Under the pieces are notes generated by a model. That model ran no database searches, had not been told where the DNA came from, and saw nothing but the letters and a program-made list of their open reading frames with translations. This document shows positions 1-64,000 of a stretch of 64,000 nucleotides of DNA, piece after piece (positions within the stretch are counted from its first letter, which is position 1; every line of letters starts with the position of its first letter). This stretch comes from Carallia brachiata. Lineage: Eukaryota > Streptophyta > Magnoliopsida > Malpighiales > Rhizophoraceae. Made by a program: the position numbers and the translations under genes. Where the stretch lies: NCBI GenBank assembly GCA_021464245.1, contig JADCRB010000106.1, positions 1,086,138 through 1,150,137 on the forward strand, read 5' to 3'.

Positions 1-26
1 CGACTTTTTATTTTTTTTCTTCTTCT

Positions 27-463
27 TTATTGGTTGGCTATTAGGGACGAAGTAATATTGGTAAAATCTACCATGGGAACAGCAGCGGTGGTAGTAACAA
101 ACTATGCTGCAAAAACAGCAACTCTCTTTGTTGCGCTCTCCTTACTTCTTCGGTTCTAAAACTAAAGATAAACATTTTACATTTCGACTGCTCTGTACAG
201 CCATAGTCAGGAAGTAAGTTGGTTGAGCTGTGATGAATTAGGACAAGTACCTCCATTGTTGTGGAAGTGCTCTTCTAAGATTTGTAGTTGCGACTGACTT
301 GGTTGCCATCTAGTGCGTGGTGACCTATCCTTTCCCTGGCCCTGAGATTCTGTAACTAGTTCCACCTTTCTTACTGAAAGAGTGTAAAAGCTTGATATAC
401 AGTAAGGATGAGTAAGGTTGAGGCTGGAATAATGATTTAGACTCAAATTCTCAATCCTTTTTA
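27..463 (-). pseudogene. WOX-type homeobox fragment, copy 1 (inside Tat-like gypsy element)
   Basis: On the minus strand the frame encodes a WUSCHEL-type homeodomain. Helix 1 reads RWQPSQSQLQILEEHF and is followed by a CPNSSQLNQLTS segment and an LYxAVE loop. Helix 3 is NVYL*F*NRRSK, where the WOX signature would have W and Q at the two stops. Both stops fit single transitions (TGG to TAG, CAG to TAG). The frame ends at 27-29 after VDFTNIT, 94 codons from the first homeodomain Arg, the same spacing as in the copy at 31,700. Downstream of helix 3 a second frame (RRAQQRELLFLQHS) is open in all three copies, so an ancestral one-base indel is likely. In its family such a domain binds DNA; this copy cannot encode a working one. 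It lies at the 3' side of a minus-strand gypsy integrase. Confidence 0.8.
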
Positions 464-476
464 TATTTTTGGGCCG

Positions 477-845
477 TTGATAGTTTATACCCATATGGCC
501 GAAGAATTTTGTACTAGATTGATTTTCAGTTTTTTGGGCCGTTCACACTTTATATTCATGCGAGCCAAGAGTTTTGTTTTACTGTTGTCGTCTTGCCTTT
601 TATACTCTTGCAGGTTAGGAGTCTACTTTTGTTATTACTGTCGTCTCGTCTTTTATACTCATGTGGGTTAGGAGTATGTTTTGTTGTTGCTATCTCGCCT
701 TTTATACTTGTGTGGGTAATAAGCATGCTTTGCTTTTGCTGTTTTACCTTTAATACTCGTGCGGGCAATGAGTATACTTTTGTTATTATACATTTTGCCT
801 TTTATACTTGTGTAAGGCAAGAGCCTGGGATCAGAATTTTTTTTG
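477..845 (+). repeat. Short ~53-bp tandem array of Tat-like element, copy 1
   Basis: About seven diverged units follow the pattern CTCGCCTTTTATACTCGTG, then CGGGCAAGGAGT, then a TTG-rich run. The orientation is the one called forward here. The array lies between the homeobox fragment and the GGATTT-rich tract, as in the other copies of this element. It is the same family as the long arrays at 6,301 and 51,739. Confidence 0.85.
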
Positions 846-1350
846 TGGTGTTTTTTTTTTGGACTTGCACTTTTGAATTTGGGTTTTGGGTTTAGCTTTG
901 AATTTAGGTTTTAAGTCCAGGTTTGAGTTTTGCCCCGAATTTGGATATAGGATTTGGGCTATAATTTGGATTTGGATTTGAATTTTGGGATTTGGATTTG
1001 GATTTAAGCTTTGGATTTGGATTTGGACTTTGCATTTGAGTTTGGGGTTTGGATTTGGATTTTGGCTTTAGATTTGGCCTTGGATTTGGATTTGTTTTTT
1101 GAATTTAGATTACACATTGGATTTGGATTTAGACTTTGGGCTTTGGATTTGAGCCTCTATGTGAGCTTTAGAAATTATTTTTACTTTTTTTTTCATTTTT
1201 TGATTGTTTTTTTTATTTTTTCGATTTTTTTTTGATTTTTTGGTTTTTCTCTTTTTTTGAAATTTTTTTCTTTTTTTTTTATTTTAAGATTTTTTCCTAT
1301 TTTGATTTTTTTTCTTTTCTGAATTTTTTTTTTTTTTTTTTCTTTATCTA
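846..1350. repeat. GGATTT-rich tract followed by T-rich low complexity
   Basis: Bases 846-1,160 are loose repeats of GGATTTGG/TTTGGATT, and 1,160-1,350 are almost pure T with occasional GATTTTT. The same two-part tract, on the same side of the array, recurs at 15,946-16,320 and, reversed, at 30,855-31,330. It is therefore a fixed part of the element's 3' non-coding region. No gene is seen here. Confidence 0.8.
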
Positions 1351-1379
1351 CACATAATAATGCTTTGGAGATTTGATTG

Positions 1380-2560
1380 AGTGAATTTGGATGCTTTTTT
1401 GGTCTGACAGCATGTAAGCGTTATTTGTGTAAGCTTCTTGTACCAGGTATGCGCCATCCCACTTAGAAGTGAGCTTGTCATCGAGTCAGTGCTCCTATCC
1501 CTCTGTTGGTCTAGTTGGAGGGGAACCGTGCCCCTAACTTGAAACGATCGAGGACGAATTTTGCAGTTGAATGTATTAATGAGTTAGGTTTTGAAGCACT
1601 CAAGTTCCTATTGTTCTTGGAGCCTTTTCTCATAAAGGGCTTTCAACTCATCCAAATGCAGTCGGGCATTTTCCTCCTATGTGAGGCCTTCATGGACAGC
1701 CATGCTGAGAGATGGGATATGTGTTTTTAATGGCAGTATTCTTCGACACCATATACAAGGGCATATGGTATTACCTACGTTGAAGTCCGATAAGTTGTGT
1801 GATATGCTAATAACGCCTAAGAATTCTATCATACCAATCTCTTTTGTATTTAGAGACTACCTTTCGCAGCAAGTTGCACAAGGTCTTGTTAAATGCTTCA
1901 GCTAAGCCATTAGCCGGGGCATTATACATTGACGATTTATACTGTTTGAACTTGAACTTTTTGTAGATCTTCTCCATAAAACTGTTGTAGAACTGCTTAC
2001 CATTATTAGTGATGATGAACCGAGGAATGCCATAACGATAGATCAAATGAGTTCAGATGAAATGGACAACATGTTCCTTCTTTACTTCTCTTAGTGGAAT
2101 AGCTTCTGTCCATTTTGAGAAGTAATGTGTTGCTGCAAGAATGTAAAAAGGATGACTTTGGCAAAGGCCCCACTAAATCTAGTCTCCAAGCTTCAAACGG
2201 TCAGGACGAAATGGTCAGATGTAGCTGCTTTGGTGGCTGATGCATGTAATTCGCATAGAACTGACAAGTTTGACAAGTTTTGGCAAATTCCAATGCATCA
2301 CATACCATAATCGGCTAGTAGTACCCCATCCTTCTAAGTTTGAAGTGCAACTTGGGTCCTGATTGATGCCTACTACAGATGCCAGAATATGCTTCTTTGA
2401 GAGCTTTTGCCTCTTCCTTACCTAGACAATGGTGGAATACTCCATCAAAAAACCTTTGATATAAAGTGTCTTTAAGACATATGAAGCGGGAAGCCCGACA
2501 TTGAATTTCTATCTTATGATGACGATCTTCAAGTAGCTTTCCATGCTGTAGGTAGTCAAT
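1380..2560 (-). pseudogene. Ty3/Gypsy (Tat-like) integrase remnant
   Basis: Reading leftward, the segment carries the integrase zinc-binding end (a degraded HHCC region with a FAKTCQ-like stretch near 2,270-2,290) and then the catalytic core. The core has YGIPRFIITNNGKQFYN near 1,985-2,045 and NGLAEAFNKTLCNLL near 1,880-1,910, the region of the DDE core that normally gives D-N-G-x-x-F and the catalytic Glu. The first Asp of the TDNG motif reads as Asn here, and stops and frameshifts are frequent, so it is dead. Past 1,700 the C-terminal extension is degraded. It is roughly nine-tenths identical by eye to the plus-strand integrase at 29,686-30,830. Confidence 0.85.
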
Positions 2561-2609
2561 GACTTGTTGACACCAATCATTGGCCTAAGATCCTCCGAGG
2601 CAGATTGAA

Positions 2610-3670
2610 AATCTTACCATGCTTTTAGGTTACCAACCACCCAAATTTCAGCAATTCGATGGACGAGGTGATCCTAAACAGCACATTGCTCACTTTATCG
2701 AAACCTAAAACGACGCAGGGACTTACAGACATCTTTCGGTGAAAAAGTTCGTTCGTTCACTCAAGGATACCGCCTTCACCTAGTTCATAAACCTCGAACC
2801 AGAATCAATTGACCATTAGGAGTAGCTGCAATGTGAGTTTCTCAACAAAATTTTCAACACTTAAAGAACAGTAAACATGATGGAGCTTACTAGTGCCAAA
2901 CAAAGGAAAGAAGAGCTCGTTGTCGAATACACAAATAAATGGTGGCCACTTAGTCTAGATTGCAAAGACCATCTAACTGAAATCTCTAATGTAAAAATGT
3001 GCATTCAAAGGATGCACAGGGAGCTGTTATACATCCTTCAAGGAATCAAATCTTGAACTTTCGAAAAACTGGCAACTCGCATGCATAACACGGAGATAAG
3101 CATTCAGACTTATGGGAGCACGAATCCTATCCAACTGGACTAGCATAGGGGTAGGGGGAAGTTAAAAAGTCTAGCAAATCGAGAAAAGGCAAGGAAGTGA
3201 TGACTGTTGATGCTTCACCAATAAAGGTGGGATCTAAAGCAAAAGTGAGCCTTCCAGAGCCAACAAATCAACCAATTCAACAGGAAAGGCAAAAGGTGAT
3301 GTTACGAGAATTGGAGCAAAAGAAATATCCATTTCTCGACTCCGACGTCCCAAACATTCTTGACCAACTTTTGGAAGCAAAGTTGATCGAATTCCTGGAG
3401 TCCAAGGGGGCCCAATATGAAGGATCATATCAGTGATCTAAAATTCTACAAGTATCATTGCATAGTTAGCCATCCAACCGAGAAGTGTTTCATCTTGAAG
3501 GAACTGATCATGAAACTCAAAAACCAAAATAAAATCATTTTGGGCCAAGAAGACATAACCTTGGCCATCCAAACCACAATCTCTTAAGTCCATTAAAAGA
3601 AGCGACACACTGCAAACAGGATCAATACGACAACAAAAAGTCGACAATATAGAAGGTATCTAAAGCTCTT
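2610..3670 (+). pseudogene. Tat-like gypsy gag remnant (left arm)
   Basis: The translation gives a retrotransposon Gag core: a YQPPKFQQFDG-like stretch near 2,630-2,665, GDPKQHIAHFIET near 2,670-2,705, then an EPESID...REFLNKIF region. Stops replace several codons. The last third (from 3,198) reads VDASPIKVGSKAKVSLPEP and later a KYHCIVSHPTEKCFILKE zinc-knuckle-like motif near 3,450-3,500. In the family this is the nucleocapsid-containing structural protein. It starts on the plus strand immediately after a minus-strand integrase, which marks a rearrangement junction near 2,600. Confidence 0.82.
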
Positions 3671-3689
3671 CAAACTCTTGTTGCTAACC

Positions 3690-4370
3690 CCCAACTACTT
3701 TCAGTGTTGCAATCATCCGAAGTCTGGCAGAACCAAGTGGGCAAGGCTCTTCATACCTCAACAAGATCTCCTCCTTCAAGTGATTTCAATTCAACAGATA
3801 AGCAGATGGTCCAAAATTATGTCACATGCTACTCTGCTATCTCATTCTCACATGACGATCTTTTGTTAGGTTCCAAGCCCCACAATTGACCACTCTACGT
3901 GTCAAGATGTGTAAGAGAACAGAAGATTCATTGTATCCTTATTGACGATGACTCAGCTGTCAATATCACTCCAAAATCAACCATGAAGGAGCTCAGCATC
4001 AGCATCGATGAATTATCAAAAAGCCGCTTGATGATTCAAGGCTTCAACCAAGGAGGATAGAAAGCAATTGGAATAATTTGCTTGGATCTGACCATCAGTG
4101 GTCGCATTTCCAGCGCTCACTTCCATGTGATCGGTGCACGTACCACATACAAAATGCTACTTGGTCGTCCATGGATTCATGGAAATGGAGTCATGCTTTG
4201 AAGTCTGCATCGATGCTTCAAGTACTACAAGGGTGGCAATCAAAAAGCTAATGCCGACTTAAAGCCGTTTGATAATGCTGAATCACATTTGACAAACACA
4301 ATCTTTTACACCAACTCAGACAATCTGAAATCATTCCTTCAAACATTTTCTCGATAGGAGACTACTTGAA
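3690..4370 (+). pseudogene. Tat-like gypsy aspartic protease remnant (left arm)
   Basis: The key motif is LIDDDSAVNITPKST near 3,940-3,985, the aspartic-protease active-site region where DDGSAVNI is usual; the Gly is replaced by Asp. Downstream, ARTTYKMLLGRPWIHGNG near 4,135-4,190 is the conserved second half of the retropepsin fold (LLGRPW). Internal stops and frameshifts are present. The same block appears on the minus strand at 27,900-28,560 and on the plus strand at 34,960-35,480. Confidence 0.8.
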
Positions 4371-5285
4371 AAAGGTTGAAGCTACCAAATATTCTCCCAA
4401 TGCTTGCTCTCGGACTCCAATAGACGAAAAGCTGGCACAGCCTACTAAACTTCATTCACGTGAGACTGCGTCTTTGGGTTCTACTCCAGTCCTATGCTAT
4501 GTGCCAAAGTCACAACGTCAAGAAAGTCAACCTCCTCTCTCTTATTGTGCTGATCTCAAACAAAGGAAAGAAACGATGAATTGAAGATAAAAGAACTTCA
4601 CAGTTTGAAGGAGACTAACACCTACCAATGCCAAAGATTGACCCGATTTTCCTTTAAAACCTCTAAAAGGTTTTCTTAGGCCACTCAAGGGGGCAATTGA
4701 ATGTGACTCATTTATAGAGGAAAGAACAGACGAAGGATTTGATCCTAATGCATATAGACTATTTGCTAAGGTAGGTTATGACTTCTCAAACCTAAACACA
4801 ATGGGTACACTACGAATTAAATGCACCTATGGCGCCATTGCTCAATCTTTAAAGTCCCGACCCGACCTTAGCTAACAGAAGAAGTTTCCTATGAGGATGA
4901 CATTGAAAATCCAAAATTGATTAGTTGATGCACGCGCCATCACCATCATCAACAAGCAGGAGAGGCCTGAATTGAAGTCAATTCAGTCGAGTGGAGAAGA
5001 GGAAGTTAAATCCTCTACATTTCATGTCACCATTTGTAAGGAGGCTGAGTCTAACTCATCAGACAGTGAAATAAAAGAAGCTCCTCTAAAACTGGAAGAT
5101 GGCGGCCAAGCTACCATTGATGAACTCAAGGAAGTCAATCTTGGTTCCTTTGAAGATCCTCGACCTACATCCATCAATGCCTTACTCACACCAAAAAGCA
5201 ACGAGAATATGTCCAAGTATTAAGTCAATACAAGGATATATTCGCATGAAGTTACAAGAAAATGCCTAGACTAGGCCTAAAGGTT
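4371..5285 (+). pseudogene. Protease-RT linker with truncated RT start (left arm)
   Basis: This region aligns with 35,500-36,425 of the fuller copy. Its end reads VLSQYKDIFA*SYKKMPRLGLK, the N-terminal edge of the reverse transcriptase, and then breaks off at about 5,285. RT, RNase H and integrase are missing on this side. Bases 4,796-4,840 contain the uninterrupted version of the site into which the Copia element inserted in the mirrored copy at 19,576. Confidence 0.75.
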
Positions 5286-5297
5286 TTTAATCTAGCA

Positions 5298-5478
5298 AGT
5301 CCAACTCAGTGGTTACCAGAGAGCATACACCCAAAATAGTAAATTATAATTTTAAGAGGAGGGAAAGAGGCCTTCAGAAACCTTGTTTTATATTTTTTTG
5401 TTCCCTGCATCCTCCTTTTAAAAATTATAATTTTAGTATTTTAGGTGTATCCTCTCTAGTTGCCACTGAGTTGGATCT
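5298..5478. repeat. Fold-back (inverted repeat) at LTR edge, left arm
   Basis: Bases 5,298-5,359 start AGTCCAACTCAGTGG and are the imperfect reverse complement of 5,411-5,478, which end CCACTGAGTTGGATCT. The spacer is about 50 bp. The arms are AT-rich, around ATTATAATTTT. The structure looks like a small MITE or an inverted duplication of the LTR edge. It is also present at 18,903-19,094. In the LTR at 32,340-32,500 two related motifs are in direct instead of inverted orientation. Confidence 0.75.
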
Positions 5479-6020
5479 ACTAAATAAAAAATCCAAGATA
5501 TTAAAATATTAAAGATTCGTATGAGATTAAGCCTATTGCGGTGCTCAGTGGAGTCAAACCAGCCCATCTAAGATCAAGCCCAAAAGGCTCTCAGTAAAGT
5601 CAAGCCAGTCCGTCTGAGATTAAGCCCTTATAGCCCTCAGTGAAGTCAAACCAGTCTATCTGAAATCAAGCTCATACCGCCCTTAATGGAGTCATGCCAA
5701 TCTGATCGACATCAAACCTCTACGGCTCTCACTAGAGTTAAAGCATCCGCTTGAGATCAAGCCTCAGCCTAGTGGAATTCATTTCTTTCGTTCAAGGTCA
5801 AGTTGTGGAATTTATTTCTTTTGTTCAAGGTCAAGTTTTGGAATTTATTTCTTTCATTGAAGATAAAGCTCACGTGGCCCTTAACAAAATCACAAAGGAG
5901 CATTAATCGAAGGATCTGCACAGAGATCGGCCGCAGAAAAATTTAAAACTTATATTTGTAATTTGTAATTGTATTTTCAAAGTCTATATGTTTTAAGGGT
6001 CAAAATTTTCAATCGCATCA
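5411..6020 (+). mobile_element. LTR of Tat-like element (left arm)
   Basis: The LTR is recognised by similarity to 18,411-18,965 (reversed) and 32,480-32,868 and by its position before a leader and gag start. Bases 5,515-5,765 hold about five subrepeats of ~55-60 bp built on GAGATCAAGCC and CTCAGTGGAGTCAA. A second short repeat, TTTCTTTCGTTCAAGGTCAAG, occurs about three times at 5,780-5,870. The 3' end is taken at GCATCA (6,015-6,020). The 5' end is uncertain because of the fold-back. Confidence 0.65.
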
Positions 6021-6026
6021 AATTTT

Positions 6027-6044
6027 TTGCACGCTTAGTAGGAC
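6027..6044 (+). promoter_or_regulatory. Candidate primer-binding site, Tat-like element
   Basis: The sequence TTGCACGCTTAGTAGGAC lies a few bases after the inferred LTR end. Variants (TGGCACGCTTAGTAAGAC) sit at the same place at 18,387-18,404 (minus) and 32,874-32,890. Position and conservation suggest the tRNA primer site. I do not assign the tRNA. Confidence 0.45.
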
Positions 6045-6300
6045 ATCCTTGCCCGCCATCTTTTGCTCTTTCATAAAAAAATAAAGAAGCAAAAAAAAAT
6101 CATCAAAAAAAAAGTCAACAAAAAAGGTTCCAAAAAAAAAGGAATTCAATGCACTCATGGTACCAAAGAAAAGCATGACCGCTTCCACCAGCAAGAAGGC
6201 GACTGTTCCATTGCCTGCATTAACTACCCTACTTTGGTATTTAGATCCAAAAACTCGCAGAAGGACACTATTTCTCACCACCCAAACACATGAAAATATT
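6045..6300 (+). pseudogene. A-rich leader and truncated gag N-terminus
   Basis: After a poly-A leader, an ATG at 6,157 opens a frame MVPKKSMTASTSKK that continues through PKTRRRTLFLTT and stays similar to the gag N-terminus at 18,270 (minus) and 33,052. Homology stops at 6,300, where the long tandem array begins abruptly. It is the only trace of the element whose LTR lies just upstream. Confidence 0.7.
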
Positions 6301-9300
6301 GTCGTCTAGCCTTTTAACTTGTGTGGGCTAGGCATATGCTTTTGTTGTTGTCTTTTTCGCATTTTCTACTCTTGCGGGCAAGGAGTCTACTTTTGTTGCT
6401 GTTACTGTCTTGCATTTTACACTCGTGCGGGCAAGGAGTCTAGTTTTGTTATTGTTACAGACTCACCTTTTATACTCATGCAGGCAAGCAATATACTTTG
6501 CTTTTTCTGTCTCGCCTTTTAAACTCGTGTGGGCAAGGAGTATGCTACTGCTATTACCATCTTACCTTTTATACTCGTGTAAGTAAGGATCATGCTTTGC
6601 TTTTGCCGTCTCACCTTTTATACTCTTCCAGAGAAGGAGTTTGCAATGTTGTTGCTATCTCGCCATTTATACTCGTGCATGCAAGCAGTATGCATTTGTT
6701 GTTGTTGCTGTCTCGCCTTTTCTACTCGTGCGGGCAAGGAGTCTAGTTTTGTTGTTGTTGCTGTCTCAGCTTTTATATTCATGTGGGCTAGGAGCATGCT
6801 TTGTTGTTTTCACCTCGCCTTTTACACTTGTGGGAGCAAGGAGTGTGCTTTGTTGTTATCGTCTCACCTTTTATGCTCTTGCGGGGAAGGGGAGTATTCC
6901 TTGCTATTGTCGTCTTACCTTTTATACTCGTGTGGGTAAAGAGTATCCTTTCATGTTGCCATCCCACCTTTTATTCTAGTGCAGGTAAAGAGGATGCTTT
7001 ATTGTTTCCATCTCGCCTTTTATTCTCGTTCGGCATAGAGCGTGCTTTCGTTATTGTTGCTATCTCACCATTTATACTCGTACAGGCAAGTAGTTTGATT
7101 TTGTTGTTGTTGTTGTTGTCTTGCCTTTTATGTTCATCCGACGAAGCAGCATGTATTGTTGTTACTATCTCGCCTTCTATACTCGTGCGAGTATGGAGTA
7201 TGCTTTGTTGTTGACTTCTCGCCTTTTATACTCTTGCGGGCAAGGAGTCTGCCTTTGTTGTTGTTTCTTCTCACCTTTTATACTCGTGCGGGCTAGGAGT
7301 ACGCTTCACTATTATTGTCGTCTTGCCTGTTATAGTTGTGCGGACAAAGTGTATACTTTTCTTATTATACATTTTGCCTTTTATACTCTAGCGGGCAAGG
7401 TGTCTACTTTTGTTGTTGTTTCCGTCTCACCTTTTACACTCATGCGGGCAGGGAGTCTGGCTTTGTTGTTGTTGTCGACTTACCTCTTACACTCGTGCGG
7501 GCAACAAGTACACTTTTGTTGTTGTACTTTTTGCTTTTTATATTCTTGCGGGCAAGAAGCCAGCAATTGTTGTTGTTGCTGTCTCACCGTTTATACTCGT
7601 GCGGGCAACGATGGTTTTCTTATTGTTACCGTCTCGCTTTTTGTACTCGTGCGAGCAAGGAGTATAGTTTTATTGTTGTACTTTTTGCCTTCAAACTATT
7701 GCAAACAAGCATTTATTTTTGCTGTTGTTGCTGTCTCACCTTTTATACTTGGGCGGACGAGGAGTCTGGTTTGGTTGTTTTTGTTGTCGTGCCTTTTGTA
7801 CTCATTCGGGCAAGGAGCATGCTTCGCTGTACTCGTCTCGACTTTTATACTCATGCGGGAGAGGAGCATGCTTTTGTTGTTATCACTATCTCGACCTTCA
7901 TGCTCGTACGGGCAAGGATTTTGGTGTTGTTGTTGTTGCTGCTGTGTCGCCTTCTACACTTGTGCGAGCAAGCAGCATGCTTTTTGTTGTTGTCTCACCA
8001 TTTATACTTGTGCAGCCAAGGAGTCTGCTTTTGTTGATGCTAGCTTCTAGCCTTTTAACTCATATAGGCTAAGAGTCTACCTTACTGTCGTTGTCGTCCC
8101 ACCTGCTCGTGCGTGCAAGGGGTCTGATTCTGCTGTTGCACTTGTCATTTTTTTAACTCTTGCAGGTAAAGAGTCCACTTTTGTTGTTATTGTCCTATCG
8201 CCTTTTATACTCGTGCGAGTTAACAGTGAGCTTTGTTTTTGTTGACGTCTCACCTTTTATACTCGTGTTGGCAATAAGCATACTTTTGTTATTTTAATTT
8301 TCACAATTTATACTTTTGTGAGCAAAGAGTTTGCTTTTGTTACTGTTGTTGTCTCGCATTTTAAACTCATGAGGGCAAGTATTGTAGTTTTACTGTAGCT
8401 ATTGACTCACCTTTACACTTGTGTGGGCAATGAGTACGCTTTTGTTGTAGTACTTTTAGCGTTTTACACTCTTGCGAGCAAGGAGTCTGCATTTATTGTT
8501 TTACTTTCTCACATTGATACTCGTGCGGGCAAGGAGTCTGGTTTTGTTTTTGTTATTGTCTTGCCTTTTATACTCATGCGGCCAACGAGTATCCTTTGCT
8601 GTTTCCATCTCACCTTTTAAACTTGTGCTGGCAGGGAGTATGATGTTGTAGTTATTGCCATCTTTCCTTTCATACTCGTACAGGCAAGGAGTCTAGTTTT
8701 GTTGTTGTTGCCATGTCGCTTTTTACACTCGTGCGGGCAAGCAGTATGCTTCGTTACTATCGTCTCGCCTTTTATACTCTTGTGAGCAAAGAATATGCTT
8801 TTGTTGTTGTTGCCGTCCACCCTTTTAACTCGTGCCGGCTAGGAGTCTCCTCTACTATTGTTACCGTCTATCTTTTTATTCTCGTGCGGGCAAGGTGTAT
8901 ACTTTTGTCGCTGTATTTTTTTGCTATTTATACTCTCGCAGGCCAGGAATCTGTTTTTGTTGTTGTTGCCGTCTACCCTTTTAACTTTTAACTTCTGCAG
9001 GCTAGGAGTCTCCTCTACTGTTGTTACCGTCTTGCCTTTTATTCTCGTGCAGGCAACATGGATACTTTTGTTATTGAACTTTTCGCCATTTATACTCTTG
9101 TGGGGAAAGAGTCTACTTTTGCTATTGTTGTCGTCTCACCTTTTATGCTCAAGCAGGCAAGGAGTATGCTTTGTTGTTGCTGTCTCTCCTTTTATACTGA
9201 TGCTGGGAAGGAGTATGCATTTGTTGTTGTCGTCGTCTCGCCTGTTATACTCATGCGGGCAAGGAGTCTAGTTTTGTTGTTGTTGTTGTGCCTCCTTTTA

Positions 9301-11678
9301 TTCTCGTGCGGGCAAGCAGCATGCTTTGTTATTGTTGTCTCGCCTTTTAAACTCGCGCAGGCAAAGAGTCTTCTTTTATTGTTGCTGGCATCTAGCCTTT
9401 TAACTTGTGTGGGCTAGGAGTTTTCTTTACTATTGTTGTCATCTCACCTTTTATACTCGTGTGGGCAAGCAGTATATTTTTGTTATTGTACGTTTTGCCT
9501 TTATACTCTTGCAGGCAAAGAGTTTACTTTTACTGTAGTCGTCGTCCCACCTTTTATGCTCGTGCGACCAAGGGGCCTAGTTTTGTTGTTGTACTTGTCT
9601 CCTTTTTTACTCTTGTAGGCAAAGAGTTTGCTTTTACTATTGTTGTCATGTCGCCTTTTGTACTCATGCGGGTTAGGAGTCTGCTTTGCTGCTGTTGTTG
9701 TTTTGCCTTTTATACTCGCACTGGCAAGGTGTATAGTTTTCTTGTTTTACTTTTCGCCATTTATACTCTTGCGAGCAAGGAGTTTGCCTTAGTTGTTGTT
9801 GATGTCTTAACTTTTACACTCATGTGGGCAAGGATTCTAGTTTCGCCATTGTTACTGACTGGCCTTTTATACTCGTGCGGGTAAAAAGTATGCTTTTCTA
9901 TTACCATCTCACCTTATATATTCATGCAAGCAAGGAGTATGTTTCTGTTATTATTGTCAGCTCGCCTCTTATACTCGTGCGGGCAAGGAGTCTGGTTTTG
10001 ATGTTGTTGTCAGCTTGTTTTTTATACTTGTGCAGGTAAGGAGCATACGTTGTTGTTGTCGTCTCACTTTTAAGCTTGTGCGAGCAAGGAGTATGCGTTG
10101 TCGTTGCCATCTTTCCTTTTATACTCGTGCAGGCAGGGAGCATACTTTTGTTGTTGCAGTTTTCGCCTTTAAACTCTTGTTGACAAGCAGTCTACTTTTG
10201 TTATTGTTGCTGTCTCACCACTCATACTCGTTCGGGTGAGGAGTTTAGTTTTGTTGTTGTTGTTGTCGTGCCTTTTATACTCATGCAGGCGAGGAGTATG
10301 CTTTGCTGTTGCCTTCTCGCCTTTTATACTCCTGCGGGTAGGGAGTATGCTTTTGTTGTTATTGTCGTCTTGCCTTTCATACTAGTACGGGCAAGGAGTT
10401 TGGTTTTGTTGTTGTTACCGTGTCACTTTATACACTTGTCCAGGCAACCAACATGCTTTGTTGCTGTCATCTCGCATTTTATACTCTTGCAGGCAAGGAA
10501 TCTGCTTTTGTTGTTGTTGCCGTACAGCCTTTTAACTCGTGCAGGCTAGGAGCTTGCTACACTGTTGTTACCTTCTCGCCTTTTATTCTCTTGTGGACAA
10601 GCTATATACTTTTGTTATTGTACTTATTGTAGTTTATACTCTTGTGGTCAAGGAGTTTACTTTTGCTATTGTTGTCGTCTCGCCTTTTATGCTCATGCGG
10701 GCAAGGTGTTTGGTTCTCTTGTTGTTACCATCTCGTCTTTTATACTCATGCAGGAAAGGAGTATGCTTAGCTATTGCTGTCTCTCCTATATACTTGTCCT
10801 GACAAGGAGTATGCTTGTTGTTGTTGTTGTCTTGCCTTTTGTACTCGCACGAACAAGGAGTCTTGTTTTCTTGTTGTTGAAGTGTTGCCTTTTATTCGTG
10901 CGGGCAGGCATCATGCTTTGCTATTGTCGTCTCGCCTTTTATACTCATACGGGAAAGGAGTGTAGCTTTGTTATTGTTGGCACTAGCCTTTTAACTTGTA
11001 CGGGCTAGGAGTCTGATTTGCTGTTGTTACTGTCTACCTTTTTTATGCTTATGCAGGCAAGGAGCATACTTTTGTTAATGTATTTTTTGCGTTTTATACA
11101 CTTACGAGCAAAGAATTTGCTTTTGCTGGTTGCCGTCTCGCGTTTTAGGCTCGTGCGGGCAAGGGTTTGGTTTTGTCATTATACATGCCACCTTTTTTAC
11201 TCTTATCGGCAAAGAGTCTGCTTTTTTTGTTGTTGTCATCTCACCTTTTATACTCGTGTAGGTTAGGAGTCTGCTTTGCTATTTTTGTTGTCTCGCCTTT
11301 CACACTCATGTGGCAAGGAGTACGCTTTTGTTGTTTTACTTTATGCCATTTATATTCTTGCAGGCAAAGAGCCTGCTTTTGTTGTTGTTGCTGTCTCGCC
11401 TTTTATACTCTTGTAGGTAAGGATTCTAGTTTTGCTTTTATCACCGACTCGCCTTTTATACTCGTACAGGCGAGTATGGCTTGCTGTTACGTTGCCTTTT
11501 ACACTTGTGCGAGCAAGGAGTATGCCTTTATTGTTGTTGTCGTCACGCCTTTTATACTCGTGCGGGCAACGAATCCGGTTTTGTTGTTGTTGTGAGCTCG
11601 CCTTTTCTACTCGTGCGGACAAGGAACATGCTTTGCTGTTGCCGTCTCGCGTTTTACACTTGTTCGGGCAAGGTGTCT
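6301..11678 (+). repeat. Long ~53-bp satellite-like array, forward orientation
   Basis: Roughly 100 imperfect units of 46-56 bp fill this interval. The core is TTTTATACTCGTGCGGGCAA, then GGAGT, then one of three tails: TATGCTTTGTTGTTG, TCTGGTTTTGTTGTTGTTG or TATACTTTTGTTGTTGTAC, ending in CGTCTCGCC. The tails tend to alternate, suggesting a higher-order order. Each unit has a TTG microsatellite that varies in length, so units differ in size. Several translations of 100-300 codons without stops exist in multiple frames, but they are low-complexity and shift frame with every unit, so I annotate no gene. No promoter or transcript evidence is visible. Confidence 0.92.
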
Positions 11679-14043
11679 GACAACAAAAGTAGACTCTTTG
11701 CCCACAAGAGTATAAAAGGCGAAAAGTACAAGAACAAAAGTATACTTCATCCCTGAACGAGTATAAAAGGCAAGACGGTAACAACAGCAAAGTAGACTTC
11801 TAGCCTGCACAAGTTAAAAGGCTAAATGACAGCAAAAACAAAAGCAAACTCCTTGTCTGCACAAGAATAAAAGGCGAGACGACAACAATAAAGTATGCTG
11901 CTTGCCCAACGAGATTAAAAGGCGACACATGAAAAACAACGAAACCAAACTCCTTAGCTGTACAAGTATAAAAGGCAGGATGACAACAGCAACAAAACCA
12001 GACACCTTACCTGCACGAGTATAAAAGGTAAGATGGCAACAATAGCAAAAGTAGGCTCCTTGCTCGCAAGAGTATAAATGGCAAAATGTACAACAACAAA
12101 AGCGTATGCCTTGCCGTATGAGAATAAAAGGCGAGATGGTAACGACAACAATGCGGGCTCCTAGCTTGCATGAGTTAAAATGCTAGACGACAACAATAAC
12201 AAAAGTAGATTCCTTGTCTGTAAGAGTATAAAAGACAAGACGGCAACAACAAAGCATACTGCTTGCCCGCAGGAGTGTAAAAGGCGACACGACAACAACA
12301 ACAAAACCAGACTCTTTGCTCGTATGAGCATGAAAGGCGAGACAACAATAACAACAAAAGCATCCTCTCTATATGCAAAAGTATCTAATGTGAGATGGCA
12401 ACAACAAAGCCTACCCCTTGCCTACCTGAGTATAAAACGCAAGACAACAACAACAAGAAAACCTTACCCCTTGCCCGCAAGAATATAAAGGCGAAAAGTA
12501 CAAAAGTAAAAGAATACACCTTGCCCGCACGAATATAGAAGGCGAGTCGTTAGCAACAACAAATCTAACGCCTAGCCCTCATGAATATAAAAGGCGAGGA
12601 GACAATAACAACAAAAAAAGTCTCCTTACCCGCAAGAGTATAAAAGGTGACACGACAATAACAAAGCATCCTCCTTGCTCGCATGCGCATAACAGGCAAA
12701 ACAGTAACAACAAAGCATGCTATTTGCCTGCATGAGTATAAAGGGCGAGACAGCAACAACAATAAAACCAGACTCCTTGCCCTAAAAGGCGAGTCAGTAA
12801 CAATAACAAAACTAGACTCCTTGCCAACAAGAATGTAAAGGGAGAAAAGTACAACAACAAAAGCAGACTCTTAGCCCACATGAGTTAAAAGGCTAGACGA
12901 TAATAACAACAAAAGTGGACTCCTTGCCCATAAGAGTATAAAAGGCAGGACGACAGCAACGAAGCATCCTGCCTGCCCCGCACGAAAATAAAAGGGAACA
13001 CGACAACAACAACAAAACTAGACTGCTTGCCAGTACAAGCAAAAAAGGCAAGAGGGCAAGAACAACAAAAGCATACTCCCTGCCAGCACGAGTATAAAAG
13101 GCAAAACGGCAACAACAAAGCTTACTCCTCACCCGCATGAGTATAAAAGGCAACATGGCAACAACAACAAAACTAGACTCCTCGTCCACACAAGCATAAA
13201 AGATGAGATGTTAACAATAGCAAATGTAGACTCCTAGCCCGCAAGAGTATAAAAAGCGAAAAGTAGAAGAACAAAAGTGCACTCCTTGCCTGCACAAGTG
13301 TAAAAGGCAAGACAATAACATCAACAAAACTCGGCTCCCTACCCGCACGAGTATAAAAGACGAGATAGCAACAACTACAAAAGTGGACTCCTTGCCTGCA
13401 ATAGCATAAAAGGCAAAAAGTACAACAACAAAAGTATGCTCTTTGCTCGCACGAGCATAAAAGGCGAGACGGTAACAAAAACAAAGCAGACACCTAGCTC
13501 GCACGAGTATAAAAGACGAGGTGGCAACAACAACAAATGTAGACTCCTTGTCGTAGGAGTATAAAAGGCGGGACGACAGCAACAGCAAAAGTAAACTCCT
13601 TGCCTGCAAGAATTATGAAAGGTGAAAAGTAAAAAAAATAAAAGTATACTCCTTACCGCACAAGTATAAAAGGCGACACAGTAACAACAGCAAAGCATAT
13701 GACTATTTCTCATAAGTATAATAGGCGAGAATAACAAATGCTGACTCCTTCCCTACAAAGCATAAAAGGCGAGACGACAACAACAAAGTATACTCCTTGC
13801 TCGTACAAGTATATAAGGCGAGATGACAACAACAAAGCATGCTACTTGCCCGCATGAGTATAATAGGCGAGACAACAATGAAAACAAAAGAAGACTCCTT
13901 GACCGTACGAGTAGAAAAGGCGAGACAGCAACAACAACAGTAGCATACTCCTTTCCCACACGAGTTTAAAAGGTGAGAGGACAACTGCAATAAAAGAAGA
14001 CTCCTTCCTCGCACGAACATAAAAGGCCAGACAGCAACAACAA
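11679..14043 (-). repeat. Long ~53-bp satellite-like array, reverse orientation
   Basis: At about 11,679 the array flips. From there the plus strand reads GAGTATAAAAGGCGAGAC with CAACAACAA tails, the reverse complement of the preceding block. About 45 units continue into the assembly gap. The join is seamless within one unit (GTGTCTGACAACAAAAG). No gene is supported; the open frames are repeat artefacts. Confidence 0.9.
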
Positions 14044-14972
14044 NNNNNNNNNNNNNNNNNNNNNNNNNNNNNNNNNNNNNNNNNNNNNNNNNNNNNNNNN
14101 NNNNNNNNNNNNNNNNNNNNNNNNNNNNNNNNNNNNNNNNNNNNNNNNNNNNNNNNNNNNNNNNNNNNNNNNNNNNNNNNNNNNNNNNNNNNNNNNNNNN
14201 NNNNNNNNNNNNNNNNNNNNNNNNNNNNNNNNNNNNNNNNNNNNNNNNNNNNNNNNNNNNNNNNNNNNNNNNNNNNNNNNNNNNNNNNNNNNNNNNNNNN
14301 NNNNNNNNNNNNNNNNNNNNNNNNNNNNNNNNNNNNNNNNNNNNNNNNNNNNNNNNNNNNNNNNNNNNNNNNNNNNNNNNNNNNNNNNNNNNNNNNNNNN
14401 NNNNNNNNNNNNNNNNNNNNNNNNNNNNNNNNNNNNNNNNNNNNNNNNNNNNNNNNNNNNNNNNNNNNNNNNNNNNNNNNNNNNNNNNNNNNNNNNNNNN
14501 NNNNNNNNNNNNNNNNNNNNNNNNNNNNNNNNNNNNNNNNNNNNNNNNNNNNNNNNNNNNNNNNNNNNNNNNNNNNNNNNNNNNNNNNNNNNNNNNNNNN
14601 NNNNNNNNNNNNNNNNNNNNNNNNNNNNNNNNNNNNNNNNNNNNNNNNNNNNNNNNNNNNNNNNNNNNNNNNNNNNNNNNNNNNNNNNNNNNNNNNNNNN
14701 NNNNNNNNNNNNNNNNNNNNNNNNNNNNNNNNNNNNNNNNNNNNNNNNNNNNNNNNNNNNNNNNNNNNNNNNNNNNNNNNNNNNNNNNNNNNNNNNNNNN
14801 NNNNNNNNNNNNNNNNNNNNNNNNNNNNNNNNNNNNNNNNNNNNNNNNNNNNNNNNNNNNNNNNNNNNNNNNNNNNNNNNNNNNNNNNNNNNNNNNNNNN
14901 NNNNNNNNNNNNNNNNNNNNNNNNNNNNNNNNNNNNNNNNNNNNNNNNNNNNNNNNNNNNNNNNNNNNNNNN
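14044..14972. other. Assembly gap (929 Ns)
   Basis: A run of N of 929 bases separates the reverse-orientation array from a minus-strand homeobox fragment. An open frame spanning it is meaningless. The true content and length are unknown; tandem arrays commonly collapse in assemblies. Confidence 0.99.
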
Positions 14973-15330
14973 GTAAAAACAGGCTGTGTTGCAGAAACAG
15001 CAGCTCTCTGTGTTGCCCTCTCCTTACTTCTCTTGTCCTAAAATCAGAAAGACACATCTCGTTTTGACTACTTCGTACAGCCACAGTCGTGAAGCAAGTT
15101 GGAAGAGCTGTGATGAATTATGACAAACAAATCCATTGTTGCAGAACTGCTCCTCCAAGATTTACAGTTGTGCTGGGCTTGGTTGCCATTTGGTCTGTGG
15201 TACCCTATCCTTTCCTTGGTCCTAAGGTCTCATCTTTCTTGCTAAAATGGAGCAAAAGCTTGACATGTAGTAAGGACGAGTGAAAGGTTGAGGCTGGAAT
15301 ATTGATTCAGATAAAAACTTTCAATCGTTT
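14973..15330 (-). pseudogene. WOX-type homeobox fragment, copy 2
   Basis: Minus-strand translation gives KWQPSPAQL*ILEEQF, NSSQLFQLASRLWLYE and a degraded helix 3 (CVFLIL), corresponding to the homeodomain at 60-311 and 31,869-32,060. The alternative downstream frame, REVRRGQHRELLFLQHS, is also kept. There are several stops and substitutions. The gap cuts its 3' end. It lies beside a forward ~53-bp array exactly as in copy 1, so it belongs to the same retroelement structure. Confidence 0.72.
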
Positions 15331-15339
15331 TTATCCCTT

Positions 15340-15945
15340 TCAGTCGTTCACAGTTTATACTCATGCGGGCTAGTCGTTTTGACTAGGTTTTGATTTTCTT
15401 GTGCCGTTCATAGTTTATACTTATGTGGGCCAAGAGTTTTATGTTGTTGTTGCCGTCTCGCCCTTTATACTCTTGCGGGTAAGGAGTATGCTTTTATTAT
15501 TGTTGTCTTCTCACCTTTTGTACTCATATGAGCAAAGATTATGATTTTGCTGTTGTTGTCTTCTTGCCTTTTATGCTCGTGTGGGTAAAGAGTCTGCTTT
15601 TGTTGCTTTTGCCATCTCACCTTTTATACTCGTGTGGGTTAGGAGTATGCTTTTGTTGTTGTTGCCGTTTTGCCTCTTATACTTGTGCGGTTAAGGAGTC
15701 TACTTTGCTGTTTCTGTCTCGCAAGGAATCTAGTTTTGTTATTATTGCCATCTTCTTTTTATACTCGTGCGGGCAAGGAGTATGCTTTGCTGTTACCATC
15801 TCGCCTTTATACATGTGTAGGCCAGGAGTATGCTTTTGTTGTTACTGCTGTCTCGTCTTTTATACTGGTGCAAAGCAGGAGTCTGATTTTATTTCTGAGC
15901 TTTTTACATTTATACTCATGTGAGGCAAGAGTTTGGGATCAAGGC
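15340..15945 (+). repeat. Short ~53-bp tandem array of Tat-like element, copy 2
   Basis: About twelve units of the CTTTTATACTCGTGCGGGC family stand between the homeobox fragment and the GGATTT tract. The unit organisation is the same as at 477-845 and 31,340-31,665. Confidence 0.85.
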
Positions 15946-16320
15946 CTTTTTTGTGTGGGCTTTTTTTTTTTGAACTTGCATTTTTAAATTTGGGTTTTGA
16001 GTTTAGATTTGGGTTTGTATTTGGATTTTGGTTTTGGATTTGGATTTCAGCTTTGGATTTAGATTTTGGCTTTGGATTTGAATTTTAGCTTTGGATTTGG
16101 ATTTGGTCTTTGGTTTTGGATTTGGATGTTGGATTTGAAATTGGCTTTAAGCGTTATTTGGGCCTGTACATGAGCATTAGAAATTTTTTTCTCTTTTTTT
16201 TTCGAACTTTTTTTCAAAATTTTTTTGGAATTTTTTTTTTCTTTTGAATTTTTTTCTTTATTTATTTTTTTGAATTTTTTTTCCTTTTTCTTTTTTTTTT
16301 TTTTTGCTTTATATATATGT
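15946..16320. repeat. GGATTT-rich and T-rich tract, copy 2
   Basis: Loose TTTGGATTTGGATTT repeats (15,980-16,145) precede a T-rich run (16,190-16,310). This is the 3' non-coding signature of the Tat-like element on the minus strand. At about 16,325 it joins gag directly, so the pol region is deleted here. Confidence 0.8.
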
Positions 16321-16324
16321 AGTA

Positions 16325-18270
16325 ACGCTTTATCTGATCATCTGTTATAATGGAATCACTCAAAGGTAGAGATTTTGTCGAATGATACAGCCATGTCGAT
16401 TTGGTTCTGCAACACTTCAAATGATTGCAACACTGAAGGAAGTTGAGGGTTAGTGAGGAGGTTTTGAAGAGCTTTAGATACCTCTTCTATTTTTGACTTT
16501 TTCATCGTCGTGCTATCCCTTTTTGAAGTGTGTCGTTTCTTCTAATGGATTTAAACAAATAGTGGTTTGGTTGGCTGAGGATATATCTTCCCAGTCCAAA
16601 ATGATTTTATTTCAATTTTTGAGTTTCATGATCAACTCCTTTAAGACAAAACACTTCTCAGTAAGATGGCTGACTATGCGGTGATACTTGCAAAATTTTG
16701 GGTCATTAACCTGATTATTCTCATTGGGTTACTCGATCCCTGGAAGTTCAACCAGCTTAGCCTCCAAAAGTTGATCAAGAATGTCTGGAACATCAGAGTG
16801 AGGAAATGGATACTTCTTTTGTTCCAACTGTTGCAACATCACCTTTTGCCTTTCTTGTTGTTTTGGTTGATTTATTGGCACTGGAGGGTTCAGTTTTGCT
16901 TTAACTCTTACTTTTTTTTGGTGGAGCGTCGACAGCCATCACTTCTTCGCCTTTTTCCAATTTGTTAAACTTATTCACTTCCTTCCTGTCGCTATGTTGC
17001 TTCAGTTGGATGGGAACCGTGTCCCCACAAGTTTGGATGCTTATTTCCATATCATACGTGTGGGTCGCCAGCTCTTCAAAAGCGTGAGGCTTGCTGCCTT
17101 GTAGGTTATACAATAGCTCCTAGTGCACCCTTGAATGCACATTTTTATGGCAAAAGTCTCTATCAAATGATCCTTGTAATCTAGACTGAGAGTACGCCAT
17201 TTGTTTATGTATTTGACGACAGGCTCTGTTTTCCTTTGCTTGGTGCTTGTAAACTGTATCATGCTTACTATTCGACGGGTGCTGAAAAATCTGTTAAAAA
17301 ACTCGCGTTGCACCTATTCCTAACTGTCAATTGATTCTGATATGAGGTTTATGAACTAGGTGAAGGTGGTGTCCTTGAGTGAACGAGCAAATTATTTTAC
17401 CAACAGGTCACCGTAAGTTCCTACATTGTTACAGGTTTCGATGAAGTGAGCAACGTGCTGCTTTGGATCACCTAGCCCATTGAATTGTTGAAACTTGGGT
17501 GGTTGGTATCCCAAGGGCATGCTAAGGTGTTTAATCCGTTTTATGTAGGATTTGACGTATTTGTGAACTTTGAAATGGTACACTTTATTGTAGGTGAATT
17601 GTATTGGTTATCATGTTCGTAGTTGTTGGACAGATAAAAACGACAGAATTTGAAGAGAATAGCTGTGTGGGACCGCAATGTTGTTTTTCTATCATGAAGA
17701 TGTTGGTTGGCATTGTTTCTAGACTGAAACCAGGTAGATATGGTCGCTCTGCGCTAGTCTCAGGATCAACTTGTATTGCAGCCTTTCCTTTGAGGTCAGT
17801 TATTTAATAATCTTTTTCCTCCAAAACTTTAATTACCTCTGAAATTCTACTTTCCAATTCTGTAATCCTTTTTTTCATGCTAGTTGTGTTTGTTATCATA
17901 ACTGTAACGATGTCAATGTTGGCAGATGATGCTCCATGGAAAACTGTAGTATAGGGCTCTTTTGATTCCTCCATGCTTGTTTTAGTAAAATAGGCCAGCT
18001 TTTGCTATTGTGCGGGGTTTGACACATTGCCTCGAACTTTGGTCGGAGTGGCTGGTTGACTTCTTCATTTGACAGGAGAGTCAGGTGAGAGATTTTATTG
18101 GTGTGTGACCTGTAGATTTCCATGTCAATATTTTGGTGTGTTTGGGTGGTGAGAAATAGTGTCCTTTTGCGAGTTTTTGGATCTACATACCCAGGTAGGG
18201 TAGTTAATACAGGTAATGAAGCAGTTGCCTTCTTACTGGTGGAGGCGGTCATGCTTTTCTTTGGTGCCAT
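16325..18270 (-). pseudogene. Tat-like gypsy gag, minus strand, in internally deleted element
   Basis: The start MAPKKSMTAS is at 18,270. The N-terminal part runs to about 17,900. The Gag core follows with MPLGYQPPKFQQFNG and PKQHVAHFIETCNN near 17,400-17,530, then FFNRFFSTRRIVSMIQFTST near 17,260-17,310, then the FEELATHTYDMEISIQ region near 17,040-17,080 and a basic stretch by 16,900. It ends in the gag-protease junction near 16,340. Stops and frameshifts interrupt it. It lacks protease and polymerase, running straight into the low-complexity tract on its 3' side, so this is a deletion derivative with LTR at 18,411. Confidence 0.8.
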
Positions 18271-18386
18271 GGGTGCACTGAATTCCTTTTTTTTGTTGGA
18301 ACCTTTTTTGTTGACTTTTTTTTCGATGATTGTTTTTTTTGTTTCTTTCTTTTTTTATGAAGTATCAAAAGATTGGGGGCAAGGAT

Positions 18387-18404
18387 GTCTTACTAAGCGT
18401 GCCA
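18387..18404 (-). promoter_or_regulatory. Candidate primer-binding site, Tat-like element (minus)
   Basis: On the minus strand TGGCACGCTTAGTAAGAC lies six bases from the inferred LTR end (GCATCA at 18,411-18,416). It is the best preserved of the three copies. The tRNA is not assigned. Confidence 0.5.
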
Positions 18405-18410
18405 GAAATT

Positions 18411-18965
18411 TGATGCGATTGAAAACTTTGAACCTTAAAACATATACACTTCGAAAATACAATTACAAATCACAAATATAAGTTTTAAATTTTTGTGGGG
18501 CCGATATCTGTACAGATCCTTCGATTAATGCTCCTTTGTGATTTCATTAAGGGCCACGTGAGCTTGATCTTCAACGAAAGAAATAAATTCCACAACTTGA
18601 CCTTGAACAAAAGAAATGAATTCCACTAGGCCGAGGCTTGATCTCAGGTGGATGAGAGTGGTAGAGGTTTTATCTTAATCGGACTGGCATGACTCCATTG
18701 AGGGCCTTATGAGCTTGATTTCAGACGGACTGGTTTGACTTCACTGAGGGTTGTAGGGGCTTGATCTCAGACAGACTGGCCTAACTTTACTGAGAGCATT
18801 ATGGCTTTGATCTTAGATAGACTAGTTTGACTCCATCGAGCGCTGCAAGAGGCTTAATTTCAGACAGATATTTAATATTTTAATATCTTGGGTTTTTCAT
18901 TTAGTAGATCCAACTCAGTGGCAACTAGAGAGTATACACCTAAAATACTAAAATTATAATTTTTG
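18411..18965 (-). mobile_element. LTR of Tat-like element (minus)
   Basis: This is the reverse complement of the LTR at 5,411-6,020, including the GATCTCAG/GACTGGTTTGACT subrepeats at 18,640-18,875 and the CCACGTGAGCTTGATC block near 18,555. It is shared as the boundary between the minus-strand gag at 16,325-18,270 and the minus-strand protease region at 19,110. The outer boundary is blurred by the fold-back at 18,903-19,094. Confidence 0.65.
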
Positions 18966-19094
18966 AGATGAGGACGGAGGAAACAAAAAAAATATATAAA
19001 AAGTTGTCCGAAGGCCTCTTTCCCTCCTCTTAAAAATTATAATTTAGTATTTTGGGTATATGCTCTCTGGTAACAACTGAGTTGGACTTGCTAG
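18903..19094. repeat. Fold-back at LTR edge, right arm
   Basis: GATCCAACTCAGTGGCAACT at the left pairs with ACAACTGAGTTGGACTTGC at the right across an AT-rich centre (ATTATAATTTTTGAG ... TAAAAATTATAATTTAG). It mirrors 5,298-5,478. Confidence 0.7.
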
Positions 19095-19109
19095 ATTAAA
19101 AACCTTTAG

Positions 19110-19580
19110 GCCTAGTCCAGGCATTTCCTTGTAACTTCATGCGAATACATCCTTGTATTGACTTAATACTTGGACATATTCTTGTTCCTCTTTTGGTGTG
19201 AGTAAGGCATTAACGGATGTAGGTCGAGGATCTTCAAGGGAACCAAGATTGACTTCCTTGAGTACATCAATGGTGGCTTGGCCGCCATCTTCCAGTTTTG
19301 GAGTAGCCTCTTTTATTTCACTATCTGATGAGTTAGACTCAGTCTCCTCACTAATTGTGACGTGAAATGTAGAGAATTTAACTTCGTCTTCTCCACTTGA
19401 CTGAATTGACTCAAGTCAGGTCTCTCCTGCTTGTTGATGATGGTGATGGCGCGTGCATCAACTAATCAGTTTTGGATTTTCAATGTGATCCTCATAGGAA
19501 ACTTCTTTTGATAGCTAAGGTCAGGTCGGGACTTTAAAGATTGAGTAGTGGCGCCATAGGTGCATTTAATCCGTAGTGTA
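19110..19580 (-). pseudogene. Protease-RT linker, part 1 (interrupted by Copia insertion)
   Basis: The minus strand matches plus-strand bases ~4,820-5,285, including the truncated RT start (KMPGLG-like near 19,110-19,130). The alignment runs up to 19,580 and resumes at 27,592 after the Copia element. The five bases before the insertion, GTGTA, recur after it. Confidence 0.8.
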
Positions 19581-21043
19581 TGTTGGTCCCTTCGGTGAAG
19601 CCTAGAGGGGGGGTGAATAGGCTTCACAAATAAAAATCCTCAAATAAAACTTTGCAAATGAATGTAAACAAGAGATTGAAAGAAATACAATACTAATTTT
19701 TACAAGGTTCACCAAATGGCTACGTCCTTGGTCTTCTCAATAATCCCTCTCTTGGAGATTCTTGAGAGTTCAACTATAGGGATGCCTTTGGGCGCACCAA
19801 TCACCACCGTACAGTTTACAAGAAGACTCCACAAACACCTTTGCGTCCGCCTTCAAATTGGTTGTTGCACAAGTCCCACTTGCCAACACCACTTTCCCTT
19901 TTCTTTTAGATTTTCCTTCTTGGAGTTCAACCCTAACTCCTTACAAGATGATTCTCACAAGTCCCACTTGAGAGCTCTCACCTATTCTCACAATGTATTA
20001 CAATACAAATGAAACTTACTAGGTTGAATGCTAGTTTTACAATGAAAGCACTTACAGCAAAGAAAGCCTTTTTTCCTTAGGAGAGATTGTACAATAATTG
20101 AGTATATCTTTCTTCACATGTAAAACATCTTCAAGTGATGTTTAAGTAGCTGAAAGATAGGTTAGCAACTTGTTAGAGCCGTTGCCATTGGTTGCACATG
20201 CATACTTTGTTGTTTTCCTCTTGATAGCTTTGCATTGATTCCCTTGTCTAACACCTTTTGGTAGAACGGCTATAACTTGGTACAGACAGCTTGAAAAATT
20301 TTGATTCATTTTTTGTTATTTCATAGACTTTCATAGATATCTACCCACTAAATTTGACTATTTTTTAATGAGTTTAGCATAGTCAAATAAATATTGGAAT
20401 ATAGACGTTAAAGTTCCATCATACAGTCTGCACACTTTTAGTAGAACGTTATTATCTTGCACATGGCTTTGAAGTGTGACGTGATTTTTTTTGTATTGAT
20501 TAATAGGCACAACAGGGAATCTACACACAAAATGTCACATTCAAATTAGTTGTGTGATCTTCCAGATAGCCGTTTCAATTTACTCCATGTTCACTGAAGG
20601 TTCCTAATTGCTTGCACCCTCTTGGTATAAAATTCGTAAGGTTTTCTCTAGGGCTCCAAAAATTGCACAACTAAGCTCATTTGAAACTAGACTTATAGGC
20701 CTGCAAAACTGTGTATACTTTAGGCCCAAAATGTATCTCAAGTGAGTGAGTTTGGTACCTGGAATTTGCCCAAACAGATTTACTCTTGTGCTGTCTTTCT
20801 AAGATAGTAGCTTAATAAGGCCCAATGTGATCTTTCTCTTCCATGCACATGTAAGATGACATATGTATACCTCTTTGGACTTCTTGAACCTGAATTGTAT
20901 ACTTGAAGAACATACAAATGAAATTCACTTGTACTTATGTTAGATTGGTTCATAGCTCATTATCAAAACACTCATCCTCAAAACATGAATTCACACTTTG
21001 TAACAATTTCTTAATGTATGCATGGGGTGTGAATTTTCCAACA
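19581..21043 (-). mobile_element. Copia 3' LTR
   Basis: This LTR is 1,463 bp, TGTTGG...CCAACA, with a strong match to 26,175-27,591. It differs from that copy mainly by scattered substitutions and by an extra ~60 bp near 20,500-20,560. It contains the SIRE-like GGGGGGGTGAATAGG motif near its outer edge. Confidence 0.9.
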
Positions 21044-21060
21044 ATATCCACCTTTTTTAT
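21044..21060 (-). promoter_or_regulatory. Copia polypurine tract
   Basis: On the minus strand ATAAAAAAGGTGGATAT lies directly before the 3' LTR start, the place and composition expected for the plus-strand DNA primer. Confidence 0.65.
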
Positions 21061-21655
21061 GATGACAAAACCTTTAAATAGATGCTCCCCCTTAATGTAA
21101 GCTTCCTCAAGAAATGCTCTTTCTTGATGACTCTCTCTTAATTTTCTCCCCCTTTTTGTCATCAATAAAAATGGTTGAAACTAAAAATGTGAATGCTAAC
21201 TAGGTTAAGAGATTGAGACTCCCCCTTAATGTATGCCTGTATCACAAGTTCACATTTACAATTAGGCATATCAGTTATCATAACTTTGAAATGTAGGTCT
21301 TGTAGAGTTCAAATACAATCATTAAATTAGAGTAAAGAGTGGATTATGTGAACTTAGAAAATAATGCCTCAATTCCAAAAACGTTTCACTAGAACAAAAA
21401 TAGAGTGTATTATGTGCAATGCTCATAGAAAATGGTTTTCAATGCATTTGCTTCATTAATTTGAAGTAATTTCATTGAAAGTTTGGCCACTTTGTTATGC
21501 CATAAAATGGCAAGACAAACACAAACATTCATGCAAGATTAAGCAAATGAAGACATTCAAGAATATGCTAATGCATGGGGTGTGACATGCTTAATTCTCT
21601 TCTTAGATTACAAAATTGATCTATCAAGAGGTCTTGGAACAAGAGTCCATACTTG
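21061..21655. other. Copia 3' non-coding region
   Basis: This is AT-rich sequence with CTCCCCCTTTTTGTCATCA near 21,140 and a repeated CCCCCTTAATGTA motif (21,088 and 21,223), features common next to the 3' LTR of SIRE-type elements. No coding region is seen. The end is drawn where the sequence changes character; it is approximate. Confidence 0.55.
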
Positions 21656-22107
21656 GCTTCATTCAAAATTGGGTCACTATGTTGCCAAAAATTCAATGTG
21701 GGTCACTACTTTCAAAAATAGTTCATGAATAGGTCAAAAAATGTTACCGTAGTCAATTGCTTACGTGGATGTCCAACTCAACAGTCAATTGCTTACATGG
21801 AAGCTGACATGGCATGCCTAGTCAGAAAGGTTGCTGATATGGCACACAGTCAGAAAAGTCGCGAACAGTCAGACGGAAGTAGCTAATAGTTACGTGAAAG
21901 TGGAGGACAGCTGGCCAATTATTACCGAGACAATCAAGTGTAATTTTCAGATCGTCAGGCATAAAGTGAGGATTGAAGGAGATATGCATATCTCAATTTA
22001 TCACTTTTTGTGTCCAGAGTTTCATCTTTTAGATTAACCATCTTTCATCTTTCATCTTTGTTGTTTCCAAAGTTTCATCTTTCATCTTTTAGATTAACCA
22101 TCAGAAC
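21656..22107 (+). other. Putative upstream region of the captured homeobox gene
   Basis: This non-coding stretch contains two pairs of direct repeats: CAATTGCTTACGTGGA / CAATTGCTTACATGGA (21,753 and 21,786) and TTTCATCTTTTAGATTAACC (22,020 and 22,077). No TATA motif is convincing. It could be the 5' flank or UTR of the gene starting at 22,108. Confidence 0.4.
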
Positions 22108-22757
22108 ATGGAATTTGGAGACTCATCTAATTCCAGATGGAAACCAGAGCCAGAGCAATTGCAAATCTTAGAAGATGTTTTTTGTGGCATTGAAAAAGCT
22201 TGTCCCACATCAAGATAGCTTGCTCAACTTGCCTCACTGTTGAGACAATATGGTCCAGTTCAGGCAAGTAATATTAGAGTCTGGATCCAGAATCAAAGGC
22301 ACGATATGAGAAGGGCCATAGCGCCTCCTGTTATATATCTCAACAATGTATGTTCAATTATACCAAATGTTACTGGAATCGTTTCTCAAGAAAATCCCAT
22401 CCAGCATCACCCACCACCAGGGATTTCCTCTTTCCCATTTCAGATCTTTGACGTCGGTCAGAGATCAAACTTTGAAATGTTTGATGTGGATCAGAGATCA
22501 AACTTTCAAATCTTTGATGTGGGTCAAAGACCAAACTCCAACGAGTATTTTTACCAAGTAGGGAGCATTATTCCAGTAAGCAGCAGATCGGTCGACCCTT
22601 CTCATGAGGAAGAAAGGGAAACACTCACTCTCTTTCTTATTTATCTAGGCAATGTCAATCAGCGAGGAAATTCTGGTAGCATCAAATTGCTATCCCACCG
22701 AATGATGAGGACTCTGTGGATCTAGAGCTATGCCTTGGGCCTTACATGAGGGACTGA
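22108..22757 (+). pseudogene. WUSCHEL-type homeobox gene captured inside Copia element
   Basis: An ATG at 22,108 opens MEFGDSSNSRWKPEPEQLQ, a WOX homeodomain start. It continues ILEDVF, CPTSR*LAQLASLLRQYGPVQ, then helix 3 NIRVWIQNQRHDMRR, which keeps the W-x-Q-N-x-R pattern of the recognition helix. One in-frame TAG (22,216-22,218) breaks it, a likely CAG-to-TAG change. After the homeodomain the frame stays open to 22,725 and includes three 11-residue repeats (FQIFDVGQRSN type, 22,440-22,540). In another frame, DLELCLGP at 22,719-22,742 is an EAR-like repression motif followed by a stop at 22,755, as in WUS-clade C-termini. It reads opposite to the Copia proteins. Function, if any, would be DNA-binding repression; this copy is broken. 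Confidence 0.75.
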
Positions 22758-22836
22758 CAATGACAAGATAAGAAGACATTTTCTGGTGTGAGAAAATGGA
22801 TATGCAGGGATGTTGGTTTGTCTTGTAGTGCATGAA

Positions 22837-23460
22837 TCATGGTGGGTGTACTGCAATATGAATGCATGTAATAAGTAGTTGGCATTGTTTGCATAAGTGT
22901 GTAAGATAAAAGTTTTGGGCTCTTACCCTAATGGTATTATCTCCTTGTAGAGCGTTCATGTATGTGCTATCAATATCATTGCAAGGGTTGAAAAGCTTCC
23001 TTTCGCTCACCATCTTATTCACATGGATTCTCTTTTGGGCAGCATCACCAAGACTCAATTCAAGCTTGTTTCCTTTCTCAAGAGGACAACTCTGACACTT
23101 CTTCAAGAATCAATCATAACTCTTCCAATATAACTCCAAATCATATTTTGCTTCTTCCATTTGAAAGTAGACTCATAGAGCTTTTCATACATGTATAGAT
23201 CATGGGTTGATTCCTCTCCATCTGGCCACGGTACCTGCTGGAAGCTAACTAATCCTGCTGGCGTGACAGACTGTGTACCCTTCAGTTTGTTGGCAATGTC
23301 TCCTTCTACACATATCCAATTGACGTGATTCTTATCAATTTGAAAACTGGATAGAATTATCTTTCTGTCCATATATATTTCAACAACTGATTCTTTCCCA
23401 ATTTTTCGCAGCAATCTCAGAAAGTGGACTGATTCTATTTGCTTGATAGGTTGAGCACCC
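22837..23460 (-). pseudogene. Unrecognised gene fragment(s) inside Copia element
   Basis: Two adjoining minus-strand frames, 23,414-23,103 and 23,106-22,837, have non-repetitive protein-like composition (VEIYMDRKIILSSFQIDKNH, then CQSCPLEKGNKLELSLGD). They resemble no Copia domain I know. The lower frame ends near ACCATTAGGGTAAGAG, which could be an exon end with a splice donor. I do not recognise the family. It may be host DNA captured with the neighbouring homeobox gene, or a separate capture. Confidence 0.4.
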
Positions 23461-23785
23461 TTTAGTCATTTGGTCGTATCTTGCTGTACAGACCTCCAAA
23501 AAATTCAATTGTAGAAGCGTTCAAAACTAGACATCTTGAGCTTTCTAATCGATATAGCACATTATCTAGTTCATATCCATGTGAGCAAACGAGCCTTTTA
23601 AAGTTGACCATACTGGATAGTACTTACACTGAATGGGACCAATATCAATAGTTGTCTTATGCTAGCATTGCTTCCATTTCAATTGATGTTTATTTGATTA
23701 AATCATTTAACTACACAGTTAAATAAACTTATTAGTAACTCTCAATGTTTAGCAATCATCAAAACCAAAAAAAATGAAACCTTAG
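23461..23785. other. AT-rich segment without recognisable gene, capture boundary
   Basis: I see no coding signal. The stretch near 23,750-23,780 (AGCAATCATCAAAACC) resembles the non-coding style of the Copia 3' region, so the foreign DNA probably ends between 23,700 and 23,790. Confidence 0.4.
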
Positions 23786-24353
23786 GGTCTTAACAAGCAA
23801 ATGCATTACACAACTTATTCTTTTCATACTTAAGCTTTGGTAAACCTCTCACTAAATCAAGTTTAGATGATTTTGAAATCATATTCATTCTAGCATGTCC
23901 AAGCTTTCTATGCCAAATCCAAGGTTCTTCTTCTTTTAAATAAACTATACATATGTCAATTGAAAACAAATCATTTAAAGTAAGCACATACACATTTCCT
24001 TTTCTTTTTCCTACAAATATCAATGCTTTAGTATGGGGATCATATACTTCACAAGTCATGGGTTTGAATAATACCTCAAAACCTTTATCACACAATTGGC
24101 TAATGCTAATTAAGTTGTGCTTTAAACCACTTACCAAAGCAACATCCTCAATAAAACTTGATACATTGTTACCTATAGTGCCAACTCCAATGATTTTTCC
24201 TTTTCCATTGTCTCCAAACGTGACACATCCTCCATCCTTCCTTTTTAGTGTGGAGAAAAATGATGGTTCTCCGGTCATATGCCTTGCACATCCACTATCA
24301 AGGTACCAAATGGCATCTTCTTTAAAATATGTTGCCTTCAAGCACTTTTCCAC
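23786..24353 (-). pseudogene. Copia protease and GAG-pre-integrase, truncated
   Basis: The 187-residue frame carries the protease active site WYLDSGCARHMTG near 24,275-24,314, then a VALVSGLKHNLISISQL stretch typical of the protease C-terminal part. It ends in the GAG-pre-integrase zinc region WHRKLGHARMNMI near 23,880-23,925 and NKLCNAFAC near 23,795. The catalytic integrase core that should follow is missing. In life the protease would mature the Copia polyprotein. The frame upstream to gag is interrupted. Confidence 0.88.
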
Positions 24354-24477
24354 CTACAAAACAAGATGTAGAATATTTTGGTACCCATATCTTTTTGGGT
24401 CCTTCAATGTTACACCAATCATTCTTCTTCATCGAATATTTAACCATCCATACTTGTTTGAATTTATTAGGCTTTTC

Positions 24478-26119
24478 CTAAGCTTTAGAAGATGACAGAT
24501 ACTTGTTGTGATCACTAGGTCTTCTAAGTCTACAATCATGAAATTTGTGTCCTTCTTTATGGCAATAAAAACATGATACAACAATTTTGTTTTCTTTTAT
24601 GGGATTAGTCTTGTTTTTGGTGAGGTAGCCTAAACCGGATTTGTCAAAAATTTTCTTTTGAAAAGATAACATCTCATCTAACTTATTGCTACCTAATATG
24701 AATTTTGAAAAGGACTTTTCTAAATTTGAATTCTTTTCTTTAAGGTCCTCAACTTCTTTTTCCAAAGCATGATGTAAATTGTCTTTGATGTTAGGGGTCT
24801 CTTTAGATATTGCAAGCTCTTGTTTAACAAAATTTTTAACTCACTACAAGTTGATTTATGATCTAATTTAGCATTTTCAAGTTCTTCTTTTAAAAGACTA
24901 TTTTCCAAGACAATTTCATCTTTCTCTAACAAAAGTTTTTCACACGCTTTCTTTTGCTCTTTATATTGTTTATATTTCCTTTTAAATGTGATTAATAACT
25001 CATCAAAAGCTTCTCTAAGTTCTTTGTAAGAGGGAAGATCCATTATCTCATTGTCACTTTTATCGTCATCATCTAGGGCCATGAGTGCCATGTATGATTC
25101 TTGCTCTTTCTCATCTTCATCATCACTTTCACCCCATCCTACAAGAAATGCTTTCTTACCTTTCTTACCTTTCTTTTTCTTGAGATTGGGACAATCTACC
25201 TAGAAGTGGCCAGGTTGACTGCATTCAAAACAAAGAGGCCCTTCTTCCTCTTCACTTTTGTTGGACACTTGTTTCTTGAGCCTCCTTCTTCTTTTGGGAT
25301 ATTTCATCATCTTCTTGAACCTTTTGACAAAGAGAGCAAGTTCTTCATTATCAATGGTTGAATCACTTTCAACATCACTTTCATCATCCTTTTGATGTTT
25401 CAAAGGAATATTGGCTTTAGCTTTGAGTGCTACATTTTTTGAGGATGATTCTACTTGTGGTAATATATTTCTCCTTTTGAGTTTGACCTCATGAGTCATC
25501 AAAGACCCAAGCAACTCTTCCATGGTTAGCTCCTCCACGTTGTGAGTTTCTTCAGTGGCATTAATCTTCATTTCGTACTCCTCATTCATTGAATTCATTA
25601 ATTTCTGCACAAGTTCACCCTTTCCAAGTACTTTGCCAAGATTGGCTAGTCTATTAGCAATAATCATGAGTGTATCATACAACTTTTAACCGATTCATTT
25701 GGTCTCATAGTGAAAAATTCAAATTCTTTCATAAGCATGCCAAGTTTAACTTTCCTAACTTTTAATGTCCCTTCATTTGAGAGACACAATGTATTCCAAA
25801 TTTCCTTAGCATTTTTACAATGTTTGATGGTGTTATATTCACTTCTAGCTATGAACATTTTCAAATTATAATATGCTCTTTCATCTATTTGGCTTTTCTT
25901 ATAGTCCTCTTCATCCCATTTTCCTATTGGTTTTTCTCCCAAGGTTTTCACTCCCTTATCATCAACAACATCTTCCTTAGGCACATATGGTCCCTCTACT
26001 ACACTTAACCAAACTTTTATCCCCTTAGATTTAAGATAACTTTCCATATGGTCTTTATAGTATTGAAAATCACTACCATCAAAGCAAGGTCTCTTGTTTT
26101 CATTGGATGAGGATTCCAT
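24478..26119 (-). pseudogene. Copia gag, long SIRE-type
   Basis: The start is MESSSNENKRPCFDGSDFQY at 26,119. A UBN2-type capsid domain runs to about 25,300 (YYKDHMESYLKSKG, WNTLCLSNEG, KLMNSMNEEYEMKI). A zinc knuckle CFECSQPGHF*VDC lies near 25,200-25,235, with one TAG in place of an expected Gln. An acidic and coiled-coil region (25,130-24,780) follows, then a second knuckle CFYCHKEGHKFHDC near 24,533-24,576. A frameshift joins two parts near 25,670. Length and two knuckles suit the SIRE lineage. Confidence 0.88.
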
Positions 26120-26160
26120 GGGGATCCCTCAAGGATGTTAAGCCTTACAAGTGAGGTTAA

Positions 26161-26172
26161 GCTCTGATACCA
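26161..26172 (-). promoter_or_regulatory. Copia primer-binding site (initiator Met-tRNA)
   Basis: The minus strand reads TGGTATCAGAGC two bases inside the 5' LTR. It is complementary to the 3' end of plant initiator Met-tRNA and is the usual primer site of Copia elements. Confidence 0.9.
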
Positions 26173-26174
26173 AA

Positions 26175-27591
26175 TGTTGCTCTCTTCTGTGAACCCTAAA
26201 AGGGGGGGGGGGATAGGCTTCACAAATAAAAATCCTCAAATAAAACTTTGCAAATGAATGTAAACAAGAGATTGAAAGAAATACAATACCGATTTTTACA
26301 ATGTTCACCAAATGACTACGTCCTTGGTCTTATCAATAATCCCTCTCTTGGAGATTCTTGAGAGTTCAACTATAGGATGCCTTTGCGCGCACCAATCACC
26401 ACCGTACAGTTTACAAGAAGACTCCACAAACACCTTTGCGTCCGCCTTTAAATCGGTTGTTGCACAAGTCCCACTTGCCAACACCACTTTCCCTTTTCTT
26501 TTAGGTTTTCCTTCTTGGAGTTCAACCCTAACTCCTTACAAGATGATTCTCACAAGTCCCACTTGAGAGCTCTCACCTATTCTCACATTGTATTACAATA
26601 CAAATCAAACTTACTAGCTTGAATGCTAGTTTTACAATGAAAGTATTTAGAGCAAAGAAAGCCTTTTTGCCTTAAGAGAGATTGTACAATGCTTGAGTAT
26701 CTTTCTTCACATGTAAAACATCTTCAAGTGACGTTTAAGTAGCTGCAAGATAGGTTAGCAACTTGTTAGAGCCGTTGCCATTGGTTACACATGCATACTT
26801 TGTTGTTTTCCTCTTGATAGCTTTGCATTGATTCCCTTGTCTGACACCTTTTGGTAGAACGGCTATAACTTGGCAGAAACAGCTTGAAAAATTGTGATTC
26901 CTTTTTTGTTATTTGAAGAATTGCATAGATATCTACCCACCAAATTTGACTATTTTTTAATGAGTTTAGTGTCGTAAAATAAATATTGGAATATAGACAT
27001 TAAAGTTCCGTCAGACAGTCTGCACACTTTTAGTAGAACGTTAATATCTTGCAGATGGCTTCAAATTTTTACTTGATTCTTTTTGAATTAATTAATAGTC
27101 GTGTGCTCTTCTAGGCAGCTGTTGTAATTTACTCTATGTGCACTGAAGGTTCCTGACAGCTTGCACCCTCTTGGTATAAAATTCATAAGTTTTTCTCTAG
27201 GGCTCCAAAAAGTGCACGACCAAGCTCATTTGAAACTAGACTTATAGTCCTGCAAAACTATATATATTTTAGGCCCAAAATATATCTCAAGTGAGTGAGT
27301 TTGGTACCTGGAATCTGCCCAATAGATTTGATCTTGTGCTGTCTTTCTAAGATAGCAGCTTAATAAGGCCCAATGTGATCTTTCTCTTCCATGCACGTGT
27401 AAGATGACATATGTATACCTCTTTGGACTTCTTGAACCTGAATTGTATACTTGAAGAACATACAAATGAAATTCACTTGTACTTATGTTAGATTGGTTCA
27501 TAGCTCATTATCAAAACACTCATCATCAAAATATGAATTCACACTTAGTAACAATTTCTTAATGTATGCATGGGCTGTGAATTTTCCAACA
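26175..27591 (-). mobile_element. Copia 5' LTR
   Basis: This LTR is 1,417 bp, TGTTGC...CCAACA, adjacent to the primer site. It has a run of 12 Gs (26,202-26,213) where the 3' LTR has 7, and lacks about 60 bp relative to it. By eye most other positions agree, with scattered differences that imply an insertion of appreciable age. Confidence 0.9.
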
Positions 27592-28560
27592 GTGTACCCA
27601 TGGTGTTTAGGTTTGAGAAGTCATAACCTGCTTTAGCAAATAGTCCATATACATTAGGATCAAATCCTTTGTTTGTTCTTTTCTCTATAAATGAGTCACG
27701 TTCAGTTGCCCTCTTGAGTGGCCTAACAAATCCTTTTAGAGGTTTTAAAGGAAAATCAGGTCAATCTTTTGTATTGGTAGGGTGTTAGTCTCCTTCAAAC
27801 TATTAAGCTCTTTGTCTTCAATTCACTCTTTTATTTTCAATTCACCGTTTCTTTCCTTTTGTTTGAGATCAGCACAATAAGAGAAAGGAGGTTGACTTTC
27901 TTAACACTGCGACTTTGGCACATAGCATAGGATTGGAGTAGAACCCAAAGACGCGGTCTCATGTGAACGAAGTTCAGTAGGCTATCACGGCTTTCGTCTA
28001 TTGGAGTCTGGGAGTGAGCATTGGGAGAGTCTTCGGTAGCTTCAACCTTTTTCAAGTTGCCTCATATGGAGAAAATATTTGAAGGAATGATTTCAAGATT
28101 GTCTGAGTCGGTGTAAAAGATTGTGTCTACTAAATGTGATTCAGCATCATCAAACGGCTTCAAGTTGGCATTAACTTTTTGAATGCCACCCTTGTAGTAC
28201 TTGAACCGTTGATGCAGACTTGAAAGCATGACTCCATTTCCATGAATCCATGGATGACCCAGTAGCATTTTGTATGTGGAACGTGCATCGATCACATGGA
28301 ACTAAGTGCTGGAAGTGAGATCACTGATCGTCAGATCCAAGCGAATCATTCCAATTGCTTTTTATCCTCCTTGGTTGAAGCCATGAATCATTAAGCGGAT
28401 TTTTGATAATTCATCAATGTTGATGCTAAGCTCCTTCCTGGTTGATTTTGGAATGATATTGACAACTGAGTCATCGTTAATAAGGATACGATAAATCTTA
28501 TGCTCTCTTACATATCTTGACACGTAGAGTGGTCAATTGTGGGGCTTGGAACCTAACAAC
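27592..28560 (-). pseudogene. Tat-like protease region, part 2 (right arm)
   Basis: This continues the alignment broken by Copia. DARSTYKMLLGHPWIHGNG lies near 28,230-28,292 and the active-site region LINDDSVVNIIPKST near 28,440-28,490, a degraded form of DDGSAVNI. It is the minus-strand mirror of 3,900-4,800. A frame of 77 residues (28,295-28,062) stays open; the rest has stops. Confidence 0.8.
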
Positions 28561-29685
28561 AGATCCTCATGTGAGAATGAGATAGCAGAGTAGCATGTCA
28601 CATGATTTTGGACCATTTGCTCATCTGTTGAATTGAAATCACTTGAAGGTGGAGATCCTGTTGAGGTATGAAGAGCCTTTCCCACTTGGTTCTGCCAGCC
28701 TTCGGATGATTGCAACACTGAAAGTAGTTGTGGGTTAGCAACAAGGGTTTAAAGAGCTTTAGATACCTTCTATATTGTTGACTTTTTGTTGTCGTATTGC
28801 TTCTCTTTGCAGTTTGTCGCTTCTTCTAATGGACTTAAGAGATTGTGGTTTGGTAGACCGAGGTGATGTCTTCTTGGTGCAAAATGATTTTATTTTGGTT
28901 TTTGAGTTTTATGATCAGTTCCTCCTCAAGATGAAACACTTCTCGGTTGGATGGCTGACTATGCGGTGATAATTGCAGAATTTCAGGTCACTAATATGAT
29001 CCTTCTTATTGGGCCCCCTCGAACTCCGAGAATTCATTCAACTTTGCTTCCAAAAGTTGGTCAAGAATGTCTGGGACGTCGGAGTCAGGAAATGGATATT
29101 TCTTTTGCTCCAATTCTCTCGCAACATCACCTTTTTCCTTTCTTATTGTATTGGTCAATTTGTTGGCTCTAGAGGGCTCACTTTTACTTTAGCTCCCACC
29201 TTTATTGGTGAAACATCAACAGCCATCACTTCCTTGCCTTTTCCCAGTTTGCCAGACTTTTTAACTTCCATCCTGCCACTATGCTAGTCTAGTTGGATGG
29301 GAATCGTGCTCCCGGAAGTCTGGATGCTTATCTCTATGTCATGCATGTGAGTTGCCAATTCTTCGAAAGTTCGAGATTTGATGCCTTGAAGGACGTATAA
29401 CAACTCCCTGTGCATCCCTCAAATGCACATTTCTACATTAGATATTTCAATTAGATGGTCTTTGCAATCTAGACAAGGAGGGCGCCATCTGTTTGTGTAT
29501 TCAACTCCGAGCTCTTATTTCCTTTGTTTGGCATTAGTAAGCTCCATCATGTTTACTGTTCTTTAAGTGTTAAAAAATTTGTTGAGAACTATCAATTGAT
29601 TTTGGTTCGAGGTTTACAAACTAGGTGAAGGTGGTATCTTTGAGTGAATGAACGAACTCTTTCACCAAAAGTTCTCTGTAAGTCG
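28561..29685 (-). pseudogene. Tat-like gag remnant (right arm)
   Basis: This is the minus-strand mirror of 2,740-3,860, covering the gag C-terminal half and the zinc-knuckle-like segment near 28,930-28,975. At 29,685 the reading strand flips: minus gag ends at GACTTACAG and plus integrase starts. Compared with the left arm, about 210 bp holding the start of the gag core (left-arm bases 2,523-2,731) are deleted. Confidence 0.78.
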
Positions 29686-30830
29686 TCATCATAAGATAGA
29701 AATTCAATGTCGAGCTTCCTGCTTCATATGTCTTGAAGACACTTTGTATCAAAGGTCTTTTGATGGAGTATTTCACTGTTGTCTAGGCAATGAAGAGGCA
29801 AAAGCTATCAAAGAAGCATATTTTGGCATCTGTAGTAGGCATCAATCAGGATCCAAGTTGCACTTCAAACTCATAAGGATGGGGTACTACTGGCCAACTA
29901 TGGTACGTGATGCATTAGAATTTGCCAAAACTTGTCAAGCTTGTTAGTTTTATGCGAATTACATGCATCAGCCACCAAAGCAGCTGCATCCGACCGTTTC
30001 ATTCAAGCCCTTTGAAGCTTGGGGACTCGATTTAGTAAGGCCTTTGCCAAAGTCATCCTTGGGTTACCTTTACATTCTTGAAGCAATAGATTACTTCTCA
30101 AAATGGATCGAAGCTATTCCACTTAGAGAACTAAAGAAGGAACATGTTGTTAATTTCATCTGAACTCATCTGATCTATCGTTATGGCATTCCTCAGTTCA
30201 TCATCATTAATAATGGTCAGCAGTTCTACAACAATTTGATGGATAAGATCTGAAAAATGTTCAAGTTCAAACAGTACAAATCGTCGATGTATAATGCGTT
30301 GGCTAATGGCTTAGCTGAAGCATTTAACAAGACCTTGTGCAACTTGCTGCGAAAGGTAGTCTCTAAATACAAAAGGGACTGATATGATAGAATTCTTAGG
30401 CATTATTAGCATATCATACAACTTATCGGACTTCAAAGTAGGTAACACCATATGCCTTTGTATGTGGTCGAAGAACTACTGCCATTAGAAACATAGATCC
30501 CATCCCTCTACATGGCTGTCTATGAAGGCCTCACATGGGAGGAAAATGCCTAACTGCATTTGGATGAGTTGAAAGCCCTTGATGAGAAAAGGCTCCAAGC
30601 ACAACAGGAACTTGAGTGCTTCAAAGCCTAATTCACTAATGCATTCAACCACAAAATTCACCCTCGATCATTTCAAGTTAGGGCCACGGCTCCCATCCAA
30701 CCAGACCAACAGAGGGATAGGAGCACCGTCTCAGTGACAAGCTCACTTCTTAGTGGGATAGGGCATACTTGGTTCAAAAAGCTTACATAAACAATGCTTA
30801 CATGCTATCAGACCAAAAAAGTATCTGAAC
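29686..30830 (+). pseudogene. Tat-like integrase remnant (right arm)
   Basis: The zinc region includes RRSFDGVFHCCLGNEEAK and FAKTCQAC (29,755-29,945). The catalytic core has WGLDLVRPLP, FSKWIEAIPL near 30,020-30,125, then YGIPQFIIINNGQQFYN near 30,178-30,235 and NGLAEAFNKTLCNLL near 30,305-30,350. The C-terminal extension LDEKRLQAQQELECFKA near 30,580-30,630 is typical of Tat/Athila integrases. Stops and a mutated second Asp (INNG for TDNG) make it non-functional. It is the reverse-complement partner of 1,380-2,560. Confidence 0.87.
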
Positions 30831-30854
30831 TGACTCAATCAAATCTCTAAAGCA

Positions 30855-31330
30855 TTATTATATGTAGATAAAGAAAAAAAAATTAAAAAATTTCAGAAAA
30901 GAAAAAAAATCCAAAAAGCAAAAAAATCTAAAAAGCAAAAAAAAGAAAAAAAATTTTGAAAAAAGAAAAAATTGAAAGATTCCAAAGAAATCCAAAAAAT
31001 TGAAAATATCAAAAAGAACAAAAAAGGAAAAAAATTTTCTAAGGCTCACGTACATGCTCAAATCCAAAGCCCAAAGTCTAAATCCAAATCCAAAGTCTAA
31101 TCTAAATTCAAAGCCCAAATCCAAATCCAAACCCCAAACTCAAATGCACGGTCCAAACCCAAATCCAAAGCTTAAATCCAAATCCAAATCCCAAAATTCA
31201 AATCTAAATCCAAATTCTAGCCCAAATCTTATATCCAAATTTAGGGGCAAACTCAAACCTGGACTTAAAACCTAAATTCAAAGCTAAACCCAAAACCCAA
31301 ATTCAAAAGTGCAAGTCCAAAAAAAAAAAA
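30855..31330. repeat. A-rich and CCAAATCC-rich tract, copy 3
   Basis: Bases 30,862-31,040 are A-rich with repeated AATCCAAAAAGCAAAA. Bases 31,055-31,310 are repeats of AAATCCAAATCCAAAGCCC. This is the reverse complement of the tract at 846-1,350 and links integrase to the tandem array. Confidence 0.8.
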
Positions 31331-31339
31331 CCACCAAAA

Positions 31340-31665
31340 AAATCCTGATCCTAGACCCTTGCCTCGCATGAGTATCAAAGGCAAAAAGTACAATAACAAA
31401 AGTATACTCATCGCCCGCACCAGTATAAAAGGTAAAACGGCAATAGTAAAGCATGTTTATTACCTGCACAAGTATAAAAAGCGAGATAACAACAACAAAA
31501 CATAATCTGAACCCAGACGAGTATAAAAGGCAAGACGACAATAATAAAAAAAATAGACTCCTAACCCGCAAGAGTATAAAAGGCAAGACGGCAACAACAA
31601 AACAAAACTCTTGGCTCGCATGAGTATAAACTGTGAATGGCCCAAAAAACAAAAAATCATTACAG
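31340..31665 (-). repeat. Short ~53-bp tandem array of Tat-like element, copy 3
   Basis: About six units in the GAGTATAAAAGGC orientation stand between the low-complexity tract and the homeobox fragment. The last two (31,610-31,720) have diverged to a TATAAACTGTGAATGGCCC form that also occurs near copies 1 and 2. Confidence 0.85.
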
Positions 31666-31699
31666 TCCAAAACTCTTGGCCCGCATGAATATAAACTGT

Positions 31700-32153
31700 G
31701 AATGGCCCAAAAAGATAAAAACGATTGAGAGTTTGAGTCTGAATCATTGTACCAGCCTCAACCTTTTACTCATCCTTACTGCATATCAAGTTTTACTCTC
31801 TTTCAGCAAGAAAGATGGAACTAGTTGCAGAATTTTGGGGCTAGGGAAAGTAAAGGTCACCACACATTAGATGGCAACCAAGTCTGCCGCAACTGCAAAT
31901 CTTGGAGGAGCACTTTCGGAACAATGGAGGTACTTGTCCTAAATCATCACAGCTCACCCAACTTACTTCCCGACTATGGCTGTACGGAGCAGTTGAAACA
32001 AAAAATGTGTATTTTTTGTTTCAGAACCGAAGAAGTAAGGAGAGCGCAACATAGAGAGCTGCTGTTTCTGCAGTATAGTTTGTTACTACCACCGCAACTG
32101 TTCCTGAGGTAGATTTTACCAATATTACTTTGTCCCCAACAGCCAACCAATAA
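31700..32153 (+). pseudogene. WOX-type homeobox fragment, copy 3 (best preserved)
   Basis: From 31,869 the frame reads RWQPSLPQLQILEEHF, then CPKSSQLTQLTSRLWLYGAVE and helix 3 TKNVYFLFQNRRSK. This is a full WOX homeodomain with no stop; the helix-3 Trp (WFQN) is Leu. After helix 3 two TAGs follow, and the frame ends at 32,151-32,153 after VDFTNIT, 94 codons from the first Arg, exactly as in copy 1. The alternative frame VRRAQHRELLFLQ is open as well. Upstream sequence has weak, frameshifted similarity (THPYCISSF) among the three copies, so the captured region includes N-terminal coding sequence. It lies downstream of integrase on the same strand, before the LTR. Confidence 0.85.
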
Positions 32154-43733: not shown

Positions 43734-43924
43734 TCCCACCCTCTCCCCTCAAATCACTTTTCCAACTTTTCTTGAGCTAGCTAGAGAGGCTAGTTTGCGG
43801 GCTTGGTAATGCCTAAGTTGAGCCCTGCACAAGAAGTTGGATTGTTGCGTAATGTGTTTGGGGAGGCCCGCAATGAGGAACCCCCGACAGCACGCTTGCA
43901 TTGGGCACTGGGGAGGTTAGGTGT

Positions 43925-44640
43925 TGGACCCTCGAGTAAAGAGCCCGATTGAGTTGTTGGCACATTGCACGGACTCGTAGAACGGGCATGGACGTGGAAA
44001 TGGGCTGGGCATAAGCAAGGTGATGGGAAAATCGACTAAGGCATTGGTCACCGAAGAAGGCTTGAAAAGGGCCAATGAATGGATTGTTGGCAACTTGCAC
44101 CAACTCTTTGAATGGGCATGTCCTGGCCATGTCAGCAAGCAAGGTGATGGGAAAATCGGCCGGTCATAAAACTGAGCAAGGAATGGATTGTTGGCACCTC
44201 AGATTGGCTCTAGTTGAATGGGCGTTGACATGGGCTGGGCATGTCCACAAGCAAGGTGATGGGAAAATCGGCGAAGGCATTGGCCACTGAAGAAGGTTTG
44301 AAAACGGCCAAAGAATGGATTGTTGGCAACTTACACCAACTCGCTGAATAGGCATGTGCTGGGCATGTCAGCAAGCAATGTGACAGGAAAATTGGCCGCC
44401 ACATGAAAACGTCCAAACAATGGATTGCTGACAACTTGTACCAAATCGTTGAATGGGCATGCGCTGGGCTTGTCAGCAAGCAAGGTGATGGGAAAATCAG
44501 CCAACGCATGAAAACTGCCAAGGAATGGATTGTTGGCACCCTGCACCAACTCGTCGAGTGGGCGTGGACATGGGCTGGGCATGTCAACAAGGAAGGTGTT
44601 GCTAACTTTAGCCAAGGTACTAGCCACCAAAGGGGGATTC
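43925..44640 (+). repeat. IGS subrepeats, ~105-124 bp
   Basis: About six units contain GCAAGGTGATGGGAAAATC (starts near 44,022, 44,145, 44,258, 44,382 (variant), 44,487 and a decayed one near 44,597), followed by AAGGAATGGATTGTTGGCA and GAATGGGCATG. Spacing is 105-124 bp. Such arrays in plant IGS are often enhancer or spacer-promoter repeats; that role is inference here. Confidence 0.88.
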
Positions 44641-45089
44641 GAAAATACAAAGGAATAGACTCAGAGCTCACTTGGCTCCGCACATGCTGCTGCCAGCATG
44701 GGAGGTTAGCACGGGAGGCCAGTGAGGCAGACTAGCAAGGGATGTTAGCCGGGTAAGCACCCTAACCGTTGCGCCGCACAACACACTTGACAGTTGCATG
44801 GGGTGGCAGTGAGGAGGTTAGGCCCTAGTCCCTCGTCCAAAGAGCACGATAGAGTTGATGCCACCTTGCACCAACTCCCTTGCACCGACCCGTTGAATCA
44901 GCAAGCGAGGCTACGGGAAGATTGCCAAGGCATTAGCCACCTGATCGAGCTTAAAAAACAGCCAAGGAATAGACTAAGAGCATGCTTAGCCCCGAACAGG
45001 TTGCTGCCCGCAAGCATGCTCCGCACACTTTGTTGCCCCACAAGGGAGGTTAACAAAAAGGTAGGAAGGCACCCGAGTAAGGGAGGGAG

Positions 45090-45960
45090 ACTAGCAGCGC
45101 GACGTGCCGCGCGTAGCATGCCACTCGTCGGTCCAGCAGCATGCGCAGCATGTAGCACGCGGGTGGGAGCAGATCGCATGCACACTGTTCTGCACGTCCG
45201 CCCAGCAGTGGCACGATGGGGGGAGCAGCTGGGACAAGCAGTGCGCACAGAACGGGCTAGGGGCAGCGGCACGCAAGCGCGGCGTGCTGCTCGTGCGCCC
45301 AGCAGCGCCCACAGTGAGCTTCTCGTCGGGCCAGCAGCGAGCTTGGGGGAGCAGCGTGCAAGGGCAGTGAGTCGTACGTCTAGCCAGGAGCGTGCACGGC
45401 GGCCTGGGGGAGCAACCCACTGCTTGTCTGGCCAGCAGTGAGCGCAGCGGGCTGGTGGGAGCAGCGCCCGTGGAGCGGGCTGGGGCAGCAGCGCGTGCAC
45501 TCTCGAGCTAGCAGTGCGTGCTGCGGGATAGGGGAAGCAGCGCGCTGTGGGGGGCCAGCACATGCGCACTGCATGCTGCGTGTTGTGTCGGCCGCACACG
45601 TGAGTAGTCCTTCCAATGAGTGCGTTGTGCGTCGGGGCTGCCGCGCGCGCACGCAGTCTTTTAGAGCGCGCACACAGTGACCAGAGCATCGGGCCTGCCG
45701 CCCGCGGGCAGTCCTCCCAGTGCGCTCGCCCAGCGAGCTGCGCGTAATGCCGGCTGCGCGCGCGCAGTCTTTTAGAGCGCACGTACAGCGACCTGCGCGG
45801 CAGGCCTGCCGCGCGCGCGTAGTCCTCCTATAGCACTCATTTCGCGTTGTGTCTACCGCGCGCGTGCAGTCCTTTAGAGAGCGCGAGGCCCACGAACTGC
45901 GCATTGGGCCTGCCGCGGGCGTGAGCGCACCGAGCTTCACGTCAGGCCAGCCACCCACGC
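45090..45960 (+). repeat. GC-rich IGS repeat zone
   Basis: Diverged repeats include GTCGGGCCAGCAGCGAGC (45,090-45,590) and GCGCGCAGTCTTTTAGAGCGC (45,640-45,900, about three to four copies). GC content and CpG density are much higher than in the surrounding sequence. Confidence 0.8.
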
Positions 45961-46171
45961 GTAGTCCTTGGACCACGCGCACAGTCCTCCCAGTGTGCTC
46001 TTAGATTCGGACATTACTCGGGCAATAGAATTGTCGTTCCACTCCACCTTTGCTCGAACTGAGCCTTTGTCCCTCTATAGCACAACTGCCATGCCCGTTT
46101 TGTTATCGGGCCCCCTACCATTTGGTTGGGTTCGTGCCATGCGTGCGGTCACTGGCATCGTGAAGTAATGC

Positions 46172-46514
46172 TACTTGGTTGATCCTGCTAGTAGTCATAT
46201 GCTTGTCTCACAGATTAAGCCATGCATGTGTAAGTATGAACTAATTCAGACTGTGAAACTGCAAATGGCTTAGTAAATCAGTTATGGTTTGTTTGATGGT
46301 ACCTGCTACTCGGATAACGTAGTAATTCTAGAGCTAATACGTGCAACAAACCCACTTCTGAAGGGATGGATTTATTAGATAAAAGGTCGACGCGGGCTCT
46401 GCCCGTTGCTCTGATGATTCATGATAACTCGACGGATCGCATGGCCAACATGCCGGCGACGCATCATTCAAATTTCTGCGCCTATCAACTTTCGATGGTA
46501 GGATAGAGGCCTAC
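46172..46514 (+). pseudogene. 18S rRNA gene, 5' 340 bases (interrupted)
   Basis: The start TACTTGGTTGATCCTGCTAG fits the invariant TACCTGGTTGATCCTGCCAG with two C-to-T changes. GTCATATGCTTGTCTCACAG, GGTACCTGCTACTCGGATAA and TCAACTTTCGATGGTAGGAT follow. It stops at GGCCTAC (46,514), where an LTR begins. Its missing continuation is not found after that element. Confidence 0.93.
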
Positions 46515-47387
46515 TGTTAGCCCATTGAACACTTGGCATGTAGGAGTTGGCGGCACCTTGCGCAATTCCTAGGATGGGACTTTGGAGTGGCTGGGCACTC
46601 CTTGAAGCAAGGTGAAAGCTGAGAGGATCAGCGTAGGCACGAGCCTACAAGCGGTCCCAGTGTGGACCAAGACTTGGGTTGGACAAGGATGCTGGGCTGC
46701 ATGTTTGTGGGCTCCATCAGATGGGCCATGGGCTTGGGCCAAGAGGCCCAAAACAAAGGACTGGGTCTTGGCCAAGTCTGGATGCACTGCGTGGCACTGC
46801 ATGGCACTACGTGGCACCGAGTCTCCTACGACGTGTGGAACGTGGGGACGTGCAGGTGTGGCTCTATCCGGGTGGCCGAGCATCGGGATAATGCTCATCA
46901 GATCGTGCATGGCAAAGGATCGTGGGTAGATAAGACTTATCGAGATCAAGTGATGGATGATCGTGGGAGATAAGGCTTATCAGGATCAAGTCATGGATGA
47001 GAACGTGGGAAGATGAGGTTATCAGCCACGATAGAGATCGTGGGGAGATAATGTTTATCTCCAAGCCCTAGATAGCTGGGGGTGTCAGCTATATATAGAC
47101 CCTATGGGTTGTCATTTGTACTCAGTGAAAGAGAGAAATCACTCAGAGAGAAAGAGAAACACTGTTGAGAGTTCAAGTGATTGTTCCTTTGTATTACATG
47201 AGTTAAGTAATAAAAGGTTGGGAAAGGTTCCCGTATATGCTCTTGTGCCTCTTTTGAGTGTGTGAGTTGTGTGCCTACTTACAAAGTTCTATTGTGCAAA
47301 TCGTTGTGTGTGCGGTTGGCTGAGACTAAGTGTGACTTAGTGCCATCACAAGGCAAAATTTTGGGTGAGAAAATTAGCCGTGTAACA
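46515..47387 (+). mobile_element. 5' LTR of gypsy element interrupting 18S
   Basis: 873 bp, TGTTAG...TAACA, immediately followed by a primer-binding site. It carries ~46-bp subrepeats of GATCGTGGGAGATAAGGCTT at 46,905-47,060. A TATA box is at 47,090. The end TTAGCCGTGTAACA is directly next to the primer site after two bases. Confidence 0.88.
47090..47098 (+). promoter_or_regulatory. LTR TATA box
   Basis: TATATATAG follows GGGGGTGTCAGC in the LTR and is conserved in the inverted LTR near 50,660. It is the probable Pol II promoter core of the element. Confidence 0.7.
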
Positions 47388-47389
47388 GC

Positions 47390-47401
47390 TGGTATCAGAG
47401 C
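47390..47401 (+). promoter_or_regulatory. Primer-binding site (initiator Met-tRNA)
   Basis: TGGTATCAGAGC begins two bases after the LTR end and is complementary to the initiator Met-tRNA 3' end. Confidence 0.9.
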
Positions 47402-47416
47402 AAAAAGGTTCGACCA

Positions 47417-48410
47417 ATGGCAGGTTGTTCGGGTCTTGATGCTGTACGTGAGCGCATAGCCAAGCTCTTTGAGGTACTCGGTAAACTTCTAGGGGCTGCA
47501 AATTTCACCGTGTTCCCAACGTTGGCGCTCCATGAGCAGTACATAATCGATCTACTGCGACAACAAGAGGTGGTGGCCTCTTCAAACACAGCTTTTCGGC
47601 TTGAGGAGTTGGCAGTAGAGATAGCCATCCTCAAGAAGGCTGTAGCCTCTCAACCAAGCGGCGGTGTTGTGGAGGGCTCGACCAAGATGAAGGTGCCAGA
47701 GCCAAAAGCCTTCGAGGGAGCGAGGGATGCCAAAGAGATCGAGAACTTTCTGTGGGATATGGAGCAGTACTTCAAAGCTGCTCGAGTTCCAGACAACGAG
47801 AAAGTCAATCTGACTAGCATGTATCTGGCCAAGGACGCCAAACTGTGGTGGCAGACTCAGTTGGATGACGATGCAAGTGTGGGCAAGGCTAAGATCGAGA
47901 TGTGGGAGAGCCTAAAGAAGGAGTTGAAGGGCCAGTTCTTGCCCTGCAACACGTCATGGGTTGCGAGGGAATCCTTGAAGAAGTTGAAGCAGAGTGGTAC
48001 TGTCGTGACTACGTGAAGGAATTCAGTTCCTTGATACTTGACATCCGCAACATGTCAGATGAGGACAAGCTTTTCAATTTCCTTTCTAGTCTACAACCCT
48101 AGGCTCAACTCGAGCTTAGAAGGCAGGGTGTGAAGGACCTTCCTTCAGCAATGGTTGCTACCGGTGGTTTAGTTGATTTTTGGATCAACAAGTCTCCTAA
48201 CTCTGATGTTGGAAACAGCCCAAAGACAAGGGCAAGAAGAAAAAGGAAGGCAAGAAGGATAAGCACAACGGTGGCGGCAAGGATAATGGCAAAGCCGTCT
48301 ACCAAGAACAAGGTAAAGGAAAAACTAACTCAGGTTGTTTCATATGTAATGGACCACACAGGGCCAAGGAGTGCCCCAAGTGAGAGAAGTTAAGTGCCAT
48401 AGTTGCTTAG
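47417..48410 (+). pseudogene. Gypsy (chromovirus-like) gag
   Basis: The frame of 199 residues starts MAGCSGLDAVRERIAKLFEV. A coiled-coil-like N-terminus (LRLEELAVEIAILKKAV type, residues ~60-80) precedes the Gag core PEPKAFEGARDAKEIENFLW and YLAKDAKLWWQTQL. Near 48,000 a frameshift moves to YVKEFSSLILDIRNMSDEDK and LFNFLSSLQP. A basic region and a knuckle of the CFICNGPHRAKECPK type follow near 48,330-48,385. One frameshift and one stop (after LQP) break it. Confidence 0.88.
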
Positions 48411-48967
48411 GAGAGTGGCCCCTCTTGTGTGAATCCTCTGCAGTTGGTGAGTGCTGTACAAGCTAGACGTGCCCCACAATCCAGCTTGATGTATGTAAAG
48501 ATCGGGTCCAGTAGTAAAGAGTTGATGGCGATGGCTGACACGGGTGCTGCCCACAACTTCGTGGCTGAGAGGATGGGGAAGTCACTGGGTCTAAAAGTCA
48601 CCAAGATCGGGAGTCGAATGAAGGCAGTCAACTTAGCAGCCTAGGAGGTGCTTGGCACGACATTGGGAGTGGAGGTAACTATGGACATTTGGTCTGGTAA
48701 GCTTAACTGCACTGTGGTTCCATTAGATGATTTTGATATCATACTGGGGGTTGATTTTCTTTGTGAGTGCAAAAGTTGCTCTGTTGCCTTACTTGGGTGG
48801 TCTCATGATCATGCACGAGGATCTTCCATGTTTCGTTCTTGGGACGTTCACTCCCTCCTCCAGTATTGGTGGGAAGTCGGGTGGTATGCTATCAGCTATG
48901 CAAGTGAAGTATGGACTGAAGAAGGGAGAAGTCACCTACCTTGCGGCTTTGATGAAGATCAAAGAAG
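48411..48967 (+). pseudogene. Gypsy protease
   Basis: MADTGAAHNFVAERM at 48,531-48,575 has the intact DTGA active site of a retropepsin. DDFDIILGVDFL near 48,725-48,760 is the second conserved half (ILGxDFL). A stop after NLAA (48,643) and a frameshift near 48,790 separate it from the polymerase. Confidence 0.88.
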
Positions 48968-49729
48968 GTGTTTGTTGCGGAGGTGCCTGACAGTGTAGCG
49001 GATCTGTTGGGAAAGTTCACTGACGTGATGCCTCCTGAACTCTCCAAGTGTCTTCCCCCGAGGCGTGCCACTAACCACAAGATCGATTTGGTGCCCAGTT
49101 CCAAACAACCAGCACAAGTCCCATATCGCATGAGTCTGCTGGAGTTGGTAGAACTAAGGAAGCAGTTGACGGAGTTGCTGGATGCAGGCCTAATTCAGCG
49201 CTCTAAAGCGCCATATGGTGCCCTAGTGTTGTTTAAGAGGAAACACGATGGCTCCCTGTGGATGTGTGTTGATTACAGGGCTCTGAACAAGGTGATGGTA
49301 AAGAGCAAGTACCCTATTCCATTGATATCGGACTTGTTTGACAGGTTAGCAAGAGCCACATACTTCACCAAGCTGGATTTGCGGTCTGGATATTGGCAAG
49401 TCAGGATTGCAGAAGGAGATGAGGGGAAAACCACGTGCATCACTCGCTATGGCCCCTACGAATTCTTGGTGATGCCATTCGGTTTGACTAACTCCCCTGG
49501 TACATTCTGTAATTTAATGAATGATGTGTTTCATGACTTTATTGATCATTTCGTGGTTGTATATCTAGATGATATTGTTGTGTATAGTGAGTCCTTGGAG
49601 GATCACTTGTCCCACCTGAGGTTGGTGTTGTCTAAGTTGAGAGAGCGCCAATTGTATGTGAAAAATGAAAAAAGTGAGTTCGCCCGACGTGAGATAATGT
49701 TCTTTGGGCATAGGGTGAGTCGAGGGTAA
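48968..49729 (+). CDS. Gypsy reverse transcriptase, open frame
   Basis: An uninterrupted 253-residue frame carries the RT fingers and palm: VPYRMSLLELVELRKQL, SKAPYGALVLFKRKHDGSLW, MCVDYRALNKV, YPIPLISDLFDRLARATYFT with KLDLRSGYWQVRIAEGD, VMPFGLTNSPGTFCNLMNDVF and the catalytic VVYLDDIVVYSESLEDHLSH with YLDD intact. It ends at a TAA just before the RNase H region (expected Q codon). It is the least damaged coding segment in the window, suggesting that this element is younger than the Tat-like ones. Alone it is only part of a polyprotein. Confidence 0.9.
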   Translation: MFVAEVPDSVADLLGKFTDVMPPELSKCLPPRRATNHKIDLVPSSKQPAQVPYRMSLLELVELRKQLTELLDAGLIQRSKAPYGALVLFKRKHDGSLWMCVDYRALNKVMVKSKYPIPLISDLFDRLARATYFTKLDLRSGYWQVRIAEGDEGKTTCITRYGPYEFLVMPFGLTNSPGTFCNLMNDVFHDFIDHFVVVYLDDIVVYSESLEDHLSHLRLVLSKLRERQLYVKNEKSEFARREIMFFGHRVSRG

Positions 49730-50345
49730 GTTAAAATGGACGAGAGAAAAGTCCAGGCAATAGTAGAGTGGGATGCCCCTACCAAAGTGTCTGAGTTGAG
49801 ATCCTTTCTTGGTTTGTCTAACTATTATAGGAAGTTCGTGCAGGGTTACTCCAAAAAGGTGGCCCCATTGACAGACTTACTCAAGAAGGATAAACCCTGG
49901 AGGTGGACCACAGATTGCCAAGAAGCTTTTGACAAGTTGAAGGCAGCGGTCTCCACGGAGCCGATCCTGAGGCTGCCTAATTTCGAGTTGCCTTTCAGTG
50001 TGCTAATTGATGCCTTAGACAAAATCATTGGAGGTGTGTTGGTGCAACAAGGCCACCCCATTGCCTATGAGAGCCAGAAACTTAATGATGCAGAGTAACG
50101 GTACTCAGCCCATGAGAACGAGATGTTGGCAGTGGTGCATTGCCTTCGCACATGGAGGGTGTATTTGCTGGGTACCAGGTTTGTGGTTCGGACCAACAAT
50201 GTGGCTAACACATTCTTTCATAATCAAAAGAAGCTTTCTGCACGACAGGCACGGTGGCAAGAGTTCTTGGCTGAGTATATTTTACTTGGGAACACAAGCC
50301 AAGAAGGCAAAATCAGGTGGCAGATGCCCTAAGTAGCCGACAAGT
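49730..50345 (+). pseudogene. Gypsy RNase H, truncated before integrase
   Basis: RT connection [19 protein letters not shown] and [13 protein letters not shown] leads to the RNase H core [20 protein letters not shown] (Asp position kept), [12 protein letters not shown], a TAA, then YSAHENEMLAVVHCLRTWR (Glu kept) and LLGTRFVVRTNNVANTFF. It ends near NQVADALSRRQVQE, where the frame needs a shift. Integrase and any chromodomain are missing. Confidence 0.88.
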
Positions 50346-50390
50346 GCAAGAGACGGTCAAAAACCCGAACCACTTGCCATTGGTTATCAT

Positions 50391-51003
50391 CCAAAATTTC
50401 GCCTTGTGATGGCACTAAGTCACACTTAGTCGTAGCCAACTGCACACACAGAAGGATTGCACAATGGAACTTTATAAGTAGGCACACAACTCATACATTC
50501 AAAAGAGACACAAGAGCATATACGAGAACCTTTCCCAACCTTTTATTACTTAACTCAAGTAATACAAAGGAACAATCACCTGAACGCTCAACAGTGTTTA
50601 ACTCTTTCTCTCTTAGTGATTTCTCTTTCACTGAGTACAAATGACAACCCGTAGGGTCTATATATAGCTGACACCCCCAGCTATGTAGGTCTTGGCGATA
50701 AACATTATCTCCCCACGATCTCTATCGTGGCTGATAACCCTCATCTTCCCATGATCTCATCCATGACTTGATCCCGATAAGCCTTATCTCCCACGATCAT
50801 CCATCACTTGGTCTCGATAAGCCTTATCTACCCACGATCCTTTGCCATGCACGATCTGAGGAGCATTATCCAAATGCTCGGCCAACCAGATAAAGCTACA
50901 CCCGTACATCCCCACGTTTCACATGTCGTAGGAGATCGGTATCACGCAGTGCCTTGCAGTGCCATGTACTGCCATGCAAACTTGGCCAAGACCCATTCCT
51001 GTG
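50391..51003 (-). mobile_element. Inverted partial LTR of the same gypsy family
   Basis: The reverse complement matches 46,755-47,368 of the 5' LTR including TATA box and subrepeats, with scattered substitutions. Both LTR ends are missing. A normal element has direct LTRs, so this orientation needs inversion or a second, opposite insertion. On the right it joins the satellite array at about 51,005. Confidence 0.87.
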
Positions 51004-51009
51004 TTTTCC

Positions 51010-51738
51010 AAAGCATATTCTTTCCCCACAATAGCATAAAAGGCGAGACGGCAACAACAAAGCATACTTTTTACACGCACGAGTATAAAAGGCAGGATGG
51101 CAACAACAAAGCATGCTCCTCACCCACAGGAGCAGAAAAAGCGAGAAGGGAACAACAACAAAACCAGACTCCTTGCCCACACGAGTATAAAAGGCAGGAT
51201 GGCAAAAACAACAAAAGCATGCTCCTTGCTCGTAGGAGTATAAAAGGCGAGACGGCAATAGCAAAGCCAACTCCTTGCCCGCATGAGTATAAAAGGTGAG
51301 ACGACATTAGCAAAGCATACTCCTTATCTGCACAAGAATAAAAGGCAAGACGACAATGACAACAAAATCAGACTCCTTGCTCAAACGGATATAAGAACGA
51401 GATAGTAACAACAACAAAAGTAGACTCTTTGCAGACATCAATATAAAAGGTGAAAGGTACAATAACAATAGTTTAATCCTTACCCGCACAAGTATAAATG
51501 GCAAGATGGTAAGAACAGCAAAACAGATTCGTAGCCCATGCGAGTTTAAAGGCTAGACAACAAAAACAACAAATGCAGACTCCTTACCCACAAGAGTATG
51601 AAAGGCGACAATCACAACAACAAAAGTATACTCCTAGCCTGCTGGAATATAAAGGGCAAGACGGCAAGAACAACAAAACCAGAGTCCTTGCCTACGCGAA
51701 GATAAAAGGTGAGACGACAACAACAGCAAAAGTAGACT
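51010..51738 (-). repeat. ~53-bp array, reverse orientation
   Basis: About 14 units in the GAGTATAAAAGGC orientation follow the inverted LTR directly. The first is partial (CCACAATAGCATAAAAGGCG). Confidence 0.9.
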
Positions 51739-54700
51739 CTTTTATACTCATGTAGGCAAGAAGTATGCTTTGTTGTTGCCGTCTCATTTTTGTATTCTTG
51801 CGGGCAAGGAGTCTACTTTTGTTGTTGTTGCGGTCTTACCTTTTACACTCTAGTGGGCTAGAAGTCTACTTTGTTGTTGCTACTGTCTCACTTTTAGTAC
51901 CTGTGTAGGTGAGGAATATGCTTTAGTTGTTGTGCTTTCAGCCCTTTACACTCTTGCAGGCAAGGAGTCTGGTTTTGTTGTTGTTGTTGTCCCGCCTGTT
52001 ATGGTCATGCTAGTAAAGAGTCTGGTTTTGTTGTTGTTGTTGTCTCACCTTCTGTACTCGTGCGAGCACGGAGTATTCTTTTGTTGTTGTACTTTTCGCT
52101 TTTTATACCCTTGTGGAAAAGGAGTCTAGTTTTGCTATTGTTGTCGTCTTGCCTATTATACTCGTGTGGGCAAGGAGTATACTTTTGTTGTTGTACTTTT
52201 CGCTCTTTATATGCTTTTGGGCAGGGAGTCTACATTTGCTGTTGATGCCATCTCATCCTGACAACTGTGTGGGCAAAGAGTTTAGTTTTGTTGTTGATGT
52301 CGTCTCGCCTTTTATACTCAGGGGGTCGAGGAGTATACTTTTGCTATTGCACTTGTCACCTTTTATACTCTTGCAGCCAATTAGACTACCTTTTTTGCTG
52401 TTGTCGTCTTCGTATTCTAGACATGTATGGGCAAGGAGTCTGCTTTCCTATTGTTGCTGTCTCACCTTTTATACTCTTGTGGACAAAGTGTATGTTGTGT
52501 TGTTGTCGTCTTGCCTTTTATACTCGTGCAGGCAACGAATAAGCTTTAATGTTGCCTTCGCGCCTTTTATACTCATGCGGGTAAGAAGCATGCGTTGCTG
52601 TTCCCCCCTCGCCGTTTATACTCCTACAGGCAAGAAGCATGGTTTTGTTGTTGTTTGTCGTCTCACCTTTTATACTTGTACGGGTAAGGAGTCTGGTTTT
52701 GTTGCTGTTGTCGTTTCACCTTTTTTTCTCATGCGGGCAAGCAGCAAGCTTTGTTGTTGCCGTTTGGCCTTTTATAGTCGTGTGGGCAAGGAGTATGCTT
52801 TGTTGTTACCGTCTCGTCTTTTATACTCGAACGGATGAGGAGTATACTTTTGTTTTTATACTTGTCACCTTTGATACTCTTTAGGGAAAATATTCTAGTT
52901 CTGTTGTTGTTGTCGTCACGCCTTTTATACTCGGGTAGGCAAGGAATATGCTTTTGTTGTTGTGCTTTTTGCCTTTTTAAACTATTGCAGGCACAGAGTC
53001 TACTTTTGTTATTCTTGCCGCATAGCATTTTATACACGTGCAAGCAATGAGTCTGGCTTTGCTGTTGTTACCGTCTTCGCCTTTTATACTCGTGCAGCTG
53101 AGGAGTATACTTTCGTTGTTGTACCTTTCGACTTTTATACTCTTGCGGGTAAGGAGTCCACTTTTGTTGTTGTTGTCCTCTCGCCTTTTATACTCATGCA
53201 GGCTGGAAGTCTACTTTTGTTGTTTGTTGTTGCCTTGCCTTTATACTCGTAGAGGCAAGGAGTCTAGGTTTGTGGTTGTTGCAATCTCGCCTTTTATGCT
53301 AGTGCCAGCAAGCAATCGGCTTCATTGTTGTCGTCTTGCCTTTTGCACTTGGGCCGGCGAGGAGCATACTTTTGTTGTCGTACTTGTGGTCTTTTATACT
53401 CTTGCGGCAAGGAGTCTGGTTTTGTTATTATTGTTGTCTAGCTTTTTATACTCGTGAGGGCTATGCTTTTGCTTTGCAGTTGATACCGTCTCACCTTTTC
53501 TGCTCATGCAGGCAAGGAGGATACTTTTGATTTTGTACTTTTTGCCCTTTATATTCTTCCAGGCATGGAGTCTACTTTTGCTGTTGTTTTCGTATCGCCT
53601 TGTATACTCGTATGGGCTGGGAGTCTGCTTTTGTTGTTGTTGACGCCTTGCCTATTATACTCGTGTGGGCAGGGAGTATGCTTGTTTTGTCGTTGCGGTG
53701 TCACCTTTTATACTCGTACGGGCAAGAAGTCTAGTGTGTTGTTGTTGCCGTCGGGCCTTTTGTACTCGTGCGAGCAAGCAGCGTGGTTTGTTGTTACCAT
53801 ATTGCCTTTATACTCGTGTGGGCAAGGTACATGCTTTGTTGTTGCTGTCTTACTTTTTATACATGGGCGGGTGAGGAGTATACCTTCATTGTTGTACTTT
53901 TTGCATTTTATACTCTCGCAGGTAAGTAGTCTGGTTTTGTTGTGATTGCCTTCTCGCCTTTTATACTCGTGCAGGCAAAGAGTATACTTTTGTTGATATA
54001 CTTTTTGCCTTTTATACTCTTGCGCTCAAGGAGTCTACTTTTATTGTTGTTGCCATCTTGCCTTTTATGCTCGTGTGGCTAAGGAGTATACTTTTGTTAT
54101 TGTGCCTTTTGTCGTTTATACTCTTGCGGGCAAGGAGTCTGCTTTTATTGTTGTTGCCGTCTCGCCTTTCCTACTCGTGTGGGCTAGGAGTCTGCTTTGT
54201 TGTTTTTACCATCTCGACTTTCATATCCGTGCGGGCAAGGAGTTTGCTTTTGTTGTTGTTACTGTCTCGCCTTTTATACCCATGCAGGCAACGAGTCTAG
54301 TTTTGTTGTTGTTGCCCTCTTGCCTTTTATACTCATGCGGGAAAGGAGTGTGCTTTTGTTATTGTTGTTGTCTCACGTTCTATACTCGTGCGGGCTAGGA
54401 GTGTGCTTTGTTGTTGTTGTTGTCTCGCCTTTTATACTCATGCGGGCAAAGAGTATACTTTTGTTGTTGTACCTTTTGCCTTTTATACACTAGCGAGCAA
54501 AGAGCATGCTTTTGTTGTTGTTACTATCTCACCTTTTACACCCGTGTAGGCAAGGAGTTTGGTTTTGTTGTTGTTGTCATCATGCCTTTTATGATCGTGT
54601 GGGCAATGAGTGTGCTTTACTATTGCCGCCTCACCTTTTATATTCATGCGGGCAAGGAGCGTTCCTTTGTTAATGTTGTCGTCAAACCTTTTATACTTGT

Positions 54701-57700
54701 GAGGGCAAGGAATTTGCTTTTGTTATTGTTGCTGTGTCGCCTTTTATGCTCATGAGAGTAAGGAGCATGCTTTGTTGTTGCCATCTCACCTTTTATACTC
54801 GTGCAAGTAAGGAGTATCCTTCGCTATAGCCGTCGCGTCTTTTATACTTGTGCAAGCAAAGACTATGCTTTTGTTGTTGTTGCCATTAAACATTTATACT
54901 TGTACGGGCAAGTAGTCGAGCGTTGTTGTTCCTATCTCAACTTTTATACACGCCTTTTATACGTGTGCGAGTAAGGAATATGCTCTGCTGTTACCATATC
55001 GCCTTTTAAGCTCATGCAGGCAAATAGTATGCTTTACTGTTGCTGTCTTGTATGGACAAGGGGTCTAGTTTTGTTGTCATTACCCTCTTGCCTTTTATAC
55101 ATGTGCGGGCAAGCAGCAAGCTTTCTTGTTGTCGTCTCACCTTTTATACTCCTGTAGACATGGAGTTTGCTTTGTTGTTGTTGTCTCACCTTTTATACAT
55201 TTGCAGGCAAAGAGTCTGGTTTTGTTGTTGTTGCCATCTCAATTTTTATACTTGTTTGGGCAAGGAGTATGCTTTGCCAATGTGATCTTGCCTTTTACAG
55301 TCATGCGAGCAAAAGGTATGCTTTTGTTGTTCTTACTGTCTCGCCCTTTACGCTCGTGCGGGCAAGGATTCTTGTTTTGTGTTGTTTTCATCTTTCCTTT
55401 CATACATGTGTGGGGTAAGAGTATGCTTTGCTATTGTCATCTCGCCTCTTATACTCGTGCGAGCAAAGAATGTGCTTTCATTGTTGTTGCCATTTCGCAT
55501 TTTATACTTGTGCGGCCAAGGAGTGTGGTTTTGTTGTTGTTGTCATTTTGCCTTTTATACTCGTGCGGGTTAGGAGCATGCTTTTTAGTTGCTGTCTCGC
55601 CCTTTATACTCTTGCGGGAAAGTCATATGCTTTGCTGTTGCTGTCTCACCTTTTATACTCGTGCGGGCAAGGAGTATGCTTTTGTTGTTATTGCTGTCTC
55701 AACTTTTATACACGTACGGGCACTAAGTCTGGTTTTGTTGTTATTATCGTCTAGTCCTTTATACTCGTGCGGGCAGGGAGTATGCTTTGTTGTTGTTGTC
55801 TCATCTTTTATACTTTTGTAGGCAAGGAGTATGTTTTACTATTGCTGTCTCGCCTTTTATACAATTGATGGAAAGGAGTATGCTCCATACTCATGCAGGC
55901 AAGGAGTATGCTGTGCAGTTGCTGTCTTGCCTTTTATACCCATGTGAGCAAGGAGCATCCTTTTGTCGTTGTTGTCGTCTCGCCTTTTATACTCATATGG
56001 CAAGGAGTCTGGTTTTGTTGTTATTGCCATCTCGCCGTTTATACTCATGCGAAAGGAGTATACTTTTACTTTTGTACTTTTTGACTTTGTACTCATACAG
56101 GCAAGGAGTCTACTTTGCTATTGTTACCATCTCAAATTTTACACTCTTGCGAGCAAGTAGTATACTTTTGTTGTTGTACTTTTTTCCTTTTATACTCTTG
56201 CGGACAAGGAGTCTAGTTTTGTTGTTGTTTTCGTCTCACATTTTATCGTTGTGCGGGCAAGGAGTGTACTTTTGTTGTTGTTACCATCCCGCCTTCTATA
56301 CTTGGGAGGGCAAGGAGTGTACTTTCATTGTTGTGCTTGTCATCTTTTATGCTCTTGCAAGCAAGGAGCCTGGTTTTGTTGTTTTTGCCTTCTCGCCATT
56401 TACACTAGTGTGAGCTAGGAGTCTACTTTGCTGTTATTGCGGTCTTGCAATTTTGAACGCGTGCAAGAAGGTGTATACTTTTCTTCTTGTACTTTTCGCC
56501 TTTTATACTCTTGCGGGTAATGAGTCTAACTTTGTTGTTGTTATCGTCTTGCATTTTATACCTGTGCAGGCAAAGAGTTTGGTTTTGTTGCTATTGCCAC
56601 CACGCTTTTTATACTCTTGTGGACAAGGAGTATACTTTTGTTGTTGTTTCCATCTCGCCTTTTATCTTCGTGCAGTAAAGGATAGTAGTTTTGTTGTTGT
56701 TGTCGTCCTGCCTTCTATACTTGGGAGGGCAAGGATTCTACTTTTTTTGTTGTGCTTGTTGCCTTTTATACTCTTGCAGGCAAGGAGTCTACTTTTTTTA
56801 TTTTTGCCTTCTCGCCTTTTGCACTCGCGCAGGCTAGGAGTCTGCCTTGTTGTTGTTGCCGTGTTGCCTTTTATACATGCGCAAGAAGGAGTACACTTTT
56901 CTTATTGTACCTTTTGCCTTTTAAGCTCTTGCGGGCAATGAGTCTACTTTTGTTGTTGTTACTATCTTACATTTTATACCTGTGCTAGCAAAGAGTCTGG
57001 TTTTGTTGCTATTGCCGGCTCGCCTTTTACACTCGTGCAGGCAATGAGTATGCTTTGCTATTGCCATCTTGCCTTTTATGCCCGTGCAAGCAAAGAGCAT
57101 ACTTTTGTTGTTGTTGTCATCTCTCCTTTTATGCTCGTATGGGCAAGGAGTCTGGTTTTGCTGTTGTTGCAGTCTCTCCTTTTATACTCAAGCGGGTGAG
57201 GAGAATGCTTTGTTGTTGTTGTCTTGCCTTTTATACTCGTGCAGGCGAGAAGAATGCTTTGCTGTTGCCCTCTTGCCATGGTACTCGTGTGGGCAAGGAA
57301 TACGCTTTGTTTTTGCCATCTCACCGTGGTACTCATACGGGTAAGGAGTACGCTTTGTTTTTGCCACCTCGCCTTTTAAACTCTTGCATCGAAAGAGTAT
57401 GCTTTGCTATTGCCATTGCCATCTTACATTTTATACTTGTATAGGCAGGGAACCATCTCGCCTTTTATACTCGCACGGGTAAGGCATATGCATTGCTATT
57501 ACTATGTCGCCTTTTATACTCGTGTGGCCAAGGCATAGACTTTGTTCTTATCGTCTCGTCGTTTATACTCATGCGAAAGGAGTATACTTTTGCTTTTGTA
57601 CTTTTTGACTTTGTACTCATACAGGCAAGGAGTCTACTTTGCTATTGTTACCATCTCAAATTTTACACTCTTGTGAGCAAGTAGTATACTTTTGTTGTTG

Positions 57701-60248
57701 TACTTTTTTCCTTTTATACTCTTGCGGACAAGGAGTCTAGTTTTGTTGTTGTTTTCGTCTCACATTTTATCGTTGTGCGGGCAAGGAGTGTACTTTTGTT
57801 GTTGTTACCATCCCACCTTCTATACTTGGGAGGGCAAGGAGTCTACTTTCATTGTTGTGCTTGTCATCTTTTATGCTCTTGCAAGCAAGGAGCCTGGTTT
57901 TGTTGTTTTTGCCTTCTCGTCGTTTACACTAGTGTGAGCTAGGAGTCTGCTTTGCTGTTATTGCGGTCTTGAAATTTTGAACGCGTGCAAGAAGTTGTAT
58001 ACTTTTCTTCTTGTACTTTTCGCCTTTTATACTCTTGCGAGTAATGAGTCTAACTTTGTTGTTGTTATCGTCTTGCATTTTATACCTGTGCAGGCAAAGA
58101 GTTTGGTTTTGTTGCTATTGCCACATCGCTTTTTATACTCTTGTGTACAAGGAGTCTACTTTTGTTGTTGTCTCCATCTCGCCTTTTATCTTCGTGCAGT
58201 AAAGGAGAGTAGTTTTGTTGTTGTTGTCGTCCCGCCTTCTATACTTGGGAGGGCAAGGATTCTACTTTTGTTGTTGTGCTTGTTGCCTTTTATACTCTTG
58301 CAGGCAAGGAGTCTACTTTTTTTATTTTTGCCTTCTCGCCATTTGCACTCGCACAGGCTAGGAGTCTGCCTTGCTGTTGTTGCCGTGTTGCCTTTTATAC
58401 ACGCGCAAGAAGGAGTACACTTTTCTTGTTGTACCTTTTGCCTTTTAAGCTCTTGCGGGCAATGAGTCTACTTTTGTTGTTGTTACTATCTCGCATTTTA
58501 TACCTATGCTAGCAAAGAGTCTGGTTTTGTTGCTATTGCCGCCTCACCTTTTACACTCGTGCAGGCAATGAGTATGGTTTGCTATTGCCATCTTGCCTTT
58601 TATGCCCGTGCAAGCAAAGAGCATACTTTTGTTGTTGTTGTCATCTCTCCTTTTATGCTCGTATGGGCAAGGAGTCTGGTTTTGCTGTTGTTGCAGTCTC
58701 TCCTTTTATACTCAAGCGGGTGAGGAGAATGCTTTGTTGTTGTTGTCTTGCCTTTTATACTCGTGCAGGCGAGAAGAATGCTTTGTTGTTGCCCTCTTGC
58801 CATGGTACTCGTGTGGGCAAGGAATACGCTTTGTTTTTGCCATCTCACCGTGGTACTCATACGGGTAAGGAGTACGCTTTGTTTTTGCCACCTCGCCTTT
58901 TAAACTCTTGCATCGAAAGAGTATGCTTTGCTGTTGCCATTGCCATCTTACATTTTATACTTGTACAGGCAGGGAACCATCTCGCCTTTTATACTCGCAC
59001 GGGTAAGGCGTATGCATTGCTATTACTATGTCGCCTTTTATACTCGTGTGGCCAAGGCATAGACTTTGTTCTTGTCGTCTCGCCTTTTATACTTATGCGG
59101 GTAAGGAGTATGCCTTGTTGTTGTCGTGTCGCCTTTCATACTCGTGCAGGAAAAAAGTAACCTTTTGTTATTGTTGCCGTCTCACTTTTTATACTCGTAC
59201 AGTCAAGGAGTTTGGTTTTGTTCTTGCTGTCGTCTCACGTTTCTTACTCGTGCAGGCAAGCAACACACTTTGTTGTTGCTATCTCGCATTTTATAATCAT
59301 AAGGACAGGGAATCTAGTTTTGTACTTGTTGTCATCTCGCTTTTTTTACTCATGCAAGCAAACAACATGCTTTGTTGTTACTGTCTTGCCTTTTATACTC
59401 GTAGAACAAAAGGTATGCTTTGTTGTTGTCGTCTCACCATTTATACTCTTGCGGGAAAGAAGTCTGGTTTTGTTGTTGTCGTCGTCTCGTCTTTATACTC
59501 GTGCGGGCTAGGAGTATGCTTTGTTATTGGTACCATCTCCACTTTTATACTCGTGTGGGCTACTTTTGTTGTTGTTGTCATCTCATCTTTATACTCGTGC
59601 GGGCTAGGAGTATGCTTTGTTATTACTACCTTCTCCACTTTTATACTCGTGCGGGCGTGGAGTATACTTTTGTTGTTGTACTTTTTGCCCTTTATACTCA
59701 TGCTAGTAAAGAGTCTACTTTGGCAATTTTTGCCATCTTGCCTTTTATCTTTGTGCAAGCAAGGACTTTGGTTTTGTTGCTGTTGCCGTCCCACATTTAT
59801 ACTCAGGCAGGCTAGGAGTATACTTTTGTTGTTGTGCTTGTCGCCTTTCACACTCTTGCCGGCAAGGACTCTGCATTTGTTGTTTTTGCTGTCTTGCCTT
59901 TTAAAATCGTGCGGGCTAGGAGTTTGATTTGATATTGTTACTATCTCGCCTTTTTCACTCAAACAGGCAAGAAGTATACTTTTGTTGTTGTACTTTTCGC
60001 CTTTCATACTATTGTGGGCAAAAAGTCTGCTTTTGTTGTTGTTACTGTCTCGCCTTTTGTACCCGTGCGGGCAAGGAGTTTGATTTTGTTGTTGTTGTCG
60101 TCTCGCCTTTTAATCTTGTGCAGGTAAGGAGTATGCTTTGTTGTTGCTGTCTCGCCTTTTAAACTCATGCCGGTAAGGAGTATACTTTACTGTCGCCATC
60201 TCGCCTTTTTTACTCGTGCGAGTAAAGAGTATGTTTTTGTTGTTCTTG
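51739..60248 (+). repeat. ~53-bp array, forward orientation, with higher-order duplication
   Basis: About 160 units begin where AGTAGACTC changes into TTTTATACTCATGTAGGC. The three tail types recur as in the array at 6,301. Units with a GTACTTTTCGCC ending often precede a CTCTTGCGGGCAAGG unit, giving a two- or three-unit order. Long open frames (up to ~300 codons) are repeat artefacts. No genes are seen in this 8.5 kb. Confidence 0.92.
56033..59080 (+). repeat. 1,524-bp segmental tandem duplication inside the array
   Basis: Bases 56,033-57,556 and 57,557-59,080 are near-identical at an offset of 1,524 bp. Landmarks are GAACGCGTGCAAGAAG (56,455 and 57,979), CATGGTACTCGTGTGGGCAA (57,277 and 58,801) and CTCTTGCATCGAAAGAGTAT. 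Only scattered single-base differences are visible, far fewer than between ordinary neighbouring units. It looks like a recent unequal exchange. Confidence 0.9.
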
Positions 60249-62982
60249 CTTGCCCGTACGAGTATAAAAGGCGAGATGTCGACAACAAACCATATTCCTT
60301 GCTCATAAGAGCATAAAAGGAAGGACAGTAACAACAAAACATGCTCATTGCCCGCACGAGTATAAAAGGCGAGCCAGCAACAACAACAAAACTAGACTCC
60401 TTGACCGTACGAGTATAAAAGGCAAGACGACAACAACAACAAAAGCATACTCCTTGCTCGCACGAGTATAAAAGGCTTGTCAGCAATAGCAAAGCATACT
60501 CCTTGCTCGAATGAGTATAAAAGGTGAGTCGATAACAATAGGAAAAATAGAATCCTTGCCTGCACGAGCATACAAGGCGAGATATCAACATCAACAAAAA
60601 CAGACTCCATGCCCATAAGAGCATAAATGGCAAAAAGTAAAACAACAAAATTATGCTCCTTGCCAGCACTAGTATAAAAGGCATGACGACAATAATAGCA
60701 AAGCAAACTCCTAACCCATACGAGTATAAAAGGTGAGACGACAACAACAGTAAAAGCAGACTCTTTGCCCGCAAGAGCAAAAAAGGCAACAAGTACAACA
60801 ACAAAACCAGACCCCTTGCCCACTTGAGCATAAAAGGTGAGACAGCAACAACAACAAAAGTATATTTTTTGCCTGCAAGAGTATAAAAGGCGAAATGCAC
60901 ATTAACAAAAGTGTACTCCTTGCCCGCACGAGTAGAAAAGGCAACATAGTAACAACAGAAAAGCGGACTCTTTGCCGCATGACTTAAAAGGCTAAATGCC
61001 AGCAACAACAAAAGTAGACTCCTTCGCAACAAGAGTATAAAAGGCGACAAGTCAACAACAAGGCATGTTGCTTGCCCTTGTGAGAATAAAAGGTGACACT
61101 GCAACAACAACAAAACCAGTCTCCTTGCCTGTATCAGTACAAAAGGCAAGAAGGCAACATCAACAAATGCATACTCCCTGCCAGCACGAGTATGAAAGGA
61201 GAGATAGCAATAGCAAAGCATACCCCTTGCTCACATGAGTATAGAAGATGAGACGGTAGCAACAACAAAACCAGACACCTTGCCCACACAAGCATAAAAG
61301 GGGAGGTGGCAACAAAGCATACTCCTTGCTCGCACGAGTATAAAAGACGAGTCGACAACAACAAAGTATCCTCCTTACTCGCACGAGTATAAAATGTGAG
61401 ATGGCAACAACAAAGTATGCTACTTGCCCTTACGAGTGTAAAAGGCAAGACAGCAATAACAACAAGACTAGACTCTTTGCCCGTATGAGTGCAAAAGGAG
61501 AGGCAACAATAACAACAAAAGTAGACTCTTTGCCTACAATAATATAAAAGGCAAAAAGCACAAAAATAAAAGCACACTCCCTGCCCATATGAGTATAAAT
61601 GGCAGGACGATAATAATAGCAAAGCAGGCGCCTAGCCCTCGCGAGTATAGAAGGCGAGACGACAACACAACAAAAGCAGACTTCTTACCCACAGAGTATA
61701 AAAGGCAAGGCCTTGACAACAAAGCGTACTCCTTGATTGCTAGAGTATAAATGCCGAGACGACAAGCACAAAGGTTGCTGCTTGCTCGTACGAGTATAAA
61801 AATGAGATGGAAATAACAGTCAAAGTAGACTCCTTGCTCGCAAGGTTATAAAAGGCAAAAAATGCAAAAATAAAAGTATAATCCTTGCCTGCACGAGCAT
61901 AAAAGGTGAGACGGTGACAATAACAAAGTAGGCTGCCAGCTTGCATGAGTACAAAATGTGAGATAGTAACAATAGTAAAAGTAGACTCCTTAAAAGGCAA
62001 AAAGTGCAGCAACAAAAGTATACTTCTTGTCCATACGAGCATAAAAGGCGAGACTGCAACGACAACAAAGCAGACTCCTTGACTACACAAGTATAAAAGG
62101 CGAGACAATAACAATAACAAAGCCAGACTTCTTGCCCACGCGAGTATAAAAGGTAGGACAGCAACAATAGCAAATGCAAACTCTTTGCCCGTTCGAGCAT
62201 GAATTGCGAGACGACAACAACAGCAAAATAGACTCCTTGCCGACTCGAGTATAAAAGACGAGACCGCGACAACAACAAATGTAGATTCCTTGCCAACAAG
62301 AGTATAAAATACATCAAGTGCATCAACAAAAGTATACTCCTCGCCTACTCAAGTATAAAAAGCAAGACAGCAAGCATGACAAAACCAGAATCCGTGACGA
62401 CAACACTAGCAAAAGTAGACTACCAGCCCGCAAGAGTATAAAAGGCTAAAACTACAACAACAAAAGTATACGCCTAGCCCGCACGAGTATAAAAGGCACG
62501 ACGACAATAGCAAAGCATGTTGCTTGCTCGCAGAAGTGTAAAAGGCAAGACGACAACAACAACAAATGCAGACTCCTTGCACGCAAGAGTACAAAAGGGG
62601 AAAAGTACAACAACAAAAATATGCTCCTCGTCCACCTGAGCATACTCTTTGCCCGCACGGGTAGAAAAGGCAACACGACGACAGTAAAGTATACTCCTTG
62701 CCAGCACGAGTATACAAGGCGAGACGAGAACAGCAAAGCATGCTCCTTGCCGGAACGAGTATAAAAGGTAAGATGGCGACAACAACAAAACCAAACTCCT
62801 TGCCCTTACGAGTATAAAAGGCGAGACAGCAACAACAAAGCATACTCTTTGCCAGCATGAGGATAAAAGATGAGATGACAACAACAAAGCATACCCCTTA
62901 CCCACGAGAGTATAAAAGGCGAGACGACAGCAATAAAGCATGCTCCTTGACCAGCCGAGTATAAAAGGTGAGATGGCAACAA
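60249..62982 (-). repeat. ~53-bp array, reverse orientation, ending at rDNA
   Basis: About 50 units flip orientation at TTGTTGTTCTTGC/TTGCCCGTACGAG. The last unit ends AGATGGCAACAACAG and is directly followed by 26S sequence. A 344-codon open frame on the minus strand here is a repeat artefact. Confidence 0.9.
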
Positions 62983-64000
62983 CAGGACAGTGGTCGTAGA
63001 AGTCGAAATTCGTTAAGAAGTGTGTAACAACTAACCTGCCGAATCAACTAGCCCCAAAAATGGGTGGCGCTAAAGCGCGTGAGACACACCCGGCCGTTGG
63101 GGCAAGGGCTAGGCCTTGATGAGTAGGAGGGCGCGGCGGTCGCTGCAAAACTCTGGGAGCGAGCCTGGGCAGAGCAGCCGTTGGTGCAAATCTTGGTGGT
63201 ATTAACAAATATTCAAATCAGAACTTTGAAGGCTGAAAATGGGAAAGGTTTCATGTGAACGGCACTTGCACATGGGTTAGTCGATCCTAAGAGACAGGGG
63301 AAGCAGGTCCGCGTGCGAGCTTCGAAAGGGAATCGGGTTAAAATTCCCGAACAGGGACGCGGCGGCTGACGGCAATGTTAGGGAGTCCAGAGACGTCGGC
63401 GGGGTCCTCAGGAAGAGTTATCTTTTCTATTTAACAGCCTGCTCACCCTGGAAACGACTTATTCGGAGGTAGGGTCCAGCAGCTGGAAGAGCACCGCACG
63501 TCACGCGGTGTCCGGAGAACCCTCGGCGGCCCTTGAAAATCCGGAGGACCGAGTGCCTACCACGCCCGGTCGTCCTCATGACTGCATCAAGTCTCTGAGG
63601 TGAACAGCCTCTAGTGAATGGAACAATGTAGGCAAGGGAAGTCAGCAAAATGGATCCGTAACCTCGAGAAAAGGATTGGCTTTGAGGGTTGGGCTCGAGG
63701 GTCCCAGCCCCGAACACATCGGCTGTCAACGGACAACTCATGTTGCTCCCACGGCAAGAGCGGGTCGCCTTGTGCCAGCCGGGGGATGGACTGGGAACAG
63801 CCCCTCCAGGGGCCTTCCCTGGGCGTCGAATAGTCGACTCAAAATTGGTGTGGACAATGGGAATCTAACTGTTTAATTAAAACAAAGCATTGCGGTGGTC
63901 CCTGCAGATGCTAACGCAATGTGATTTCTACCAGTGCTCTGAATGTCAAAGTGAAGAAATTTAACCAAGCGCGGGTAAATGGCGGGAGTAACTATGACTC
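62983..64000 (+). rRNA. 26S rRNA gene segment, well preserved, runs off the window
   Basis: It starts inside the gene at GGACAGTGGTCGTAGAAGTC and continues through CCGAATCAACTAGCCCC, GAGTAGGAGGGCGCGGCGGT, GCACTTGCACATGGGTTAGT, GGACCGAGTGCCTACCACGC and AAATGGCGGGAGTAACTATG. Far fewer transitions are visible than in the copy at 41,379. The small losses include part of the loop near 63,310-63,320. The 5' part of 26S is absent, replaced by the array, so this copy is also incomplete on the left. Confidence 0.93.

What the first reader, a model, noticed from the sequence alone, without database searches (positions are those of the whole stretch)
31700..32153. A WUSCHEL-type homeobox is a fixed cargo of a Tat-like gypsy retrotransposon
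Three copies (27-463, 14,973-15,330, 31,700-32,153) of one WOX homeodomain fragment all lie at the same place: next to the ~53-bp array and low-complexity tract, distal to the integrase end and before the LTR. Two of them keep exactly 94 codons between the first homeodomain Arg and the same terminal stop. So the capture happened before the element multiplied. Sense orientation relative to pol would allow transcription from the LTR. I know of plant retroelements that carry extra ORFs, but not of a WOX cargo; that this is undescribed is inference.
Basis: partly seen in the sequence, partly recalled or inferred. Interest (0 to 1): 0.88.

Follow-up and report, generated by a model that had tools for sequence, protein, structure and literature searches.

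The report
Stem-cell homeobox gene aboard plant retrotransposons
A plant jumping-gene family carries its own WUSCHEL-type stem-cell control gene, and the worn copies in this window are old relatives of copies that spread recently in the same genome.

Summary
Three decayed WUSCHEL-type (WOX) homeoboxes lie where stated; A and B are one duplicated, rearranged segment, D is separate. In the host assembly (337.5 Mb, species unnamed) I assign 101 of 150 scored homeodomain matches to one WOX family by length and score; 32 were fetched and all 32 carry it. In 16 of 24 loci read far enough the frame is open from homeodomain through WUS box to an EAR-like end, about 207 codons from Met. It lies in sense downstream of integrase in a Tat-like Ty3/gypsy element (20 of 24 loci). 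Seven copies gave both LTRs: distances 0.2-2.9%, six with a perfect 5-bp TSD. Selection on the cargo is weak (omega about 0.7) and undetected in window copies; the function is inferred. Eight searches of an open library showed no homeobox/WOX cargo of a plant LTR retrotransposon.

The parts
27..463 (-). WOX homeobox copy A (HD Arg codon at 311, stop at 29-27; 5 in-frame stops between)
586..813 (-). short 53-bp-type array beside copy A
1706..2589 (-). integrase-region remnant of element A, sense to WOX A
2600..5272 (+). gag-protease region of A, inverted relative to WOX A
5412..6299 (+). LTR plus leader piece of the A composite
14973..15330 (-). WOX homeobox copy D (3' part lost in N gap 14044-14972)
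15442..15890 (-). 53-bp array beside copy D
16332..17536 (-). gag region of element D, sense to WOX D (pol missing)
18126..18975 (-). LTR/leader piece upstream of gag D
19581..27591 (-). Copia-type LTR element inserted in element B; LTRs about 19581-21043 and 26174-27591 (90.45% identical), TSD GTGTA at 19576-19580 and 27592-27596; Copia gag, Pol_BBD and pre-integrase frames, no reverse transcriptase among the frames scanned
22108..22759 (+). second WOX gene, antisense to the Copia gag frames: homeodomain (one stop), degraded WUS box TLTLFLI, EAR-like DLELCLG in another frame
27591..29683 (-). gag-protease region of element B, inverted relative to WOX B
29697..30534 (+). integrase-region remnant of B, sense to WOX B
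31390..31640 (+). short 53-bp-type repeats beside copy B
31700..32153 (+). WOX homeobox copy B, the finding (HD Arg codon 31869; TAA 32151-32153; 2 in-frame stops between)
32227..32872 (+). estimated LTR between WOX B and gag C, then a decayed primer-binding site near 32876; boundaries judged by eye
33787..39130 (+). element C: gag region, reverse transcriptase (36631-36975), RNase H (37608-37955), integrase region (38236-39130, by homology to young copies); no WOX seen after it

Best explanation
The window holds old, dead members of a Tat-like Ty3/gypsy LTR-retrotransposon family whose 3' region, between integrase and the 3' LTR, contains a captured WUSCHEL-clade gene in sense orientation. 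Shown: the gene moves as part of the element, old and young subfamilies have it in the same place, and it is open from homeodomain (with the WUS base-contact residues) through WUS box to an EAR-like end in 16 of 24 loci read. Shown: a related WOX is carried antisense by a Copia element of the same genome. Inferred: capture was from an mRNA by template switching or read-through (no intron in the ORF, A-run about 200 nt after the stop). Inferred: the protein is made and acts as a nuclear WUS-type repressor that favours the element in stem or germline-founder cells, where new insertions are inherited.
For: Family: (101 of 150 scored matches assigned by length and score; 32 fetched, 32 verified). 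Open frame: 16 of 24. Integrase upstream in sense: 13 of 15 long-flank loci and 7 of 9 short-flank loci; integrase confirmed by Pfam rve in the three loci scanned. Mobility: PPT 10 of 10, TSD 6 of 7, LTR distances 0.0023-0.0288. Motifs: with WUS contacts R38, Q89, N90, R94 from passages of PMC7203112. Copia carrier. Trees place the element-borne genes apart from 11 host WOX exons (98/95; 85/84 with more rows).
Against: Selection is weak: whole-ORF omega about 0.7 (2dlnL 5.35, 21 rows); C-terminus 0.6 (5.5) in a smaller set but 0.8 (1.1) in the larger. Homeodomain conservation is biased because loci were picked by a homeodomain model. 8 of 24 loci have a broken frame. Window copies show no codon-position bias. 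None of five WUS-type motifs occurs in 10 of 10 young LTRs. In the larger tree the young and the window Tat-borne genes are not one clade, though that is not rejected (p-AU 0.129). No transcript data. 4 of 24 loci lack integrase in the piece fetched.
Confidence: 0.85

Rival explanations
1. Passenger: the WOX was captured and is copied along, with no benefit to the element; intact ORFs only reflect recent bursts.
For: Omega near 0.7-0.8 and not significant for the C-terminus in the larger set; equal codon-position changes in window copies; 8 of 24 loci broken; insertion ages about 0.1-2 My at two rates recalled from the literature.
Against: WUS box and EAR-like end are present in Tat and Copia versions that differ at most other sites. 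Of seven loci whose WOX differs 6-14% from L017 while integrase is 97-98% identical (L031, L032, L033, L059, L062, L063, L064), three (L032, L059, L063) are still open from homeodomain to EAR-like end. A neutral simulation keeps a 207-codon frame free of stops in 11% of runs at 0.1 and 1.9% at 0.2 substitutions per site, indels not counted.
Confidence: 0.4
2. Self-regulator: the homeodomain binds the element's own LTR and tunes its transcription.
For: DNA-contact residues are kept; extra DNA-binding-type proteins are proposed to regulate Retand elements (PMC11963269, abstract and passages); TCACGTG occurs once in each of three old LTR pieces (about 0.01 expected) and one of them also has TTAATGG/CCATTAA (0.14 expected).
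Against: None of the five WUS-type motifs tested occurs in 10 of 10 young 3' LTRs.
Confidence: 0.15
3. The homeoboxes are host WOX genes or pseudogenes that elements landed beside.
For: Tandem WOX-like repeats, without LTRs noticed in the pieces read, exist at C136 and C101.
Against: TSDs enclose the element with its WOX in 6 of 7; same position and orientation on many contigs.
Confidence: 0.02
4. All three window copies come from one segmental duplication.
For: True for A and B: shared inversion joint and shared flank.
Against: D differs in structure and is only 74-76% identical; a further old element E lies left of the window; the family is spread over many contigs.
Confidence: 0.01

Closest known systems
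Orchid (Phalaenopsis) Ty3/gypsy elements with an AlkB m6A demethylase ORF (PMC9289625: abstract, screen section and term search)
   Same: Host-derived domain fixed in a gypsy family of one plant group.
   Different: Enzyme, not a transcription factor. Their screen of 121 angiosperm genomes names PMD, G-patch, AIR1, B3, YgdH and others, all in Gypsy and none in Copia; the main text has no homeobox, homeodomain, WUS or WOX. The supplement was not seen.
Retand/Tat elements with antisense TRP28 ORFs and 3' tandem repeats (PMC11963269: abstract and passages)
   Same: Long pol-to-3'LTR region, tandem arrays in about half, extra protein predicted to bind DNA.
   Different: Their known extra domains are antisense; sense ORFs there encoded no known domain. 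Here a sense WOX.
Bs1 of maize and other transducing plant elements (PMC13317346 passages; PMC7264820 part 1 of 3)
   Same: Captured host coding sequence in an LTR element.
   Different: Those transduced segments are reported as partial or in one or a few copies; here a long ORF with all WUS-type motifs in many copies, and a related gene in a second superfamily.
WUSCHEL and WUS-clade WOX proteins
   Same: Homeodomain with contact residues, WUS box, EAR-like motif.
   Different: Multicopy, element-borne, without introns in the ORF, and diverged from the 11 host WOX exons compared.

Membership tests
Ty3/gypsy LTR retrotransposon | LTRs, PBS, PPT, TSD; integrase after RT-RNase H | tested here: met
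   PPT 10 of 10; both LTRs in 7 of 10, TSD in 6 of these 7, PBS printed in 6 of 7; RVT_1, RNase H and rve by Pfam, order by coordinates.
Tat lineage (Retand/Ogre type) | RT phylogeny within Tat | not tested
   No plant RT reference set in the tools; recalled RT motifs only.
Tat lineage (Retand/Ogre type) | Two RNase H domains after RT (recalled as a Tat trait) | tested here: met
   In the one young RT frame scanned, RT_RNaseH at 227-328 and RVT_3 at 380-499.
Tat lineage (Retand/Ogre type) | Long pol-to-3'LTR region with tandem repeats and an extra ORF | tested here: met
   53-bp arrays in the old copies, low-complexity tract in the young ones.
WUS-clade WOX | WOX homeodomain | tested here: met
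   Young Tat ORF to PDB WUSCHEL E 2.9e-18; Pfam 2.3e-12, Copia ORF 2.6e-8.
WUS-clade WOX | WUS box and EAR-like motif | tested here: met
   TLPLFP (TLSLFP in L009) and D[LF]EL[RH]L in 16 of 24 Tat-type loci; TLSLFP and DLELRL in both Copia copies.
WUS-clade WOX | Groups with host WUS in a tree | tested here: inconclusive
   67 columns; not grouped, but TE plus host WUS as one clade is not rejected, p-AU 0.217.
Functional accessory gene | Purifying selection in the element lineage | tested here: inconclusive
Functional accessory gene | Transcript or protein | not testable with these tools
   No expression data.
Copia LTR retrotransposon (window 19581-27591) | LTRs, TSD, Copia gag | tested here: met
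   Retrotran_gag_2 4.4e-9. No RT among the frames scanned, so probably non-autonomous.

The most novel reading that the evidence does not exclude
Two unrelated LTR-retrotransposon superfamilies in one plant genome have each kept a working WUSCHEL-like repressor as an accessory gene, the plant counterpart of a retrovirus carrying a growth-control gene: it holds or makes cells stem-like, so that new insertions enter the germline.
Probability: 0.3. Interest if true: 0.97.

Novelty: new variant of a known kind. Interest (0 to 1): 0.88.

Why it matters
WUS proteins set stem-cell identity, and only stem-cell lineages pass insertions on. An element that brings its own WUS-type gene would be a direct test of whether retrotransposons manipulate plant cell fate. 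It would also pollute WOX gene annotation and provides many natural variants of a WUS-type protein.

Tried and rejected
Protein searches with the Tat-type and Copia-type WOX found nothing at E 0.01. Viral-contig scans for WOX, array and RT found no relatives. WUS-site search in LTRs: none in young ones. An omega test without transition bias overstated selection and was replaced by grids with it; one run timed out. I dropped the reading that slower WOX than 3'UTR divergence shows selection, because synonymous distance is also low and the elements look mosaic. L058 was first counted by me as a family member; it proved a host WOX9-type exon and is not in the 101. Structure prediction was not asked for, since loci of the fetch from genomes are not on its stated list. 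Literature: (open PMC library; listings only, for example 20 of 91 and 15 of 403 papers shown) showed no homeobox or WOX cargo of a plant LTR retrotransposon; one search was on satellites.

Full report
Check of the observation. The three homeobox copies are at the given places. With X at stops, copies A (27-463, minus) and B (31700-32153, plus) pass Pfam's homeodomain cut-off (1.5e-6, 3.3e-7); D (14973-15330, minus) does not on its own (0.14) but is 74-76% identical to A and B in DNA. B hits WUSCHEL in the PDB at 1.8e-11. A and B have 94 codons from the homeodomain Arg to the same stop, with 5 and 2 stops in between. Codon positions 1, 2 and 3 change about equally in the homeodomain (A-B 7,6,9; A-D 15,13,14; B-D 13,10,15), so these copies look dead.

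Anatomy. A and B share an inversion joint (gag antisense, integrase sense) and 87-89% identity. In both, an LTR and gag start follow the WOX, seen for A only in sequence fetched left of the window. They are one duplicated segment. D has gag, low-complexity tract, array and WOX in one orientation, with pol missing and an N gap after it. An older element E left of the window has pol, low-complexity tract and WOX in sense, with WUS-box remnants in another frame. Element C (33787-39130) has gag and pol regions but no WOX was seen after it. A Copia element (19581-27591, TSD GTGTA, LTRs 90.45% identical) sits in B.

Genome. In the host assembly a homeodomain search scored 150 of 1348 first-look candidates; its 14 control genomes gave none. 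By match length and score I assign 101 of the 150 to one WOX family; one of the 101 shows a stop in the match. I fetched 32 of the 101 (L009-L018, L029-L033, L043, L045, L046, L049-L053, L059-L067) and all 32 carry the family's homeodomain, 31 of 32 without a stop in it. The other 69 rest on length and score. L045 and L046 have the same protein where both were read and may be one duplicated region. The number is a lower bound because scoring stops at 150. L058, which I had first counted, is a host WOX9-type exon and is left out. Of 24 loci read to the end of the gene, 16 are open from homeodomain through WUS box to the EAR-like end; L010, L029, L030, L031, L033, L060, L062 and L064 are not. 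Integrase lies upstream in sense in 13 of 15 loci with long flanks (not L029, L030) and 7 of 9 with about 1.4 kb upstream (not L060, L061). Pfam finds rve in the three integrase frames scanned, and RT plus two RNase H domains in the one RT frame scanned. All ten loci of the first set have the PPT GTGGGGGCA followed by an LTR starting TGTAAAC. Seven of the ten gave both LTRs; six of these seven have perfect 5-bp TSDs and L011 does not. For L014, L016 and L017 no 5' LTR was found in the fetched piece. Kimura distances between LTRs are 0.0023-0.0288, roughly 0.1-2 million years at rates recalled from the literature.

The protein. From Met the ORF has a WUS-length homeodomain that keeps R38, W39, Q89, N90 and R94 of WUSCHEL (residues from passages of PMC7203112), then a WUS box TLPLFP (TLSLFP in L009) and a C-terminal LDLELHLG or LDLELRLG. 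An A-run lies about 200 nt after the stop in the two loci printed; I read it as a possible trace of mRNA capture, which is inference.

Selection. Codon models with transition bias give omega 0.6 for the C-terminus (2dlnL 5.5, 12 rows), about 0.6 for the homeodomain (4.8, 18 rows) and 0.8 for the linker (0.5). With more copies the whole ORF gives 0.7 (5.35, 21 rows), the C-terminus 0.8 (1.1, 21 rows) and the homeodomain 0.5 (3.1, 10 rows); identical and gappy rows were dropped from the 24. This is weak evidence, and the homeodomain part is biased by how copies were found.

Second carrier. The Copia-borne WOX of the window is multicopy: 213 matches, 150 of 1247 candidates scored, the list cut, with some two dozen or more rows in frames near 219 or 232 codons without a stop. 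Two were fetched (L054, L055); both have it in the same place and antisense as in the window element, whose flanks they match, with frames 4 nt apart, WUS box TLSLFP and DLELRL. Tandem WOX-like repeats at C136 and C101, and by coordinates at C19, are of the same kind. In a first tree the element-borne and window genes form one group (98/95). With more rows they still lie apart from the 11 host WOX exons (85/84), but the window Tat genes group with the Copia and tandem ones (83/84) rather than with the young Tat ones; holding all Tat-borne genes together is not rejected (p-AU 0.129). With 67 columns this order is open. Whether there was one capture and a transfer, or separate captures from one lost gene, is open too.

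Function. The best guess is a nuclear WUS-type repressor expressed from the element; the rival of a passenger is nearly as likely. None of five WUS-type motifs occurs in ten of ten young LTRs; three old LTR pieces each have one TCACGTG.

Literature. The nearest case is the AlkB gypsy family of orchids (PMC9289625; outline with abstract, screen section and a term search seen), whose 121-genome screen names no homeobox in its main text. Retand's extra ORFs are mainly antisense TRP28 (PMC11963269, abstract and passages). Eight answered searches showed no WOX cargo (listings only).

Noticed in passing
22108-22759: A second, unrelated LTR element (Copia) carries a WOX gene antisense; relatives are multicopy in the genome and two fetched copies are intact.
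   Followed up: partly
6304-14043 and 51009-62984: Long 53-bp tandem arrays of the same kind of unit as the short array beside the WOX copies, with orientation flips near 11680, 51739 and 60249: satellite-like growth from a retrotransposon 3' region.
   Followed up: no
39924-43734, 46228-46546, 62741-64000: rDNA pieces (18S, 5.8S, 26S) by Rfam, some partial.
   Followed up: no
G000:C19:1603333-1611898, C101:458621-466842, C136:4140458-4143194 (L056, L057 read): Tandem repeats of WOX-like sequence at about 1-2 kb spacing, no LTRs noticed in the pieces read; possible relics of the donor gene family.
   Followed up: partly
L028:897-5900: Older Tat-type element with WOX just left of the window, keeping WUS-box remnants.
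   Followed up: partly
L031, L032, L033: Integrase 97-98% identical to L017 but WOX 8-14% different: mosaic elements carrying different WOX variants.
   Followed up: partly
23103-23465: 120-codon open frame in the Copia element without Pfam match, where integrase/RT would be expected.
   Followed up: no
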